Source: Phlebopus portentosus (taxonomy: Eukaryota; Basidiomycota; Agaricomycetes; Boletales; Boletinellaceae). Taken from it: a DNA stretch of 64,000 nucleotides. Positions within the stretch are counted from its first letter, which is position 1, and every line of letters begins with the position of its first letter. Positions 1 through 64,000 of the stretch are shown in pieces. Under the pieces are notes generated by a model. It ran no database searches. It saw only the letters and a program-made list of their open reading frames with translations, and was not told where the DNA came from. The stretch spans positions 1,013,004 through 1,077,003 of the forward strand of contig JAYXKI010000017.1 of the NCBI GenBank assembly GCA_037892935.1, in the 5' to 3' direction. The position numbers and the translations under genes are program-made.

Positions 1-889
1 GACTTCATAAATCTCTGTCTTCCGAAATGTGACTTCCTCTCAGGACACTTCTTTGACCACAACTACATCTAGAAATTTCGCATATCTTCTATTCCTACAT
101 TGGCCACCGGACACTTCTCTCTTGATTCTAGAATGATACCCGACCTGTTTAGCTTCCGAGTGACGCTTCGAGTAGTAAACAATCTAATTTCAGTTGCTGA
201 GGAGCAACTTGACTTTGCGTATCGTGTTCATCAAGGACGCGGATTTTAGCCCATGGCGTGGACGAGTGTACGATGTTCAATTTACTTTGCATGCTATTTC
301 TTGAATAAAGTTACTGGTCACTCATACAATCCAGGTAGCTTTCTTTCCAGATTCTATTCGGTTACTCTGAACACCTTTTTCTAGGGATAGAATCGTCAAT
401 GCGTAAATGGATAGTTGCTTTGTTTCGTCAAGATATGACGTCTACTTGGACCTCAAGTTATGGGTGTATCATCCATTGTTCATAAGAGACACGGCTTCTG
501 CCCATGTAGCGGTGCATATCGGGGTAACTCCTACATAACAAGATTAACCGCGGTCTTAGCCCTGGGCCCAGCGAAAACTATGGATTCGACGTTCACTAGA
601 GCAACTTGCCACCGCGCACAACCGTTGCCGGAAAAGGTCCCCCGTTAACGGCCAGAGTTGATCCAGTGCTTCTTGCTGGGCTCTTTGCACAGGTAAGTAA
701 CACAATTGGCAGACTTGATCTTTGTACATGTGATCCTCAACGAATGTGAGCCTGTACCGCCGATGCTTCCGGTGTGTCTCGAGGTTGTTGAAAACACACT
801 CCTAGTCTTTTGTGGAAGTTTGATACTGATGTTCTTCTCCGAGAAGGTACCGTGTAGTGAGCTCGATACTCTCAATTCTTTCAATACGA
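1..889. other. No gene recognised
   Basis: I see only short open frames, none with a recognisable domain or a convincing exon chain. A minus-strand frame at about 645-893 lies just downstream of the coiled-coil gene and could be a missed 3' exon or 3' UTR. Confidence 0.4.
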
Positions 890-1942
890 TCACCTAAGAA
901 GGACCCGAGTCATTATTGTGGTTTCTCCGCTGGTCTGGTGACTTACCAGAGGATCATCTGTTGTTTCAAGTAAGCCTTCTAAAATCGGAGGCGTCCAGTT
1001 CATAGGTTGTGGGCCCTGTGCACCGCGAGGGGGTTCGGATTCGCTGGTCTTTGCTGCACAAAACATTGGTGGTCGTCCATCTCGGACGTATACGTCACTT
1101 GAAAACGCCACTTTATCGATTTTGGCTCGCACTTCGTATTTCACGTGGGTCTCCTTCCGTTTGTCTTTCCGTAACCTGTCCAAGTTTTCCTTCATTCTTT
1201 CTTGCTCCTGTCTCTTAACTTCTTTGTGTAAGGCTTCCATTTCTTTCATTAGTCCATCTATGCACTCCTTTTCCGTCTGTATCCGGACTAGACTCGATAG
1301 ACCACCCCTCTCACTGAAGAGTTTGTGCGCTCTCGTAGTGATATGATCCAATGTCCAGGCTAGTGATACCAGATTTAGAATATCACGCTCTGAATAGGCT
1401 CCATGCCGATTCAGTGGGCTTTGTTGGATTCGCGTAAGGTTCCTGAGCGACTCTTCGATCTTTTTTTGATCCTGCTCGACTCGCGCTTCTATATGCTCAT
1501 ACAAACCCCACATGGTACTAGCATGCCTGTGACCATTGCCCCACATTTTTTCGATGGCCTTCTTGTCTTCCAACGTTCCGTTGATGACTATGTGTCTGGA
1601 GGATGCTAGGAACTGCAACATTTTTTCCTGCCGCTCGCTCTTGACTTTGATGTCTTCATAAAATATATGTAATCTTGCCCAATGCTCCTCTTGAAACTGC
1701 CTCTCCAGATTTCCGATTTCTTTTCGGGCATCCCTTAATCTTGTTTCGTCTTGAGCCTCTTGCGCACGGTTGAATTCCCCGAAGCTCGCGGCACCTTTAT
1801 CGAATTGCTACAGCAGAAGCTTCACTGTCCTCATTTTCAGAAGTATTTCGTTAGTCAAAACACTGCAGCTCGAATGATATGCCTCATGAGTGTAATCTTG
1901 ATTAATTTTGAAAAGTCTTCCCCTCGCTGTTTCGGTGGACAT
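890..1942 (-). CDS. Coiled-coil protein of unknown function
   Basis: The main exon runs from about 1806 down to 890 and is open throughout. It is rich in Glu, Lys, Arg and Gln with heptad-like runs (LERQFQEEHW, EMEALHKEVKRQEQERM), so a mostly alpha-helical coiled-coil protein is likely. The start is inferred: a short 5' exon beginning MSTETARGRL at 1942, then an intron ending in CTGTAG before the QFDKGAASFG segment. The last 60 residues are less charged and Pro/Thr-rich. I see no signal peptide, membrane segment or catalytic motif, and I do not recognise the family. The coding reading is well supported by frame continuity and composition; the first exon is less certain. Confidence 0.65.
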
Positions 1943-3901
1943 TTATATTGGTATCCCAGATATGTCGGCACGGGAACTGTGTAGAGACTTTGGGATGGAG
2001 AAGGAATGCACATATGAGCATCAGAGCTATACCTTCATATACGCAGCTTTAAATGCAAACCTGATCTTTACCGCTGTGCAAAATAGTGTCATAGTTCGCA
2101 TTATAATGTAAGAAAGAAAGAAATTCACGAGCAGTCGCTTTAATAAATATCTCAACGTCCAACAATCTACGATAGTCTTTCGCATTACGTCTCAATCAGC
2201 GAACAGAGTCAGAGTCATCATGATAAGTTCGGTCGTGCAAGTCTAGGGTCTACATCTGCATCCTCTGTCCACTTGGATTTTTCAATCAAAGCAAAGTTCA
2301 TGCAAAGCTGATCAATGCAAAAAGACCATTTATTAGCCTATAATCGTTGAACTATTGCGAATTGATACCAAATCATGTCCAGGTCGGTCGGAAGTGAGAA
2401 AAGCAGATCCAGGGAAGGAAAGAGTCTCCAGTAGGCAGAAGATCGTCTTCGACGCAGTGAGTAATACCCAGAGTCATTGTTTCAATGAGCTCATGCAAAC
2501 GCGCAAGTTCAACGCCAGAGCATCCTGAGGACATATCGTAGGGGCTTGAAAATCAGCGTACTGGGATAAGAAGGCCAAATGCGATACGCCATATACTGTA
2601 GGTGCGTTTGGTCAATGTGTCCTCAAACCTATAAAAATTTTGTTTAGTGAAAATTTTCGAGAAAGGCGAGAATTTAGCCGCGTGCTAATTGACGAGCCAG
2701 AAGCATTCAAAAGGTTACACGAAACGCTCACAGGATCAACCAGACTCAGCGATCCAAAGGGTAATAGCTACAAGCAAGGAGTGTATACTTGTACGCTCTA
2801 TGACCACCCACCACAGTCACGGGCTCATGCGTGCAGCACTCTTTAGAGATGGAAAAAGAGACCCCCCGGAAGTAAAGTAAATGTAAATGAAGCTGACAAG
2901 GGTGGAGAGATCACTTCAAAAAGTATATTCCTACATTCTTGAATTTGAATGCAAACTAACCGTTCTAACGGTTTGATAGTACGTAAGTGTGTCGCTCTCG
3001 GAATGGCGGCGTCACGAAACGCGGCTTTCCTAGAGGCCCTTCACTATCGCCCGTATGCAACCGGAGAGCATTGATATGTAACGGTATATCGTACAGACTT
3101 ACACATCCAGAGGTCAATAGCAACTCGTCTGTTCCGGTTTGTTTACTTAGCATTCGACGATTGCTTTGGTGACTGAACTATCGCTATTCGAGAGGGTCAT
3201 TAGAAAGAGTAATGTCATGAGATAAGGGAAAATGGAGAGCCTCACATTGATTAAAAATTTCTTGAGACAGACCGAGTAGAAGAGCAGTTCATTCCACCGC
3301 GAGAGGGCTATGAGTTGAATGATTCGTTTGGTCAGCCTAATAAAGATACACGGATAGCGAGACAATTCGATCAGGAAGTGAGAAGCCAGCCACGGGAGCT
3401 TTGTGGTATTTCATACAGAGTTACAAGGTTTGCATCATCAGGGACCGAGTCAGAGTTTGTTTTGGACTCGAACAAACTGGGACACGAAGGTTTTGCAGAT
3501 GAGCCCGAAAAGGCGCGTCGATCGAAACCAGTATAAACAAGTCACGAGACGTATGTCCGAGTCCTGCCGTCTAATACTACTTATCTTGCCTCCTTCTCTC
3601 ATCCTGCTTCCTACCGTCTTCTGACTTTGTAAGCTTACGCTGAAGCGGAAGGTTTCGTACGCTCTCCTGAATCTTGTAACAAATCTCATCGTTATCGTCT
3701 CTGCAGCTCTTGCCCTGTGTGTCCCGGATTAGTCAACTTCCTGGGCACGCGTTCGATAAACTGAGCGGCAACTACATCGATCTAATCCCAGGAGCGCCTT
3801 TCACGATATCCCCCATACATATATCACTCATAGCATCTATCATCTGCATTGGGCACGAACGAGACGAACACCGCATATCACATACCTCATAGAACTCAAC
3901 C
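1943..3901. other. Intergenic stretch, no gene recognised
   Basis: About 2 kb without a convincing gene. The open frames are short, of mixed composition and unconnected by plausible splice sites. The last few hundred bases should include the promoter and leader of the Mo25-like gene. Confidence 0.4.
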
Positions 3902-5135
3902 ATGAATTTCTTCAAGACAAAGCAACGAACGCCGACGGATATTGTACGCGCTCTGCGAGATGTGCTTCCGCGTCTCGAGTCTACCGCACCAGGTAGCGAG
4001 AGTCGACGAAAGGTGTGGCTGTGATGTTCTACGTGTACGGAATTGGCATTGCTAATGCGTATTCCGGTGACATGCTGACAGGCAAACGAAGACGTATCCA
4101 AATACCTACAGCAGATCAAAGGCATTCTTTTAGGAGATGGGGGTAAGTACCAATATTTCTACGCGAGTGCTGCTTACTCATACCTGAGTCGCAGATCCAC
4201 TACCTGAACTTGTCGCACAACTCGCTCAAGAAGCCTATTCCACCGATCTGCTCTATCATCTAGTTCAGAGTCTCCCACGTCTTGAATTCGAATCTCGTAA
4301 AGACGTAGTGGCGATATTCACGCACCTGCTTCGGAGGCAGATCGGCTCTCGCTGGCCGACCGTGGAATACCTAACGTCAAAGCCGGACGTGCTATTTGCA
4401 GTACTGGCGGGATACGAAGACGAAGAGATTGCGCTTAATACCGGAATGATCTTGCGAGACATGCTCAAACACGAGGCTCTTGCTAAAATTCTTTTGTACT
4501 CGGATCACTTCTATCAATTCCCGCATTACATCGAGAAGACAACATTCGGCATATCGTGCGATGCTTATGCGAACCTGAAGGAGACGCTTACGAAACATAA
4601 GCCAATGGTTGCGGAGTATCTAGAAAAGAACTACGATCGTTTCTTCTCAACATTCGACACTCTACTGCTCAGTACGAACTACGTTACGAAACGGCAGAGC
4701 TTGAAGCTACTCGGGGAGATTTTGCTGGACCGCGCGAACTTCAATGTCATGACGCGATACATTGCGAATGACAAGAACCTCAAGATGATGATGATTATGC
4801 TCCGCGACAAGAGCCGGAACATTCAATTCGAAGCGTTCCACGTTTTCAAAGTCTGCATCTCAATACGGCTATCATTCCGTCGTCATCATACTGACGTTAA
4901 TTACAGGTATTCGTGGCTAACCCAAAGAAGCCTCCGCAAATCGAAGCTATCCTCCGGAGGAACAAGCAGAAGTTGCTCGATTTCCTACGAGACTTCCATA
5001 ACGACAAGGAGGACGAGCAATTCACTGTGCGTACTAATCTCCATGTTTCTTATCCTTATACATCGTTTCTCATTCGCGTTATTCTCTTTGTAGGACGAGA
5101 AACAGTTCCTCATAGTGCAAATACAGAATCTATGA
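3902..5135 (+). CDS. Mo25/HymA family scaffold protein
   Basis: Five exons give a protein of about 330 residues, the usual Mo25 length. It starts MNFFKTKQRTPTDIVRALRD and ends FLIVQIQNL. Introns that fit are 4013-4081, 4143-4194, 4851-4906 and 5027-5093, all ending in AG. The body matches the Mo25 helical-repeat fold, with segments such as ALNTGMILRDM, FDTLLLSTNYVTKRQSLKLL and [20 protein letters not shown]. Mo25 (yeast Hym1p, Aspergillus HymA) is a cytoplasmic armadillo-like scaffold that binds and activates Ste20/GCK-type kinases. In fungi it works in the RAM/MOR network for polar growth and cell separation. The donor at 4851 (GTCTGC) is unusual. Identification is firm and exon ends are nearly certain. 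Confidence 0.93.
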
Positions 5136-5901
5136 CACGTCATGCCGTCGTGATTAGCTCCATTCCGGACTTGTCTTCACTGTCACTCCTATTTGTCGAT
5201 ATATATCTCATATGATACACCTCATGATATCAGACTTGCAGATGGGACTCCCTACTGGCTGCGCTCCTCAGCATTTGACTGCGGAATTCTGCCTTCTCCT
5301 GCTTACCCATGTCCTTCGACTCAGTCTGCGCAAGAATCATTAGAATCATCAACCAATCCTTTCCATCTGCCCGTCGTAATCTGATGATACGTTGCACCAC
5401 GTGGCCACCCTGCCAGTGCTGTCTCCCATACCATTCCATCGCAAGCTCCTCGGCGTATCATGTACTTTAGCATCGCGGACAACCTTTTCCAAACCGCCGT
5501 CTTCATCACGCCGTCTGTCCTTTTCATCCGCCTGGTCTGCCCCTCGTAATTTCCCTGGTGGGTATGATTCTTTCCCCCAGAGCACCTCGGATCGAGTCGT
5601 ACATATGACATCAACACTATTTGTAATTTGGGTATGTTGTAATTTTATGAAAACATGTGTAACCATTCAGCATCTTCATCGATGAGTCCCAAAAAGTATG
5701 AAAAAAAGTAAGCGAAGCCTAAATCGAATGCATCTCAATACCTTCCCCGGAGATTTGAGAAGATGGGAGGTATGATTCCCGGGGTGACAATTGGGAATCA
5801 TGGAAAAACTCCGTCTGTGCTGCTGCCTTTCTGATTCGAAGGAGTAATCTGTTGCAGCAAATGCTATGAAGTGCGGCTTGCGGCCTGTATCGAAGTGAAA
5901 T
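5136..5901. other. Unassigned, possible charged minus-strand frame
   Basis: Between the Mo25 gene and the end of the DUF6533 gene. A minus-strand frame at about 5349-5666 is rich in Asp, Glu, Arg and Lys and could be a 3' exon of the neighbouring membrane protein or its cytosolic tail. I could not connect it convincingly. Confidence 0.3.
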
Positions 5902-7385
5902 TCAGCATGCATGTACTCTGGCTTCCAAAGGAAGTTTGAATACTACTAACGCCAGTAGAAAGTTGCAGACGGCGGGAGATGTAGTATTCAGCGCAATGAG
6001 ATTCGCTATAGTCGCGCCTGCATACAAATGTTATACAGGAAATGATCATATAATATGATGAGGGCTGAAAAGCGCAGAACACTCACCAAGTATTAGAATG
6101 TAGAACAGGATTCCTACAGAAAGATGAGTAAGACGTTTCGGTCGCAGACTATTGTGTTAGTAGACGGACGAACCATCACTTGACATGCGCTTCATTATAC
6201 TCGAGTGTGGCATTTGTACTGTGGATTTTATAGCGCTATACGAAAGAATATTTCGTTGCGCTCACCGGTTTTGACTAGCAGGACGGCGACAGCCGCTAGA
6301 CATCCCAACTAAGTCTGCGGACCGTACAAAGGATGAAAACTTCAGCATGAGCTCACCTGTTTCTGAGACTAGCAGGTCGATCATACCAAGAAAATCGATA
6401 TGGCCATTCAAACCAATGAGACAGCCCGTAGGGAAAACAGGCCGCCTCGAAACTATCAAAAGAATGAGAAATGATTCTTTGATCCAGAGAAATTTTGCAC
6501 GCACCCGTAGCTGATTTCAGGAACCGAACACCACAATAAAAGCCGGGGCTCCAGATTACCTTGGGGTGAAACTGCGTTAGCATTCCTTGAGTCATGACGA
6601 AGACGACGAACCACGCATCCCATTCCAAGCATAAAAAACGACCTCTTCTTTCGACTGCCGCCCCATACAGCATACGCTCTAGCGACGAGAATTACTTACA
6701 GGATGGTGTGCATGATTTAGTAGAGCGAATCAATAGCTCGGCAATGCTCACATCCTGAAAAGTAGAATTGGAGAAATACGAAGCCTGAAGAGATAGATTT
6801 AAAGGTGAAAGAAGCAGGTTCTCTGAATGAAGAAATACGTACTGGCGAACACCAAAAAGACCGGAACGCATTCCTGAAAAGGAAACATTAGAAGCGACAC
6901 GGAACACAGAGTATATGTACAACCTGCAAGTGATCAGATGTGTTAAAAGAGATATACACTAGTTGAAAAAAGGGCAGGTAAGCAGACACCAAACGCGAGA
7001 GAATAAACGTAATCACGATAGCAAAGACCAGTCATTCCGATGAAGGGAACATATCGGTTCAAGAAGAATAGTACTTTGATTACAGAGAGGCGAGATGACC
7101 AGACAAGCTCTGCCTCTTCCCCGATCGACAAGAGATAGTCATATACCTTAACAGTCCACAGGTCAGATACGCATAATGTGTTGGCGTAAAATGCTCACAA
7201 GGGCAGTCAGAGTCATAACTTCGAACGGCTACGTCAGCGTTTGAGGCGAACAAGAAAAAATCCGCAAACCAAGCGACATCTGCGAAATGGGGTAAACATG
7301 AGGAAGTGCACATGTAAATGAGACTCACTCGTGCGGTGTAAACCTCAGAAGCAATCACAATATTACTTTGGTCGGGCTCAGCCAT
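5902..7385 (-). CDS. DUF6533 multi-pass membrane protein
   Basis: A multi-exon gene broken by many short introns. Exon 1 starts MAEPDQSNIVIASEVYTAR and ends at 7329 before a GTGAGT donor. The next clear exon carries VYDYLLSIGEEAELVWSS, then VIKVLFFLNRYVPFIGM. This is the signature of the DUF6533 domain of Agaricomycete integral membrane proteins (Y-D-x-L-x-x-x-x-x-E-x-x-x-V-W, then a helix with FxxNRY). Downstream exons hold AYAVWGG, the usual end of the fourth helix, and a hydrophobic C-terminal segment (TIANLIALNTTSPAV). The family usually has about seven membrane spans. Its function is unknown, and these genes are often present in tens of copies per genome. The 3' limit and several exon junctions are uncertain. 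Confidence 0.6.
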
Positions 7386-8032
7386 GACAGTACTTTTTGC
7401 GTAGGCATGAAATGGGAGGGATCATGAGGAGCAGTTTCGTCTCAGCGAGTCAGGTCCGGCTTCTTAAAGCAAGTCGTTTGATGCAGACAGTCAACCCGAA
7501 GGTGATTGCTTGTTGTCTCCGAATCAGTGATCGACGGCGTCGTCGTACGCGTTCTTGATCTTTCCCGGAAAGACATCTATGATAGATCCGATACGTCATT
7601 CGGGTTACTGCACAGATGTGAGTGTATCTGAGTTGCCGTTGTCATATAGTGTTTAACGCCGAGAGCTCTGGACACATATATGGCCACCAGGTTGAGTCAA
7701 ATATCGCAGTTGTATGGCTATGCTGTAAGCCATCGTTACAGATACTGTACATCCAGTCGGATGATAAAGTCTGACAGGACGGTACTGCCTTCCGGCCAAA
7801 GCTGCAGAAAATCTGACGAATATTGGGTCTTCGTTCGACCCTTCGGATTACTTGCTTGCCGTTGGTAAGTTGGTATATCGGGTCTGGGAATGGCTTATAT
7901 AATCGACTGTACCTTCTTTGCCACCACGTGAAGCGCCAAGGTGATGCGCAGCACTAACACTAACCGAATCTTGCCGCGGAGCATCACAGCAGCTGAAGCT
8001 TGGACAATAACACCGACGACGCCGTCCGTATC
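7386..8032. other. Divergent intergenic region
   Basis: Upstream of both the DUF6533 gene (minus) and the Pil1-like gene (plus), so it should hold both promoters. I see no obvious TATA box or repeat. Confidence 0.4.
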
Positions 8033-10796
8033 ATGTTCAAGTCGGCGGCGACAAAGATTGCACACAACTCGACGTTGCCCGCTTTGGCGGGTAAAAAGGA
8101 CTTGCGACCTCTTCAGGAGATGATCACTCAAGAGAAAGCGGTTCTTCAGTCGTACGTCATTCCGAGGAACATTCGTCGCGGGATGTTTTCTAACGGGAAC
8201 GTGCATCTCGCTTCAGGTTTCAACGACTGAGCCATGACCTAACGAAGGCCAATGACTGTCTACGCCACTGGGGCGCCGGAGAGGGTGATGATCTCCTCGA
8301 TATTCTTAGTGCATCTTCGGCACTTTTAGGAAATCTATCATCTGCCTTGTCGCAGATGGCTCATCACGAAGCTTCAATACGCGAACACATGAAAGCCGTA
8401 CGTAGTATGGAAGAGAATTTGGATGAACTTCGACGCCGTCGGAAGGCTGTCTCCGCAAAGGCAGACACCGCGGAGAGGAAGTTGACAAAGATGAATCCTG
8501 AGGCATGTGCTTCGCCGAATCGCTATCGTTGTGGTAGTACTGATGTCACGCATATAGCACAAAAATATACAACAACAGACAGAACTCCTGAATAATCTCC
8601 GGGAACAAATAAGAAATCTCGACTGGGAGATCTTGTCGGAGGAGGCGAGGTACGATATAGCGTCTGATCGCTTGCGCATGTGCTCACAGTTATCCAGGCT
8701 TGGAGATTTCAAGCGAACCGCGACCAAGAATTGGTTGACACTCAAGTTCGGAGGACTTCTGGAATTCGCAGAGAAAGCTACTATTGTTGCAGAGATGGGG
8801 AAATTAGTGATAGAGGTAACCCTGCTTTTCGACGGTTAATGTTCGTAGTCGTTTGTGCTTACGTTATCTCCAGGAAATACCACTCGAAACAACTCCGCCT
8901 GGTCAAAGCAGAAAATTCTATACTGCATATGAAAAGACAGAGAAGACGCTTACTGAAGCTCGGCGGTGTATCTCCGAAGTCGTTTTTGATCCGCAGCTTG
9001 TGCCGTCTCCATCTCCGTCTAAGGCCCTAGCACCTGGCGGAAGGAGGAGTAGTAGCATTGATGGCCCCCCAAACACTGGAAATACGAGTCCCACCGTTCA
9101 TACCCAAGGATTTGGCACGCGAACTAGTTCTGGGGCAGTGCCTACTCCGACGACCGATGAGTTCGGTAACTTAGCAGATCGTCGAACTTCACATGGGCAG
9201 GGTACAACGTCCATATCGATGCCCGGCGGACCGATACATGTTGGCGACGATGTTTCTCGTATTTCATCCACGCTCGGTAGCGGTGGGACGAGTAACTTCG
9301 GTAGTACAATGAGTCCTCCAGGTTCCCCATCTGCTTCGCGTTTTGGAGGCCCTTCGGGCAGCCAGTTCTCCACGTTCCCTGTTCGGAAAGCGAGCCTTCC
9401 TGGTCCTAACTATGGCTCGCCGCCTCCGCCGGCTGATCAAGGTTTGAGCTTACAGCCTTTGAATGAAGGTCCGACGTCAAGCTTCGCAGCGGAAGTTGAA
9501 AATGCTCTTGCCAATGCGAGTAGCCCAATACAAGGAAAGACCAGTTTGGATGGTCCCGCGCCTTCATATGAAACGCATGATTGGACACCCTCCTTCTCAT
9601 CCAGTGGATTGCCAAGAGGCGCTGCCCCGCCTACGGTCGAGTCCAATTCTTGGGATAGTGCTCATGCTCCGCCTGGCCCTCCGCCCGCCGTTCACGTCGA
9701 ACAACCAAGTTCGACTGTTCCGCAGTCACAATCACCACCGTCTCATCACACTCGTGAGAGCGAGGTCACCGAAGATGACGAAGAAATCCAGCTTCCGTAT
9801 GCAAGTCCATCACCCATTGAGCACCAGCTCCCCCCTGTACCTGATGATCATTCATCTCGTCGTGTTCACTTTGGCGGCCATCAGGAACCAGATGGGAGCA
9901 ACCTAACTTCAGAGAACGCACCTGTTACCCAGAAGCGCATTCCTTCGCCTCCTTTGAATGACGAAGAAGCTCATAAAGCGGCTGCACGCGAAGTTGCACG
10001 CGAAATGGACATGTTAACATTCAACCCTCCACCTGGCCCGCCTCCTGGAAACGTGGATAATCGCACACCTTCGCCACTCCAACCTCCTGTTCCGCCCTAT
10101 GCACAGCGGGGTATAAGCCCACCTCATGACTTCGGCTCGACTCTAGCACCAGAAGGAACGTTTAGGGGATCGCAGACTGACCTTCGCAGTCCAGCTCCGG
10201 CTTCAAATGTCGAGGCGCCGGGTCCTCAGGCACCAGACAATGCAAGCTCGAACCATCAGACCCGGCCATCCATGTCGATCAACGTACAAGCTCCATCCCC
10301 AAGCTACTCTTATGGCTCGACGAACAACTCCACATACGGAACACCGCCTGAGATGCCTGCCGTTCAGCCTCTACGCACTGGGTCGCCAGCGTCGCTTGGA
10401 ATGGCTACACCCGGTGCACGTACGATCTCCGCTGCTGCATTCAAGCGCCCGGGAATCAGAACTCCTAGCGGGTCGCAGTCACCTTCCGATTCTCGTCCGT
10501 TACCAGACGTCACTCCACTCGCGCTCCGTAAGAAGAAAAGCGCCGGCGGGACAAGCCTATCTTCGTCGCCATACCCTGGTTCCTCCCCGAATATTCAGCA
10601 AGAGGGCGCGCAGCATGATTCTGGAGCAGATCACTCGACTCATGGATCTTCTCCTCCGGATTATGAAAGTTCGTACGACGTTATATCGTCATATAGCGAT
10701 CCTGCTGCACATGCAACGCAAGAGCCGCGTCCCGCTGGCGATGGCTATGGACAAGGGAAATTCTCCACCAACTTGGACAGTGAGGGTTTACGGTGA
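8033..10796 (+). CDS. Eisosome component Pil1/Lsp1-like, long tail
   Basis: Four exons (8033-8151, 8217-8502, 8558-8815, 8874-10796). The N-terminus MFKSAATKIAHNSTLPALAG followed by KDLRPLQEMITQEKAVLQS matches the Pil1 BAR-domain start. Later parts also match: LSHDLTKANDCLRHWGAGEG, then a coiled SMEENLDELRRRRKAVSAKA, then NWLTLKFGGLLEFAEK. Pil1/Lsp1 BAR proteins bind PI(4,5)P2 and build eisosomes, the furrow-shaped plasma-membrane domains of fungi. After about residue 270 the protein continues for nearly 600 residues of Pro/Ser/Gly-rich, low-complexity sequence with PPGPPP-type motifs. Typical Pil1 proteins total about 340 residues, so this is an extended paralogue. The third exon is joined by a GC-AG intron. 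The core identification is secure. Confidence 0.92.
8503..8557 (+). other. GC-AG intron in the Pil1-like gene
   Basis: The conserved Pil1 protein path requires exon 2 to end at ...MNPE and exon 3 to begin HKNIQQQTELL. The only splice that keeps frame has donor GCATGT and acceptor CATATAG. This makes a non-canonical GC-AG intron of 55 bp. Confidence 0.75.
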
Positions 10797-11715
10797 TAAT
10801 CCCATTTGTAAATATCTTACTAGTGTATGATTACCCGTACGGAGACGGACGCTTCGCAGTTGTACACTACTCGGTTTTCGGAAATACATATGTATTTTTG
10901 TGCAGATAATCCCCGAATACCATATTTATTACTCCAGACAACATTCCATTCCAACGCAATTTTGTGTCACGGCGGAAAGTAGATGCGGTAGCAGGAGTAA
11001 AAGGTTAGAGGCCAAAGCTTTGAATAGTCCGTCGTCATCATTGCATTGGTTCGTTCAGTTCACCGTCCACACAAGAATCCAAGACCCAGTCGTCGAACCG
11101 TTTCGCCCAGAGAAACATATATTGAGTTTCAAGTACCCTTGTGCCGTGCAAATCAGGTTGTCCAGACGTTTAGAATCGGAGAGATCTGACTTCCTTATTC
11201 AGGACCGCATTAAAATTGCTTCTTATAATCTCTATTCATGCCTTCCAATCACTCGCAATACTTGTTGCAACGAAGGCTCCGGGACGCATTTTCCGCAGAT
11301 AGCTATATCGTCACATTACTCCTCATCATCTGCTACCTCCATCCCTTTCTGCATCGCAATCCTGCGTAATCGCCATGATATTCACAAATCTTTGACAGCG
11401 AGTACGTGGTTGCCTTCACGTACAGTATACATCACTTTGGACATTAGTGCCTTGTGCACGTCCATGTTTCACTCCGGGAGCAACTTGTTACCATCAAGGG
11501 TCTGTTAAGTTGCACCGCCTGCTCCAGGCGATATCCACTGTAGGTATTTCCATGCGAACCTAACTTGTTACTATCAACAGTACAAAAAACTCGGATTTTG
11601 TTTCTTTCATTGTCTACTCGCTTTGAGCATACTGGATGCTTCGGACAGTCATTGCATTTCGCTAGACATCTTGCAGTCACCAGATAATGAACAAAGCAAT
11701 TTGAACCTCGTATCG
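10797..11715. other. Convergent intergenic region
   Basis: It lies between the 3' ends of the Pil1-like and ABC transporter genes. A 200-codon open frame on the plus strand (about 10900-11508) has no domain and unusual composition, so I do not call it a gene. A block at 11630-11685 resembles upstream sequence of the MGC genes (see findings). Confidence 0.4.
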
Positions 11716-14700
11716 TTACAGGAGCGTGTCTAATTCCGCTTTTGCCTTTGCAGTTTGCTCAAGTTCTGTAAAATTGCCACTCTTCATGCACATTCCGCGG
11801 AAGATTCCTCCCTCTTTTCGAATGAGATTGTATGGCGTGTCAAACTCCACGACTCGTCCAGCGTCTAAAACGAGCAGTCGATCATAGTCAATGACCGTGC
11901 GAAGACGATGGGCAACTGTCGAGGCAGGATGATCAGTCTATTGGATAATGGCAGACCAACGACACACGTACTAGTAAGAAGGAGCGAATCGCTAAATTCT
12001 TCTCGGATGGTCCGCTGGATCTTCGCGTCAGTTGCAAAATCGATACTGCTCGTGGCCTCATCCAGGATGACAACTGCACTGCGGCGCAGCAGGGCACGGG
12101 CCATTGCAATAAGCTGTCGTTGTCCAGCGCTGAAATTCAATCCACCAGATGACACTTCAGTATCCAAAAAGATCTCTGTCTTCTCATGAGTGTTTCCGTT
12201 TTCTCCTGCGAGGGTAGTTGATCCAGATGGAGCTCTGGATGGAGATACTGAGCCAGATCCCACCGGTTCAGAAGATTCCACAGCGGTCACGCCATTGTCT
12301 TCGCGCTCAACTTTCCGTATGGATGGCGCGCGAGACGAGAATCGTGATGCAATGGTGCTCTCTGAAACCATCTGGACACGTCGCAAAGCATCCATGCATT
12401 CCAGGTCGCTGTGATCACCGAAGGGGTCTAAGTTATCTTGGACTGATCCCGAGAAGAGAGTAGCATCTTGAGGAATGAACGTAAGCCGCGAGCGAAGGTC
12501 GTTCACGCCTATCGTCGTAATATCAATACCATCTATGATAATCTGTCCCTCCGCAGGGTCGGTAAAGCGCAACAAACTCATCGCCAAAGTGCTCTTCCCA
12601 CTTCCGGTTCGTCCTAAGAGCCCGACGCGTTCTCGAGCGCGAAGCTTGAATGATACTTGGTGAAGTACTGCAGGAAGGTCAGGCGCATACCGAATCACGA
12701 GCTCCTTCAATTCAACCAGCTTTTCCTCGTTCGGACCGGAGCTAGATGGCCAGTGCGCAGGCGGTCGGGAATTCTCAACGACAGCCGGTGGCTCTTGAGG
12801 TAGGTCAAAATACTCTACAACACGCTCAACAGAGTTCAGATCGAGCTCAAGCTGGGTCCAGGATCGGCAAACCCACTAGCAACAGCGCGATCAACGATAA
12901 CAGCAGTTAATCAATAAATGTCAGGCTGCTCACGTAAACATTGTACGTAGATTGCATCTAAAAAGGATTCAGTAACCTCTACCGAGATATGTTAGGGCTC
13001 GACTCACAGCAGTCGTGATACACAGCCCGGCCCAGCCCGCCCAGCCTGGATGGGTTACCTGACTTGACGATAGAGCAAACATCGTTGTGCAAAAGACAGC
13101 GAAAGAGCTCAAAAGCCCGAAACGTAAATGTACCCATCGGTTCGTCATCTACATATCCATCTCGATAGTCAGCTATAAAAATTTCTAGCAAGAAAAGAAA
13201 GGACCAACCCAAAAGTGATAAAACATTTGTGACGTGAGATCTATCTTGTGATACAGCCTGTTCATGAAGTGTGGCTCTGCGGAGAACGCCCGTACGGTGA
13301 CAACTATGAGTAGCATAACCGTGAGACGTCTGGTCATGATACAAGATAGGAAGTGTTGTGCTACTTACTGCCTTCAAGTAGCTCAGCGAAGCCAGAAACT
13401 GTGAGGAGTGGTCAAGTCAGTGATCCAGAAGCAGCACCGGAGCCTTACATATAGGTGATCTTGTGGTACTCTCCATCCTACGAAGGTCACGGCCAGTATT
13501 AAGGTACCCGATGGCCAATTTGTAATAGAAATACCCGATGAAAATTGCAGGGATGACGAAAGGTGGGAATACGGAGATAATAATCACGAGAGAAGTCAAG
13601 AACGAGGCGAAAGATTGATTCACGGACTGAAGTGAGCTCGCAAGGTTCGAGTCAACTGTCTCGATATCTTTGCTGAAGCGGTTCAGACTACGACCTGTTG
13701 GTGTGGTATCTAGCCACCGCATATCCTTTAAAAGTTGCGGAAGAAAGATGATTAGTAGGAGTATAACCAAAAGAACGGCAACACTCACCGCGCGGACTAC
13801 CGTACGCAGCATCTGACTGAAGAGTGTCCGAGATGCGTAAAATGCGCCAGTATACTGAACGGCAGTCGAGGTGACACTGATAGTAACAATGAGGAATCCT
13901 ATCAGAGCATAAACAGTAACGTAGAACAATGGTTTCTCCTGAACGGGAGGGATATGATCTCCGAAACCTATCGAGCTGAAACTCTGATGCGCCTCAAGGA
14001 AATGGCGGGCTAAGAACGAGCCAGGTACGACATTGTGTCGTTCCTTGACTGCGTTGGACGTGAACAAGTGAGTGAAGAGGACAGACTTGCCCTTCCCGTA
14101 AGCTTCACCCCAAATCTAAAACTTCCAGTAAGTGAAACGTTTCTGATCCAACTACGGGCACTGACTTTTATCCAGTATTTCTCAGTGAACCGTAAGCCTT
14201 GAACGCATACAATTAGGAATAGGAGGATAGACCACGTCCAATAAGTTCTGGGCAAAGAATAAGCGTTTTATAGACGGTGAGAAATGGCCAAGCACTCACG
14301 AAGCTCTTAGGTATGTCTTGTAGATCCTCCACTTTACACTACCTGTTTCTCGTTCTTCGTCATCGACAAGCTTGCGTGACTGCTTTGACTCATTAGTGGT
14401 GACGCTGCCGCCGAAGTCACCCTCGCACGGTGGCCCCTGCTCCTCTCCTTCATCTGCCTTTTGTTCGCCCTCTCGATGCTCCTCATATCCTTCTTCCGAC
14501 GCTATAGCATCAAGTGCACCACTCTCACGGAGTTCTTTGACTGTTCCTTGAAGTTCGATGCGTCCATCCGTCATGCGCACAAGATAGTATGCACCTGGTA
14601 GGACAAGCTCGACATGATGCGTGACAAGAATCTGATTTCCATAGCACAATGACTGAGCCGGAGTCGCATCAGGTTTACGGATAAGATACTTACGACGGTA

Positions 14701-17700
14701 CGATTCTTCAGCAAGGGCCCCATGAGAAGCTTTCGGAAGAGGTGACGAGCTGTATGGCTGTCCTGGGTCCAGTTCGATATTAGTGTCCAATCCAATAATA
14801 CTCGAACATGGCTTGAGCTTACGACTGCACTTAATGGATCATCCAATAACACAAACTTGGATCTGGCGTAGATTGCTCTATAAAAAGAGGTGAGTAGTCA
14901 TGTTACATACGAGATGGATCACTGTACTGACCTTGCCAGGGCTACGCGAGCTTTCTGACCTCCGGAAAGAGATACACCGCGAACACCGATCTCGGTTTCA
15001 TCGCCGTCCTCGAATATGACCAGGTCTGGTCTTAACACGCACGCGTCCAACACTGCAGCATAACGTTCAGGCTCAAACGGTGCCCCGAAAAGAATGTTTT
15101 CCTTGATTGATTGATGCTGAAGCCATGGGGTCTGAGCAGCATACGAAATTGAATGTGTCAATGCGTTCTCGTAGACACTGTGAATATTTTTGTGCACTAA
15201 GATCCTGCCTTTTGTGAGCGTCATTTCACCCAGTAAAGCGAGCTAATTGTCAACAGAGTGATCAGAAGAAGTAAATTTGGGCGACAACTTATCTTACCAA
15301 GAGGGCGGTTTTCCCGCTTGCGGTCGGTCCAATGACGACACTCAGAGCCCCCTCCGGAAATAAGACAGAAATGTCACGTAATTCGAATGCGTGATCCTGA
15401 CCGACAGCCGCTGTCTCTTCCTGGGTAATATCCGACTGAAGCGTGTCGGCGATGTCAGCTTCAATGTCTCTCTCCGTGTCTCCTTTTGTCTTCGGGTTGT
15501 TATCCTTGCCTTTCGATGTCTTGTCACTGGACCTCTGCTTTTCCACCGTGTTCCATTTCAGGGTGGCATTATCCAGGCCTAACACCATAACATCGCTGAA
15601 TTCCTTCTTTACGTCTTCTTTGAGTGTTGACACCTGTGACCCGACCTCATCTTCGTTGAGAAAAGTTTCAATGCGTTGCATAGCGACGCGCGCTTGAAGG
15701 ATTTTGATAATCCGTGTCCTTTAAGAGCGTTAGTATTTGAAGTTGTGTATGGAAGAGTCACGGGGACTAACGCACGGGATCACGTTTAAAGGAAACCGGA
15801 TCATGAAGAACAACGTGATTGCAGTGAAGGCCGTGCCGACGGTAAGGTCGTTTCCGCAGGAGACATACGCCAAGAATGAGAGTACGCTGACGAGAATAGG
15901 AGCAGTCGACCAGACAATCTGTAACAAAACAGAATTGAATCGACCTGGATCAGAAAGGAATTATTATGCAGCGGTGCAGCGCAGATGGAGAATAGAGTCT
16001 ACTCTTAACCAGCCATATCAGCTCTTTTGCACGAGAGTCTTGTATCCCAGCGATCCACCTGTCTTCCCAAGCGGAGAACTTGATGAACTTGAGAGCACCA
16101 AGGAGTTCGCTAACAACAGACATCCTCTTATCCTTTGCCGCCAGAACTCCCTTCTGAATACGGACTGCTCTATGAGCCAGGAAGTTGCTCAGTGGCCACA
16201 CGAGGAAAAGGACTGCGAAGCCCGCAAAAGCAGAGGTACCAAGAAGCTGGTAGAGGAAGACGGACGCAATCACAATTTCAAATGGTGCGGCATATATGAG
16301 ATACATGCCACTGATTACCTGAATCAGGAAAGTTAGTTCTGATAATTATCATCTTGATGTGAACCTTGCATACCATTGCGACGCGGTTGGCATCTCCGGC
16401 CATAAGATTCACTATTTTTCCTATATCTGCACCAGCCTTTGCCTCGTCACCCTTATCCTCTTTTGTCTTTCTCTTCTTCCCTTCCCTTTTCTTCTCGTCG
16501 CCCTTCTCCTCCCCCTGCTTGTTGACAATTCCAGATTGATCTTTCCTCTTGAGCGCTTTATCGTAAATCGCAGATATAAGCTGCGAGCGAATGCGCACGC
16601 TTGCACGACGGCCGTACCACAAATGTTGCAAGTCAGCCTCAGCCTTGAGAACTTGCGAACCAAATATGAGAACCGCAAAGAAATAAGCACGTGCTATCGA
16701 AGAAGGCAGGCCACTATCGATAGCGTCGATGATACCTTTTAGGAAGAATGGGCCAAGATAGTTGCAGAATACCGATGCAAGTGTACCTATGAAATCAAGA
16801 CTAGGAGAACAGATCTGTCAGCTAACGTGGTAGAGATGAAAAGGGACATCCACAAACATGATGTCCTTCGAGTTGGCTGCCAATATCTTCCATAACAGGC
16901 CTCGTTTTTGGTCCAAGGTAGAAAACTTGCGGAAAGTAGGTCTCGCCTGCATCGTGACGCTCAGGTCCCAGACATCCTCCTCTTTCAGTGTCACATTCGT
17001 GCCCTTCTTGATCAATGGATTGACCCAACGGAACGTGAGCCATCCCCATAGAGTCGTGAAGTCTTCTGGGCTTACATTCTTGCCGACTCTTTTCAAGATT
17101 ATTGGATCGTTGAGCGGCCTGCTGAGGGCTAGTATGAGAAGACCGAACGCCACCGTCAGGTTGATAATCAAGCCAAACAGAACGAGGCATGGGGGCGTCG
17201 GATCGCCGTACACGGTACGGTCGAAGACGACTCCTCCAAGCATAAGGGAAGCACCGACGAAATGAACTAGATAGAGTGCGAAGAGGTCATACGGAGGCCC
17301 AACGGACGGTTTTAGTGCAGGACTCAGGGAGGCGTATAACCAAGTGGCTGCGAAAAAAAATGCGAGAATCCCTTCACGCGTGTCCTTGCCTTCCGTGGCA
17401 AATATGAACGCGCCAACTGCAAGCCATGACCCTGTCTCGATCAGGCCGAAAACGATGAGGATGATCGTGAACCAGAACGGCGGCCGTTTCCTGACGGGTC
17501 CATCGGCGGGGGCATCCTTTGGCTTGCTTTCGTCATAGTCCAATGCCTCAGCTTCTTCAAGAGTTAGGAACTCCTTCAGTGGCGACGAGAATGGAATGGA
17601 TCTGCGAAAGACGCGTACGGAAGAGAGGCAAAATAGGTACACTGTGACGAGACCAAACGGTGCAAAAGCACTCCAGGTTGTTATTATGCAAGTATCCTCG

Positions 17701-17735
17701 ATGTTGAAAGGATTTGACGACGGGCAAAAGAACAT
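11716..17735 (-). CDS. ABCC (MRP-type) full ABC transporter
   Basis: A large multi-exon gene read from 17735 (start [16 protein letters not shown]) to the TAA at 11716. Domain order is several N-terminal hydrophobic spans (a TMD0-like region), TMD1, NBD1, TMD2, NBD2. NBD1 has Walker [12 protein letters not shown], signature [14 protein letters not shown] and Walker [12 protein letters not shown], continuing DSHTARHLF across an intron. NBD2 has Walker [16 protein letters not shown], signature [16 protein letters not shown], Walker [14 protein letters not shown] and, after an intron, the switch motif [11 protein letters not shown]. Between the NBDs lies [16 protein letters not shown], typical of the intracellular loops of this subfamily. 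Such proteins export organic anions, glutathione conjugates or drugs at the vacuole or plasma membrane; the substrate cannot be told. NBD1 Walker A has Ala where the second Gly of GxxGxGK is expected, which I believe occurs in fungal ABCC proteins. Highly charged linkers sit in TMD1 (about 16440-16560) and before NBD1. Confidence 0.93.
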
Positions 17736-19177
17736 AGTGGTTGAAGGACGAGTGTCCCGTGGGCGACTACCGGGGATGCAAGAGCGAGTATAAGTAACCT
17801 CCTACGTTCACCGCCTTCTCCATTTCGGGGATGATACGATTTCTGACTACTAGCATCGTCGTGCCAACAGGATTCACTTTGTATCAAGAAATACGTTTAA
17901 GTCGGGGTAGAGGGGAGCAGCTATGCCCAGCCAGTATATGAAGGCAAGTAATAAGTATAAGTAGTCTCTTTCGGCTCCTTGTCTATCTTTGGAATGATAT
18001 GATTACTGATTACCTGCGTTGTCCGTCGTCTGTCGTCGTCCGAGAGGAGTCGCAGGATCGAGGACTTCGCCTTTCCCAAGGGGGATTGATTAGGTGCTAC
18101 AGGGGATAGGTCACAGCGGGCAAAAACCGGTTTTCGGCAAAGCCGAAAGTTCTTTAGGCGATCGTGCCGAAACTTGAAATTTCAATCCTGATCTCCGTGT
18201 TGCTACATGACAAATCACATTCTTGATGCAACCTTTGACGAAATTACTAATTTCATTTCTACTTTCGACCGTTATTGCAGCCATGCCGAAACCGGTTTTT
18301 GCTCACTGCGGGTGTGATTCTAAATTCCGCACCGGGCAAAAAAGTCATTTCCAACCCGTGAGAATGTTACCCAGAATGGAAAATTGAGAGCGATCAAAAA
18401 TTCTATCTAGAGATTTCTTGCTATAAGTGCTGGTGGAGTGGCGTCCGCACTTGCTCCCATTCTTGCCTCGCAGCACTCGCCACAATCAAAGTTACAAGAA
18501 GGTTCTGACCTTGGATAACCATAACACGATGTCAATTCATACCATCCGCTATCCGTGTATACTAACACCCCGTCATCTTCGCAATATGATTCGCGATTCC
18601 TTCTCTTGTGCATTCGTCTCCGTTAAATGTACTTCCCTATACTCTTTGGTATTCTGAGACGGTGTGCGTCTTCCTTTGCTGATCGATATTCTTTCCGACT
18701 AAGTTCGTCTTGCATCAGAATGAGCACTCCTCCATTTATGGAAGGAATTTCGTGAGCGAATCTTACGAATAAAGGTTCATTCTTACACTTATGGTTGTTT
18801 AGGCGGACTATATGAATATGAGACTGGATGAACTTCTCACGATCTATTCTGGTGCTTTCCGGCGTTTGTGGACATTCGAAACTCCTCCGCTGTTCCTTCC
18901 CTCACAGTCGTCTATCAAAACTAAGTTGACCTTCGAAGATGGCTACGAGGGTACTTTCAGCTTTGAAGCACTTTGAAACGGTTTTGGGTGTCCATAGTCG
19001 AAATCTTGACGCGGTTTGTCATCGTCAAGAGTGTTTCAATTCTCTTTCATTCATGGACCTGAATGGGTTGTCACATCCAGCTATAAGTTTTATCAGTTCA
19101 TGAGCCCGTACGGAGACCTTGTACTGCGCTTGCTATTCAGGGGCGATTGACAAATGGCTCCAAGACCAGTACACAAT
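17736..19177. other. Intergenic region with a small inverted-repeat element
   Basis: About 1.4 kb without a recognised gene. It includes the promoter side of the ABC transporter and a palindromic element at about 18116-18306 (listed separately). The rest shows no feature I can support. Confidence 0.4.
18116..18306. repeat. Short inverted-repeat element, MITE-like
   Basis: Two arms face each other across about 145 bp. The left arm near 18119-18139 contains GCAAAAACCGGTTTTCGGCA, and the right arm near 18284-18303 is its near-perfect reverse complement, with one T fewer. The outer flanks (CAGCGG and CCCGCAGTGA) also partly match. Next to the left arm is a perfect small hairpin, TTCGGC-AAA-GCCGAA. 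No coding capacity. This fits a small non-autonomous transposon or its remnant, but I could not find a clear target-site duplication. Confidence 0.45.
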
Positions 19178-19507
19178 TCAGCAACCACTACCACCGCCGC
19201 CCCCTCCACCTCCGCCGTCTCCCCCTCCACTGTACCCGCCTCCACCGCCACCGCCACCGTCTCCCCCTCCACTGTACCCGCCTCCACCACCACCTCCGCC
19301 ATCTCCCCCTCCACTGTATCCGCCTCCACCACCACCTCCGCCATCTCCCCCTCCACTGTATCCGCCTCCATATACTCCACCGCCGAAATCGCCCCCGCCT
19401 CCGTAGTAGGCACCCGCATTCGACATTCTGGCTGTTGATCGAGCGCCTGTTCTATAGTTTCTTGGTCGTGATGTTGGCGGAGCCGCTCGCGAGGAAGTGC
19501 ATCCCAT
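19178..19507 (-). CDS. Glycine-rich MGC...SGC small protein (copy 1)
   Basis: An intronless frame of 109 residues. It begins MGCTSSRAAPPTSRPR, passes through MSNAGAYYGGGG and ends in a long run of Gly, Tyr, Ser and Asp closing GGGSGC. Met-Gly-Cys followed by Ser is the classic signal for N-myristoylation of Gly2 with palmitoylation of Cys3, so attachment to the inner face of a membrane is likely (inference). The glycine region is built from a 14-residue unit (GGGYSGGGDGGGGG type) repeated about four times. The opposite strand is also open and reads as a proline-rich extensin-like protein. I prefer the minus strand because the MGC start, the SNAG block and the C-terminal Gly-Cys ending recur in the neighbouring copies at 20.5 and 21.3 kb. 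Confidence 0.65.
   Translation of the reverse strand: MGCTSSRAAPPTSRPRNYRTGARSTARMSNAGAYYGGGGDFGGGVYGGGYSGGGDGGGGGGGGYSGGGDGGGGGGGGYSGGGDGGGGGGGGYSGGGDGGGGGGGGGSGC
19193..19370. repeat. 42-bp tandem repeat inside MGC copy 1
   Basis: About four units of 42 bp (14 codons), of which the last two are identical apart from edges. They encode the Gly/Tyr/Ser/Asp repeats on the minus strand. Such an in-frame minisatellite should vary in length between strains. Confidence 0.8.
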
Positions 19508-20482
19508 GGTTTGAATCCTCAAACAGGTAGCTGTCGTTAAAAGAGTCAGACGGTCTCTATCCTTTTGAAAAGTTGCCTCTTACAAGAAGTGCAGTGAACT
19601 AGGCCCGAGCTTGTTGGAAATGAACTAAGTGCGTCTCCGTAAATTGTCTTCTTTATATTGTCTTCTTTTACACGGTTTAGTCGGGCTATAGACGACTCGA
19701 AAAGATGCGCCCATGGCTTCAGCGGCACCGCTGCATCGCCTACTTCAGGCCACGTCCACAAAAGAGTACAGCCATGTTGAGCTAATTGCTCCTATCAGCA
19801 GCATCTTCTCAGAAATCGTTCCGTTCTTAGCTTATTACTTTATCTATTTTTACTCACTTGAAGCATACTAGACTCCTCAGACCATCATAACGTCTCCGCC
19901 AGACGTCTTGCACACAACTTCCAAACAACAAATGAAACGACTTGATCATTGTATTATCACGTGAAGAAGCTTTTGCTCTATATATATGACAGGCGCTAAT
20001 CGTTTACGGTAACAGGGTAAATATTAGTTGCCGACCTAGGATACTCGGACTGTAGCTCAACGTGCTCAGCCAGAGGAGGTTTTTTTTTATAATACAACCT
20101 GCCTCTATCATTGAAAACCCCACTTTCCTCGAATCGAAATGCCCAAGCACAGACGAACTCCGGGTAGGCAGTCACAAGTGCTACAGATTACAGGTCCGAG
20201 TCACCTCTTGGGCATCAGAATTTGAATATGACGTCTCTACACCGCATGCTTGCCGTTTGAAATCAGTACATTTCGAGATCATGGACCGTTCTATTTATTT
20301 GTGACTCTTTCCCGTCAAGGGTCGCAAGACTGGCGTAAGGCTGAGGAATTGAAGTTCCGCAGTCCTATGGTGACTTTGAGGACAAGTGCAATGCTCCCAC
20401 AAACAAGCAGGCCAATGCTCGTCATCGATAGATAGGTTATTGATGAGCAATTGGCATGTTCCTCCATCACCTCACACTAAAC
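19508..20482. other. Spacer between MGC copies 1 and 2
   Basis: No gene recognised. Part is presumably the promoter of copy 1 and the 3' region of copy 2. A block at 19862-19915 resembles sequence upstream of copy 3. Confidence 0.4.
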
Positions 20483-20707
20483 TTAACACCCACTACCTCC
20501 TCCTCCTCCATCTCCGCCTCCTCCATGACCTCCACCTCCATCTCCGCCGCCGCCACCGTCTCCGCCACCATCTCCTCCAAAGCATCCAGTGCAATCAATG
20601 TCGCAACCCACATCAGGAGGTTCTTTTTTCTTTCTCGTATGATTCGTCCCTTCCCTCATCTGTTTTTGTTCCGTTCTGATATCGCCCCGAGACTGGGCGC
20701 ATCCCAT
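20483..20707 (-). CDS. Glycine-rich MGC...SGC small protein (copy 2)
   Basis: A 74-residue intronless frame starting MGCAQSRGDIRTEQKQ and ending GGGGGSGC. Gly2-Cys3 again suggests myristoylation and palmitoylation. A basic patch (HTRKKKE) follows, which in many lipid-anchored proteins helps membrane binding. A Cys-containing segment (VGCDIDCTGCFGG) precedes a Gly/Asp tail with His. The sequence between the ends is not similar to copy 1, but the same start, same ending, same strand and adjacency argue for one family. I do not know a characterised homologue. Confidence 0.6.
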   Translation of the reverse strand: MGCAQSRGDIRTEQKQMREGTNHTRKKKEPPDVGCDIDCTGCFGGDGGGDGGGGGDGGGGHGGGGDGGGGGSGC

Positions 20708-21248
20708 CCTGCGTGGGGATAAATCAGACAGTAAAACGACTGTATAGACATGTTAGATCTCCGTTATGATTTTTTTACGAAGTACTGGCCTGTGACAATT
20801 GAGCCGAAAGCCAGGATAGTTTGCTCGCTTTTCAAGCAGAAATCAAATCGATCTTGCATATACTGACAGTTATATGGAGAGAGCACCCGACCGTTCTGCA
20901 TCTTGGCCCACTAATATACTTTTTTTACAGCATACTCTAAATTTATCTTGGTCCCGTGCTTTGCTTTCGCTCCATGTGTTGGCTTCGCGAAACTGATGGA
21001 GACGCCACATGCCTATTCCGCTTGAACGTATCTCTGTTCCATCTTGTTCAAATGCAGTTTTAGATTATAAGACTCTCCGGAGCTTTACGTATCCTTACAG
21101 TAACCTCGATCACCACATCCATTGACAACGGAGATTTCGTAATAACAACTTGCTAGAAATGTTTATAATCCAGGTATTAGATGAAGAGAAAGTAAAGTAT
21201 TCTGCATATGGCGCTCAACTTCTGCACATGAGCTTGATACACGGTAAA

Positions 21249-21443
21249 TTAGCAACCGCCTCCACTACCGCCTCCGTCGCCTCCGTTCCCTCCTCCTCCA
21301 TTGCAACCACCGCCACCATGTGCGGTGTAAGCGGAAGTATAATGCACTCCTGCATTCGTAAATGCCGATGTTGTTCCGCCCGTCGACTTATCAGACCTTG
21401 ATTATTGATTTGGCCGTGCCGCTCGCAAAGGTATGCAACCCAT
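21249..21443 (-). pseudogene. MGC family member with an in-frame stop (copy 3)
   Basis: A single frame of 64 codons starts MGCIPLRAARPNQ, meets a TAA at codon 14, then continues in the same frame through FTNAGVHYTSAY to a glycine tail ending GGSGGGC. It aligns to copy 1 without gaps over the first 32 codons: MGC, RAA at 7-9, and (S/T)NAG at 29-32 fall in the same positions. So the frame after the stop was clearly selected as coding. Either this is a young pseudogene, the stop is read through or edited, or the base is a sequencing error. No intron that would remove the stop is obvious. Confidence 0.6.
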
Positions 21444-21825
21444 GTTTTACGATCCAATAGTCAATCAAAAGATCTACTATTATATGATTACCGAATAATT
21501 GTCGTAGGTAAGGAAGCACATACAGATTAGATTGTGTTTTTGCTCGACTTGCGCAAGCATTGAGTTTCATGTACAGGAGTTGGCTCCTTTTAATGCGAAA
21601 AATGACTAAACCTAACCCAAGACGCGCTCAGCGCTTCAGACCACATTGCCGCACCGCCAGACGTCAAGCATTTTGCATACCAAGGCGGAAACGCCTTCCG
21701 TAGCGAAATTAACCGCCGATTTCCCGCGGGATCAAGACAACCAGACAAGGTCAATCCGCGATAAAACAATTGCATATCCGTGCAAAATATACAACGTAAA
21801 GCCAAAATAGCGGTGCCCTATTGAA

Positions 21826-22752
21826 TTAACGTAGTTTTCCACAAGTTGCCACATGACCAAGTCCAATGATTATCTTTCCTGAACCGTACAGCATTGCACC
21901 GACGCTGAACACTGCTGCACCGGCGAAAATGACTGGAGTGCACAAGAGTATCGCGAAGCCCCTTGTAATGCCCATCATGATTGTATCCTTCTCTGAAGGT
22001 GCGAGCAGTCTTGCGGCTCGATGCCGGAAACGTTGACCGCGTGCGCCTTCTGAACCAGCGGTTACAACGACTTCTGCATCGTTCAAGGCTATGCTGCCCT
22101 CTGCGTCTGCGCCACCATTTAAGACACGCAATGAACGTGAGAAGACTTCAGCGCGACTGTCCCATTCGGCTTGGACGAGCGGATCTGAGTGAATGCGAGA
22201 GAGACTAAGCGAAGTCATTTCAGTTATCAGGTGCGTAAGACAGCGGGAAGACCTACCGTTGCATCCCTGCCAGAACAAGCTCCTCCAGTACACGCACTCC
22301 ACATTGACTATCACCGACATTCTCTGAACAGAAACCACAAATGAAACGTGATAGCTTTGAATACCTAGAGGCGCGCCCTCTAGCGATTTTCAAATCGGCT
22401 ATATTAACCTGGAGCTCGCGCAGCGCCTCATACCACTCAGCCTCTCCGGAAGCTGAGGCCGCATGAATAAGGCGTGGATCAGCGATCCCTGGAGATTGAA
22501 GAACCTGAGCCGGGGAAATCGCTGAATAGCTCTCCTTATTGTCATTTCCGAACAAAGGATGCTGATAAACTGGAGGGTCGTCAAGGCCTCGTGTTACTGG
22601 GGCGTGACTTAAGTGTGCAGCGCGCTGTCCCTGGGCGAGCTGGTTCTCGTCCCGAGCTAGTAGAGGTACTGATGGATCTAGTACATGGAATGAATAGCAA
22701 TCCACGCGAGGTGCTAGCAAGGCATACCAGCAGTGTCTCCAAGTGAGGACAT
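21826..22752 (-). CDS. Small protein with C-terminal membrane segment
   Basis: Three introns are needed. The start is MSSLGDTA at 22752, then an intron ending CTAG before the DPSVPLLARDENQ exon. This is followed by LIHAASASGEAEWYEALREL, a short exon ENVGDSQCGVRVLEELVLAG, and a final exon beginning DPLVQAEWDSRAEVF. The last 55 residues contain two hydrophobic stretches (ITRGFAILLCTPVIFAGAAV and FSVGAMLYGSGKIIIGLG) like those of many uncharacterised Agaricomycete proteins. A tail-anchored or hairpin membrane protein is likely. It lies next to and on the same strand as the MGC cluster; a functional link is only a guess. Confidence 0.6.
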
Positions 22753-23651
22753 GATCGTTAAAGTACAGGTAGGTATAGCAGACTTATCAACCCGATGTCA
22801 TATGGGCTATTTAAGGTCCAACCGAGCCCGCATGGCTGAAATCGTGCATCATTGCGGAATGACTGCGGTCTAAGAAGCGAAGACTAAAAGACTGCGTATA
22901 CTCTATCGTTTAGCCAAGCTGCAAAATCGGCAGCACGGCAATCGATTCCGCAGTCTCAATGTCCAAGAGCTTATAAACGATCCACGGCTCGATCTCACGA
23001 GGCTGCTGGCTATCATATAACACTGTCAGGATACACGTACAGGACGACCGGCGCTCTGAGGATAATTACCAGTAGTTGACCATCGTTGAGAAGGAAAGGA
23101 TACTTAACACGAACACGAAGCGATTGTGCGGAATGATCTTGAGAAGAATATATTGTTAGGATAAAATGAATGCAGATGTGCTCTGGTCAGGAACGCCGCC
23201 CAGAGGACCCCTTCCTGATTATTCCCAGTGAGAATGCTTTAACCGCCGACAATGATTCCCCATTCCGTGTAATCTTGGAGTACCAGCACAAAGTGGCATC
23301 GAGCCAGAAGCACTAGTACTGATGGCTGGAGACAGCTCATACATAATTCAGATGAAATCAGATGTGGTTCACTTGATGATGACGCGAATGGTCAACAAGT
23401 TCAACGTTTCGGTGGGGTCTTCTCTGTTCGATCACGTTATCTTCACACACACGAGTTGGTGGTATCTTGCGCTCAGACTTGCAGAACTCCGACCTGACAT
23501 CAAACCATGGGGGCCGTTTCTCACCGTCCTGCACAGAAAATTTTGTCTGCTCTACTCCCGTGCCCCATGGTTTCTTTACTCGTACTTCCTTCGGGCGCTA
23601 TAAAGTCAAGTCGATAATGATAAGGAGCAAGACGAGTCTTCGCCGAGGAGT
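22753..23651. other. Intergenic, no gene recognised
   Basis: A 93-codon open frame at 23322-23603 has no recognisable motif. The region should contain the promoters of the flanking divergent genes. Confidence 0.4.
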
Positions 23652-25058
23652 ATGCCTTCACAACCAACCATTCCTGCTGTCCAGCGCGCTTTCGTGCTTT
23701 CTGCTCCAGGAGAAGACCTGACGCTTATTACAGACTACCCAGTCGTCCAACCTTCGGAGCTAAAGCCAGGACAATGTCTCGTCAAGCTTACTCATTCGGG
23801 CGTCTGCCATACTGATCTTAGCATTCGATCGAACATACACCCGGTTCAGCCTAAAGCAAATTTAATTGGAGGACACGAGGGAACTGGCATAGTTGTGGCC
23901 GTGGCAGAAAACACGGAATATGGAGGAGTGAAAGTTGGCGACCGTGTCGGCATCAAGTTTGTAGCCAACTCTTGCTTGAACTGCGAGATGTGTCTGAAGG
24001 GTCTTGAAGGACGTGAGTCGATCCCTTTTGTGAACTCTTCTGCTCTTATCGGAAATTCTTTTAGTCTGCTACAACCTGCAGTCCAGTGGTGCTGTAATTG
24101 ATGGAACCTTTTGCGAGTATGCAGTGTCATATGTCAATCATGTTACGCCGATCCCGGACTCTTTGGATAGTCCTACGGCCTCTGCTATCATGTGTGCTGT
24201 GAGTCCATCTTACTTATTGCAGACGGCTCGTTAAGTTCCCATGACAGGGTCTTTCTGTATACAGTGCTTTGCAGCAATGCAATGCTCACATCGGTGATTG
24301 GGTCATCGTTCCTGGTGCGGGAGGCGGACTCGGTCATTTAGGTAAGCTCAATTGCTTTACGGGCCCGTTTCATGTATTAAAACTGAATACGTGCGTCAAT
24401 CAGCAATACAATATGCAGTAGCCATGGGGCTACGGGTAGTTGCGATAGATACCGGTTCCGAGAAGCGCGAACTCTGCATTTCACTCGGCGCGGAGAAATG
24501 GATTGATTACAAGACAAGCTCTGACGTAGCTACAGACGTACGTGCCGCAACGGGTGGATTAGGCGCCCATGCTGCGATAGTTACTGCTGGGGGAAACGAC
24601 GCATATGCATCCGCTGGTATGTATTTGCGGTCGGGAGGATATCTCATGTGCGTCGTGAGTATCTTCATATTACCTCCCAATGGAATGTTTAGCTGGTAAA
24701 CGATGACTTCGCTAGGGAATCCCTCAGAACGGCTTACTCTCTTTACCAATTTTGCTCGTTGCTGGGCGGGGCTTGACTGTCCGTGGAATTTTCGTGGGGT
24801 GAGCGGTATTTTATGATGAGATGTATATCGTTCTAATCCGATTCTGTAGCAATCGGCAGCAGTCAATCGAGGCCGTAAATATCGCGGCAGCAGGAAAAGT
24901 GAAATGCAGATACTCAATTCGAGGCCTATCCGAGCTTGAAAGGTGCGTCGTTCATAGAACGTTGCATTTCTATTGCTGATATGGAAAACCTTAGTGTTTA
25001 CGAAGAGATGGAAAAGGGACGGATTGTTGGCCGTGTTGTCTTGGATATCTCAAAATGA
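23652..25058 (+). CDS. Zinc-dependent alcohol dehydrogenase
   Basis: Several short introns. Starts MPSQPTIPAVQRAF and ends RIVGRVVLDISK. The catalytic zinc site is seen in SGVCHTDLS (Cys) and GGHEGTGIV (His-Glu). The structural zinc lobe is SCLNCEMCLKG with a fourth Cys in the following exon (VCYN). The cofactor-binding region reads VIVPGAGGGLGHL, spliced to AIQYAVAMGLRVVAIDTGSE, where the Asp after the second strand fits NAD rather than NADP. The length of about 350 residues matches the cytosolic fungal Adh1 type that interconverts primary alcohols and aldehydes. The next two genes downstream are also redox or aldehyde-related (GFA-like enzyme and aldo-keto reductase), a loose theme rather than a proven cluster. 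Confidence 0.9.
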
Positions 25059-25918
25059 TTGGACGACTTTGTATCTACCATGCCGTTTCAAATCGGAACT
25101 AATCAACCGTGTCAAGTGCGGAAATAATGCACGCCTCGGCAATATCGATTACGATCTACAAGCCATCATTATCCGTCTCTAGTTCAACCGGAATAAGATT
25201 GGTCTACTCAGCAAAGGGATATTGCTGCGCGGCTCGATCTTCGTCAAGTACTCTTCGTCTTCGATTGGGGCCGAGAAGCTATTGCCACAGGACTTTGCTT
25301 CAGAAGGACTGCAACACGGAGAGGTGTCCGAGTATTTGCGAGACGAATGGGACGGGATTGTGCAGGCTCGGCTGGCCAATGCTTCAAAGAGTCGCATGAT
25401 TGGGTTGCTATTGCTGGATGCATTGAGATGGAACGTAAGGAGATTGTCGCTGATTTGGTGCGAGCTCATTCTAGAACCAGATGCCAGATGCAACGGAACA
25501 GTGAAAGCTAAACTGAAGAGTGGGAAGAGATGGAATACTGAAGAAAAGATGTCCCGTGCAACGAGCTTATGGCGCTAGCTGATACACGGAAATATACATA
25601 ACGAGACCAGAGGACTGGAACAGCGCAAGTCATCAGTAGTCGGTCTATTTTATGTATGACCTCTCACAGGCCGGTTTCAGTAGGTAAGAATGGCTTTGGT
25701 TCTGACTGTCCTGTTCTAGGAGGCTATACTTCGCCGCTCCAGTGAACCCGTGAGAATGAACATGCTAAATCAGCGTTCGCCCTTACAACTATGACGTCAC
25801 ACCTGCATATTGACACAGCACTACACCTAACCCAGCAAACGCCATCGGAAGTGAGTAGATAGCAAGGTTCGGTTACAAGGACACGCTTTATTCCTTAACA
25901 AAAAAAGGCAATATAGTT
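25059..25918. other. Region with an unassigned open frame
   Basis: A plus-strand frame from about 25178 to 25578 is open for 130 codons without a recognisable domain, and the opposite strand is open over part of it. I cannot decide whether either is expressed. The remainder is noncoding as far as I can see. Confidence 0.3.
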
Positions 25919-26432
25919 ATGCCTACGCACACAGGCGGTTGCTATTGTGGTACGATTCGCTATGAAATCAGGCTCAGCTCGGATGAGGAGGCGAGAACAA
26001 GCGTCTGCCACTGCATGAATTGCAAAGTGCGTGCTCTACTCGATCCGCACGTCGAATTTCAATGCTGAACGTCATGTCGACAGAGGTTTACTGGTGGCCC
26101 ATTCGGGGTGACGATCAAAATCCCCATCTCAAGCTGGAATATTATATGCGGAACGCCCAAGAAACATATCTCGGACAATGGATTGCAACGCGAGTTCTGT
26201 GGAACGTGCGGAAGCCCGATTTTAGAGTACGGAGAAGCGGCCGCGAATGAATGGAGGTCAGTTGTCACTGAGTCGGTAACATTTACTGAAAATTTGTTCC
26301 AGGTACATCTTTCATGGTACTTTGAACGATACGAATGTCCTCCCCCCCAAAGGAGAATTCTTCTGCAAATATAGATGCAACTGGATGCCGGAGCTTCAGG
26401 GGGTCTTTCACATGAAAGAGCTCAGAGAATAA
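25919..26432 (+). CDS. GFA / CENP-V fold zinc protein
   Basis: Three exons. It starts MPTHTGGCYCGTIRYEI. The zinc ligands of the glutathione-dependent formaldehyde-activating (GFA) fold are all present: CYC at the start, CHCMNC at the end of exon 1 and FCGTCGSPI in exon 2. The last exon reads YIFHGTLNDTNVLPPKGEFF then CNWMPELQGVFHMKEL, typical of the fungal subfamily. The founding enzyme Gfa (Paracoccus) speeds addition of glutathione to formaldehyde, but most fungal members are unproven. The length of about 135 residues is normal. The second intron is short (about 46 bp). Identification of the fold is firm; the substrate is unknown. Confidence 0.88.
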
Positions 26433-26541
26433 GCTTTGAGAGATCTGAAATCATAATATTCTGCGTTTGTATTTGTATCTGCATCCGTCGATAATCATGA
26501 AAGCTGCTTTTCCTGAGCATTCCGAGACCAGACTCTTTTTT

Positions 26542-27796
26542 TCATGGAGCGTCGACAGGATTCCATGTGACGCATCCATTCCTGCCCTTGTCTAGTCCAT
26601 CAAGTTTGGTCATTTCTTCGTCCGAAAGCTCAAAATCGAATACTCGAGCATTATCGATGACTCTATTCGGCTGGGACGATTTGGGAAGAGGTACATAACT
26701 ATGTTGCTCCGTTAGTTGACACGCTACGCTAATCGCGTAAATTAAATGGCCATACCCTTTTTGTAACGACCAGCGAACGAGAACTTGAGCAGGAGATTTT
26801 CCCGACTATCGAGGTGTCGTCAGGATCGGTTCTCAGTCGGAATCGGAAAGGTAAAAGCATACGGACACTCTTTGAGACATCCTGGATGACGGGATGAGAA
26901 AAGTCGCCGCGAATGAGAGGCGAGTACGCTTGAATGATAATTCCGTGATCTTTGCAATAGGCAACAATAGGCCTCTGCTGGCAGAATGGGTGCAGCTAAG
27001 CTCGGCAAGAGCTCACTTTAGACGAGGAACGAGCAAATGATGAGATTCACGAACCTCGATTTGATTTACTGCAGGCGTCTCGAGCTCAGCTTCCCGTATC
27101 TCTTCCAAGTGATGAACACCACTATCGGTAGACGGAAGCCCATTCAAACTTAATGTCGGAAAGACTGAGACGGAAAGGGGGTATCCTCACTAGTTCGACA
27201 CGCCGACCGATCTGATAACTCCAGCATCGCGCTTCGCAAGAAGCGCACGATAAGTCTGCAAACGTTTTTCGCGACCGGACAAAGGGCTGTGTATGAGGTA
27301 CAAGTCTATGTAAGCTGCATAGACAGAGCGGTTAGATGTCCAGATGAGAGCGTCTAGTAAGATGACATTCTCACAAATTTGCAGTTTGGCGAGAGAATTC
27401 TCAACGTGGGAAAAAGTAGACTCGTATCCATGGTCAGGATGATAAATCTTTGTTGCTATTCCGGTTGGAGAAGCTCGCGTCAGGCGGAAGTTGTGCAGGA
27501 CAAGGTGAACTCACTAACGAAAATTTCTTCCCTAGGAATTCCACTTTCGCGGACTGCGCGCCCAACATCCACTTCATTACGGTAATACTCGGCAGTGTCA
27601 ATGTGACTGGCCAGAAATAATGTATCGGTGAATCCTTTTATTAGATAGAGTAGATGTTATACCGATAACCATGCTTTAGTGCGGCACTGCAGGCTGGTAT
27701 GCAGTGGTCGTTCTCAAACACGCCTAGACCTACAATAGGCATCTCATATCCCGAGTTGAGTTTAACGGTTGTCTGGAGGGTAAAAGGTGATGCCAT
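26542..27796 (-). CDS. Aldo-keto reductase
   Basis: Multi-exon gene starting [20 protein letters not shown]. The catalytic tetrad region is visible: [15 protein letters not shown] gives Asp and Tyr, [12 protein letters not shown] gives Lys, and [13 protein letters not shown] gives His. Downstream segments [45 protein letters not shown] and [13 protein letters not shown] follow the standard order, with the last being the NADP-binding loop. It ends [11 protein letters not shown]. The family reduces carbonyl compounds with NADPH in the cytosol. The length of about 290 residues agrees with small fungal AKRs. Several introns are short and some junctions were placed by family pattern. Confidence 0.88.
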
Positions 27797-27968
27797 TGCG
27801 CTGAAGATTATCGCCTGCGCAGGTGAATGTGAATGTCAAAGGACAGTGCGTGCGTGCGTGTCACTGTGACCAAAAATAGACACAGCCACGCTTACAAAGT
27901 TATGCTTATTGTAGATGACTATGTAAATTTTTTGTAAATAAGGACGAAAACAAAAGCAAAGGACCGGG

Positions 27969-29182
27969 CTAATCATCAGTCGGCTCGCTACGACCATGTT
28001 TTTTTGCAGGAGAATCGTACATAGTGACCTGGTGCTTCGCCGCGCGTTCTGAAATGCGCCGAAGCGCCAGACGTTGACTATTGCGAGGAGTGCTTGGTCG
28101 TATACCGGCTCGAAAATTTTTCGGCGGGAGCATCTGTCCTCCCTCGAAGACACGCCTGGGAAGGGCAGGCTTGTTTCGAGCTTCAACCGTATCACTCTCT
28201 TCAGGCAGCCCTGTTAACGGACTGCCTTCTCGACTGAAAAGCTTGCAGTAAGCAGCACGGTCGAAGTCAGCGCTATCATGATCTTGCTCATCCACTGCAA
28301 CCAAAGTATTGGTCGAAGAAAAGGGTTAATCGGTGCCAAAGTGCTTATCACTTCCTGTTTTCCACCTCCATTGCACATAGCCGAAGGTCGTCTCGGGTGT
28401 GGGACCACGATGCTGTGTCAATGGTCTCCGAGAACGGGGTTCGTTCTCGGAGATAAAGAGATGGCGTGCGCATTTGACAGCTGGGTGCTGGAGACGAAAA
28501 CCGGGATCCATGAGTTGCAGACAAGGCCTCAGCATCGAAAGTCTCATGAGCTTTTCTAGATAAACCGAGGTTATTCTCCGTCGCGTAGCATCGTTCGATG
28601 CTCACCTTTCCTCGAGCTCGCGTAACCGTTCTAGGATCCTCGCATTCAAAAGCGCGCATACCAGATTCTTGATAAACAAAATAGGCAGAGTGAAGACCCG
28701 CATGTCCCTCGGAGTCCAGTGGCTGCGTTATTCCGGAGAAATGCGACGCGGATTTGTACGACTTGATAGATTCCGGTACACAAGCTATACTGTTCCCTGT
28801 CGCGACTTCAGTGACTACATCCGAGCCGGGTGCGGTTGCGAAACTGTTCGGTACATAAGGAGCGCATCGTGTCCATTGGCCTATCACTAGAGACCCAGAA
28901 ACATGCGATGATGTCACTGAGAGTGCACGACGTCCCCATTGTTTTTTTTTTGTCCGAGATATCAGCAGGACAGTCCGCCGCGACGGAGGATTTGCTTTCC
29001 GAATCAGCTTTTGGAGTAGATACATCACACAAGCCCGCGTCTCCATCCATTCCATCAGCATCCACAGCTAACTCGTGAGTGTCAAGCTCCGGGCCGGCTT
29101 GAGGAACAACGACTTGATGGTCCCGTGAGGTGTCCTCAGATATATGAGCCGTAGAATGAAAGAACCTGGTACGTGTACGCAT
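27969..29182 (-). CDS. Hypothetical protein, polar and probably nuclear
   Basis: Open frames chain from MRTRTRFFHSTAHISEDTSR at 29182 down to a final exon ending GRSEPTDD at 27969, with at least two introns. Composition is polar, rich in Ser, Thr, Arg and Asp. The last exon has LPRRVFEGGQMLPPKNFRAG then STPRNSQRLALRR, which look like phosphorylation or docking sites. I recognise no domain. A run of eleven T at about 28942 (A on the coding strand) may be hard to sequence and may affect the frame. Exon structure is uncertain. Confidence 0.45.
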
Positions 29183-31550
29183 ACCGTCATCGATGACATT
29201 TTTTACTCGCTACTGGTACAACAGAATCGTAATCCTGTCGTACAGTTACACTCGACATCTGTGAGTTACGTTCGAGGAAGGGGGTCATCAGGCGCTTGGG
29301 TAAACGAAGAGGAGGAAATTATGGTATAAATGTACAGTACCAAGGAAGTATACCAAGCAAGAAGTTCAATGAAGTGTCGCTAATCTGGATGGGAAACCTG
29401 TTAGGGTGTAAATGCAGAACACAGTCTGTGGTTAGTTTCAGTCGTTTATAAAGGCCCGCGCAGCCATGGTCACGCATTGACCAAGAGCCGCAGAGCGGCC
29501 AGTATTCTCACGCACGGGCTAAAGTGCATCAAATTTCAAGGCGAGTCCGAATTAGAATGGAAAGGGGTCCACGCGAATATTGTCCATACTTATCTTGTTC
29601 ATAAGCGGGCCGTCGGAGCAAACCACAGGACTGTATATGAGCTGACCGGACAGAGGAAAAGCGAACCACAGCATTGATTCAGGAACTCCTCGTTCTCTCG
29701 GCAATGTAGCCACAGAACTTTTAGACCAGTTGAGTTGGATTATTGTCCCGCGACAGTATAGACAGCGGCTAACAGAAAGCTACATGAAGATCACTGAGGT
29801 CAGCCCCGGTATATCCGCCTCAGCGGCAATATTTCCGGACTTTGCTTCCATCCGACCTGTTGCATTGCCGGGCTAAAATTCGCAGTCCACCACTTTTGCC
29901 TCTCGGTGCGTACAGGTCAAAGAAAAATCTGCAAGCACAACGGAAATAGCCGATATCTTATAAACTCGTAACGTGAAACAAATTGTGGGGGCAAAAAACA
30001 TTGTTGACTGGGATCCGACGAGGGTTATGACTTCCGTAAGAGACTCGGTGCATTGCAGTTAGTGAATAGTACTTGAATTGATCGCACAAATTTTGCAAGA
30101 AGTGTTGGATTTGAGCTTGTTCCGAAAGCGCGTTTAAGAACTGAACCTCACCGGTAAAAATCCCAACTAGGATAACATGGTAATAAACCCAGCAAGATAA
30201 ATCTGAAGTCCGGTTGAGGGAGCAGATTGATATCAGAATGAGCATGCGCAGTTGTCAATATCACGGTAGACCGGGAGATGGGAATAGAACGACAAAAATA
30301 CGATAATTTGAATAACCGAATGTTCCAACTGTAAGCAAGTAGTTAGAGAAAAGTCGCAATCGCGGAGCCCATACCTGAGAAAAGGTATTCTCCTTGTATC
30401 CTTCTTCCGACTTACTAGTTTAGTTCCTCTGGCAATTGCTTTTCTGTGACGCTTCTTCAAGTTGTCCAAAGGAGTTCGCCAGCACGTATTTTTGGTAAGG
30501 ATATGCCAGAGTAAAGACAGCTAGTACTGGCGCTCGGCGCCTCATTTATTTGACAATGTCGGACCAAAGGTCGGGAGGGATTGTCGCTGTTGGTGGCGGG
30601 TCCAGGACCTTCAGACTCCCCCGGGCCGGGGAGGCCTTCACCGTCACGTGATGCAATTGACCTGGGCCGCGTCCCTCCGACCTTCCGGTCTGGTCGTCTG
30701 GCACAAGATGAAAAGGTCTGCTTAGAAGCATGTTGACCTTGTAATCCACCACCTGCTCGTATTCGGAACACCCTCGTGGATTCACGTATACAGGTAGGCG
30801 AATTGGCGACCCTTACTTACCAGTAATCGCCAGGGAATCTATTCTGGAGATACCTCAGAAGGACGTTGTGTACAATTCGTTGACGCAGCACTATACTACT
30901 GCGCCAGAGGTTGTGCTCACGTTGCGCCACGGACACCATCGTGAATCAGATTGTGTGAAACTTCGCACCACTTAAGACACGCTTGCTCCGAACAACGCAT
31001 TTCTTCAGATGGATAATGAATTGTGTCGTCCGGAACCCTGAGTTTATACCACGGAGATGCCTATGCAGGTAAGTTATGTTGGCTCCTTACCCTTAGTTTG
31101 TCCTGTTTAAAGAACGTTTACCGTTGGACAAAAGAATATTCACGAGGATTTTTTTCTTCCGCTCGAAGCGCCACTAATTAAATGGGCAACGTACAGTACG
31201 CCTGAGGTATTGTCCGATATTTTTGGGTTGGTAAAGCCAGATCTGAACATGCGCACTGTCGCTGGACTTACGTCCTCTCCCGGTATAAAACGGAAAGGGC
31301 GCAGACGATTGAAACCTCAGGAGATAGACACGTCGAGGAAGCTTGAGTTGAGTTCGATGATAGCTAGCCACAGCCAAAGCTAAAGACGACGCGTGACGTT
31401 TGCTAATGATCCTGAAATTGAGCTAAAACAGAGTGGGTAGTATCTATTTTCAAGCTTGAAATGTGTGGATAGCCGATCCTTCTAATGCATTTACAATATT
31501 CACCCAGAATCTCCGGAGGGCAGATACAAAATCCAGCGCCGGAAGTTCCA
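29183..31550. other. Gene-poor stretch, nothing recognised
   Basis: Over 2.3 kb with only short frames. Minus-strand frames at 30457-30785 and 30233-30469 could be exons of an unknown gene, but there is no domain and no convincing splicing. Nothing else is supported. Confidence 0.35.
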
Positions 31551-31587
31551 GAAAAAGTTTGAAAACTCGTATTCTGTTGTAACCCCT

Positions 31588-32138
31588 TTGAGTGGAAAGG
31601 AGGTGACCTTGCACGAAGTAATAGGTTCGTCATTTCATGAATTGCAACAGTCCGAGTTGATTATGATTATCCCATTATTCAAGGAAGGCAAGCTCGCTGG
31701 GAACGGGGCCAACGACGACGACTTTAATGGGGCTTACCAGTCTCTATGGGAAAAGCTCAAGAAGGACAAAGACTCGGACATCAAACAGTTTGTTTCTAGT
31801 AGCGATTATAGGCTGGCAGTGCATAATGGTTCGTTAATTTCATTAATTTCGTCTTATTTCGCGCACGATGAAGGTTTAGCTGCTTCCTTGTTGACCAGCT
31901 ATCTCACAGTATAGCGAAGGAAGAGCCCTAGAGGAGCTTGTCAAGGAGAACAAAGCAGCTGTTAGGTGTGAGTTTTCCCCTCTGGTCCGTGACTTACCTA
32001 GGCGCTTCGATAGTTCTCACGCTGCTTTGTCGGAGAGAGGGATCAAGCAAAGTCGATGCATATCAGAAAGCTTTGAAGGACGCAAAGGAGAGACAAAATG
32101 CCGATGGGACCAGTGAGGTGGCTAAAACGCGTCGTTGA
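31588..32138 (+). CDS. Unknown protein, tandem pair member 1
   Basis: The first exon reads KEVTLHEVIGSSFHE and ANDDDFNGAYQSLWEKLKKD, and stops being coding near 31828 at a GGTTCGT donor after HNG. A second segment has YSEGRALEELVKENKAAVR, followed by a GTGTGAG donor. A third is Lys-rich (DAYQKALKDAKERQNADG) and ends at 32138. The same order of segments with splice sites at the same places is found at 33159-33567, so both are coding relics or genes of one unknown family. The start could be upstream of the Met used here. No known domain seen. Confidence 0.5.
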
Positions 32139-33158
32139 CGAATGCGTGTAATTGTATCGAGTCCCTACAAGAGAAGACTCGTCCATAAATGATGAGTGCC
32201 TCGATGAATTGATTATAACTGTATCCGAGTGTAGAACTAGAACTACAACCGGGCACGCGTCGTGATTTGTCGGAATCGGGCAACTGGCCCCGGATTCGCG
32301 GATTCGCGTGACGATGCAACCAAATTGACACTTGCAATATTGCTATATGTCGAATGAAAATGAGAAAACGAATGCTGAGGCGAAATACATGATTACTCCG
32401 CCCCACAACATTGCCCTCTAACATTGCGCCCTGAACTCAAGCAATCTTCCTGTCTAATGCTTACAAATCACTTCTATTTTTGGAACTTGAATATATATTT
32501 TGCGTCACGGTACTACACTACATGAGCAACCAACCAACACCTCAGCTCAGCGTGATGCGTGATGACGGCAACACAACTTGTGTACGCGTGACGTTGTAGT
32601 TCTACACTCGGATACAGTATTTCACAAAAGAGCCCGTGTTGACGCACAGTCTCTCGCCGTTCACTGACCAGAAACAAAACATTAAATGTAAAATTATGGG
32701 GATATGCACAGATACTTTGCTTCTGCTATTGCCACGATTACGATCAAGAATAAACCACTGCATGGCATGCTCAAAATTGTTCCTGAGCTGCAATCTTCCC
32801 CTACCCATGAACTATATAGTGAAGGAACATGGGGTAGGTAAGACATCCACGGCTCTCAGGCGTCTGGAGATATCTCCCAGAGTAGTTATGAGCACGAACA
32901 GAGGGCATAGTCAGAGCAACAATAGTAGTCATCACGGGCAGGAGCCTAGATCGGTCCGGACATCGTATTGGGAGCCGATATTATTGGAAAGTGAGTTAAC
33001 TATTCCTCGGATGGGCTAACAGGAGACAATCGCCTTCAGCACGTTAACTTACGGAGCGTATTTGTCGGGTAGGGTTCCCTAGATCTTCAGGTTTTAACCC
33101 TGAGTATAGAACATTTGCCTCCGTCATAAATCCTGACCTTGGTATTTTTGCTAAAAAG

Positions 33159-33567
33159 GTGACTACGCATGAAGTAAAGGGTATGCCTTCCTTTCAACAG
33201 TTCGACATACACAGCATTTATTCACCAAACATTCTTCAAGTATTCTGGAGGGAAACAAGTGCAGGAGTTGGATCTGACGAGCATGACATGAAAGGCGCTT
33301 ATGAAAGTTACGCCAAGGTATTGGAAAGGCACGGAATTCCTCTATCAAGATCGGTTATATCCAACATCAAGGAGGTGGTACACAACGGTTCGTAAATCCG
33401 TCGGACAAAGCACTTGTGAGAATCCTGACTTGATGACTGCTCATGTAGCAGTGAGCGCCAAGTACCCAGGGAGCTATTCAGAAGAGTTTACGAGAGACGG
33501 GAAATCTGCCGTCAGATGTGAGGTCTTTTCGTCTTCCGCTATGGGTTTCATACAAATTCACAAATGA
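33159..33567 (+). CDS. Unknown protein, tandem pair member 2
   Basis: Diverged copy of the gene at 31588. Matching parts are VTTHEVKG (VTLHEVIG), GVGSDEHDMKGAYESYAKVL (GNGANDDDFNGAYQSLWEKL), EVVHNG before a GGTTCGTAAAT donor, and SYSEEFTRDGKSAVR before a GTGAG donor. Between VTTHEVKG and GVGSDE the match needs a change of spacing, so this copy may be damaged. Function unknown. Confidence 0.45.
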
Positions 33568-33926
33568 TTTGTACGTTGTGACAGTCATGTTGCTCGTGGG
33601 GACGGGACAAGGAAGGTATAGGGAAGAGGCGTTTAAGCATGCGTATTATTCTGTTTGTGGAACGTACGGGGCCGACAGGTACCCCTATACAGTATGAAGC
33701 ACGTCGTACAACACTTCAGATTGAGGACACATACTGTTCTTGTATTGAACGAGCTTCGCGCCTTGCGAGGTTACGAAACACACATTGTTCTCGTATTGAA
33801 CAAGTTTCACGCCTTGAGACGATACCATAATTGGATAAATGAATGAATAAATTCTGGGATACATAATTGTCGCGAAACCGACAAGGCAACGGAATGTCAT
33901 CGAGACTTCGCTTGTCGTTCGAACGT

Positions 33927-35211
33927 TTATGCTAAGCAAGAGGCCAGCGTTTTCATCAAGACTTCCGGTTCGTCCCAAAGAGCCTAGCCAAGTAAAAACA
34001 TGATTTTATATATCAGAAAAGACAAGAAGAAATGGGACGTACAAAATGGTTTGCACCCTCGATTGTGATGAAATTCACGGGACGAACGTTCATTCCCTCG
34101 TTCTTCCATCTTTCCAAGTCTTTCTGCATTTCCCATGCAGTCCAAATGATGTTCCATACGGTTCGTGTTCCGTTGACGACGCTGATTTTGAAGTCGGGGA
34201 ATAGAAAGGGTGTGGCCGGTGAAGTCGGAGTTAGCTTTAGCGAGGATGTGAGTGCAGCCTTGTACTGCTCGTATAGCGTGGACTCGCGTACAACGAAGTA
34301 AAATGCGATTTCGGAACGCATGACTGGATTGGGATCGGTCATGGCAGCGAGTTCTTCGGGCGTCCTATTTGTGTTTGTTGAAGGTTTCACCTGCTTAGGG
34401 GGAAAGCGCGGGTGTAGCGCGCTGAAATCTCGACGCGAAGATTCGGGAGGATGAGAGAAGTAAGGGTGATTATAATAAGACGTGAACCAATCATCAATCA
34501 CAGCGGGCTTTCTCTCCAAGGAGATTTCGTCATCCCAGAGAGGATGGTAAGCACCTTCTGGTGACGGTAGCCCAAGAAATTGATAAACGGCCTCTGTAAT
34601 GACAGTTCAGTCGAGATCAAAGAAGGGAGGACATGACGGACCGTAAATACAGAAATGTCGAAGGTAGGGTTCAAGAACCCGAGTAACATCTCTCGGATAT
34701 TTCTCAAGGTTTGCAAGAAACGCGATGGAGGTGACGTTCCCTAATGACCAACCTAACAGAGCGAGGCCTCCTTTGTTACCGTAAAAGCGTATTCGCGGTA
34801 TCTCGAGCTCATTAACAATCCATAAAAGAAAATAAGCGATTTCAAGCCCTCTATCGTAGAGAAACTGCCGATGTTTCGACTCGTCGGCTGAATTGAGGAT
34901 GGAGAGTTCCGATTCGTTGAAGGGCGCCGAGCCGATGTAATCTCTGCGGTTAAGTGCTATGAGCCGAAAGTTGTGTTGCGGCGCTAAAGATATGAGACGC
35001 TGAAATGTTTCTGCAGAGATGATGTGTAGATCAGACTGCGGCGCGGGTTTGCAGAATGAAGTAATCGGAAAGTTAGAGCTGCATGTGACGTACGGGCATG
35101 GTAAGTATTTCCGTGTATGCAAACCAAAGTAGTATAATCATCGGAAATAGGAGCGCCTGAATCTAAGTATGCGAAGTGCAAGTTGCATTGTTTGATATGT
35201 GCCGTTTGCAT
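33927..35211 (-). CDS. Alpha/beta hydrolase
   Basis: Starts MQTAHIKQCNLHFAYLDSG at 35211. The oxyanion-hole segment TLVCIHGNTYHA follows, then after an intron FQRLISLAPQHNFRLIALNR. The nucleophile elbow is GWSLGNVTS (Ser). A stop after CPPFFDLD is removed by an intron of about 46 bp that joins FCIY to EAVYQFLGLPSPEGAYHPL. The C-terminal His lies in IEGANHF. A further intron starting GTACGT joins it to ALWDEPEVLMKTLASCLA and the stop at 33927, matching the usual NHFxxWDEPE ending of this fungal family. About 370 residues. Substrate unknown. Identification of the fold is firm. Confidence 0.82.
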
Positions 35212-35862
35212 GGATTGGAAGTGGAAGTGGAAGGGAGATAAGAGAACAGGATCGATTTGGAGGAGAGTTCACCCGACATCATCCTAATCAGCTTCCTTTG
35301 TAGGCTGCACATGATCGATTCTGCGTGGATCATAAAATACAGCAAAAAGGCGTGTATTCCAGCAGGAAGTCGTCGTCTTGAAGAGATGGCAACGCTGAAA
35401 TGACGAACGATTAGTATAGCATATTACTTTGCTGGTACAAGAATGACTAAGAGTAAGATGATGACATACTAGTCCAAAATTGGAAGGACTGGTCGTAAAT
35501 CGAATTTTATTTTATTCTATAGCAACTGAACTGACCGAGCGCTGTGTAGTGCTGAAGCTTGTTCTGACTGCGAGACGATGAGAAGGGAGGGAAGTACGTC
35601 TACTGTGGACGAAAGGGAGCAAGGGTCGACTCGACGAGCGACGGTCTGTCTGCAACGGCGTCTTTACAGCAAAGTAAAAGAATAATAAAATAATTGAAAT
35701 TGAAAACTGATTCCACGCTTCTTGTAGCCGGCTTTCTTGCGCCGCCGCCGCGCTACGCTAGCGCTATCCAAGACTTTCGGGCGGGCGCGACCTTAACTTT
35801 CAAATCCCTCCCTTCCTCCCTCCACTGCCCGCCTCCTCCTCCCCTCTCTCCTCCCTTGGCCA
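35212..35862. other. Divergent promoter region
   Basis: It separates the hydrolase (minus) from the KRE6-like gene (plus). The part just before 35863 is a long C/T-rich tract (about 35800-35860), common ahead of start sites of strongly expressed fungal genes. Confidence 0.45.
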
Positions 35863-38341
35863 TTGGCCTCGCCGTCGCTGCTCAGCGCCCATTCAGCAAT
35901 GTCCGAGCAGCACGACGCTATCAATGACAATGACAACGACAATAATCAGCACATCCATGGCGCCAAGTCTTCCTCCTCTTCTTCGCACTCATCCCCGCCG
36001 TCCTCAGATGACCTCGCCCAGCTTCCTCAGACTCCCGCCTCCGCCTCTTCACCGAATGTGGATTCGCCGCTCCTTTCTCAGCAATTTCAGCACACTCCAT
36101 GGCCTCGTTCCTCCTCCTCGGGTTACATAAACTCCCCGCTAAATCCAAACGCTCAACCGCTCATGAGGTCCCGCCCTTCCAGCATCAGAATCTCTCGTCT
36201 CATGTCCGAAGAAGCCGCTGCTTTTGGTGCAAATGCCGGTGGCCAGAGAGGCTCTATGTTGCTTTACAAGTTTGCTACAGAGGATGATCCTAGTCTCCCG
36301 GTACCTAATCGTCGGTCGTCCTTTGGTTCAGACTTATCTTTCGGCGGCAAATACCCTTCTGGAACACCTCGCGGTGTCATTCCATACGCCTACGATCCAG
36401 ACCTCGACGATGGCAGTCCGGAGGATGATTTCATGAAATTGGACGAGCCACGATTCAGTTGGTCAGGGCGCGGTATCGCGAACTTCAGCCTCTTGATCAC
36501 TCTTATTATCGCCCTTCTATGTCTTTTCATTCTCTACCCAGTCGTCTATTTCGTCACCAATAACGATCGTTTGCTGGCTATCGACAACAATATTCATATA
36601 AATGCTACCGGCCAAAATCCCGTCCTCTTTCAAATGCCCCAACTGGTCGACTCCGATACCCCCGAAGACGCGAAGACGAGAACCGGTTTCGATGGCAGGT
36701 CGTACTCGCTCGTCTTTAGCGACGAGTTCAACAAGGACGGTCGGAGTTTTTACCCTGGTGACGACCCATACTGGGAAGCTGTCGACTTGTGGTATTGGGC
36801 AACTGCAGATCTTGGTGCGTGGATCCTTTCAGTTTGGTTTGGAATGGTGCGCTCACACGCTGTCCTTAGAATGGTACGACCCGAGGAACGCGTATACGCG
36901 CGGAGGGAATCTCGTCTTTCTCGTAGAGCAGGTCACGGACCTCACAGAGAATCATGACATGCAGTTCCGATCGGCGATGGTGCAGAGTTGGAACAAGTTT
37001 TGCTTCTCAAATGGCTACATGGAGGTCAGGTTAAGTCTGCCAGGTCCGAATGAAGAGACGCAAGGCTATGTGAGTGGATTTCTTTGCGCATATAGTCACC
37101 TTCTGAGGTTGGGTAGTGGCCAGGTGCGTGGACGATGGGTAATCTTGGCAGACCCGGGTACGGTGCTACTACGGACGGTGAGCAAATTGCTCTACTGCGA
37201 TGATTCAAATTGAATATTCGCGTTCAGGCATTTGGCCATACTCATACAATTCTTGTGACGTCGGTACCTTCCCTAACCAGACCTATGCGAATGGCTCTGG
37301 ACCCGCGGCAGCTCTGCAAACTGAACAAGGTCGCGAGAGGTATAACTTTGAGCTGTCATGGCTCACAGGACAGAAACTTTCGTAAGCGAATGTCCGTGTA
37401 CTCAGTGTCGTTTTTGTTCATTCCATTTCACAGCTCTTGTACATGTTCCGGAGGGGAACATCCCGGTCCGACTGTCAACTTGGGACGAGGTGCACCAGAG
37501 ATTGACGCTCTTGAAGCCCAAAAGAATAAACTCGGTGACGGTGGGAAGGTCTCACAGTCGGCCCAATTCGCCCCTTTCGCGCACGACTACGAATACGAGA
37601 ACGCTACCTCGGACGACTTCGTGATTTATGACTTGTCGGTCACGCAACCGAACACGTACCATGGTTCTGCAGTGCAACAGGCGGTGTCGGCATTGACCGA
37701 TTTGCCAGCGGATATCTACAATGGCACGGGAGGGAATTTCTACACGTTTGGGTTTGAGTATTGGACGGACCCTGCGCATCCTGAGCAGGGGTATATTCAG
37801 TGGCAGGCGAATGGAAACCCATCGTTTCGCATGGGTGCGGGTGCTATGGCTGAAGACCCGCTTCCAGATGGCAGTGGCGTCGGGAGACGGTTAATTCCCG
37901 AAGAACCAATGGTGCGGCGATAACTGCTCTGTGCCTTATGTTTTTAGATCTCACTGAATTCTTTGCGCAGTCCATTATCCTTAATCTGGCCATCTCCGAG
38001 TCGTTCCAGGACGTTGACCTTACGACAATGACGTTTCCAGCGGAATACCTCGTTGACTACGTGCGCGTATACCAGCGTGATGGAGAGCAGAACATCGGAT
38101 GCTCGCCGCAGGGATACCCAACTGCCGATTACATTAATGATCACCTTGAGGCCTACACAAGTACGCAACCATTTGCTTCCATATCACCATTTGCTTTCCT
38201 TGACACTACTGACAGATCCGAACTGGACAACCTGGGAAGAGGCAGGGTACGCGAAGCCGAGGAATAGCTTGGTACGTCATTCCTGCTCAATGGACGTTCA
38301 TGTTCTTATTTTGATATGTTATGTAGTATGATGGGTGCTAA
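35863..38341 (+). CDS. KRE6/SKN1-type beta-1,6-glucan synthesis protein (GH16)
   Basis: Six exons. The start is at 35863, or more likely the second Met at 35899 (MSEQHDAIND). A Ser/Pro-rich cytosolic tail of about 200 residues precedes one membrane helix (FSLLITLIIALLCLFILYPV), giving a type II membrane protein. The lumenal GH16-like domain follows: YSLVFSDEFNKDGRSFYPGD, EWYDPRNAYTRGGNL, FSNGYMEVRLSLPG, and the catalytic-type motif GAPEIDALEAQ (E-I-D-x-x-E). Later segments include YIQWQANGNPSF, FPAEYLVDYVRVYQ and GYAKPRNSLYDGC at the end. Kre6/Skn1 proteins act in the ER/Golgi in making cell-wall beta-1,6-glucan. All parts of the family are present. The last exon of a few codons (YDGC) is placed by family pattern. 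Confidence 0.93.
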
Positions 38342-39189
38342 ATCGGGTGAAGGCCTCTATCGCCGCTCGGCAATCGTTCTGTGGAGCCAATAATGTTCGA
38401 TCTAAGTACATATCTCGCCCCCGAGCTCTCTTCCGCACGCCCAAGGTTCCCTGATTCTATTTGTTCTTCCTTTTTCTTTTTCGTTGTCAAGGTCACTAGC
38501 TAACTCAAGATTCGTTTGCGGATTCGATGTTCTCCTTTCGCGTGCGGCCGTTGCCCCGTGTATACCTTTACTTCTTATCTTCACTTTCCCTCTCACCGAG
38601 ATAATCGGAACCGCCACATCAGTTCTGAAGCCGGGTGTGCATGGAATGTATACATGCACCGTGCCACCCGTCCATTCATTCTCGTTTTGACAATATATTT
38701 TAGTACCGAACACTGCAGTCGTAATTTCCATTCTTCCTGTTAAACTTCCAATTCATCCTGGACTTTCTTTCACGTATGATGTATCAACGTATTTTGTTTG
38801 ACTACGGTACTTGGTTTCCTAGGCTCGCTTTCTATTTCTTGCCGTTATTTCTTCTTTCACTTCTATTGATCGAGATAGTGCATTCAATGTTATCGACAGA
38901 GCAACCTCTTCTTGCTTTTCCTTTTCTGCGTATTTGAAGTCTTGTATAGCGTGAGATGGAGTACAATATCACCGCGTGTTGAGCTCGTCTAGGGAGGAGG
39001 GTGTTTCAGGTGAAAATATATGGTATGAGTGGAGCTGGGGGAGCCTCTCACAGATGATGGCCTGGGCTAGGGTATCAGTAGGTCAGTTAAAGCGCACTAA
39101 TCTTATCTGGCCAAAGATAAGCTCAGATCAACCAGAGCATCTGAGTTGAGCTGGGAGTACCTTTGCACGTGAATATCTCCCACCATGCC
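38342..39189. other. Intergenic, no gene recognised
   Basis: About 850 bp between the KRE6-like gene and the coiled-coil pseudogene. I see no gene. The start is pyrimidine-rich and fits a 3' UTR. Confidence 0.4.
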
Positions 39190-39760
39190 TTACCCTTTGA
39201 TTTGTGCCTCGAGATGCTTCACGTTTGCCAGAGCTTTCTGCAGCATACCATACTTCCATTCTAGCTTCGTCGCAGACACCATCATGCCGCGTTCGGTCGC
39301 TGCCTTAAGGGCCTGCTCATGTTCCTCCTTCCGCGTCCTTTCAATCGCAGCCTTCAGTTCCTCCTCCTCATGCTTAGCGATGAGTCTTGGTTCCAACACA
39401 CGCAGTTCCTTTGCATGTCGGGGCGCGATCTCCGCTGCATCTGCACCCGGATTCTGCAGTTCAGCCCACAGTTTTTCAGTAGCCGCCGCCTTGCTCCTGC
39501 TTGTGTTTCTCCGACAATGCAGAGCAACGCTACTTTGTCCAGAAGCTTTCTCAGCGAGTAACTTGTCCCTCTCCTTATGGAGAGCAGACTAGGCAAAATC
39601 TAAGTTGGAAATCTGATGATCCAATTGCCCAAGTCAGTTGTGAGATTCTTGCCCTAGAGACGAGTATCTCGTTCGGAAGTCAGCGAGTGTAGCGTGCGTG
39701 TCCTCAAACTGTAAGGTCAATTGGTCAGCGAAGCGTCTGTTTCAAAAGTGAGCCAAGCAT
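39190..39760 (-). pseudogene. Coiled-coil gene fragment with two in-frame stops
   Basis: One frame reads continuously from about 39730 (LTLQFEDTHATLADF) through LGQLDHQISNLDFA, SALHKERDKLLAEKASG and RKEEHEQALKAATERG to a stop after HLEAQIKG. It is interrupted by TGA between ESHN and LGQ and by TAG between LDFA and SALH. Both stops could come from single C-to-T changes (CGA to TGA, CAG to TAG) in a sequence that otherwise keeps its coiled-coil composition. It marks the start of the degraded distal part of the window. Family not recognised. Confidence 0.6.
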
Positions 39761-39876
39761 ACAAGTTTAGTCTGAGCATCCTTCTTGGCAGCATATATAT
39801 ATATATTTAAAGCAATCTAATAGATGGCCTTGGTCTTTACTTACAGTATTGTTACTTTTAGCCTCTACAGCTGAAG

Positions 39877-41490
39877 TCAAATATAGATACATTGGAAAAG
39901 TACTCTCCTTTGGATGAAATTGTGGAGGGATTTCCCCATGGCGCTAGAACCTCGAGCTGAAAAATGCATATGCTTCCTGTCGCTGGACGCACTCCGTAGC
40001 TTCATCATGCGGAGTAGTGGGCCGGCTAGGGACCTATCTAATCCCGAGCCCTGCAAGACACCGTGGGCGAGCCCCTCGAAGATCCATCCCGCTAGTGCAG
40101 AAGACTCCGAATGCCATCTAAACTCCCGGAACAAACGTTTGGCCTGCACGTGTGTTAGGTGTCCAAGCTTTTCTATCATCATACGGCTGATGTGTTCGGA
40201 CCTGGAACCTGGTATAAACGTGTCGGGACCCCTGCCTGAACTCCACTCGACGTGAATTACAAAGAGCTTGTGCGAAACAGGTGTGCTAGGCGATTGTTTC
40301 TGGCTTGGCGATTTGATAACCTCCAGAGTCTTCGACAGGACTTCGTATGAAAGGGCATTTATTGCATTGGTGAGCATCCTCTTGTGGTGTTCCTCATTGA
40401 TGATTGTACTGTAAACGTCGCGAGGAACACTTCCATACTGTTTGACGGTTTCTTTGATCAATTCCCGTATGGCGGATTCCTTGTCCATAGCCTTATCCAC
40501 CATGAGCTTCCGAATCTTTTCAATAGCAGTATCTGAGGGCTCTTGTTTCAGAAGGCCAAGGAGTTTCTCGTGGCTTTGATGAAGCTGAAACCTATTAGGA
40601 AAGTAACCATATGTTTGGCCGAGTAATCAGGAGAATGATGACACACCCTTCTATTATTTCTTCCTCATTCCATAGTGGCATATCTATCATAACAGCACTT
40701 CGCTGTTTGAAGCATTCATAGTATCGTGCAGAATTGGGTTGAAACGGCATGAACTGGGAAAATCCTCCCCTCGTCCTTCGACGTAAGATAACTCGGAGGG
40801 GGTCCACCACGCTCATCGCTATCAATTAGGCACCAGATGCGGTCACCGACCGCGGTACTTGGAGGCCAGGTAACATTAGGCCCCGATGAAGCAATGTAAA
40901 CGCGGTCACGATAAAAGAGATATGTTCTTTCCTTTGTGTACAGGGAGACGTTTTTCTTCAAAATGAGGAGATAGATAAGCATGAACCACAACCAGGTGGT
41001 CTTACCTAGGCAAATATAAGCGGATGAATGTCGGATAGGGAGAAAACACAGACCAACTCCGGGCTGCCCGGTCAGCAGAACACTTTGATCCAGTCCAAGA
41101 TTTTCGATACTAATAATACGATCCCGGAGATGATGGTAATGCTCCATAACAAGAATCCGACCTTGGGATTGAACAAGGTGGTTTTCTAGCCGATTCTCCT
41201 CATCGAAGGCAAGTGGTAAGATGCGCTCGTGTTCCGGAAATTCCTTATTCTGCCAGTATGCGAGGAATTTGCCCCATTACTCATCAGTCTCTAATTTCCA
41301 CCCCGCTTTGGCGAAGTTCCAGGATCCCATTGCTGCATGCGGGTGAGACGGCTAGAACACCTGAGAGACGAAAGAGTGACCTGCGCTCTATTGCGGGAAG
41401 CTCTGAAACAGTATCTCTGGCCTCCTCAAGTAACTTATCGTCTTTCCCGCCTTCGGACGCAGAAATTGACTTTAAGCTTCATCTTGAAAA
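39877..41490 (-). CDS. Crinkler/RHS-like P-loop NTPase
   Basis: A multi-exon gene on the minus strand. Splicing out 41006-41053 creates a perfect Walker A, LLTGQPGVGKTTWLWFML. Then follow YTKERTYLFYRDRVYIAS and DRIWCLIDSDE, and after a further junction YECFKQRSAVMIDMPLWNEE. This arrangement matches the NTPase module of the Crinkler/retrotransposon-hot-spot (CRN-RHS) proteins that are expanded in many basidiomycetes. The C-terminal 200 residues (VSHKLFVIHVEWSSGRGPDT and onward) are of the variable kind. The 5' part (LLEEARDTVSELPAIERR) is open but needs an intron around a TGA near 41290. Roles proposed for the family include effectors in conflicts with hosts or mobile elements; nothing here proves one. 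It may be intact or slightly damaged. Confidence 0.65.
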
Positions 41491-41559
41491 AATAGATCAA
41501 CTGGTATACGTAGTTGTCCATACGAGCAGTTTGTAGCCGAGTCAGAAGCATGGTTACGA

Positions 41560-43970
41560 TTCTCTTCATGTACTGGTCAAGTGCTGGCAGAGGAGTATAT
41601 CGACTATCGCTTGAAGCAGCTCAAAGCCCCAGGTATTATTGATTCTCGACGGGATTAGTTTCTGCTGCACAACGGCTAGAATGCTTGTGAATTGTCCTGT
41701 GCTTGCTAGTTCTGTGGCTTCTGTACGCAAGAAAGCTTTTAAGAGTCGAACGAGTCCAGGAATACTTCCTTTCTGCGCCCAGCTTGACGGTTGCAGAAGG
41801 AATGGCAAAAGCGACCGGTGATCGGCAGGAATTCCTCCGCGATGTAGTTCCAGCATCTGCAAGATAATTCGGAACACACGAAGAGTGAATTCTACCGAGC
41901 AGTCAGTATGTGGCCAGGTAGAAACGCAGGGGTGTTGATGACTAACGATCGATATCCTGTTGTAAGTGTAAGATAATCGTGAACAGTCCGAAAAGAGTTT
42001 TCTCGAAGGTCAAAAGCGACCCCGGAGACGTTGCGACGATAAACCTACACACGGGTCTAGTACGATTTTCGCGGGATCTCCGTGCCTACGAAGCTTATTA
42101 GAGCAGATATGCTTTCAAAATTTCGATTGCTCGGACTCCTCGAGATTGCTCCAAGAATGCCAATCAAACGTTGCAGAAGATTTTGATAAGTGGGACGAGC
42201 GTCGTACGAGCAGTGAGTATGACACGCATGACACCTACACGGAGTAATTCAGATAGAGCCGGAGGACAAAAGTCGCACACGCACATTTCATCAAGTAGTC
42301 ATTTTCCGCAATCTTCTCCAGCAACCAATCTGACTCGACTCTAGAAAGTATAGCATTTAGAATTTGAGGTGCAACCTCAGGCTCGCGAATGTCTTCTTGA
42401 TTAAACCTAGAATGACGTCGAGTAAAAATGCGGATATGGCAAGCAAAGCTTGTTACAGTAATTCGGAGTTGCAGTTGATGACGAGGATCCATTCGATAGT
42501 TCTTGCGGCGTATGTGTAAGTGACACAATTGGAAGTACCGAGATGAGTGGAAGAACGGAAACAAGCTGTTCCTTTGTGAGCTGCAATGATGCCATCGATG
42601 AGATTCTTCAAAGGTCAAGAGTTGTATAATAATCCTGCCTGGTTTCGGAAAGAGTACAGGAAGCGAATCGAATCGACTTGAAGGATCGGGTGCACGGCGC
42701 CAGAATCGGCTTGTAGGTCCTGAATACGTTTACGACATCAACCAGAGCATTTGTGCTCGTCACTCCTTGCTGCGAGATGATTTAAGACCATGGGAAGCAG
42801 ATCGACAGAATAAAGCATCTTATCTGAGCGGTAGCTCTAAGCATTGCGACAGCAGTGAGAAGATATACACTCCGATCTTTCCGCTTCCAGCTATCTTCAC
42901 CTCGTGGATCGGACGCGTGCTCCTGTAAGCCTAATCCAATCCATCTGACAACAATTTCTGTCGTAACTGCCTCATATCCGCTTGCAACAATGGCGCGCAG
43001 AACATCTGCAGCGGCTTGGTACCGTGACGTTCCTTCTGCAGTCAGACCCTCAGCAATCGCAGCCGAACTTGCACTAGCAAATGAGAGATCGAGACGCACA
43101 TATTCGAGAGGGTCGTCTTCAAACTGCTCTCCTTCATGAGTCCTCAGCGACACACTGGGTACGACAACGCCTTCAGCAAAGCCATCAACAGTCTCTCGGC
43201 TCTCGCCTCAATAGTTCCCAGAGCGTATAGCCGTACTAAGAAAATGGAGTGATTGGCTTACAAGGCCATCATAGGCGACCTCGAACCGCTGACCGCCGCT
43301 CAGAAGACCCAAAGAGCACGAACGAAAGCCTCGACTGAATTTGAGCTAATAAGCAGCTCCGGGTACCGGTGAGTATACGCTCCAGCGAGCTCAAAAATAT
43401 CGGTCTTTATTTGAGAAGAAACGCTAGCCATTGGTTCATCCGGATCAGTTTGCAGCTCAAGGGGGTCCCACAAAAGAAACCGGATAAAGTTTTCTGCGCC
43501 GAAGAACTCGGTGTGAGTGTCCTCAAGCGTCCTGGCACACAAGATCATAGAAAATATTGAGGAGGATGACTATTGCTTGTGCAACAGTCTCCGCGTCTTT
43601 GTTTGGAGACAACGGACTGTCGAGGAGCATCCCTGCAGTGTAACGGAGAACTCATAGGAACAGTTCTGCGAACTGGGCCGGGACGAAGTTGATGACTGTG
43701 CATAACTCGTCAGTGCGCATCTCAGACCGCCATCTTCCAAATATAGAGTGCACAGTTTCAAGAATTGAGAGATTGGTTGCGTATGATGCAAATGGAAGAA
43801 CCGAGATGGCGCAGGAGGAGCGGAAGAACGGAAACAAGCTCTTCCTTTGTGAGCTGCAATGATGCCATCAATGAGACTCTTCAAAGGACAAGAGTTGTAT
43901 AATAAGCATGCCTGGTTTCGGAAAGAGTACAGGAAGCAAATTGAATCGACTTGAAGGATCGGATGCACGG
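41560..43970 (-). pseudogene. CSE1 (exportin-2) fragments, minus array, copy B
   Basis: Pieces of the importin-alpha re-exporter CSE1 in order along the minus strand, with stops and frame changes. A piece of the LQVDSICFLYSFRNQ segment is joined to an upstream segment around DDELCTVINFV-like sequence. Then come MASVSSQIKTDIFELAGAYT, QFEDDPLEYVRLDLSFASAS, AAADVLRAIVASGYEAVTTE, WIGLGLQEHASDPRGEDSWK, EKIAENDYLMK, and finally LLPFLLQPSSWAQKGSIPGL with LIPSRINNTWGFELLQAIVD. These match the HEAT-repeat body of Cse1/CAS. Cse1 is normally an essential, single-copy nuclear transport receptor of about 960 residues; this copy is broken and lacks both ends. Confidence 0.75.
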
Positions 43971-44714
43971 CGCCGGAATCGGTTTGTAGGTCCTGAACAC
44001 GTTTATGTCGTCAACCAGAGCATTTGTGCTCATCACTCCTTGCTACCAGATGATATAAGACTGAGAGAGGCAGGTCGACAGAATAGAGCGCCTTACCTGA
44101 GCGGTAGCTCCGAGCGTCGCGACAGCAGTGAGTAGGTATACACTCCGGTCTTCCCGCTTCCAGCTATCTTCACCTCGTGGATCGGACGCGTGCTCCTGTA
44201 AGCTTAATCCGATCTATCTGAGAACAATTTCTGTCGTAATGCCACATATCCACTTGCAACAAGGGCACGCAGAACATCAGCAGCGGCTTGGCGCCATGTC
44301 GTTCCTTCCGCAGTTAGACCGCGAGCAATCGCAGCCGAGCTTGCAACAACAAATGAGAGATAGAGACGCACACATTCGAGAGGGTCATCTTCAAACCTCA
44401 GCAGCATACTGGGTACGACAGCGTCTGCAACAAGGTTATTGACCGTACTCTCAGTTCTCGATAATTCCCAGAGCAGATAGCCATACTAACAAACGGAGTG
44501 ACTGGCTTACGAGGCCATCATAGGCTACCCCGGACTGCTGGCCGCCACTGAGGAGACTCCAGAGGGCGCAAATGCAAAGCCACGACCAAATTTGAGCTTC
44601 AGACACTGGTGACTGTAAGGTGAGCTCAAGATAGTGGCCTTTCTTTAGGTCCAGAAGGAACACTGGCTGCCAACTATGTACATTCCAGATTTCAAATATG
44701 TGCAATGCCATCAT
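43910..44714 (-). pseudogene. CSE1 fragments, minus array, copy A
   Basis: A second, partial CSE1 copy upstream of copy B on the same strand. Recognisable parts are ALWSLLSGGQQSGVAYDGL, RFEDDPLECVRLYLSF, and GTTWRQAAADVLRALVASGY. Then follows a segment equivalent to the FRNQ block, which runs straight into copy B. Frame changes are needed throughout. Unit order shows that copies A and B arose by tandem duplication. Confidence 0.7.
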
Positions 44715-44879
44715 AACCCTGGCTCATGATATAATGCGAGTTCGTAGATGATGCAGAAAGTGTTTTGGAAGTACTTGTGTGTGGTAGAAGTATCTGCTGA
44801 CTAATCTGTTAATGACACCGGAAGGATATCTGGCATAGAGAGCTATGCAAGTGCAATAAATAAAGCGTTTACATCTATC

Positions 44880-45440
44880 TGACTAGAGAGATTCTAACTG
44901 ATCTGACCTCAGATTTTAATTTTTCCACAGCAGTTTTGACTGGTTCTGATTTTATCAGATGTGACAAGCAGCTATAGTGACCAAGTGACTTGCCAGGTGT
45001 GGTGTGACCAAATGTGACATGTGATGAGTTATATACTTTTTTGTACAGAATAATTTTATAAGTATAATGGTAGCTGTCTAACTTTAGATAATCGCTCAGT
45101 TAAGTGGCAAATCAAGAAATACTTATTTGGACATAATATGTTATATATAAGTTATTTTAAATATAATTAAATTTATATTATATGATATAAAAACTAGAGT
45201 GATACTGAAAAGAGTAGAATTTAGGTGAGGCAAGAACTAAAGATATATAAAATAGAGTAAAATATAATTTAGAATATACTTAATATTATAAAAAGAAGTG
45301 TAACCCCAAAAGTAAAATAATAACACCCTCCAAAAAGGAAGGTATATATATATAAGTAACTTAAAATAATTACTTAATAAAGAAAAAGCTGACAAATATA
45401 AAATTACATAATATTTAATAATCAAATTACGTAATATCAG
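44880..45440 (+). repeat. Telomere-associated repeat, internal copy
   Basis: AT-rich noncoding DNA. At 44965-45036 (GTGACAAGCAGCTATAGTGA and onward) and at 45215-45440 (GTAACCCCAAAAGTAAAATA and onward) it matches the DNA just inside the telomere at 63245-63325 and 63655-63838, in the same orientation and order. It is therefore a displaced or older copy of the subtelomeric repeat. No genes. Confidence 0.75.
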
Positions 45441-45492
45441 GGTTATAGGGTGTGCTAGGATTGGGGTCTAGGGTTTGCTAGGGTTCCCCATT
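45441..45492 (+). repeat. Degenerate interstitial telomeric tract
   Basis: Follows directly after the internal telomere-associated repeat, just where the telomere follows the terminal copy. The sequence contains GGGTTATAGGG, TCTAGGG and TGCTAGGGTT, all a few changes away from TTAGGG runs in the same orientation as the end telomere. It looks like an eroded former chromosome end or healing site. Confidence 0.6.
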
Positions 45493-45582
45493 CGGAAGAA
45501 GGCACTGACCGACTCGGTGTGACAAAGCTATCATTTAGGAATTCCCTTATATAGCGAGATGTCTATAGTATACAAGAGACTT

Positions 45583-46420
45583 GTGTCGTGGACTCCACGA
45601 CACACTGAACACAGAACACGGCATCAAGTGAAAAAAATTGGATGCATAAGCAGTGTCGCTCAGCTCACGACGTGGAGTACATGGGTCAGGTCATGGACTC
45701 TGCAATTGCAACAAGACAATGCATGAGCCATGTCATGTCGTTCAGTCTACGACACGAAGTGTGAAGGCCAGGTCATGAAGAAGTCTACGACACGGAATGC
45801 ATGGGTTGTGTCCACGGTCTACGACATGGAGTGCTTGGGCCGTGTCCTTCCGTCCCCAACAAGGAGAGCATAGGACGTGTCGAGGAGCCTACGACATTGT
45901 GTGCAGGGCCGGGCGCAAACTCTACGACCCGGTCCGCATGCTCCACGTCGTGGAATGAGCGATATGGCCCACACACTCCATGTCAAAGAGTGGACAACTC
46001 GGCCTAAGTCCTCCGTGTCGTAGATCGAGCGACGTGGCTCATGCACTTTACGTCGTAAAGTCCACGATTCGGCCTACGCTTTTCGTGTCGTTGACTGAAC
46101 GACATATGCTATGAGCAATGCGCAGAGTCCACGATCTGGTCCCTGCACTCCACGTCGTAGGCTGAGCAACACCGCTTTTCACGCCACGTCGCAGACTACT
46201 GACCGACATGTGCTAAGCACTGTGTCGTATACTGAACGACACGGAAGTGCATAGGCCATTTCGAACTGTCTGCGACAAGAAGTTCATTAGACAGGCCGCG
46301 GACTCTCCAAACTGGCCTGCACAAACCGTGTGTGGAATAAACGACATATGTCATGCTCTCCACGTCGTAGCCTGAACGACAAAGCCTGTGCACTCAGTGT
46401 CGTAGAGTCCACGACACGAG
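45583..46420. repeat. Dense array of TGTCGT...ACGACA dyads
   Basis: Degenerate tandem units of roughly 50-70 bp, each carrying one dyad or a half-site. The first, at 45583-45603, is a perfect palindrome of two 10-base arms (GTGTCGTGGA and its complement) around one C. Clear full dyads are also at about 46397-46417 and near 46011, 46088 and 46219. Between 45660 and 45960 many units read like CTACGACACGGAGTGCATGG. No open frame fits; short frames in it differ between units. Confidence 0.8.
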
Positions 46421-46901
46421 TGCTCTTTGGTTACGAATTCTAACACTTGTGGATTGAACGACTCCGTCAATAAATACCATCATAGTTTTACAACTGTTAA
46501 ACTGAGGTTAGAAGATTTGGTCGCTTACGGGTGTGAATCCTTGTCATCAGAACAAGAACTCTGTTCAAAGCGTTAACCATGACTTGATGTAAGCTCTAAC
46601 TATTTAAGTGTTTCAAACGACCTTGTGCGAGGTGTCGTGAGTCCAACGACACAAGCAGAAAAGCTAAATGTAAGACAGTTCTAAGCAGCACCTGAACTAA
46701 TTGTATGATTGGCATAAATTGTAAGAACCCTGTTCTCCCTTCGTCGTGAGTTCAACGACACCAATGGCTCTCTAGTCTTGCTGAATTAACAAAAAAGTTC
46801 TGTCAAGTGGGCAATGATGAAATTCAAGGATCGTTGATCAAATGGCTGATTAAAACCTGAAATCTGAGCCCAACTTTTATTTCATATTTTTATCTAGTCA
46901 T

Positions 46902-47833
46902 TCAACGCGGTTTCCATTTCTGACCGTTCAACATTGCCTTGCCTCCCACAATGTCAAATCTATATTTGCTCTGTGGCAGACCTGTGAAACCAGGTTTTCG
47001 CCGCAGATGGCTGTAAAGGACGTAACCAGCGTCTGCGTCGCAAGCAGCATCTGTAAAATGAGAAATGCATAACAATTACAAAATCTCACAATCCAGAAGC
47101 AATTTAAAATACTTACAATCGAGTTCACTCTCAGTCAACTCCCTTGTCCAATCTTTCGCGCCCCTTGTTTTGTCCAGCTTAACCCCCAGAAAATGTTTGG
47201 TGAGTTCAGCTAGGGCGATCTCATGCGCGAAAGGTCGGATTTTTGGTGGTGAGAACCACCACCCCGGAGTTTGCAGCCGTCGACGAAGAGGGACTTTTCT
47301 TGAAGGCCATGCAGCCTCTACGCACTTCGCGACATATGACAGTTCGATGCAGGCCATGACGTCGACATTGAAGTCCCTCTTCAAGCACATTGCATCACCT
47401 ATTAGTTACAGTCAGTTAGCAAGAATGTCCGAGTCCAAAAAAATAAATAAAAATAAAAAATACTTCTTATCCCGACTCCAACCTTCTCGATCTCGGGATT
47501 GTTGAGAAGGTCAACGAGGCAACTCGGGAGGGTTTTGGGAGGCAGGCTCTCTAAAAGTGAAATAGATCACAAAAAAGTAATCAGTGTCTGAATTTAGGAG
47601 TTTGATCGAATGGAATTACCAGAGAACATCGCCATCTGAATGACAAGGACGACGTCGGACGTTGCAATCTGGAGAGTTGCAACAGAACTGGAAGGGCCAC
47701 CTTTTTCCAGATCAAACCCAATGTACCCCGGGGAAGACGAGACAAGCCGGAACACAGCTGGCTCGACATCTTCCAGCGTCGTGATGTACATGACGCCTGC
47801 CGCACGCACGGTGTATCTTCGGCGAAATCGAAT
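46902..47833 (-). CDS. WRN-type 3'-5' exonuclease (DEDDy)
   Basis: At least four exons. The first recognised exon has VMYITTLEDVEPAVFRLVSS and YIGFDLEKGGPSSSVATLQI, which is exonuclease motif I (the D and E of FDLE), then TSDVVLVIQMAMFS. The next gives PEIEKVGVGIRK, spliced to GDAMCLKRDFNV (motif II), VDVMACIELSYVAKC and FLGVKLDKTRGAKDWTREL. Splicing at a GTAAGT after SELD gives motif III, YAACDADAGYVLY, the exact WRN-exonuclease pattern with the catalytic Asp and Tyr. It ends GKAMLNGQKWKPR. All four acidic residues appear present, so an active nuclease is expected. Relatives degrade DNA 3'-5' and act in recombination and telomere upkeep, or occur as stand-alone fungal proteins of unknown role. 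The 5' end is not settled: an acceptor at 47833 implies an earlier exon. Confidence 0.8.
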
Positions 47834-48049
47834 CTAAACAGCAACTAAGAAATTGTTGATAAAGAAAAAAACTGATACTTGCGTTCCCAAACGAAAAGCA
47901 CATGGTATTGAGATTATGATGGAAAAAACATACACTGAGAATCTATCTTTTGTACTCGGATACGTTAGTCGACTCATGTCGTTGATTGAACGACGCCGTA
48001 TGCTTCTCCTGCGGTTCTCTTCACAGCAAAAATGAAAAAGATCGGGAGG

Positions 48050-48900
48050 AGCGCTTAAAGGGCTTCTAAGTAATGTGGTCCATTCTCCGACATCAAAGAA
48101 GTACTAGGAATCACTGACATCGCTCGGCGTCTATGAAGTTCTTCTTATCCAGTGTCGTTGATCGAGCGACATTCTTTTTGTGAAAATTTTATAGGATAGG
48201 AGTGTCGTGAATCCAACGACAACAGTAGACGCTCGCTCTTCACACCAACTTTTTACAGATTCACTTCCTAACCCGGATCAGATGTCGTCATCGAGTCACC
48301 AATGGAAGATGAGAAATTTTTCACGGGCGTCTAAGTGGTCTGGAACCAAACCAATGTCGTCAATTCGACGACATGCGCAGTCCGACATCAAAGAAGTACA
48401 AGGAATCACGGACATCAATTGAGAAAACTGAGCAAGCGAGCGTCTATAAGACTTTTTATCTAGCGTCGTTGATCGGTCGACACTGCGCAGTTCTATGACT
48501 AATTTTCAATCTCCTCTTGGTGACTAACTTTCACTTGATCGGAGTGTCGTGAATGCATCGACGCACGTAGACGCTCATTCAGTTCTTGATGCGATCAGTT
48601 GTCGTCGTCGAGTCACCGATGAGAAAGTGAGAAATTCTTTTATGGGCGTCTAAATGGTCTGGAACTAAATGAATGTCGTCAATTTAACGACATGCGCAGT
48701 CGAGTGAGCGTCTAGAAGACTTTTTTTATCCAGTGTCGTTGATCCGTCGACATTGCGCAGTTCTATGATTAATTTCCGCTCTTCACGCGAAGTTCAGTCA
48801 TTTACTCACCCGGATCTAAATGGTTTCAAGTCACTAGAAGACCAGCGGGGTCTTTCTCTAGACTGAGGCTTCTCTTCACATTGACGCTACAATTTTTATA
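48050..48900 (+). repeat. Tandem repeat of about 270-315 bp carrying dyads
   Basis: Three diverged direct copies. Shared stretches include GGGCGTCTAAGTGGTCTGGA (48326) and its near copy at 48643, and the CGTCTATAAGACTTTTTATC block at 48441 with its copy at 48709. Each repeat brings two or three of the TGTCGT dyads. No coding capacity seen. Confidence 0.7.
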
Positions 48901-49169
48901 GGCGCCTAAAGGAAGTGTCGCTAGCTCAACGACACTTGTCATCTTTCCATTCTGGCTCTTGCCGAGTCATTTCTCTCCCGGATCAGTGTCGTATCAAGTA
49001 TGTAACATCCTTTTCTCAACTGCGTTTCTCTTCACAGGAAAGATTCCGTGAACGTTGGGTGTCTCGATCAATGGGAGTGCTAGTCTCAGAGTGTCATGAT
49101 GTCACCCCGACGACGCACCACCCCCCTATTATTCTTTTCTTCACAAACAAATTATTTTACGTGTTTACT

Positions 49170-49596
49170 CAGTTGGGACCAAACCCTATGTCGCTCAAGG
49201 ATGGGGAGGTCTTCGGTATCTCCAATGGTACCATGCTATCAAAGAGACTACCAGGAACCAGAACGACTTCCTCGCGTTCCGAAATCAAATTTTGAAAGTC
49301 ATCGACCAGAAGTTCACATGGCTTCCTCTAGCGCAGAAGGAACGACCGTTCGATATGCGACAGACCACACGGCAAGGCGTTTATCCTGCTTCAAGAATCA
49401 ATGGTCCGGCAATTGTTCTTGTTTTCAATCCGCAGTACAAGTCGCGTATGGATTACACAAACGAGGTGTACTTCCCTAGGAAGGGAACGGTACTTGGTAA
49501 CGTGAACAGCAACGCTCTTGTGAAAAGGACCAGGTACGAGGAGGAAGAGGAGGAGGATGAAGACGATCAGCGTTACCAATCGCGCGCAAGGTATTA
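49170..49596 (+). CDS. Unknown protein, last exon(s), acidic tail
   Basis: An open frame starting after a probable acceptor TTTACTCAG at about 49171. It reads VGTKPYVAQGWGGLRYLQWY, then TRNQNDFLAFRNQILKVIDQ and RINGPAIVLVFNPQYKSRMD, then YFPRKGTVLGNVNSNAL, and ends in a Glu/Asp run. Composition and codon regularity suggest a real exon. Earlier exons should lie between 48900 and 49170 but I could not place them. I do not recognise the family. The gene is enclosed on both sides by TGTCGT dyads. Confidence 0.5.
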
Positions 49597-50815
49597 AGGT
49601 CAGATCTGCATTCTCTTTGAACAAGACCAATGTCGTTCCACTCACGACAACGTGTTTGGGCCCCGAACATTTCTCTGTCTTACTCCCTTCTCAAGAAGCC
49701 ACCACGCTCTATTGCACTCTCGTTTCATGAACCCCCACTCACTATACCAGTGTCGTTGTAGTGACGACATGTTTGTGTAGCTTATTTTATAAACATCCCC
49801 CCACTCAATAGTTGAATTGACACTAGTGTCGCTACAGCAACGAAGGCCTTGTCTGCGTGATCCTATGTCCTGACCAACTTCATATTTCGAAGACTGTTAC
49901 AGAGGCGAAGAAAAGAACTTCACAAAGTGAAGTGAACTACGACACCGTTGTGGCAGATGAAACTTTTATTAATGCCAATTATCTCGTGCACTACCCAGTG
50001 TCGTTACAGCTACGACACCATGGCAAATGCAACATTTTTTTTAGTTTTGGTGTATTCGTCTCGTGCACTGCTCAGTGTCGTTAGAGCAACGACACTGTGG
50101 CGGGTGCATCTTTTTTTAGTGAAAATCATCTATGTGCCCAGTGTCGTTAGAGTCACGACACTGTGGCAAGTGCAACTTTTTTTAGTGCCAATCCTTATCT
50201 CGAAATTACTGATCTAATGTACCTTCTCTTATCCACATTGTTTTATATCAGGACTTCAAAACAGGAGGACAAACGTATGTATGTCGCTAAATCCACGACA
50301 CGGGTAACACAACTTATGAATCAAAGGATTTCTCAAATTCAGCATGTCGTTTGTTTATCGATAATTCTGACAATCTGTAGTTGACTATTCTCGGATAATG
50401 ACGCGTGTTTTAGCCTGGGCGTCTATCTATTTTGGGAAGCGACGGTCGCCTATCGTACATGTCGTCACCTCCACGACGCCACGGCTTTTACATCTACTTC
50501 TTTTCTAGGAGATTCTTCACTTCAGACGCCCACAGAATGCTCACAGAACTTCTTTTCTGAGAAGTCTTCCCTGATCTGACATCATCGGCCATACAACAGA
50601 ACGAGTCATTTTGTCGATCTAGGCCCATTTTAGCAAATCTATTAATTTCCGCTTGCTTCGATATTGATGGAAGCAGCGGATGTCAACCGCCTGCCGACAA
50701 GAAGAGTCCGTTAAGCGCTAGGTCTAGCCAGTTTGGACACTCTTCACATCAAGAACCAACTTTTCAGTCACGAGGTTTCGCTTCTTTTATTTGGTTCACC
50801 AAACAAACTCTCATG

Positions 50816-50823
50816 TATATAAG
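50816..50823 (+). promoter_or_regulatory. TATA box of the SNF2-type gene
   Basis: TATATAAG about 80 bp upstream of the ATG at 50902, in a C/T-rich leader setting. The spacing suits a TATA box with a short 5' UTR. Confidence 0.6.
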
Positions 50824-50901
50824 GGGAGACAGAAAAGCCCACGCCCCATCAGTACCTACTTTTGCTTCTAACTTCACCGCTTTGATCTACCTGCTTACAT
50901 C

Positions 50902-53900
50902 ATGTCTTCCTCTGCACTGCAATTGACCTGGAAAGTCGGCTTTGCTTGCCTCTATGTAGAGGCCCGTACCAGACCCAGCAGCATGTACTCAGAAGACGTT
51001 TGGGAGTTGTCGCAACCTGCCCCTTGGTGTTTCGAACCATTTAGAGACCATTTCGGGATTCCAAAGGAAAGCTGGCCATACGATGGCTTCATCGACTCCG
51101 TAACGAAGGAGAACGATCCGATTCTGAAAGGCACTGAAGCGGCGAACCTTACCCAGTTCAAAAAACTTCGAGCATTCCTCGATGCGTTCGAGGAGGCAGT
51201 GAAAAGCCATGATTCAGGCAAGCTCCAAACAGTTATCAAGATCAAACCGGCCGCAACGAGCGGTAATACATACTACGAAGGCGCGAAAATTTTCCAAGAT
51301 GTATTTGCGAAGATGTGGACAAAGGCAAAGCTTTCATTCAAGATTGACGCGAAGCTGGAGGAGTGGAATGGGCTTCCGTGGCAACTCGCGACCAAGCAGG
51401 GCTACAGTTGGAACCCAGCTGAGAAGGTCAAGGGCAAATTGGTACGTGGTCCTCACTCATATTAACAAGAATCCATCTTACTTGTCCTTAACAGGATCCT
51501 CTCCGCGATCCGGCGAAGAAAACGATAGGGACAGCTTCCGTATCACACCTGCACCCTCAGCTCATGGAATTCCTTCTCGGACCAGAAGCATTATCTGATG
51601 ACCTCGAGTCGGTCCTTTTCCCTCTCGGCTTTCTAGCGAGCACTGTCATACAGCAGGCCTGGGATCGCCTTTTGAAGAAAGGAAAGCGTATGCTAAAGGT
51701 CGCGGACAAGATGGAAGGCGACGTGACAAACACGAAAAACGATCTGATGGCACTCGGGAAGGACGGCAACCGTAAGGAAAAAGCCCGGCTTGTTCGAAAA
51801 CTCATGGCCGAGGTCCAGAAGCTGAAGGACAACAAATCGAGGTTCGTTGCCGGACGCGAGAAGGAACAGTTGAATCAAATGGAGGGCGACATGCTCGGAA
51901 TCGTGAAGTTCGTGAAAGGAGAAAAAGGTGAGCATCTTAATTTCACTATTCAGACCATTCTAACGGTCGTATCTAGATGCTGAGCTGACAGGTAAGATGG
52001 GCTGATCAGGAGTATTGTTGTTCTAACGGCCGCTTGTTGAAACCAGGCCTGGGAAAAGAACTCGAAAAGATTCTTGAGACTATGCATGATTCCCAGACAG
52101 TTCGCGAGCTTGAGAAAGCTTACGTGGAAACATTTGAGCGGGTCCAACCTACAGCGCAGCAAATCTTACGAGAGGTCGAGGAGACAGGCTCAGGCTGGAT
52201 AGACGAACACGGTGACATCGGTGTCGAAGAGTTCCGTAACAGCACCGTAGACGAACTGCGCGGGTTACTCGGGATATCCCCAAATGATGTTCGGTTTCCT
52301 TACATGAATCAACTTATTCACGACAATGCACTTGCTCCATCAGAGATCAAGAATTTCGACGAGCTGGATAACGACGCAGGCCTGACTGAGGAAGAAGCGG
52401 TGGAAAAGTATCAATTGCGACGACTGGAACCTGATTGGCACCAATACGTGGGCGTAGCATCGGCCTTCAGGCGTATGTTTCGTGGTCAGAACGTCCTTCT
52501 TGCAGACGGAGTCGGAGTTGGGAAGACATTGCAAGCATTCATGATGATGAGCTTGGTCAGATTATACCGTGCTCAAAGTAGTGAGTCGGTAATCTCATCA
52601 GGAGAATGACAACCTACTGACTAGTCCAACTAAAGCCGACACGAAGGCGTTTCTTCCCCCATTAGGTATGTCACAGAATCACTGATGATTGATCTGATCT
52701 AACTTCACATTTCTTCTAAGGTGAGTGCGTCGTGTCTCCAACAACACGGCTGTTTCATTGACCCAGTATGTAAAACTTCGCTCGTGATCTTTAGGTGAGT
52801 GATGTCGCTAAGCAAAAGACATGCTATGCTGACTTTCGTTTTTTGTTCTATTCTTTCATACTATCTTACTTTACTACAGGTAAATAATGTCGTCTAGACT
52901 ACCATACCGCTCTTACTGACAGACGAATGTTCAGTTCCCGAAGACGGCAAGCTGGGCTGGAGACCGAAATCCACGTTGCCTTCTGGTCATATCCTTGTCA
53001 TTGTTCCTACTACACTCGCGGCTCAATGGGTGACCGAAGCAAGGCGATTCCTGAAGAATAGCCTTTGGAACATATTCGTCTATCCATCGAAGAGAGCAGA
53101 CATTCCTGACTTTTGGGAAAAATTATGGAAAGCGAAGATGGAGGACGAAGCTACGTATACTATCTTGATCTGCACTTATCCGGTACGTTTCAAAAATTCA
53201 TGGGGTTCGTGTTCGTTGCCTGACTGTCAACCCAAGGCTATTCAAGAAGACGCGAAGGTCGCATTGCCCGACAAGAAGGCTCGAGATTACGGCCCAAACC
53301 AGATGCCCGACATGAAGCCCCGTGCGTCGCAAACAGTGTTCGGGAGAGAATGGAGTCTGGTGTTTGTTGACGAGGCTCACGTTCTTCGCTCTGAGAACCA
53401 AATGCTTCGAGCCGTGTACGGGCTCCGATTCAGGACTGCCTCACTGGTGTTGATGACGGCGACCCCTCTACACAACGCAGAGAAGGTATGTGACACTTGT
53501 CGATGATTCGGTGACGACATTGATGTTGGTCTTCTATTCTAGGACTTGGTTTCGCTGGGCATCGCACTCGGTGTCGAGCATGTTGATGAACTGACCCGGG
53601 AGGAGAAAGATCTTGCCCGCGAGATCGGACGCGTCAACCGATCGAAAGAATACAGTGATTTAGACGAAGAGATTAGAGAGGCGGCTCGTAAAGCAATAAT
53701 TGGGGAAGCTTCGTTTTCCAACTACTATTCGGCTCTCAACAGTCAAGGCAGGGAGGCAGCGAAGCTACTCGTCCGACGGCGACACGTCCTTCAAATGCGC
53801 GAATATCTCATAGAGTATGTCATACGAAGGACAGCAGAGTCCAAACGCCTCGATGGGGCATTGATCAGCGGGTTGGCGGCGCCAGAGATCATCCACATTA

Positions 53901-56900
53901 AAGCAGCTATGGAACCAGAAGAGCGTCGGGAATTCGACGCCGAGGCGCGCAGAGTTGCAAATGTGTAAGTATGCAAAATCGTCTCTCACCTCCTTTGAGC
54001 TAACGGACGGTTTCATTTGAAGAGATGACACTTCGACAAGCGTGGATCTGCTCACAAACGTGAGTCGCTCGTGAATATCCAAACAATGCACCACTAAACC
54101 GTAATGAACAGAGTTTCTTTTCTGAGTATCGCTGCAGGATTGGATGCCGAGGAATAAAAATGGGCGAATCCTCTTATCCAGAGTATAAAACCCTGCGAGA
54201 CTTTGAGGAGAGGTCGAGCACGAAGTGGAAGCTGATCATTAAACTCCTGATGGGTATCTTGCGCAATGACGAAGGACCCTTCCCCTACGTGGACGAGGAC
54301 GACAAACTAGTCCTCCCTGATGTGAACGAAGATCCGAAGGCGAAGTGCAAAGTTGTCATCTACGTCGAGTTCGTCAAGACACTTCCAGCTCTAGGGAGCG
54401 CTCTGAAGCTACACGGCTTGGATTATCTGGAATGCAAGGGAAGCATGACTCCGAAGAGGCGTGCTGAGGTCCTCCGGAAGTTCTCTGATCCCAGAGTTAA
54501 CCATCGCATCCTAATCCTCTCTGCCGTTGGCACCATTGGTCTGAATCTGCATGTGGCGCAGCATCTCATATTTGCAGACATCGGGTGGACGGGTCAGGAG
54601 AGGACTCAAATCATCGGCAGACTTCATCGAAAGCCTCAAAAGAATTTGGTTCATGTTTACCTGCCTTGCATCGAGAATACGACGGATGAAATCTTAAATA
54701 GGATGTCTATGACAAAGGAGCGCCTCCTGAATATTTTTGTCGGTGAGTTCGGGTTACCAAGGACGGCATCATTGCATAGCACTCACTCTTGATAAGGTAA
54801 ATACGACGAAGACGAAGAAGACGAGATTGAAGATTCCGAGGAAAGTTCTTGGTCGTCCAGTCAGCGACCAAAACGGAAGGCAGGAGAACCTGCATCACAG
54901 GTTTCAGCAAAACGTTCCCGGCAAGGAAGCAACAGGTCTACTCCGTCAACTGTGCCAGTTTCGAGCACTCAGACAGAGGCATCCGGTAGATCTGACGAGG
55001 AAGCAGATGTTCATACCGTGGAGCCATTGACAGCTTTGCTAGTCGAGAAATCTTCGGCGAAAGTGAAGAGGAGAATAAAGACGAAGGCGAGAGCTTCACC
55101 TGATTTTGTCTCAATGGATTACGATGACGCGCCGATTTACGACGACGTTGATATGGATACAAGGTCGGGACATCGCGATGAAGAGGCAAGAAAAGAGCAT
55201 GTCGAGGATACGAAAACACGACGCGGGAAGAAAACCATCACACCGAAGGTCAACCGTACTGCGATGACACAAGCGACAGCTTTGCTAGTCGAGAAATCTT
55301 CGGCGAAAGTGAAGAGGAGAATAAAGACGAAGGCGAGAGCTTCACCTGATTTTGTCTCAATGGATTACGATGACGCGCCGATTTACGACGACGTTGATAT
55401 GGAATCGGGACATCGCGATGAGGAGGCAAGAAAAGAGCATGTCGAGGATACGAAAACACGACGCAGGAAGAAAACCATCACACCGAAGGTCAACCGTACT
55501 GCGATAACACAAGCGACAGCTTTGCTAGTCGAGAAATCTTCGGCGAAAGTGAAGAGGGGAATAAAGACGAAGGCGAGAGCTTCACCTGATTTTGTCTCAA
55601 TGGATTACGATGACGCGCCGATTTACGACGACGTTGATATGGATACAAGATCGGGACATCGCGATGAAGAGGCAAGAAAAGAGCATGTTGAGGATACGAA
55701 AACACGACGCGGGAAGAAAACCATCACACCGAAGGTCAACCGTACTGCGATAACACAAGCGACTCCGCGTTCTGTAGCACAGCCAGCCGCGAAGAGCGCC
55801 GTTCGTACTACGACAGCGCAGTCGACAGCGCGTTCCTCCTCGAAAGCAGCCGTCGCAGGCTTGACACCACAGTCACAGCAAAAGCGAACGACGACGCCGA
55901 GGGACGTACAGACCGCGACAGCGTCATCCTCTGACGATAACTCGGGCTCGGACTCGGATGGTTCAGATTCGGGTAAGGAACAAGTCGTATTGTTGCGACC
56001 TCGCCGGCGCACGAGCTCACTTCCGTATGACGCGCGAGACCCCGATATATTCCCAGAGTGCTACGCCATCAGTGATGGCCGGAATTCGTACACACCAGAA
56101 CCGGAATCATCACCTCCAACTGAGGATTCTTACGATATGTCGAAGAAGGCCAACACCAGCAGCGTTTTGTCTTCCGAGGGCCAAAGCCAGAGCAACGGCT
56201 CGAAGGGCGCTGCAGAAGACGAAGAGGAAGACGAAGAGGAGGCTGGGTCTGACGAGGATGAGGATGAGGGCCACAGCACTGCACAACAGACCCACGAATC
56301 GAACAAGGGCGAAACGAAGGCGGGTGATAAGGAGGAGTCTGAATCCAGCGACAGCGAGGAAGAGGAACCTGAGTCTGACGAGGATGAGGACAAAGGCCAG
56401 AGCAATGATGCGAAGATCACTACACGACAGACCCACGAATCGAGCAAGGGCGAAACGAAGGCGGGTGATAAGGAAGAGTCTGAATCCAGCGATAGCGAGG
56501 AAGATAACATGCCACTAGATAAGTCAGTGATCAGATTATGTGCTTGCTTGGGAACGATTTATAAATCCTCAACAGGCTCCGTCCCAAAACGGGCAGGAGC
56601 GGTGATTATGATGATTTCGGCGGATTTGATGACGGTGGATTCGACTATGACATTGCTGCGTTTGATGACCATATTGATGTGCAAGAGCAAAAGGCAGCGT
56701 CCGCTAAAGCAACTACGAAGGGCAAGCAGAAGCAAGCGGAAAATGCACTTGCTGGACCCGGGCCCACTACAGTTGAGATACAAAGGAACAAGCAGAAGCA
56801 AGTGGAAAATAGCTGCGCTGGACCTAGTCGGGTTCTGGAAGACAAGAGAAAGAAAGGAGGATTGACGGCTGGCCATATGTGGAAACTGAAGAATAAAATG

Positions 56901-56966
56901 AGGCCAGGTCTTGAAGAAGCTCCGAAATTAACAAAGGCTGCAATTCGGGGTCGTAAAAGGAAGTAG
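50902..56966 (+). CDS. SNF2-type DEAH helicase/ATPase with repeat tail
   Basis: A large gene with about ten introns, starting MSSSALQLTWKVGFACLYVE. The first 500 residues are family-specific, with a Lys/Glu coiled segment. Helicase motifs follow in order: motif I LLADGVGVGKTLQA, then VIVPTTLAAQW (Ia), VFVDEAH (II), LMTATPLHN (III), VVIYVEFVKTLPAL (IV region), LSAVGTIGLNLHVA (V) and QIIGRLHRKPQ (VI). The set is complete, so ATPase activity is likely. After NIFV an intron joins a long disordered tail: Ser/Arg-rich, then three near-identical 80-residue repeats, acidic Glu/Asp repeats, a Gly/Asp/Phe patch (GDYDDFGGFDDGG) and a basic end (AAIRGRKRK). SNF2 proteins move or remodel nucleosomes or other DNA-bound proteins. 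A subtelomeric position is common for helicase families in fungi. Motif I has Val-Gly-Val-Gly where Met-Gly-Leu-Gly is common. Confidence 0.85.
52670..52933 (+). other. Long intron region in the SNF2-type gene
   Basis: Between a probable mini-exon (PTKADTKAFLPPLG, ending about 52664) and the exon starting PEDGKLGWRPK lies about 260 bp of noncoding DNA, several times longer than other introns here. It contains two degenerate TGTCGT dyads. Confidence 0.55.
55030..55765 (+). repeat. Three 240/246-bp in-frame tandem repeats
   Basis: Units start at 55030, 55276 and 55516, each with TALLVEKSSAKVKR...MDYDDAPIYDDVDM...VNRTA. Units 1 and 3 are 246 bp. Unit 2 lacks six bases (two codons, DTRSG reads ESG). 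Only a few substitutions separate them, so the duplication is recent or homogenised. The frame is kept. Confidence 0.95.
56247..56508 (+). repeat. Two acidic in-frame repeats
   Basis: Two copies of about 125 bp encode SDEDEDEGH...QTHESNKGETKAGDKEESESSDSEEE and a variant with KGQSNDAKI inserted. They form the acidic part of the helicase tail. Confidence 0.85.
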
Positions 56967-57493
56967 AATTATTAGTAGGTAAGCTTTGTACATAGACGTT
57001 TGTAGACTACGGTTGCGATCCTGCTTGGGACGAATATAATGTCAAGGCATTCATTGCGAAGAGGTTACTTAGGTCAAAGTCAGATGATTACACTACAGGC
57101 AAATACCGGTCCTTTGAACACCCAATACAAAACACTTGACATTAATACATAGAATCACTGCATATTGGAGGTCCCTAACATATACTTGTGTAGCCGTACG
57201 TACCTAAGATAAGGAAATCTATGCAAAAATCTGTCTTACATCACACAGAAAATTTGTGTAGAACAAAATACATTAGGAACACAGATATACGCATTTCTGT
57301 GTAGATGTGCTTGATTAGATTTTGAGAGTTGATATATAAGAACTAGACTAGATTTGTATTTGCGAGCGAGACTGCGAGTGACGAGTGTCACACGAACTTG
57401 GATGCATTTGTCGGCTTTGTCTCTTGCCACCACTAGTACTCTATCGACCCCCAGCACCTACAAATCATCTCGTCCCTGCTTCATCCACCTCAT
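56967..57493. other. Noncoding, nothing recognised
   Basis: Spacer between the helicase stop and the Hsp70 fragment. No gene seen. Confidence 0.4.
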
Positions 57494-58069
<576 letters not shown>

Positions 58070-58080
<11 letters not shown>

Positions 58081-59338
58081 AAGTTATTCACAGTCCTCAA
58101 CTTCGTCCTGGCCCAGTTCGCAGAACCGTTCCTACAAGTTCTCCGTTACACTGCAGGGATGCTCCTCGACAGTCCATTGTCTCCAAACAAAGACGCGGAA
58201 ACTGTTGCACAAGCAATGGTCGGTCCGGGGTCGCCTAGGATGGCCTCGTAAGCCAGTCACTCCGTTTTCTTAGTACGGTCTCCCCTCTGGGAATTTTCGA
58301 GGAATTTTCGAGAGCCGAGAGACTATCGATGGCCTTGTTGAAGGCGTTGTCGTACCCAATGTGTCGCTGAGGACGCATGAAGTAGAGCAGTTTGAAGGCG
58401 ACCCTCTCGGATATGTGATGTGCGTCTCGATCTCTCATTTGCTAGTGCAAGATCGATTGCGATGCTAGTGCAAGTTCGGTTGCGATTGCTGACGGTTTGA
58501 CTGCAGAAGGAATAACACGGCGCGAAGATGATGTAGATGTTCTGCGTGCCCTTGTTGCAAGCGCATATGAGGCAGTTTACGACGGAAGCGGGAAGGCCGG
58601 AGTGTATATCCTCTCACTGCTGTCACGACGCTCGGAGCTACCGCTCAGGTAAGGTGCTCTATTCTGTCGACCTGCCTCTCTCAGTCTTATATCATCTCGT
58701 AGCAAGGAGTGATGAGCACAAATTCTCTGGTTGATGTTGTAGTCTTCTTTTCGCGAAACGTGTTCGAGGACCTACAAGCCGATTCCGGTGCCGTGCATCC
58801 GATCGATTTGATTTGCTTCCTGTACTCTTTCCGAAAACCAGGCAGGTTTATTATACACCTCTTGACCTTTGAAGAGTTTCATCGACGGCATCATTGCAGC
58901 TCACAAAGGAACAGCTTGTTTCCGTTCTTTCACTCCTGTGTCATTTCGGTTCTTTCAATTGCGTCACTTATACATACGCCGCGACAACTATTGAACGTCT
59001 CCTCGCCATCAAGCGCAACTCCCGATTACCATATGAAGCTTTGCTCGCCATCGCTGTATCACACATCTCGACTCAACGTCTAATCAAGAAGACACTTGCG
59101 AAGTTGCACCTCAAATTCTAAATGCTGTACCTTCTAGAGTCGAGTCAGATGGGTTGCCGGGGAAGATTGCGGAAAATGACTACTTGATGAAATGTGCGTG
59201 TGCGACTTTTGTCCTCCGGCTCTATCTGAATTACTCCGTGTAGGTGTCAAGCGTGTCATGCTTACTACCCGTACGACGCCCGTCCTCACCTATCAAAATC
59301 TTCTGCAACGTCTGATTGGCATTCTTGGTGCAATTGCG
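58070..59338 (+). pseudogene. CSE1 fragments, plus array, block 1
   Basis: From the Hsp70 junction the sequence follows CSE1: [20 protein letters not shown], then [18 protein letters not shown]. It next runs through broken versions of the FEDDPLEYV segment, the DLQADSGAVHPI segment, the TKEQLVSVL segment, EKIAENDYLMK, and YQNLLQRLIGILGAIA. Stops and frame changes occur every 100-200 bp. Confidence 0.7.
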
Positions 59339-60000
59339 ACGACACGGCACCAAGCCGCTGCAGATATCTCGTGTGCCCTTGTTGCAAACGGATGAGGTCG
59401 TTACGACAGAAATTGTTCTCAGATGGATTGGATTAGACTTACATGAGTACGCGTCCAACTCATGTAGAGCAGTTTGAAGGCGACGCTCTCGGATATGTGC
59501 ATCTCAATCTCTCGTTTGCTAGTGCAAGCTCGGCTGCGATTGTTTGCAGTCTGACTGCAGAAGGAACGACGCGGCGCCAAGCTGCAGCTGATGTTCTGCG
59601 TGCCCTTGTTACAAGTGGATATGCTGCAGTTACGACAGAAATTGTTCTCAGATGGATCGTATTAAGCTTACAGGAGTACGCGTCCGATCCACGAGGTGAA
59701 GATAGCTGGAAGCGGGAAGACCGGAGTGTATATCTTCTCGCTGCTGTCGCAACGCTCGGAGCTGCCACTCAGGTAAGGTGCTCTATTCTGTCGACCTGCC
59801 TCTCTCAGTCTTATATCACCTGGTAGCAAGGAGTGACGAGCACAAATGCTCCGATTGACGTCGTAAACGTGTTCAGGACCTACAAGCCGATTCCAGCGCC
59901 GTGCATCCGATCCTTCAAGTCGATTCGATTTGCTTCCTGTACTCTTTCCGAAACCAGGCAGGTTTATTATACTCCTCTTGACCTTTGAAGAGTCTCATCG
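59338..60000 (+). pseudogene. CSE1 fragments, plus array, block 2
   Basis: At about 59338 the GILGAIA segment jumps back to the earlier CSE1 segment RHQAAADISCALVANG. It then repeats FEGDALGYVHLNLSFASASS, AAADVLRALVTSGYAAVTTE and WIVLSLQEYASDPRGEDSWK, the best preserved stretch of the array, followed by the DLQADSSAVHPI segment. Confidence 0.7.
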
Positions 60001-60590
60001 ATGGCATCATTGCAGCTCACAAAAGAACAGCTTGTTTCCGTTCTTCCACTCCTCCTGCGCCATCTCGGTTCTTCCGATTGCGTCATATGCAATCAATCTC
60101 TCAATTCTTGAAGCTGCGCACTCTATATTTGGACGATGGCGGTCTGAGATGCGCACTGACGAGTTATGCATAGTCATGAACTTTGTCCCGGCCCAGTTCA
60201 CAGAACCGTTCCTACAAGCCCTCCGTTACACTGCAGGGATGCTCCTCGACAGTCCATTGTCTCCAAACAAAGACGCGGAGACTGTTGCACAAGCAATGGT
60301 CGTCCTCCTCGATATTTTCTATGACCTTGTCTGCCAGGACGCTTGAAGACGCTCACACCGAGTTCTTCGGCGCGGAAAACGGGATGTTTATCCGGTTTCT
60401 TTTGTGGGACCCCCTTGAGCTGCAAACTGATCCGGACGAACCAATGGCTAGCGTTTCTTCTCAAATAAAGACCGCTATTTTTGAGCTCGCTGAAGCGTAT
60501 ACTCATCGGTATCTGGAGCTGCTTATTAGCTCAAATTCAGTCGAGCGGTGGTCAGCGGTCTGGGGTCGCCTATGAGGCCTTGTAAGCCAA
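60000..60590 (+). pseudogene. CSE1 fragments, plus array, block 3
   Basis: The TKEQLVSVLPLLLRHLGSS segment jumps at about 60085 to an earlier CSE1 segment, IFGRWRSEMRTDELCIVMN. This continues into FVPAQFTEPFLQALRYTAGM, VVLLDIFYDLVCQD and MASVSSQIKTAIFELAEAYT. The same jump occurs in the minus array near 43800. Confidence 0.7.
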
Positions 60591-62095
60591 TCACTCCGTT
60601 TTCTTAGTACGGCTATCCGCTCTGGGAATGATCGAGAGATTTTCGAGAGCCGAGAGACTGTCGACGGCCTTGTTGAACGCGTTGTCGTACTCAATGTGTG
60701 GCTGAGGACTTATGAAGTAGAGCGGTTTGAAGACGACCCTCTCGAATATGTGCGTCTCAATTTCTCATCTGCTAGTGCAAGTTCGGTTGCGATTGCTGGC
60801 GGTTTGACTACAGAAGGAATGTCACGGTACCAAGCCGCTGCAGATGTTCTGCGCGCCCTTGTTGAGAGCGGATATGAGGCAGTTACGACAGAAATTGTTG
60901 TCAGATGGATTGGATTAGGCTTACAGGAGCACGCGTCCGATCCACGAGGTGAAGATAGAAGCGGAAAGATCGGAGTGTATATCTTCTCACTGCTGTCGCA
61001 ACGCTTGGAGCTACCGCTCAGGTAAGATGCTTTATTCTGTCGACCTGCCTCCTCATTTTTTAATCACCTCGCGGCAAGGAGCGACGAGCACAAATGCTCT
61101 GGTTGACGTCGTAAACGTATTCCAGGACCTACAAGCCGATTCCGGCGCTGTGCATCCGATCCTTCAAGTTGATTCGATTCGCTTCCTGTACTCTTTCCGA
61201 AACCAGGCAAGTTCATTATACTCCTCTTGACCTTTGAAGAGTCTCATCGACGGCATCATTGCAACTCGCAGAGGAATAGCTTGTTTCCGTCCTTCCGCTC
61301 CTCCCGTGTCATCTCGGTTCTTCCAATTGCGTCACTTATACGTACGCCGCGACAACTATCGAACGGATCCTCGTCATCAAGCGCAACTCCCAATTACTAT
61401 AAGAAGCTCCGCTTGCTATCGCTGCATCCCAGCTCAACGTCATTGTAGGTCTAATCAAGAAGACACTCGCGAAGTTGCACCTGAAATTCTAAATGCTGTA
61501 CTTTCTAGAGTCGGGTTCAGGTGGGTCGCTGGAGAAGATTGCGGAAAATGACTACTTGACGAAATGTGCATATGCGACTTTTTTTGTCCTGTGGGCTTTA
61601 TCTGAATTACTCCGTGTAGGTGTCATACTCATTGCCCATACGACGCTCGTCCCAACCTATCAAAATCTTCTGCAAAAATGTTTGATTGGCGCTCTTGGAG
61701 CAATCGCGAAGATTCCGAGCAATCGAAAATTTGACTAGTACATGTTTGAAAGCATATCTGCTCTAACGAGGTACGTGTAAAAAATCGTTCTAGACCTGTG
61801 TGTAGATTTACCGTCGCAACGTCTCCGGAGTCGGTTTCGACCTTTGAGAAACATTGTTTCAGACCGTTCACAATCATCTTACTACAGGACATCGACCGTT
61901 AGTCATCTACACCCCCTGCATTTTTCCTGGCCACATACTGACTGCTCGGATAGAATTCACTTCTTATGTGTTTCAAATTATCTCGTAGATGCTGGAGCTA
62001 CATTGTGGAGAAATTGCTGCCGATTACTGATTGCTTTTACTATTTCTTCTTCAACCATCAAGCTAGGCGCAGAAAGGAAGTATCCTTGGTCTTGA
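60590..62095 (+). pseudogene. CSE1 fragments, plus array, block 4
   Basis: Continues in CSE1 order: FEDDPLEYVRLNFSSASAS, YEAVTTEIVVRWIGLGLQEH, then a frameshift after GED. Next come VNVFQDLQADSGAVHPILQV, EKIAENDYLTK, the FESISALTRYV-like segment near 61745, and the FEKHCFRPFTIILLQDIDR region near 61845. It ends at about 62090 in the segment equivalent to LLPFLLQPSSW of the minus array. Truncated before the C-terminal half of CSE1. Confidence 0.7.
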
Positions 62096-63893
62096 TCACC
62101 TTCTTAGACCTTTGTCATATGCCACGGAATTATCAAGCATAGGACAATTCAAAAGTATTTTAGTCATTGTGTAGCAAAAACGAATTCTATCAAAAATTAA
62201 TGATACTTAGAGCTTCCAGCTGCTTTAAATGATAGTTTGACATATCTCACTGCCGGCACATAACTAGTATATGAAGAGCATTATAACCAGTCTTCTGACT
62301 CGACTGCATAGTGCTCTATTGACAACTACATATATCAATCTATTTCCTTTTGTACACAATGGTGGCTTAAAATATGAAAGGGCTGACATCAGATTTTCTT
62401 TGACCATGCAATAGAATGGGTGCAGCCTTAGTACATATTGTATGGCAATAGCTGTCTTGTTTCTTTCTGACCTGACCACTTCTGATTATAGTTACAATTG
62501 CTGAGGAATATTATTATGCCACAAGTGTACAAAATTCTTTTTGAAGACAGAAAAGTCATCATTATTGGTATGACCAAAATACTAATAAGTAGCCTCACTA
62601 TACTCTCTAAACCAGCTGTTATGTATTAGTGAGCTTTTTTGATAACAGCTTCAACTCTGTTAATAATAATCCTCAGGCTGACTTCATTTGCTAAACTCGC
62701 AAAGCTCTTCAGTGAGTCTAAGCATCTATAAAGTACATAGGCAACTGCAATAGAAGATCCTAATGAGGTTCTATGAATAATTAATTTTAATAAGTAAAAT
62801 GCAGAACTAAGCCACTTACTCAAAAGTTACTATAAGTGAGGGTCTGTCTAAAGATGCAGTTAGTGAAATAAGCAGTCCAAAGATTTTGTAAGAGAACTAC
62901 TCATATTAGCTATAATTAGAGAGCTGTACATCTGCTCACTTATCTTAGTAGCAAGTTGTATAGCAGAGAATGCAGCAGTCTATATTTTTATTTATAATCT
63001 CTCTACATCAGATTATATATCTGAAAGCAGTTTGCACTAATTTGCATGATAATATAATTTAGTAGACTAAACCTAATCAAATTTTCTCTATATTATATTT
63101 TAATATTATGCTAAAAATGTAGGATAATATTATATTCTGAAATTAAGATACAAGTGTAATATAACACTTTATAAATTTTAACGGATTCAAACTTAAATTT
63201 TATTCTTTTTTACACTGATTTAGACTGGTTCCAACCAGTTCTCATCTAGTGTAATAAGCAGTTATGGTGACTAAGTGACTTATTAAGTATAATATAACTA
63301 TATATGATATATGACAGTTTATATACAGTAGATTATATTTGAAAGCAAGTTGATATTGTATCAATAAACTTTATATATATATTAAATATTATATATTATA
63401 TAGGTGGGTACATTAAGTCTTCAGCACCCCCTATTTATAGAAGGTGATTTGCATACCTTCTTAAAAAATAAATAACTGCGAAATGAGGTAATCTCTCATC
63501 TTTGTCAATATGAGGAAGTTAGCTAGATGCTATCTGACACTTATGATATCATATAAAGTATGCAAATTCTCCTTCCTAAAGCAGAGGTGCCAAAGACTTA
63601 ATGTACGCATCTGTAGTAAGTTATTTAATATAAGTTCTAGAGTAGTATTTAACAGAGTAAAATTTAGATGAGATAAAAACCAGTAATATAACCTCAGAAG
63701 TGAAATGATAATACTTGCCCCAGACATAAAGGTTTATATATTCGAGGAAATTAAAATGATTACTTAATTAAGAAGTAAGCTGACAAATACAAACTTACAT
63801 AATACATTTACACTTAAATTATATAACATCAGGGAAAGCTGACAAAGAGACGGTTACATAATATTATATAATCACATTATGTAATATTATATA
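62096..63893 (+). repeat. Telomere-associated AT-rich repeat, terminal copy
   Basis: Noncoding and AT-rich, especially after 62900. It matches the internal copy at 44.9-45.4 kb in the stretches 63245-63325 and 63655-63838. Most differences are C or G in the internal copy against T or A here. No gene or open frame of note. Confidence 0.75.
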
Positions 63894-64000
63894 TTAGGCT
63901 TAGGGTTAGGCTTAGGGTTAGGCTTAGGGTTAGGGTTAGGCTTAGGGTTAGGCTTAGGGTTAGGGTTAGGCTTAGGGTTAGGTTAGGCTTAGGGTTAGGG
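63894..64000 (+). repeat. Telomere, mixed TTAGGC/TTAGGG repeats
   Basis: Seventeen hexamers and one 5-mer (TTAGG): seven TTAGGC and ten TTAGGG. They are ordered as TTAGGC followed by one or two TTAGGG. The G-rich strand points to the right edge, as expected for a right-hand chromosome end. TTAGGG is the usual fungal telomere unit; the regular C variant is not. Confidence 0.9.

What the first reader, a model, noticed from the sequence alone, without database searches (positions are those of the whole stretch)
45583..50478. Dozens of copies of a short dyad TGTCGT-N7-9-ACGACA over 5 kb
The same 19-22 bp inverted repeat recurs at least 20 times, first packed in an array, then spaced every 50-500 bp through spacers and introns around an exonuclease gene, an unknown gene and a helicase. 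The arms are well kept while the centre varies, which is what a dimeric DNA-binding protein or a hairpin-forming element would leave. I noticed no such cluster elsewhere in the window. It could be an operator array, a nucleation site for silencing, or a family of mobile mini-palindromes.
Basis: partly seen in the sequence, partly recalled or inferred. Interest (0 to 1): 0.85.

Follow-up and report, generated by a model that had tools for sequence, protein, structure and literature searches.

The report
Palindrome sites confined to fungal chromosome ends
A mushroom (probably Sanghuangporus) carries, at a few chromosome ends, a repeated block of DNA studded with one short palindrome that has no exact copy elsewhere in its genome, and the palindrome's two arms are kept about as well as protein-coding sequence, as expected of a docking site for a paired DNA-binding protein.

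Summary
The dyad is real and far beyond chance. The spacer is always 7 bases: 14 exact copies in the window, 23 with at most one mismatch; shuffles give 0.05 exact. All 84 exact copies in the 38.4-Mb genome lie in six chromosome-end regions (196 kb); at one mismatch there is no excess elsewhere. They sit in a Y'-like subtelomeric block running from a degenerate internal telomere seam (45,440) to the telomere (64,000), found on five ends (twice on one), with a remnant on a sixth. It encodes a WRN-type exonuclease, a 974-aa orphan protein (deleted here, intact on C16) and an SNF2-type ATPase under purifying selection. Dyads occur in spacers and introns, none of 23 in exons; a 35-bp array opens the block. 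Between copies the arms vary as little as exons (3.7% against 3.9%; other non-coding 9.1%), the centre more (15.1%). Arms show no co-variation, yet unselected centre and flanks are largely palindromic (RTGTCGTTGANTSAACGACAY). That fits a homodimeric DNA-binding protein's site better than a hairpin or mobile mini-palindrome. The factor and its effect (silencing, boundary, maintenance) are unknown. New variant of a known kind.

The parts
45440..45489 (+). degenerate telomere-like seam at the centromere-proximal end of the block (old chromosome end)
   Evidence: sequence; similar left-end sequence joined to differing acceptor DNA in C17, C1, C3 (both units), C16 and C8; C2 is truncated and joined to telomere repeats
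45584..46416 (.). dyad array, period 35 bp: 19-bp dyad plus 16-bp polar spacer, spacer orientation mostly reversed in the second half
   Evidence: autocorrelation peaks at lags 70 and 35, runs of 35-bp spacing, spacer motif in both orientations; C16 lacks exactly one 35-bp unit; exact dyads at 45584, 45736, 46086, 46223, 46398; one mismatch at 45878, 46363
46633..46760 (.). two dispersed dyads (46633 exact, 46742 one mismatch) beyond the 3' end of the exonuclease gene
46905..47833 (-). DEDDy 3'-5' exonuclease gene of WRN type, four exons in my model
   Evidence: PF01612 E 2.4e-8; best solved relatives are Werner exonucleases 2e6l and 2fbt; splice giving the YAACDA motif
47977..48934 (.). dispersed dyads between the exonuclease and the middle gene: 48203, 48355, 48674 exact; 47977, 48153, 48734, 48916 one mismatch; 48074, 48464, 48545 two
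   Evidence: several lie in local direct repeats
49195..49597 (+). 3' remnant of the 974-aa orphan gene; the rest, with upstream DNA (6,656 bases on C16), is missing in this copy
   Evidence: intact gene on C16, offsets 14736-18585 of the stretch starting at C16:1320000; junction compared
49631..50478 (.). dispersed dyads between the middle gene and the helicase: 49631, 49751, 49999, 50076, 50142 exact; 50282, 50460 one mismatch; 50345 two
   Evidence: 49999, 50076 and 50142 are a local triplication
50902..56960 (+). SNF2-family ATPase gene, several exons (end by eye)
   Evidence: PF00176 E 8.9e-14, PF00271 E 1.4e-13; dN/dS 0.02-0.14 in 15 pairwise comparisons of six copies
52728..52746 (.). 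degenerate dyad in a helicase intron (my reading of the gene)
   Evidence: 2 mismatches, PWM score 15.2 bits
52803..52821 (.). degenerate dyad in a helicase intron (my reading of the gene)
   Evidence: 2 mismatches, PWM score 14.1 bits
63894..64000 (+). chromosome-terminal telomere repeats

Best explanation
The dyads are binding sites, consensus RTGTCGTTGANTSAACGACAY, for a dedicated sequence-specific DNA-binding protein that docks as a symmetric dimer on the two TGTCG half-sites across a 7-base centre that it reads only weakly. The sites belong to a Y'-like subtelomeric block that probably spreads between chromosome ends by recombination at telomere-like seams and carries its own exonuclease, orphan protein and SNF2-type ATPase. 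Shown here: the exact sites are confined to the block, non-coding, largely palindromic and constrained. Inferred: that a protein binds them. More loosely inferred: that the bound protein builds a nucleoprotein domain over the block (a silencing relay or an anti-silencing boundary beside the telomere) that lets the block's genes and copies persist.
For: 84 of 84 exact sites in the genome lie in six chromosome-end regions totalling 196,226 bases; reversed-pattern control 1 in the genome. With up to 1 mismatch: 220 in the genome, 150 of them in those six regions, leaving 70 against 93 for the reversed control, so no excess elsewhere. Variable columns among the five other copies: arms 10 of 270, exons 45 of 1142, other non-coding 282 of 3099, centre 24 of 159 (arm against other non-coding Fisher p 0.0015, against 10-bp flanks 0.023); random placement of the mask in non-coding DNA gives arms this low in 0.54%, centre this high in 1.8%, and the difference in 0.02% of 10,000 trials. 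CpGs in arms vary in 6 of 50, in exons 23 of 85, in other non-coding DNA 83 of 206. Positions 0 and 20 are mirror images and the centre is largely symmetric (0.95% of column orders and 0 of 5000 letter shuffles do as well) in 39 non-redundant dyads. No arm co-variation in 45 dyads. 0 of 23 (C17) and 0 of 30 (C16) dyads in exons.
Against: No protein has been identified and no binding or chromatin data were available. Copies differ from C17 by only about 2-5%, so the constraint test rests on 10 variable arm columns and on sites chosen in C17. Symmetry is not perfect: at position 12 the 39 dyads have G 0.41 and C 0.36 where a full palindrome wants C. Four of the ten co-variation pairs hardly vary. 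Some dyads multiplied by local duplication, so sites are not all independent. The centre changes faster than neighbouring DNA (15.1% against 8.3% in 10-bp flanks, p 0.02), which plain binding does not explain. One end of the 6.7-kb deletion falls inside a sequence three mismatches from a dyad, which could hint at breakage there.
Confidence: 0.6

Rival explanations
1. Replication or maintenance sites: the block is a selfish chromosome-end element that encodes its own dyad-binding factor (for example the orphan 974-aa protein) and uses the sites for amplification, tethering or partition, as viral episomes use arrayed palindromic sites.
For: Exact sites occur only in the block regions; a packed array next to the seam plus dispersed copies; the ATPase is under purifying selection; the orphan gene is intact on C16 and its product has 4 differences in 947 aa from a database protein of S. 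sanghuang.
Against: No known domain was found in the three exon stretches of the 974-aa protein scanned (no Pfam hit at E 0.1); the structure model is too poor to use (mean pLDDT 33.6). Copies that lack most of the gene keep their dyads, so any factor would act in trans. No relative in the viral contigs.
Confidence: 0.15
2. Mobile mini-palindromes: the dyad is itself a tiny mobile or copy-prone element that landed repeatedly in non-coding DNA of the block and is absent from exons by selection.
For: Many dyads have unrelated flanks (flank information at most 0.22 bits beyond the outer R/Y); one presence/absence difference among copies (48,153).
Against: No exact copy outside the block regions in 38.4 Mb and no one-mismatch excess there; arms stay constrained while the centre drifts, which a passive insert would not show. 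Target-site duplications were not tested systematically.
Confidence: 0.08
3. RNA or cruciform hairpins: the dyads act as stem-loops in transcripts or extruded DNA.
For: Five dyads that I picked out of 23 fold as single DNA strands at -6.1 to -10.6 kcal/mol, z -3.4 to -6.1; some dyads are in introns.
Against: No compensatory pairing: at all ten position pairs the number of complementary pairs is at or below the shuffle mean, to rounding, in 45 dyads; four pairs hardly vary and are uninformative. Low folding energy follows from any palindrome.
Confidence: 0.08
4. Passive satellite: the motif is only a fossil of a 35-bp repeat that expanded and was scattered by duplication, with no present function.
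For: Tandem 35-bp array and local duplications; C16 differs by exactly one unit.
Against: Arms and centre evolve at different rates, also in dispersed dyads alone (9 of 186 against 14 of 110 columns variable). The array's spacer motif is near dispersed dyads no better than at random places: best of 14 letters 4 to 7 mismatches at 16 dispersed dyads, 2 to 5 at the 7 array dyads.
Confidence: 0.09

Closest known systems
Y' elements of Saccharomyces cerevisiae
   Same: Subtelomeric block next to the telomere, interstitial telomeric sequence at the inner edge of many copies, tandem copies on one end, a conserved helicase-like ORF, a short tandem repeat (36-mers there, 35 bp here); features taken from passages of PMC13177704.
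   Different: The block here is 18.5 kb rather than 5.2-6.7 kb, has an SNF2-type ATPase, a WRN-type exonuclease and an orphan protein, and carries a single palindromic site family in its non-coding DNA. Sequence homology to Y' was not tested.
Telomere-linked RecQ helicases (TLH) of fungi, including Ustilago maydis and Agaricus bisporus var. burnettii
   Same: Multi-copy helicase-superfamily gene at chromosome ends (passages of PMC7473861, and of PMC10532341).
   Different: Here the enzyme is SNF2-family, not RecQ.
STARs: Tbf1 and Reb1 site clusters in yeast X and Y' elements
   Same: Clusters of short protein sites in subtelomeric repeats, described as insulators (passage of PMC13177704).
   Different: From memory, those factors also bind elsewhere in the genome. 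Here all exact sites of the genome are in the block regions. No factor is known here.
EBNA1 sites in the family of repeats of Epstein-Barr virus (recalled, no call)
   Same: About twenty copies of a palindromic site in an array of roughly 30-bp repeats, bound by a dimer.
   Different: Viral episome, unrelated sequence; a comparison of layout only.

Membership tests
Y'-type subtelomeric element | Lies between the chromosome body and the telomere, on several ends | tested here: met
   C17, C3, C16, C1 and C2 ends, each terminating in telomere repeats; the copy count is a lower bound by the tool's own note
Y'-type subtelomeric element | Interstitial telomeric sequence at the inner edge or between tandem copies | tested here: met
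   Degenerate telomere-like seams in C17, C1, C3 (twice), C16, C8, and telomere repeats at the truncated C2 copy
Y'-type subtelomeric element | Encodes a helicase-like ORF kept by selection | tested here: met
   SNF2-type ATPase, dN/dS 0.02-0.14 on 7-22 synonymous and 1-6 other differences per pair; one stop codon in the outer C3 copy
Y'-type subtelomeric element | Contains a functional replication origin | not testable with these tools
   needs an assay
Y'-type subtelomeric element | Sequence homology to yeast Y' | not tested
   no comparison with yeast Y' was run
Telomere-linked RecQ helicase (TLH) | RecQ-family helicase domain | tested here: not met
   Pfam SNF2-rel_dom and Helicase_C; best solved relatives are Chd1 and other SNF2 remodellers, over the C-terminal helicase lobe
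Site array for a symmetric dimeric DNA-binding protein | Palindromic consensus at positions not used to select the sites | tested here: met
   Positions 0/20 mirror each other; centre symmetric, 0.95% of column orders do as well; position 12 is G or C rather than C
Site array for a symmetric dimeric DNA-binding protein | Half-sites constrained, spacer length fixed | tested here: met
   Spacer 7 in all 14 exact sites of the window; arms 10 of 270 against other non-coding 282 of 3099 variable columns
Site array for a symmetric dimeric DNA-binding protein | A protein that binds it | not testable with these tools
   no convincing DNA-binding domain in the block's proteins scanned
RNA or DNA hairpin family | Compensatory base changes in the stem | tested here: not met
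   No excess pairing over shuffles at any of ten position pairs in 45 dyads; four pairs hardly vary
Mobile mini-palindrome (MITE-like) | Copies outside the host block | tested here: not met
   No exact copy outside the six ends; no excess at one mismatch
Mobile mini-palindrome (MITE-like) | Target-site duplications | not tested
   only flank base composition was examined
Mobile mini-palindrome (MITE-like) | Empty sites | tested here: inconclusive
   one presence/absence difference, at 48,153, among six aligned copies; gain or loss not decided

The most novel reading that the evidence does not exclude
The block is a self-serving chromosome-end element that encodes both the protein that reads the dyads and the ATPase and exonuclease that act on the DNA so marked: a telomere-bound replicon with its own recognition code rather than host subtelomeric repeats.
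Probability: 0.14. Interest if true: 0.85.

Novelty: new variant of a known kind. Interest (0 to 1): 0.6.

Why it matters
Subtelomeric helicase blocks are known from several fungi, but what marks and maintains them is unclear. Here one exact site code is confined to the block genome-wide and appears to be kept by selection, which gives a direct handle: find the protein that binds it and ask whether it silences, insulates, amplifies or anchors chromosome ends in a mushroom. It also shows that a subtelomeric ATPase of the SNF2 type, beside a WRN-type exonuclease, can sit where RecQ helicases sit in other fungi.

Tried and rejected
Hairpin covariation: tested, not found. CpG decay as the source of the arm pattern: the block shows no CpG depletion (observed/expected 1.05-1.07). 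Virus origin of the orphan protein: 8 stretches of viral contigs matched its patterns but none encodes a relative. Structure of the orphan protein: model too poor (mean pLDDT 33.6), so no fold search was run. A profile search with the five-sequence alignment returned only P0001 (only the 7995 candidates sharing most words were scored). Rearrangement breakpoints at dyads: one end of the 6.7-kb deletion and a minority of indel edges touch dyads; too few to claim fragility. Promoter use: dyads lie upstream, downstream and inside introns alike, so plain promoter operators explain only part. Species: inferred from one protein (P0001), not proven; DNA around the homologous genes of other species was not available here. 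Other chromosome ends: only 3 kb of the starts of C4-C7 were read; that blocks are absent from the remaining ends rests on whole-genome searches whose counts are lower bounds. Papers: PMC7473861, PMC10532341 and PMC13177704 were seen as passages only. The main texts of PMC10219462, PMC8537844 and PMC10803629 were searched by term, not read: 'telomere', 'helicase' and 'subtelomer' (in PMC10803629 'subtelomeric') do not occur. Other papers were seen only as search listings.

Odds moved by 0.02 or less.
Full report
WHAT IS THERE. The window is the end of contig C17 of a 38.4-Mb genome in 23 contigs and finishes in telomere repeats. A database protein annotated in Sanghuangporus sanghuang matches the block's orphan protein with 4 differences in 947 residues, so the organism is probably that mushroom or a close relative. 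The dyad TGTCGT-N7-ACGACA occurs 14 times exactly, all between 45,584 and 50,160; shuffles of the window give 0.05. The spacer is 7 in every exact case. With one mismatch in the 12 arm bases the window has 23, with two 37, of which 29 lie in 45,480-50,600.

GENOME-WIDE. 84 exact sites exist in the whole genome, against 1 for the reversed pattern. I read the ends of C17, C3, C16, C1, C2 and C8 (196,226 bases in all) and counted 14, 29, 15, 13, 10 and 3: all 84. At up to one mismatch the genome holds 220, of which 150 lie in those regions; the remaining 70 do not exceed the reversed control of 93, none of which falls in those regions. The wider form with the outer G and C scores 82 against 4 with up to one mismatch.

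THE BLOCK. 45,440-64,000 is a chromosome-end block shared at roughly 92-99% over its main segments with C3 (two units in tandem), C16, C1 and C2; the C8 end has a diverged remnant of the array start, and none of the block's genes was found there (the searches give lower bounds). The inner edge is a degenerate telomere-like sequence, similar in six copies and joined to differing acceptor DNA: one or two telomere units on C1 and on the inner C3 unit, A/T-rich DNA on C17, C16 and C8, and subtelomeric DNA broken off inside on the outer C3 unit. The C2 copy lacks its inner part and is joined to telomere repeats. This is the layout expected when ends are copied by recombination at telomere-like seams; that mechanism is inferred, not shown.

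GENES. From left to right: an exonuclease on the minus strand, PF01612, closest by sequence to Werner exonucleases among solved structures, with the YAACDA motif at a splice junction; the 3' remnant of a 974-aa gene; and an SNF2-type ATPase. On C16 and on the inner C3 unit about 6.7 kb more is present; on C16 it contains the rest of the 974-aa gene with open exons; on C3 my splice did not succeed. C17, C1, C2 and the outer C3 unit share one short junction, one side of which lies in a sequence three mismatches from a dyad. I read it as a deletion because the gene has relatives over much of its length in other fungi: 23-28% identity in Lyophyllum, Hypsizygus and Coprinellus. The ATPase has two relatives at 29-30% in S. 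weigelae; the other 12 of 14 hits are weak. Across 15 pairs of copies the ATPase shows dN/dS of 0.02-0.14 on 7-22 synonymous differences each; the outer C3 unit has one stop codon. My exon models are by eye.

ANATOMY OF THE DYADS. The first 0.8 kb is a 35-bp tandem array (autocorrelation peaks at 70 and 35): a 19-bp dyad plus a 16-bp spacer whose orientation mostly reverses halfway. C16 lacks exactly one unit. After it, dyads recur at about 50-700 bp within the spacers, without the array's spacer motif; in the intact 974-aa gene 6 of 30 C16 dyads are in its two introns, and two degenerate ones lie in helicase introns. None of 23 (C17) or 30 (C16) overlaps an exon, although exons are 6,554 of 11,521 and 9,082 of 18,121 bases. 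Several dyads lie in local duplications, so they are not all independent; dropping six such second copies and adding C16 and C8 sites gives 39. In these, positions never used for selection are symmetric: outer G 0.56/A 0.33 against C 0.56/T 0.33, and a centre TGANTSA, with the symmetry reached by 0.95% of column orders and by none of 5000 letter shuffles. The exception is position 12, G 0.41 and C 0.36; in the 23 closest window sites C leads there with 14.

CONSTRAINT. In the aligned copies (sites chosen in C17, variation counted among the other five): arms 10 of 270 columns variable, centre 24 of 159, 10-bp flanks 33 of 400, other non-coding 282 of 3099, exons 45 of 1142. Placing the same mask at random in non-coding DNA gives arms this low in 0.54%, centre this high in 1.8%, and the contrast in 0.02% of 10,000 trials. 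Array and dispersed dyads both lean that way (1 of 84 against 10 of 49; 9 of 186 against 14 of 110). CpGs in arms vary in 6 of 50, in exons in 23 of 85, in other non-coding DNA in 83 of 206. Within dyads the two sides do not co-vary: complementary pairs are at or below the shuffle mean, to rounding, at all ten positions, though four of these hardly vary. So the sequence of each arm is kept; nothing shows that the pairing is.

INTERPRETATION. Palindromic sequence preference, fixed spacing, constrained half-sites, a free centre and avoidance of exons are what sites of a symmetric DNA-binding dimer look like. The fast centre remains unexplained. What the bound protein does is open; by analogy with yeast subtelomeres, where clusters of protein sites insulate or relay silencing (passage of PMC13177704), a chromatin role is my first choice, and maintenance or amplification of the block my second.

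KNOWN AND NEW. The block works like a Y' element and meets the layout features tested, but is not shown to be homologous. It is not a RecQ-type telomere-linked helicase locus. I saw no description of such a site family in the listings of the searches run, which cover only openly licensed papers. I rate it a new variant of a known kind.

Noticed in passing
63894-64000 and the ends of C1, C2, C3, C5, C8, C16: The telomere is a 12-base repeat, TTAGGC-TTAGGG alternating: 101 of 108 neighbouring six-base units alternate over seven ends; the starts of C4, C6 and C7 show no telomere. A literature search on this listed no basidiomycete paper on such a repeat.
   Followed up: partly
G000:C2:1903376-1903391: A single interior match to one and a quarter units of the C-rich telomere strand, a possible telomerase-RNA template; only 2 registers were searched and its surroundings could not be read.
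   Followed up: no
57300-61800 (and inverted at 41500-44600): Degenerate, repeated pieces resembling Hsp70 (by eye) and Cse1 (PF08506 E 8e-9 for 59867-60346) fill the DNA between the ATPase gene and the telomere; related pieces recur in inverted orientation just inside the old chromosome end.
   Followed up: no
55029-55763: Three 246-bp tandem repeats inside the charged C-terminal part of the ATPase gene; copy number appears to differ between blocks.
   Followed up: no
63394-63625: A roughly 220-bp stretch of the terminal sequence has many dispersed relatives (77-88%) across the genome and is missing from several other end copies, so a small transposable element seems to have landed next to the telomere.
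   Followed up: no
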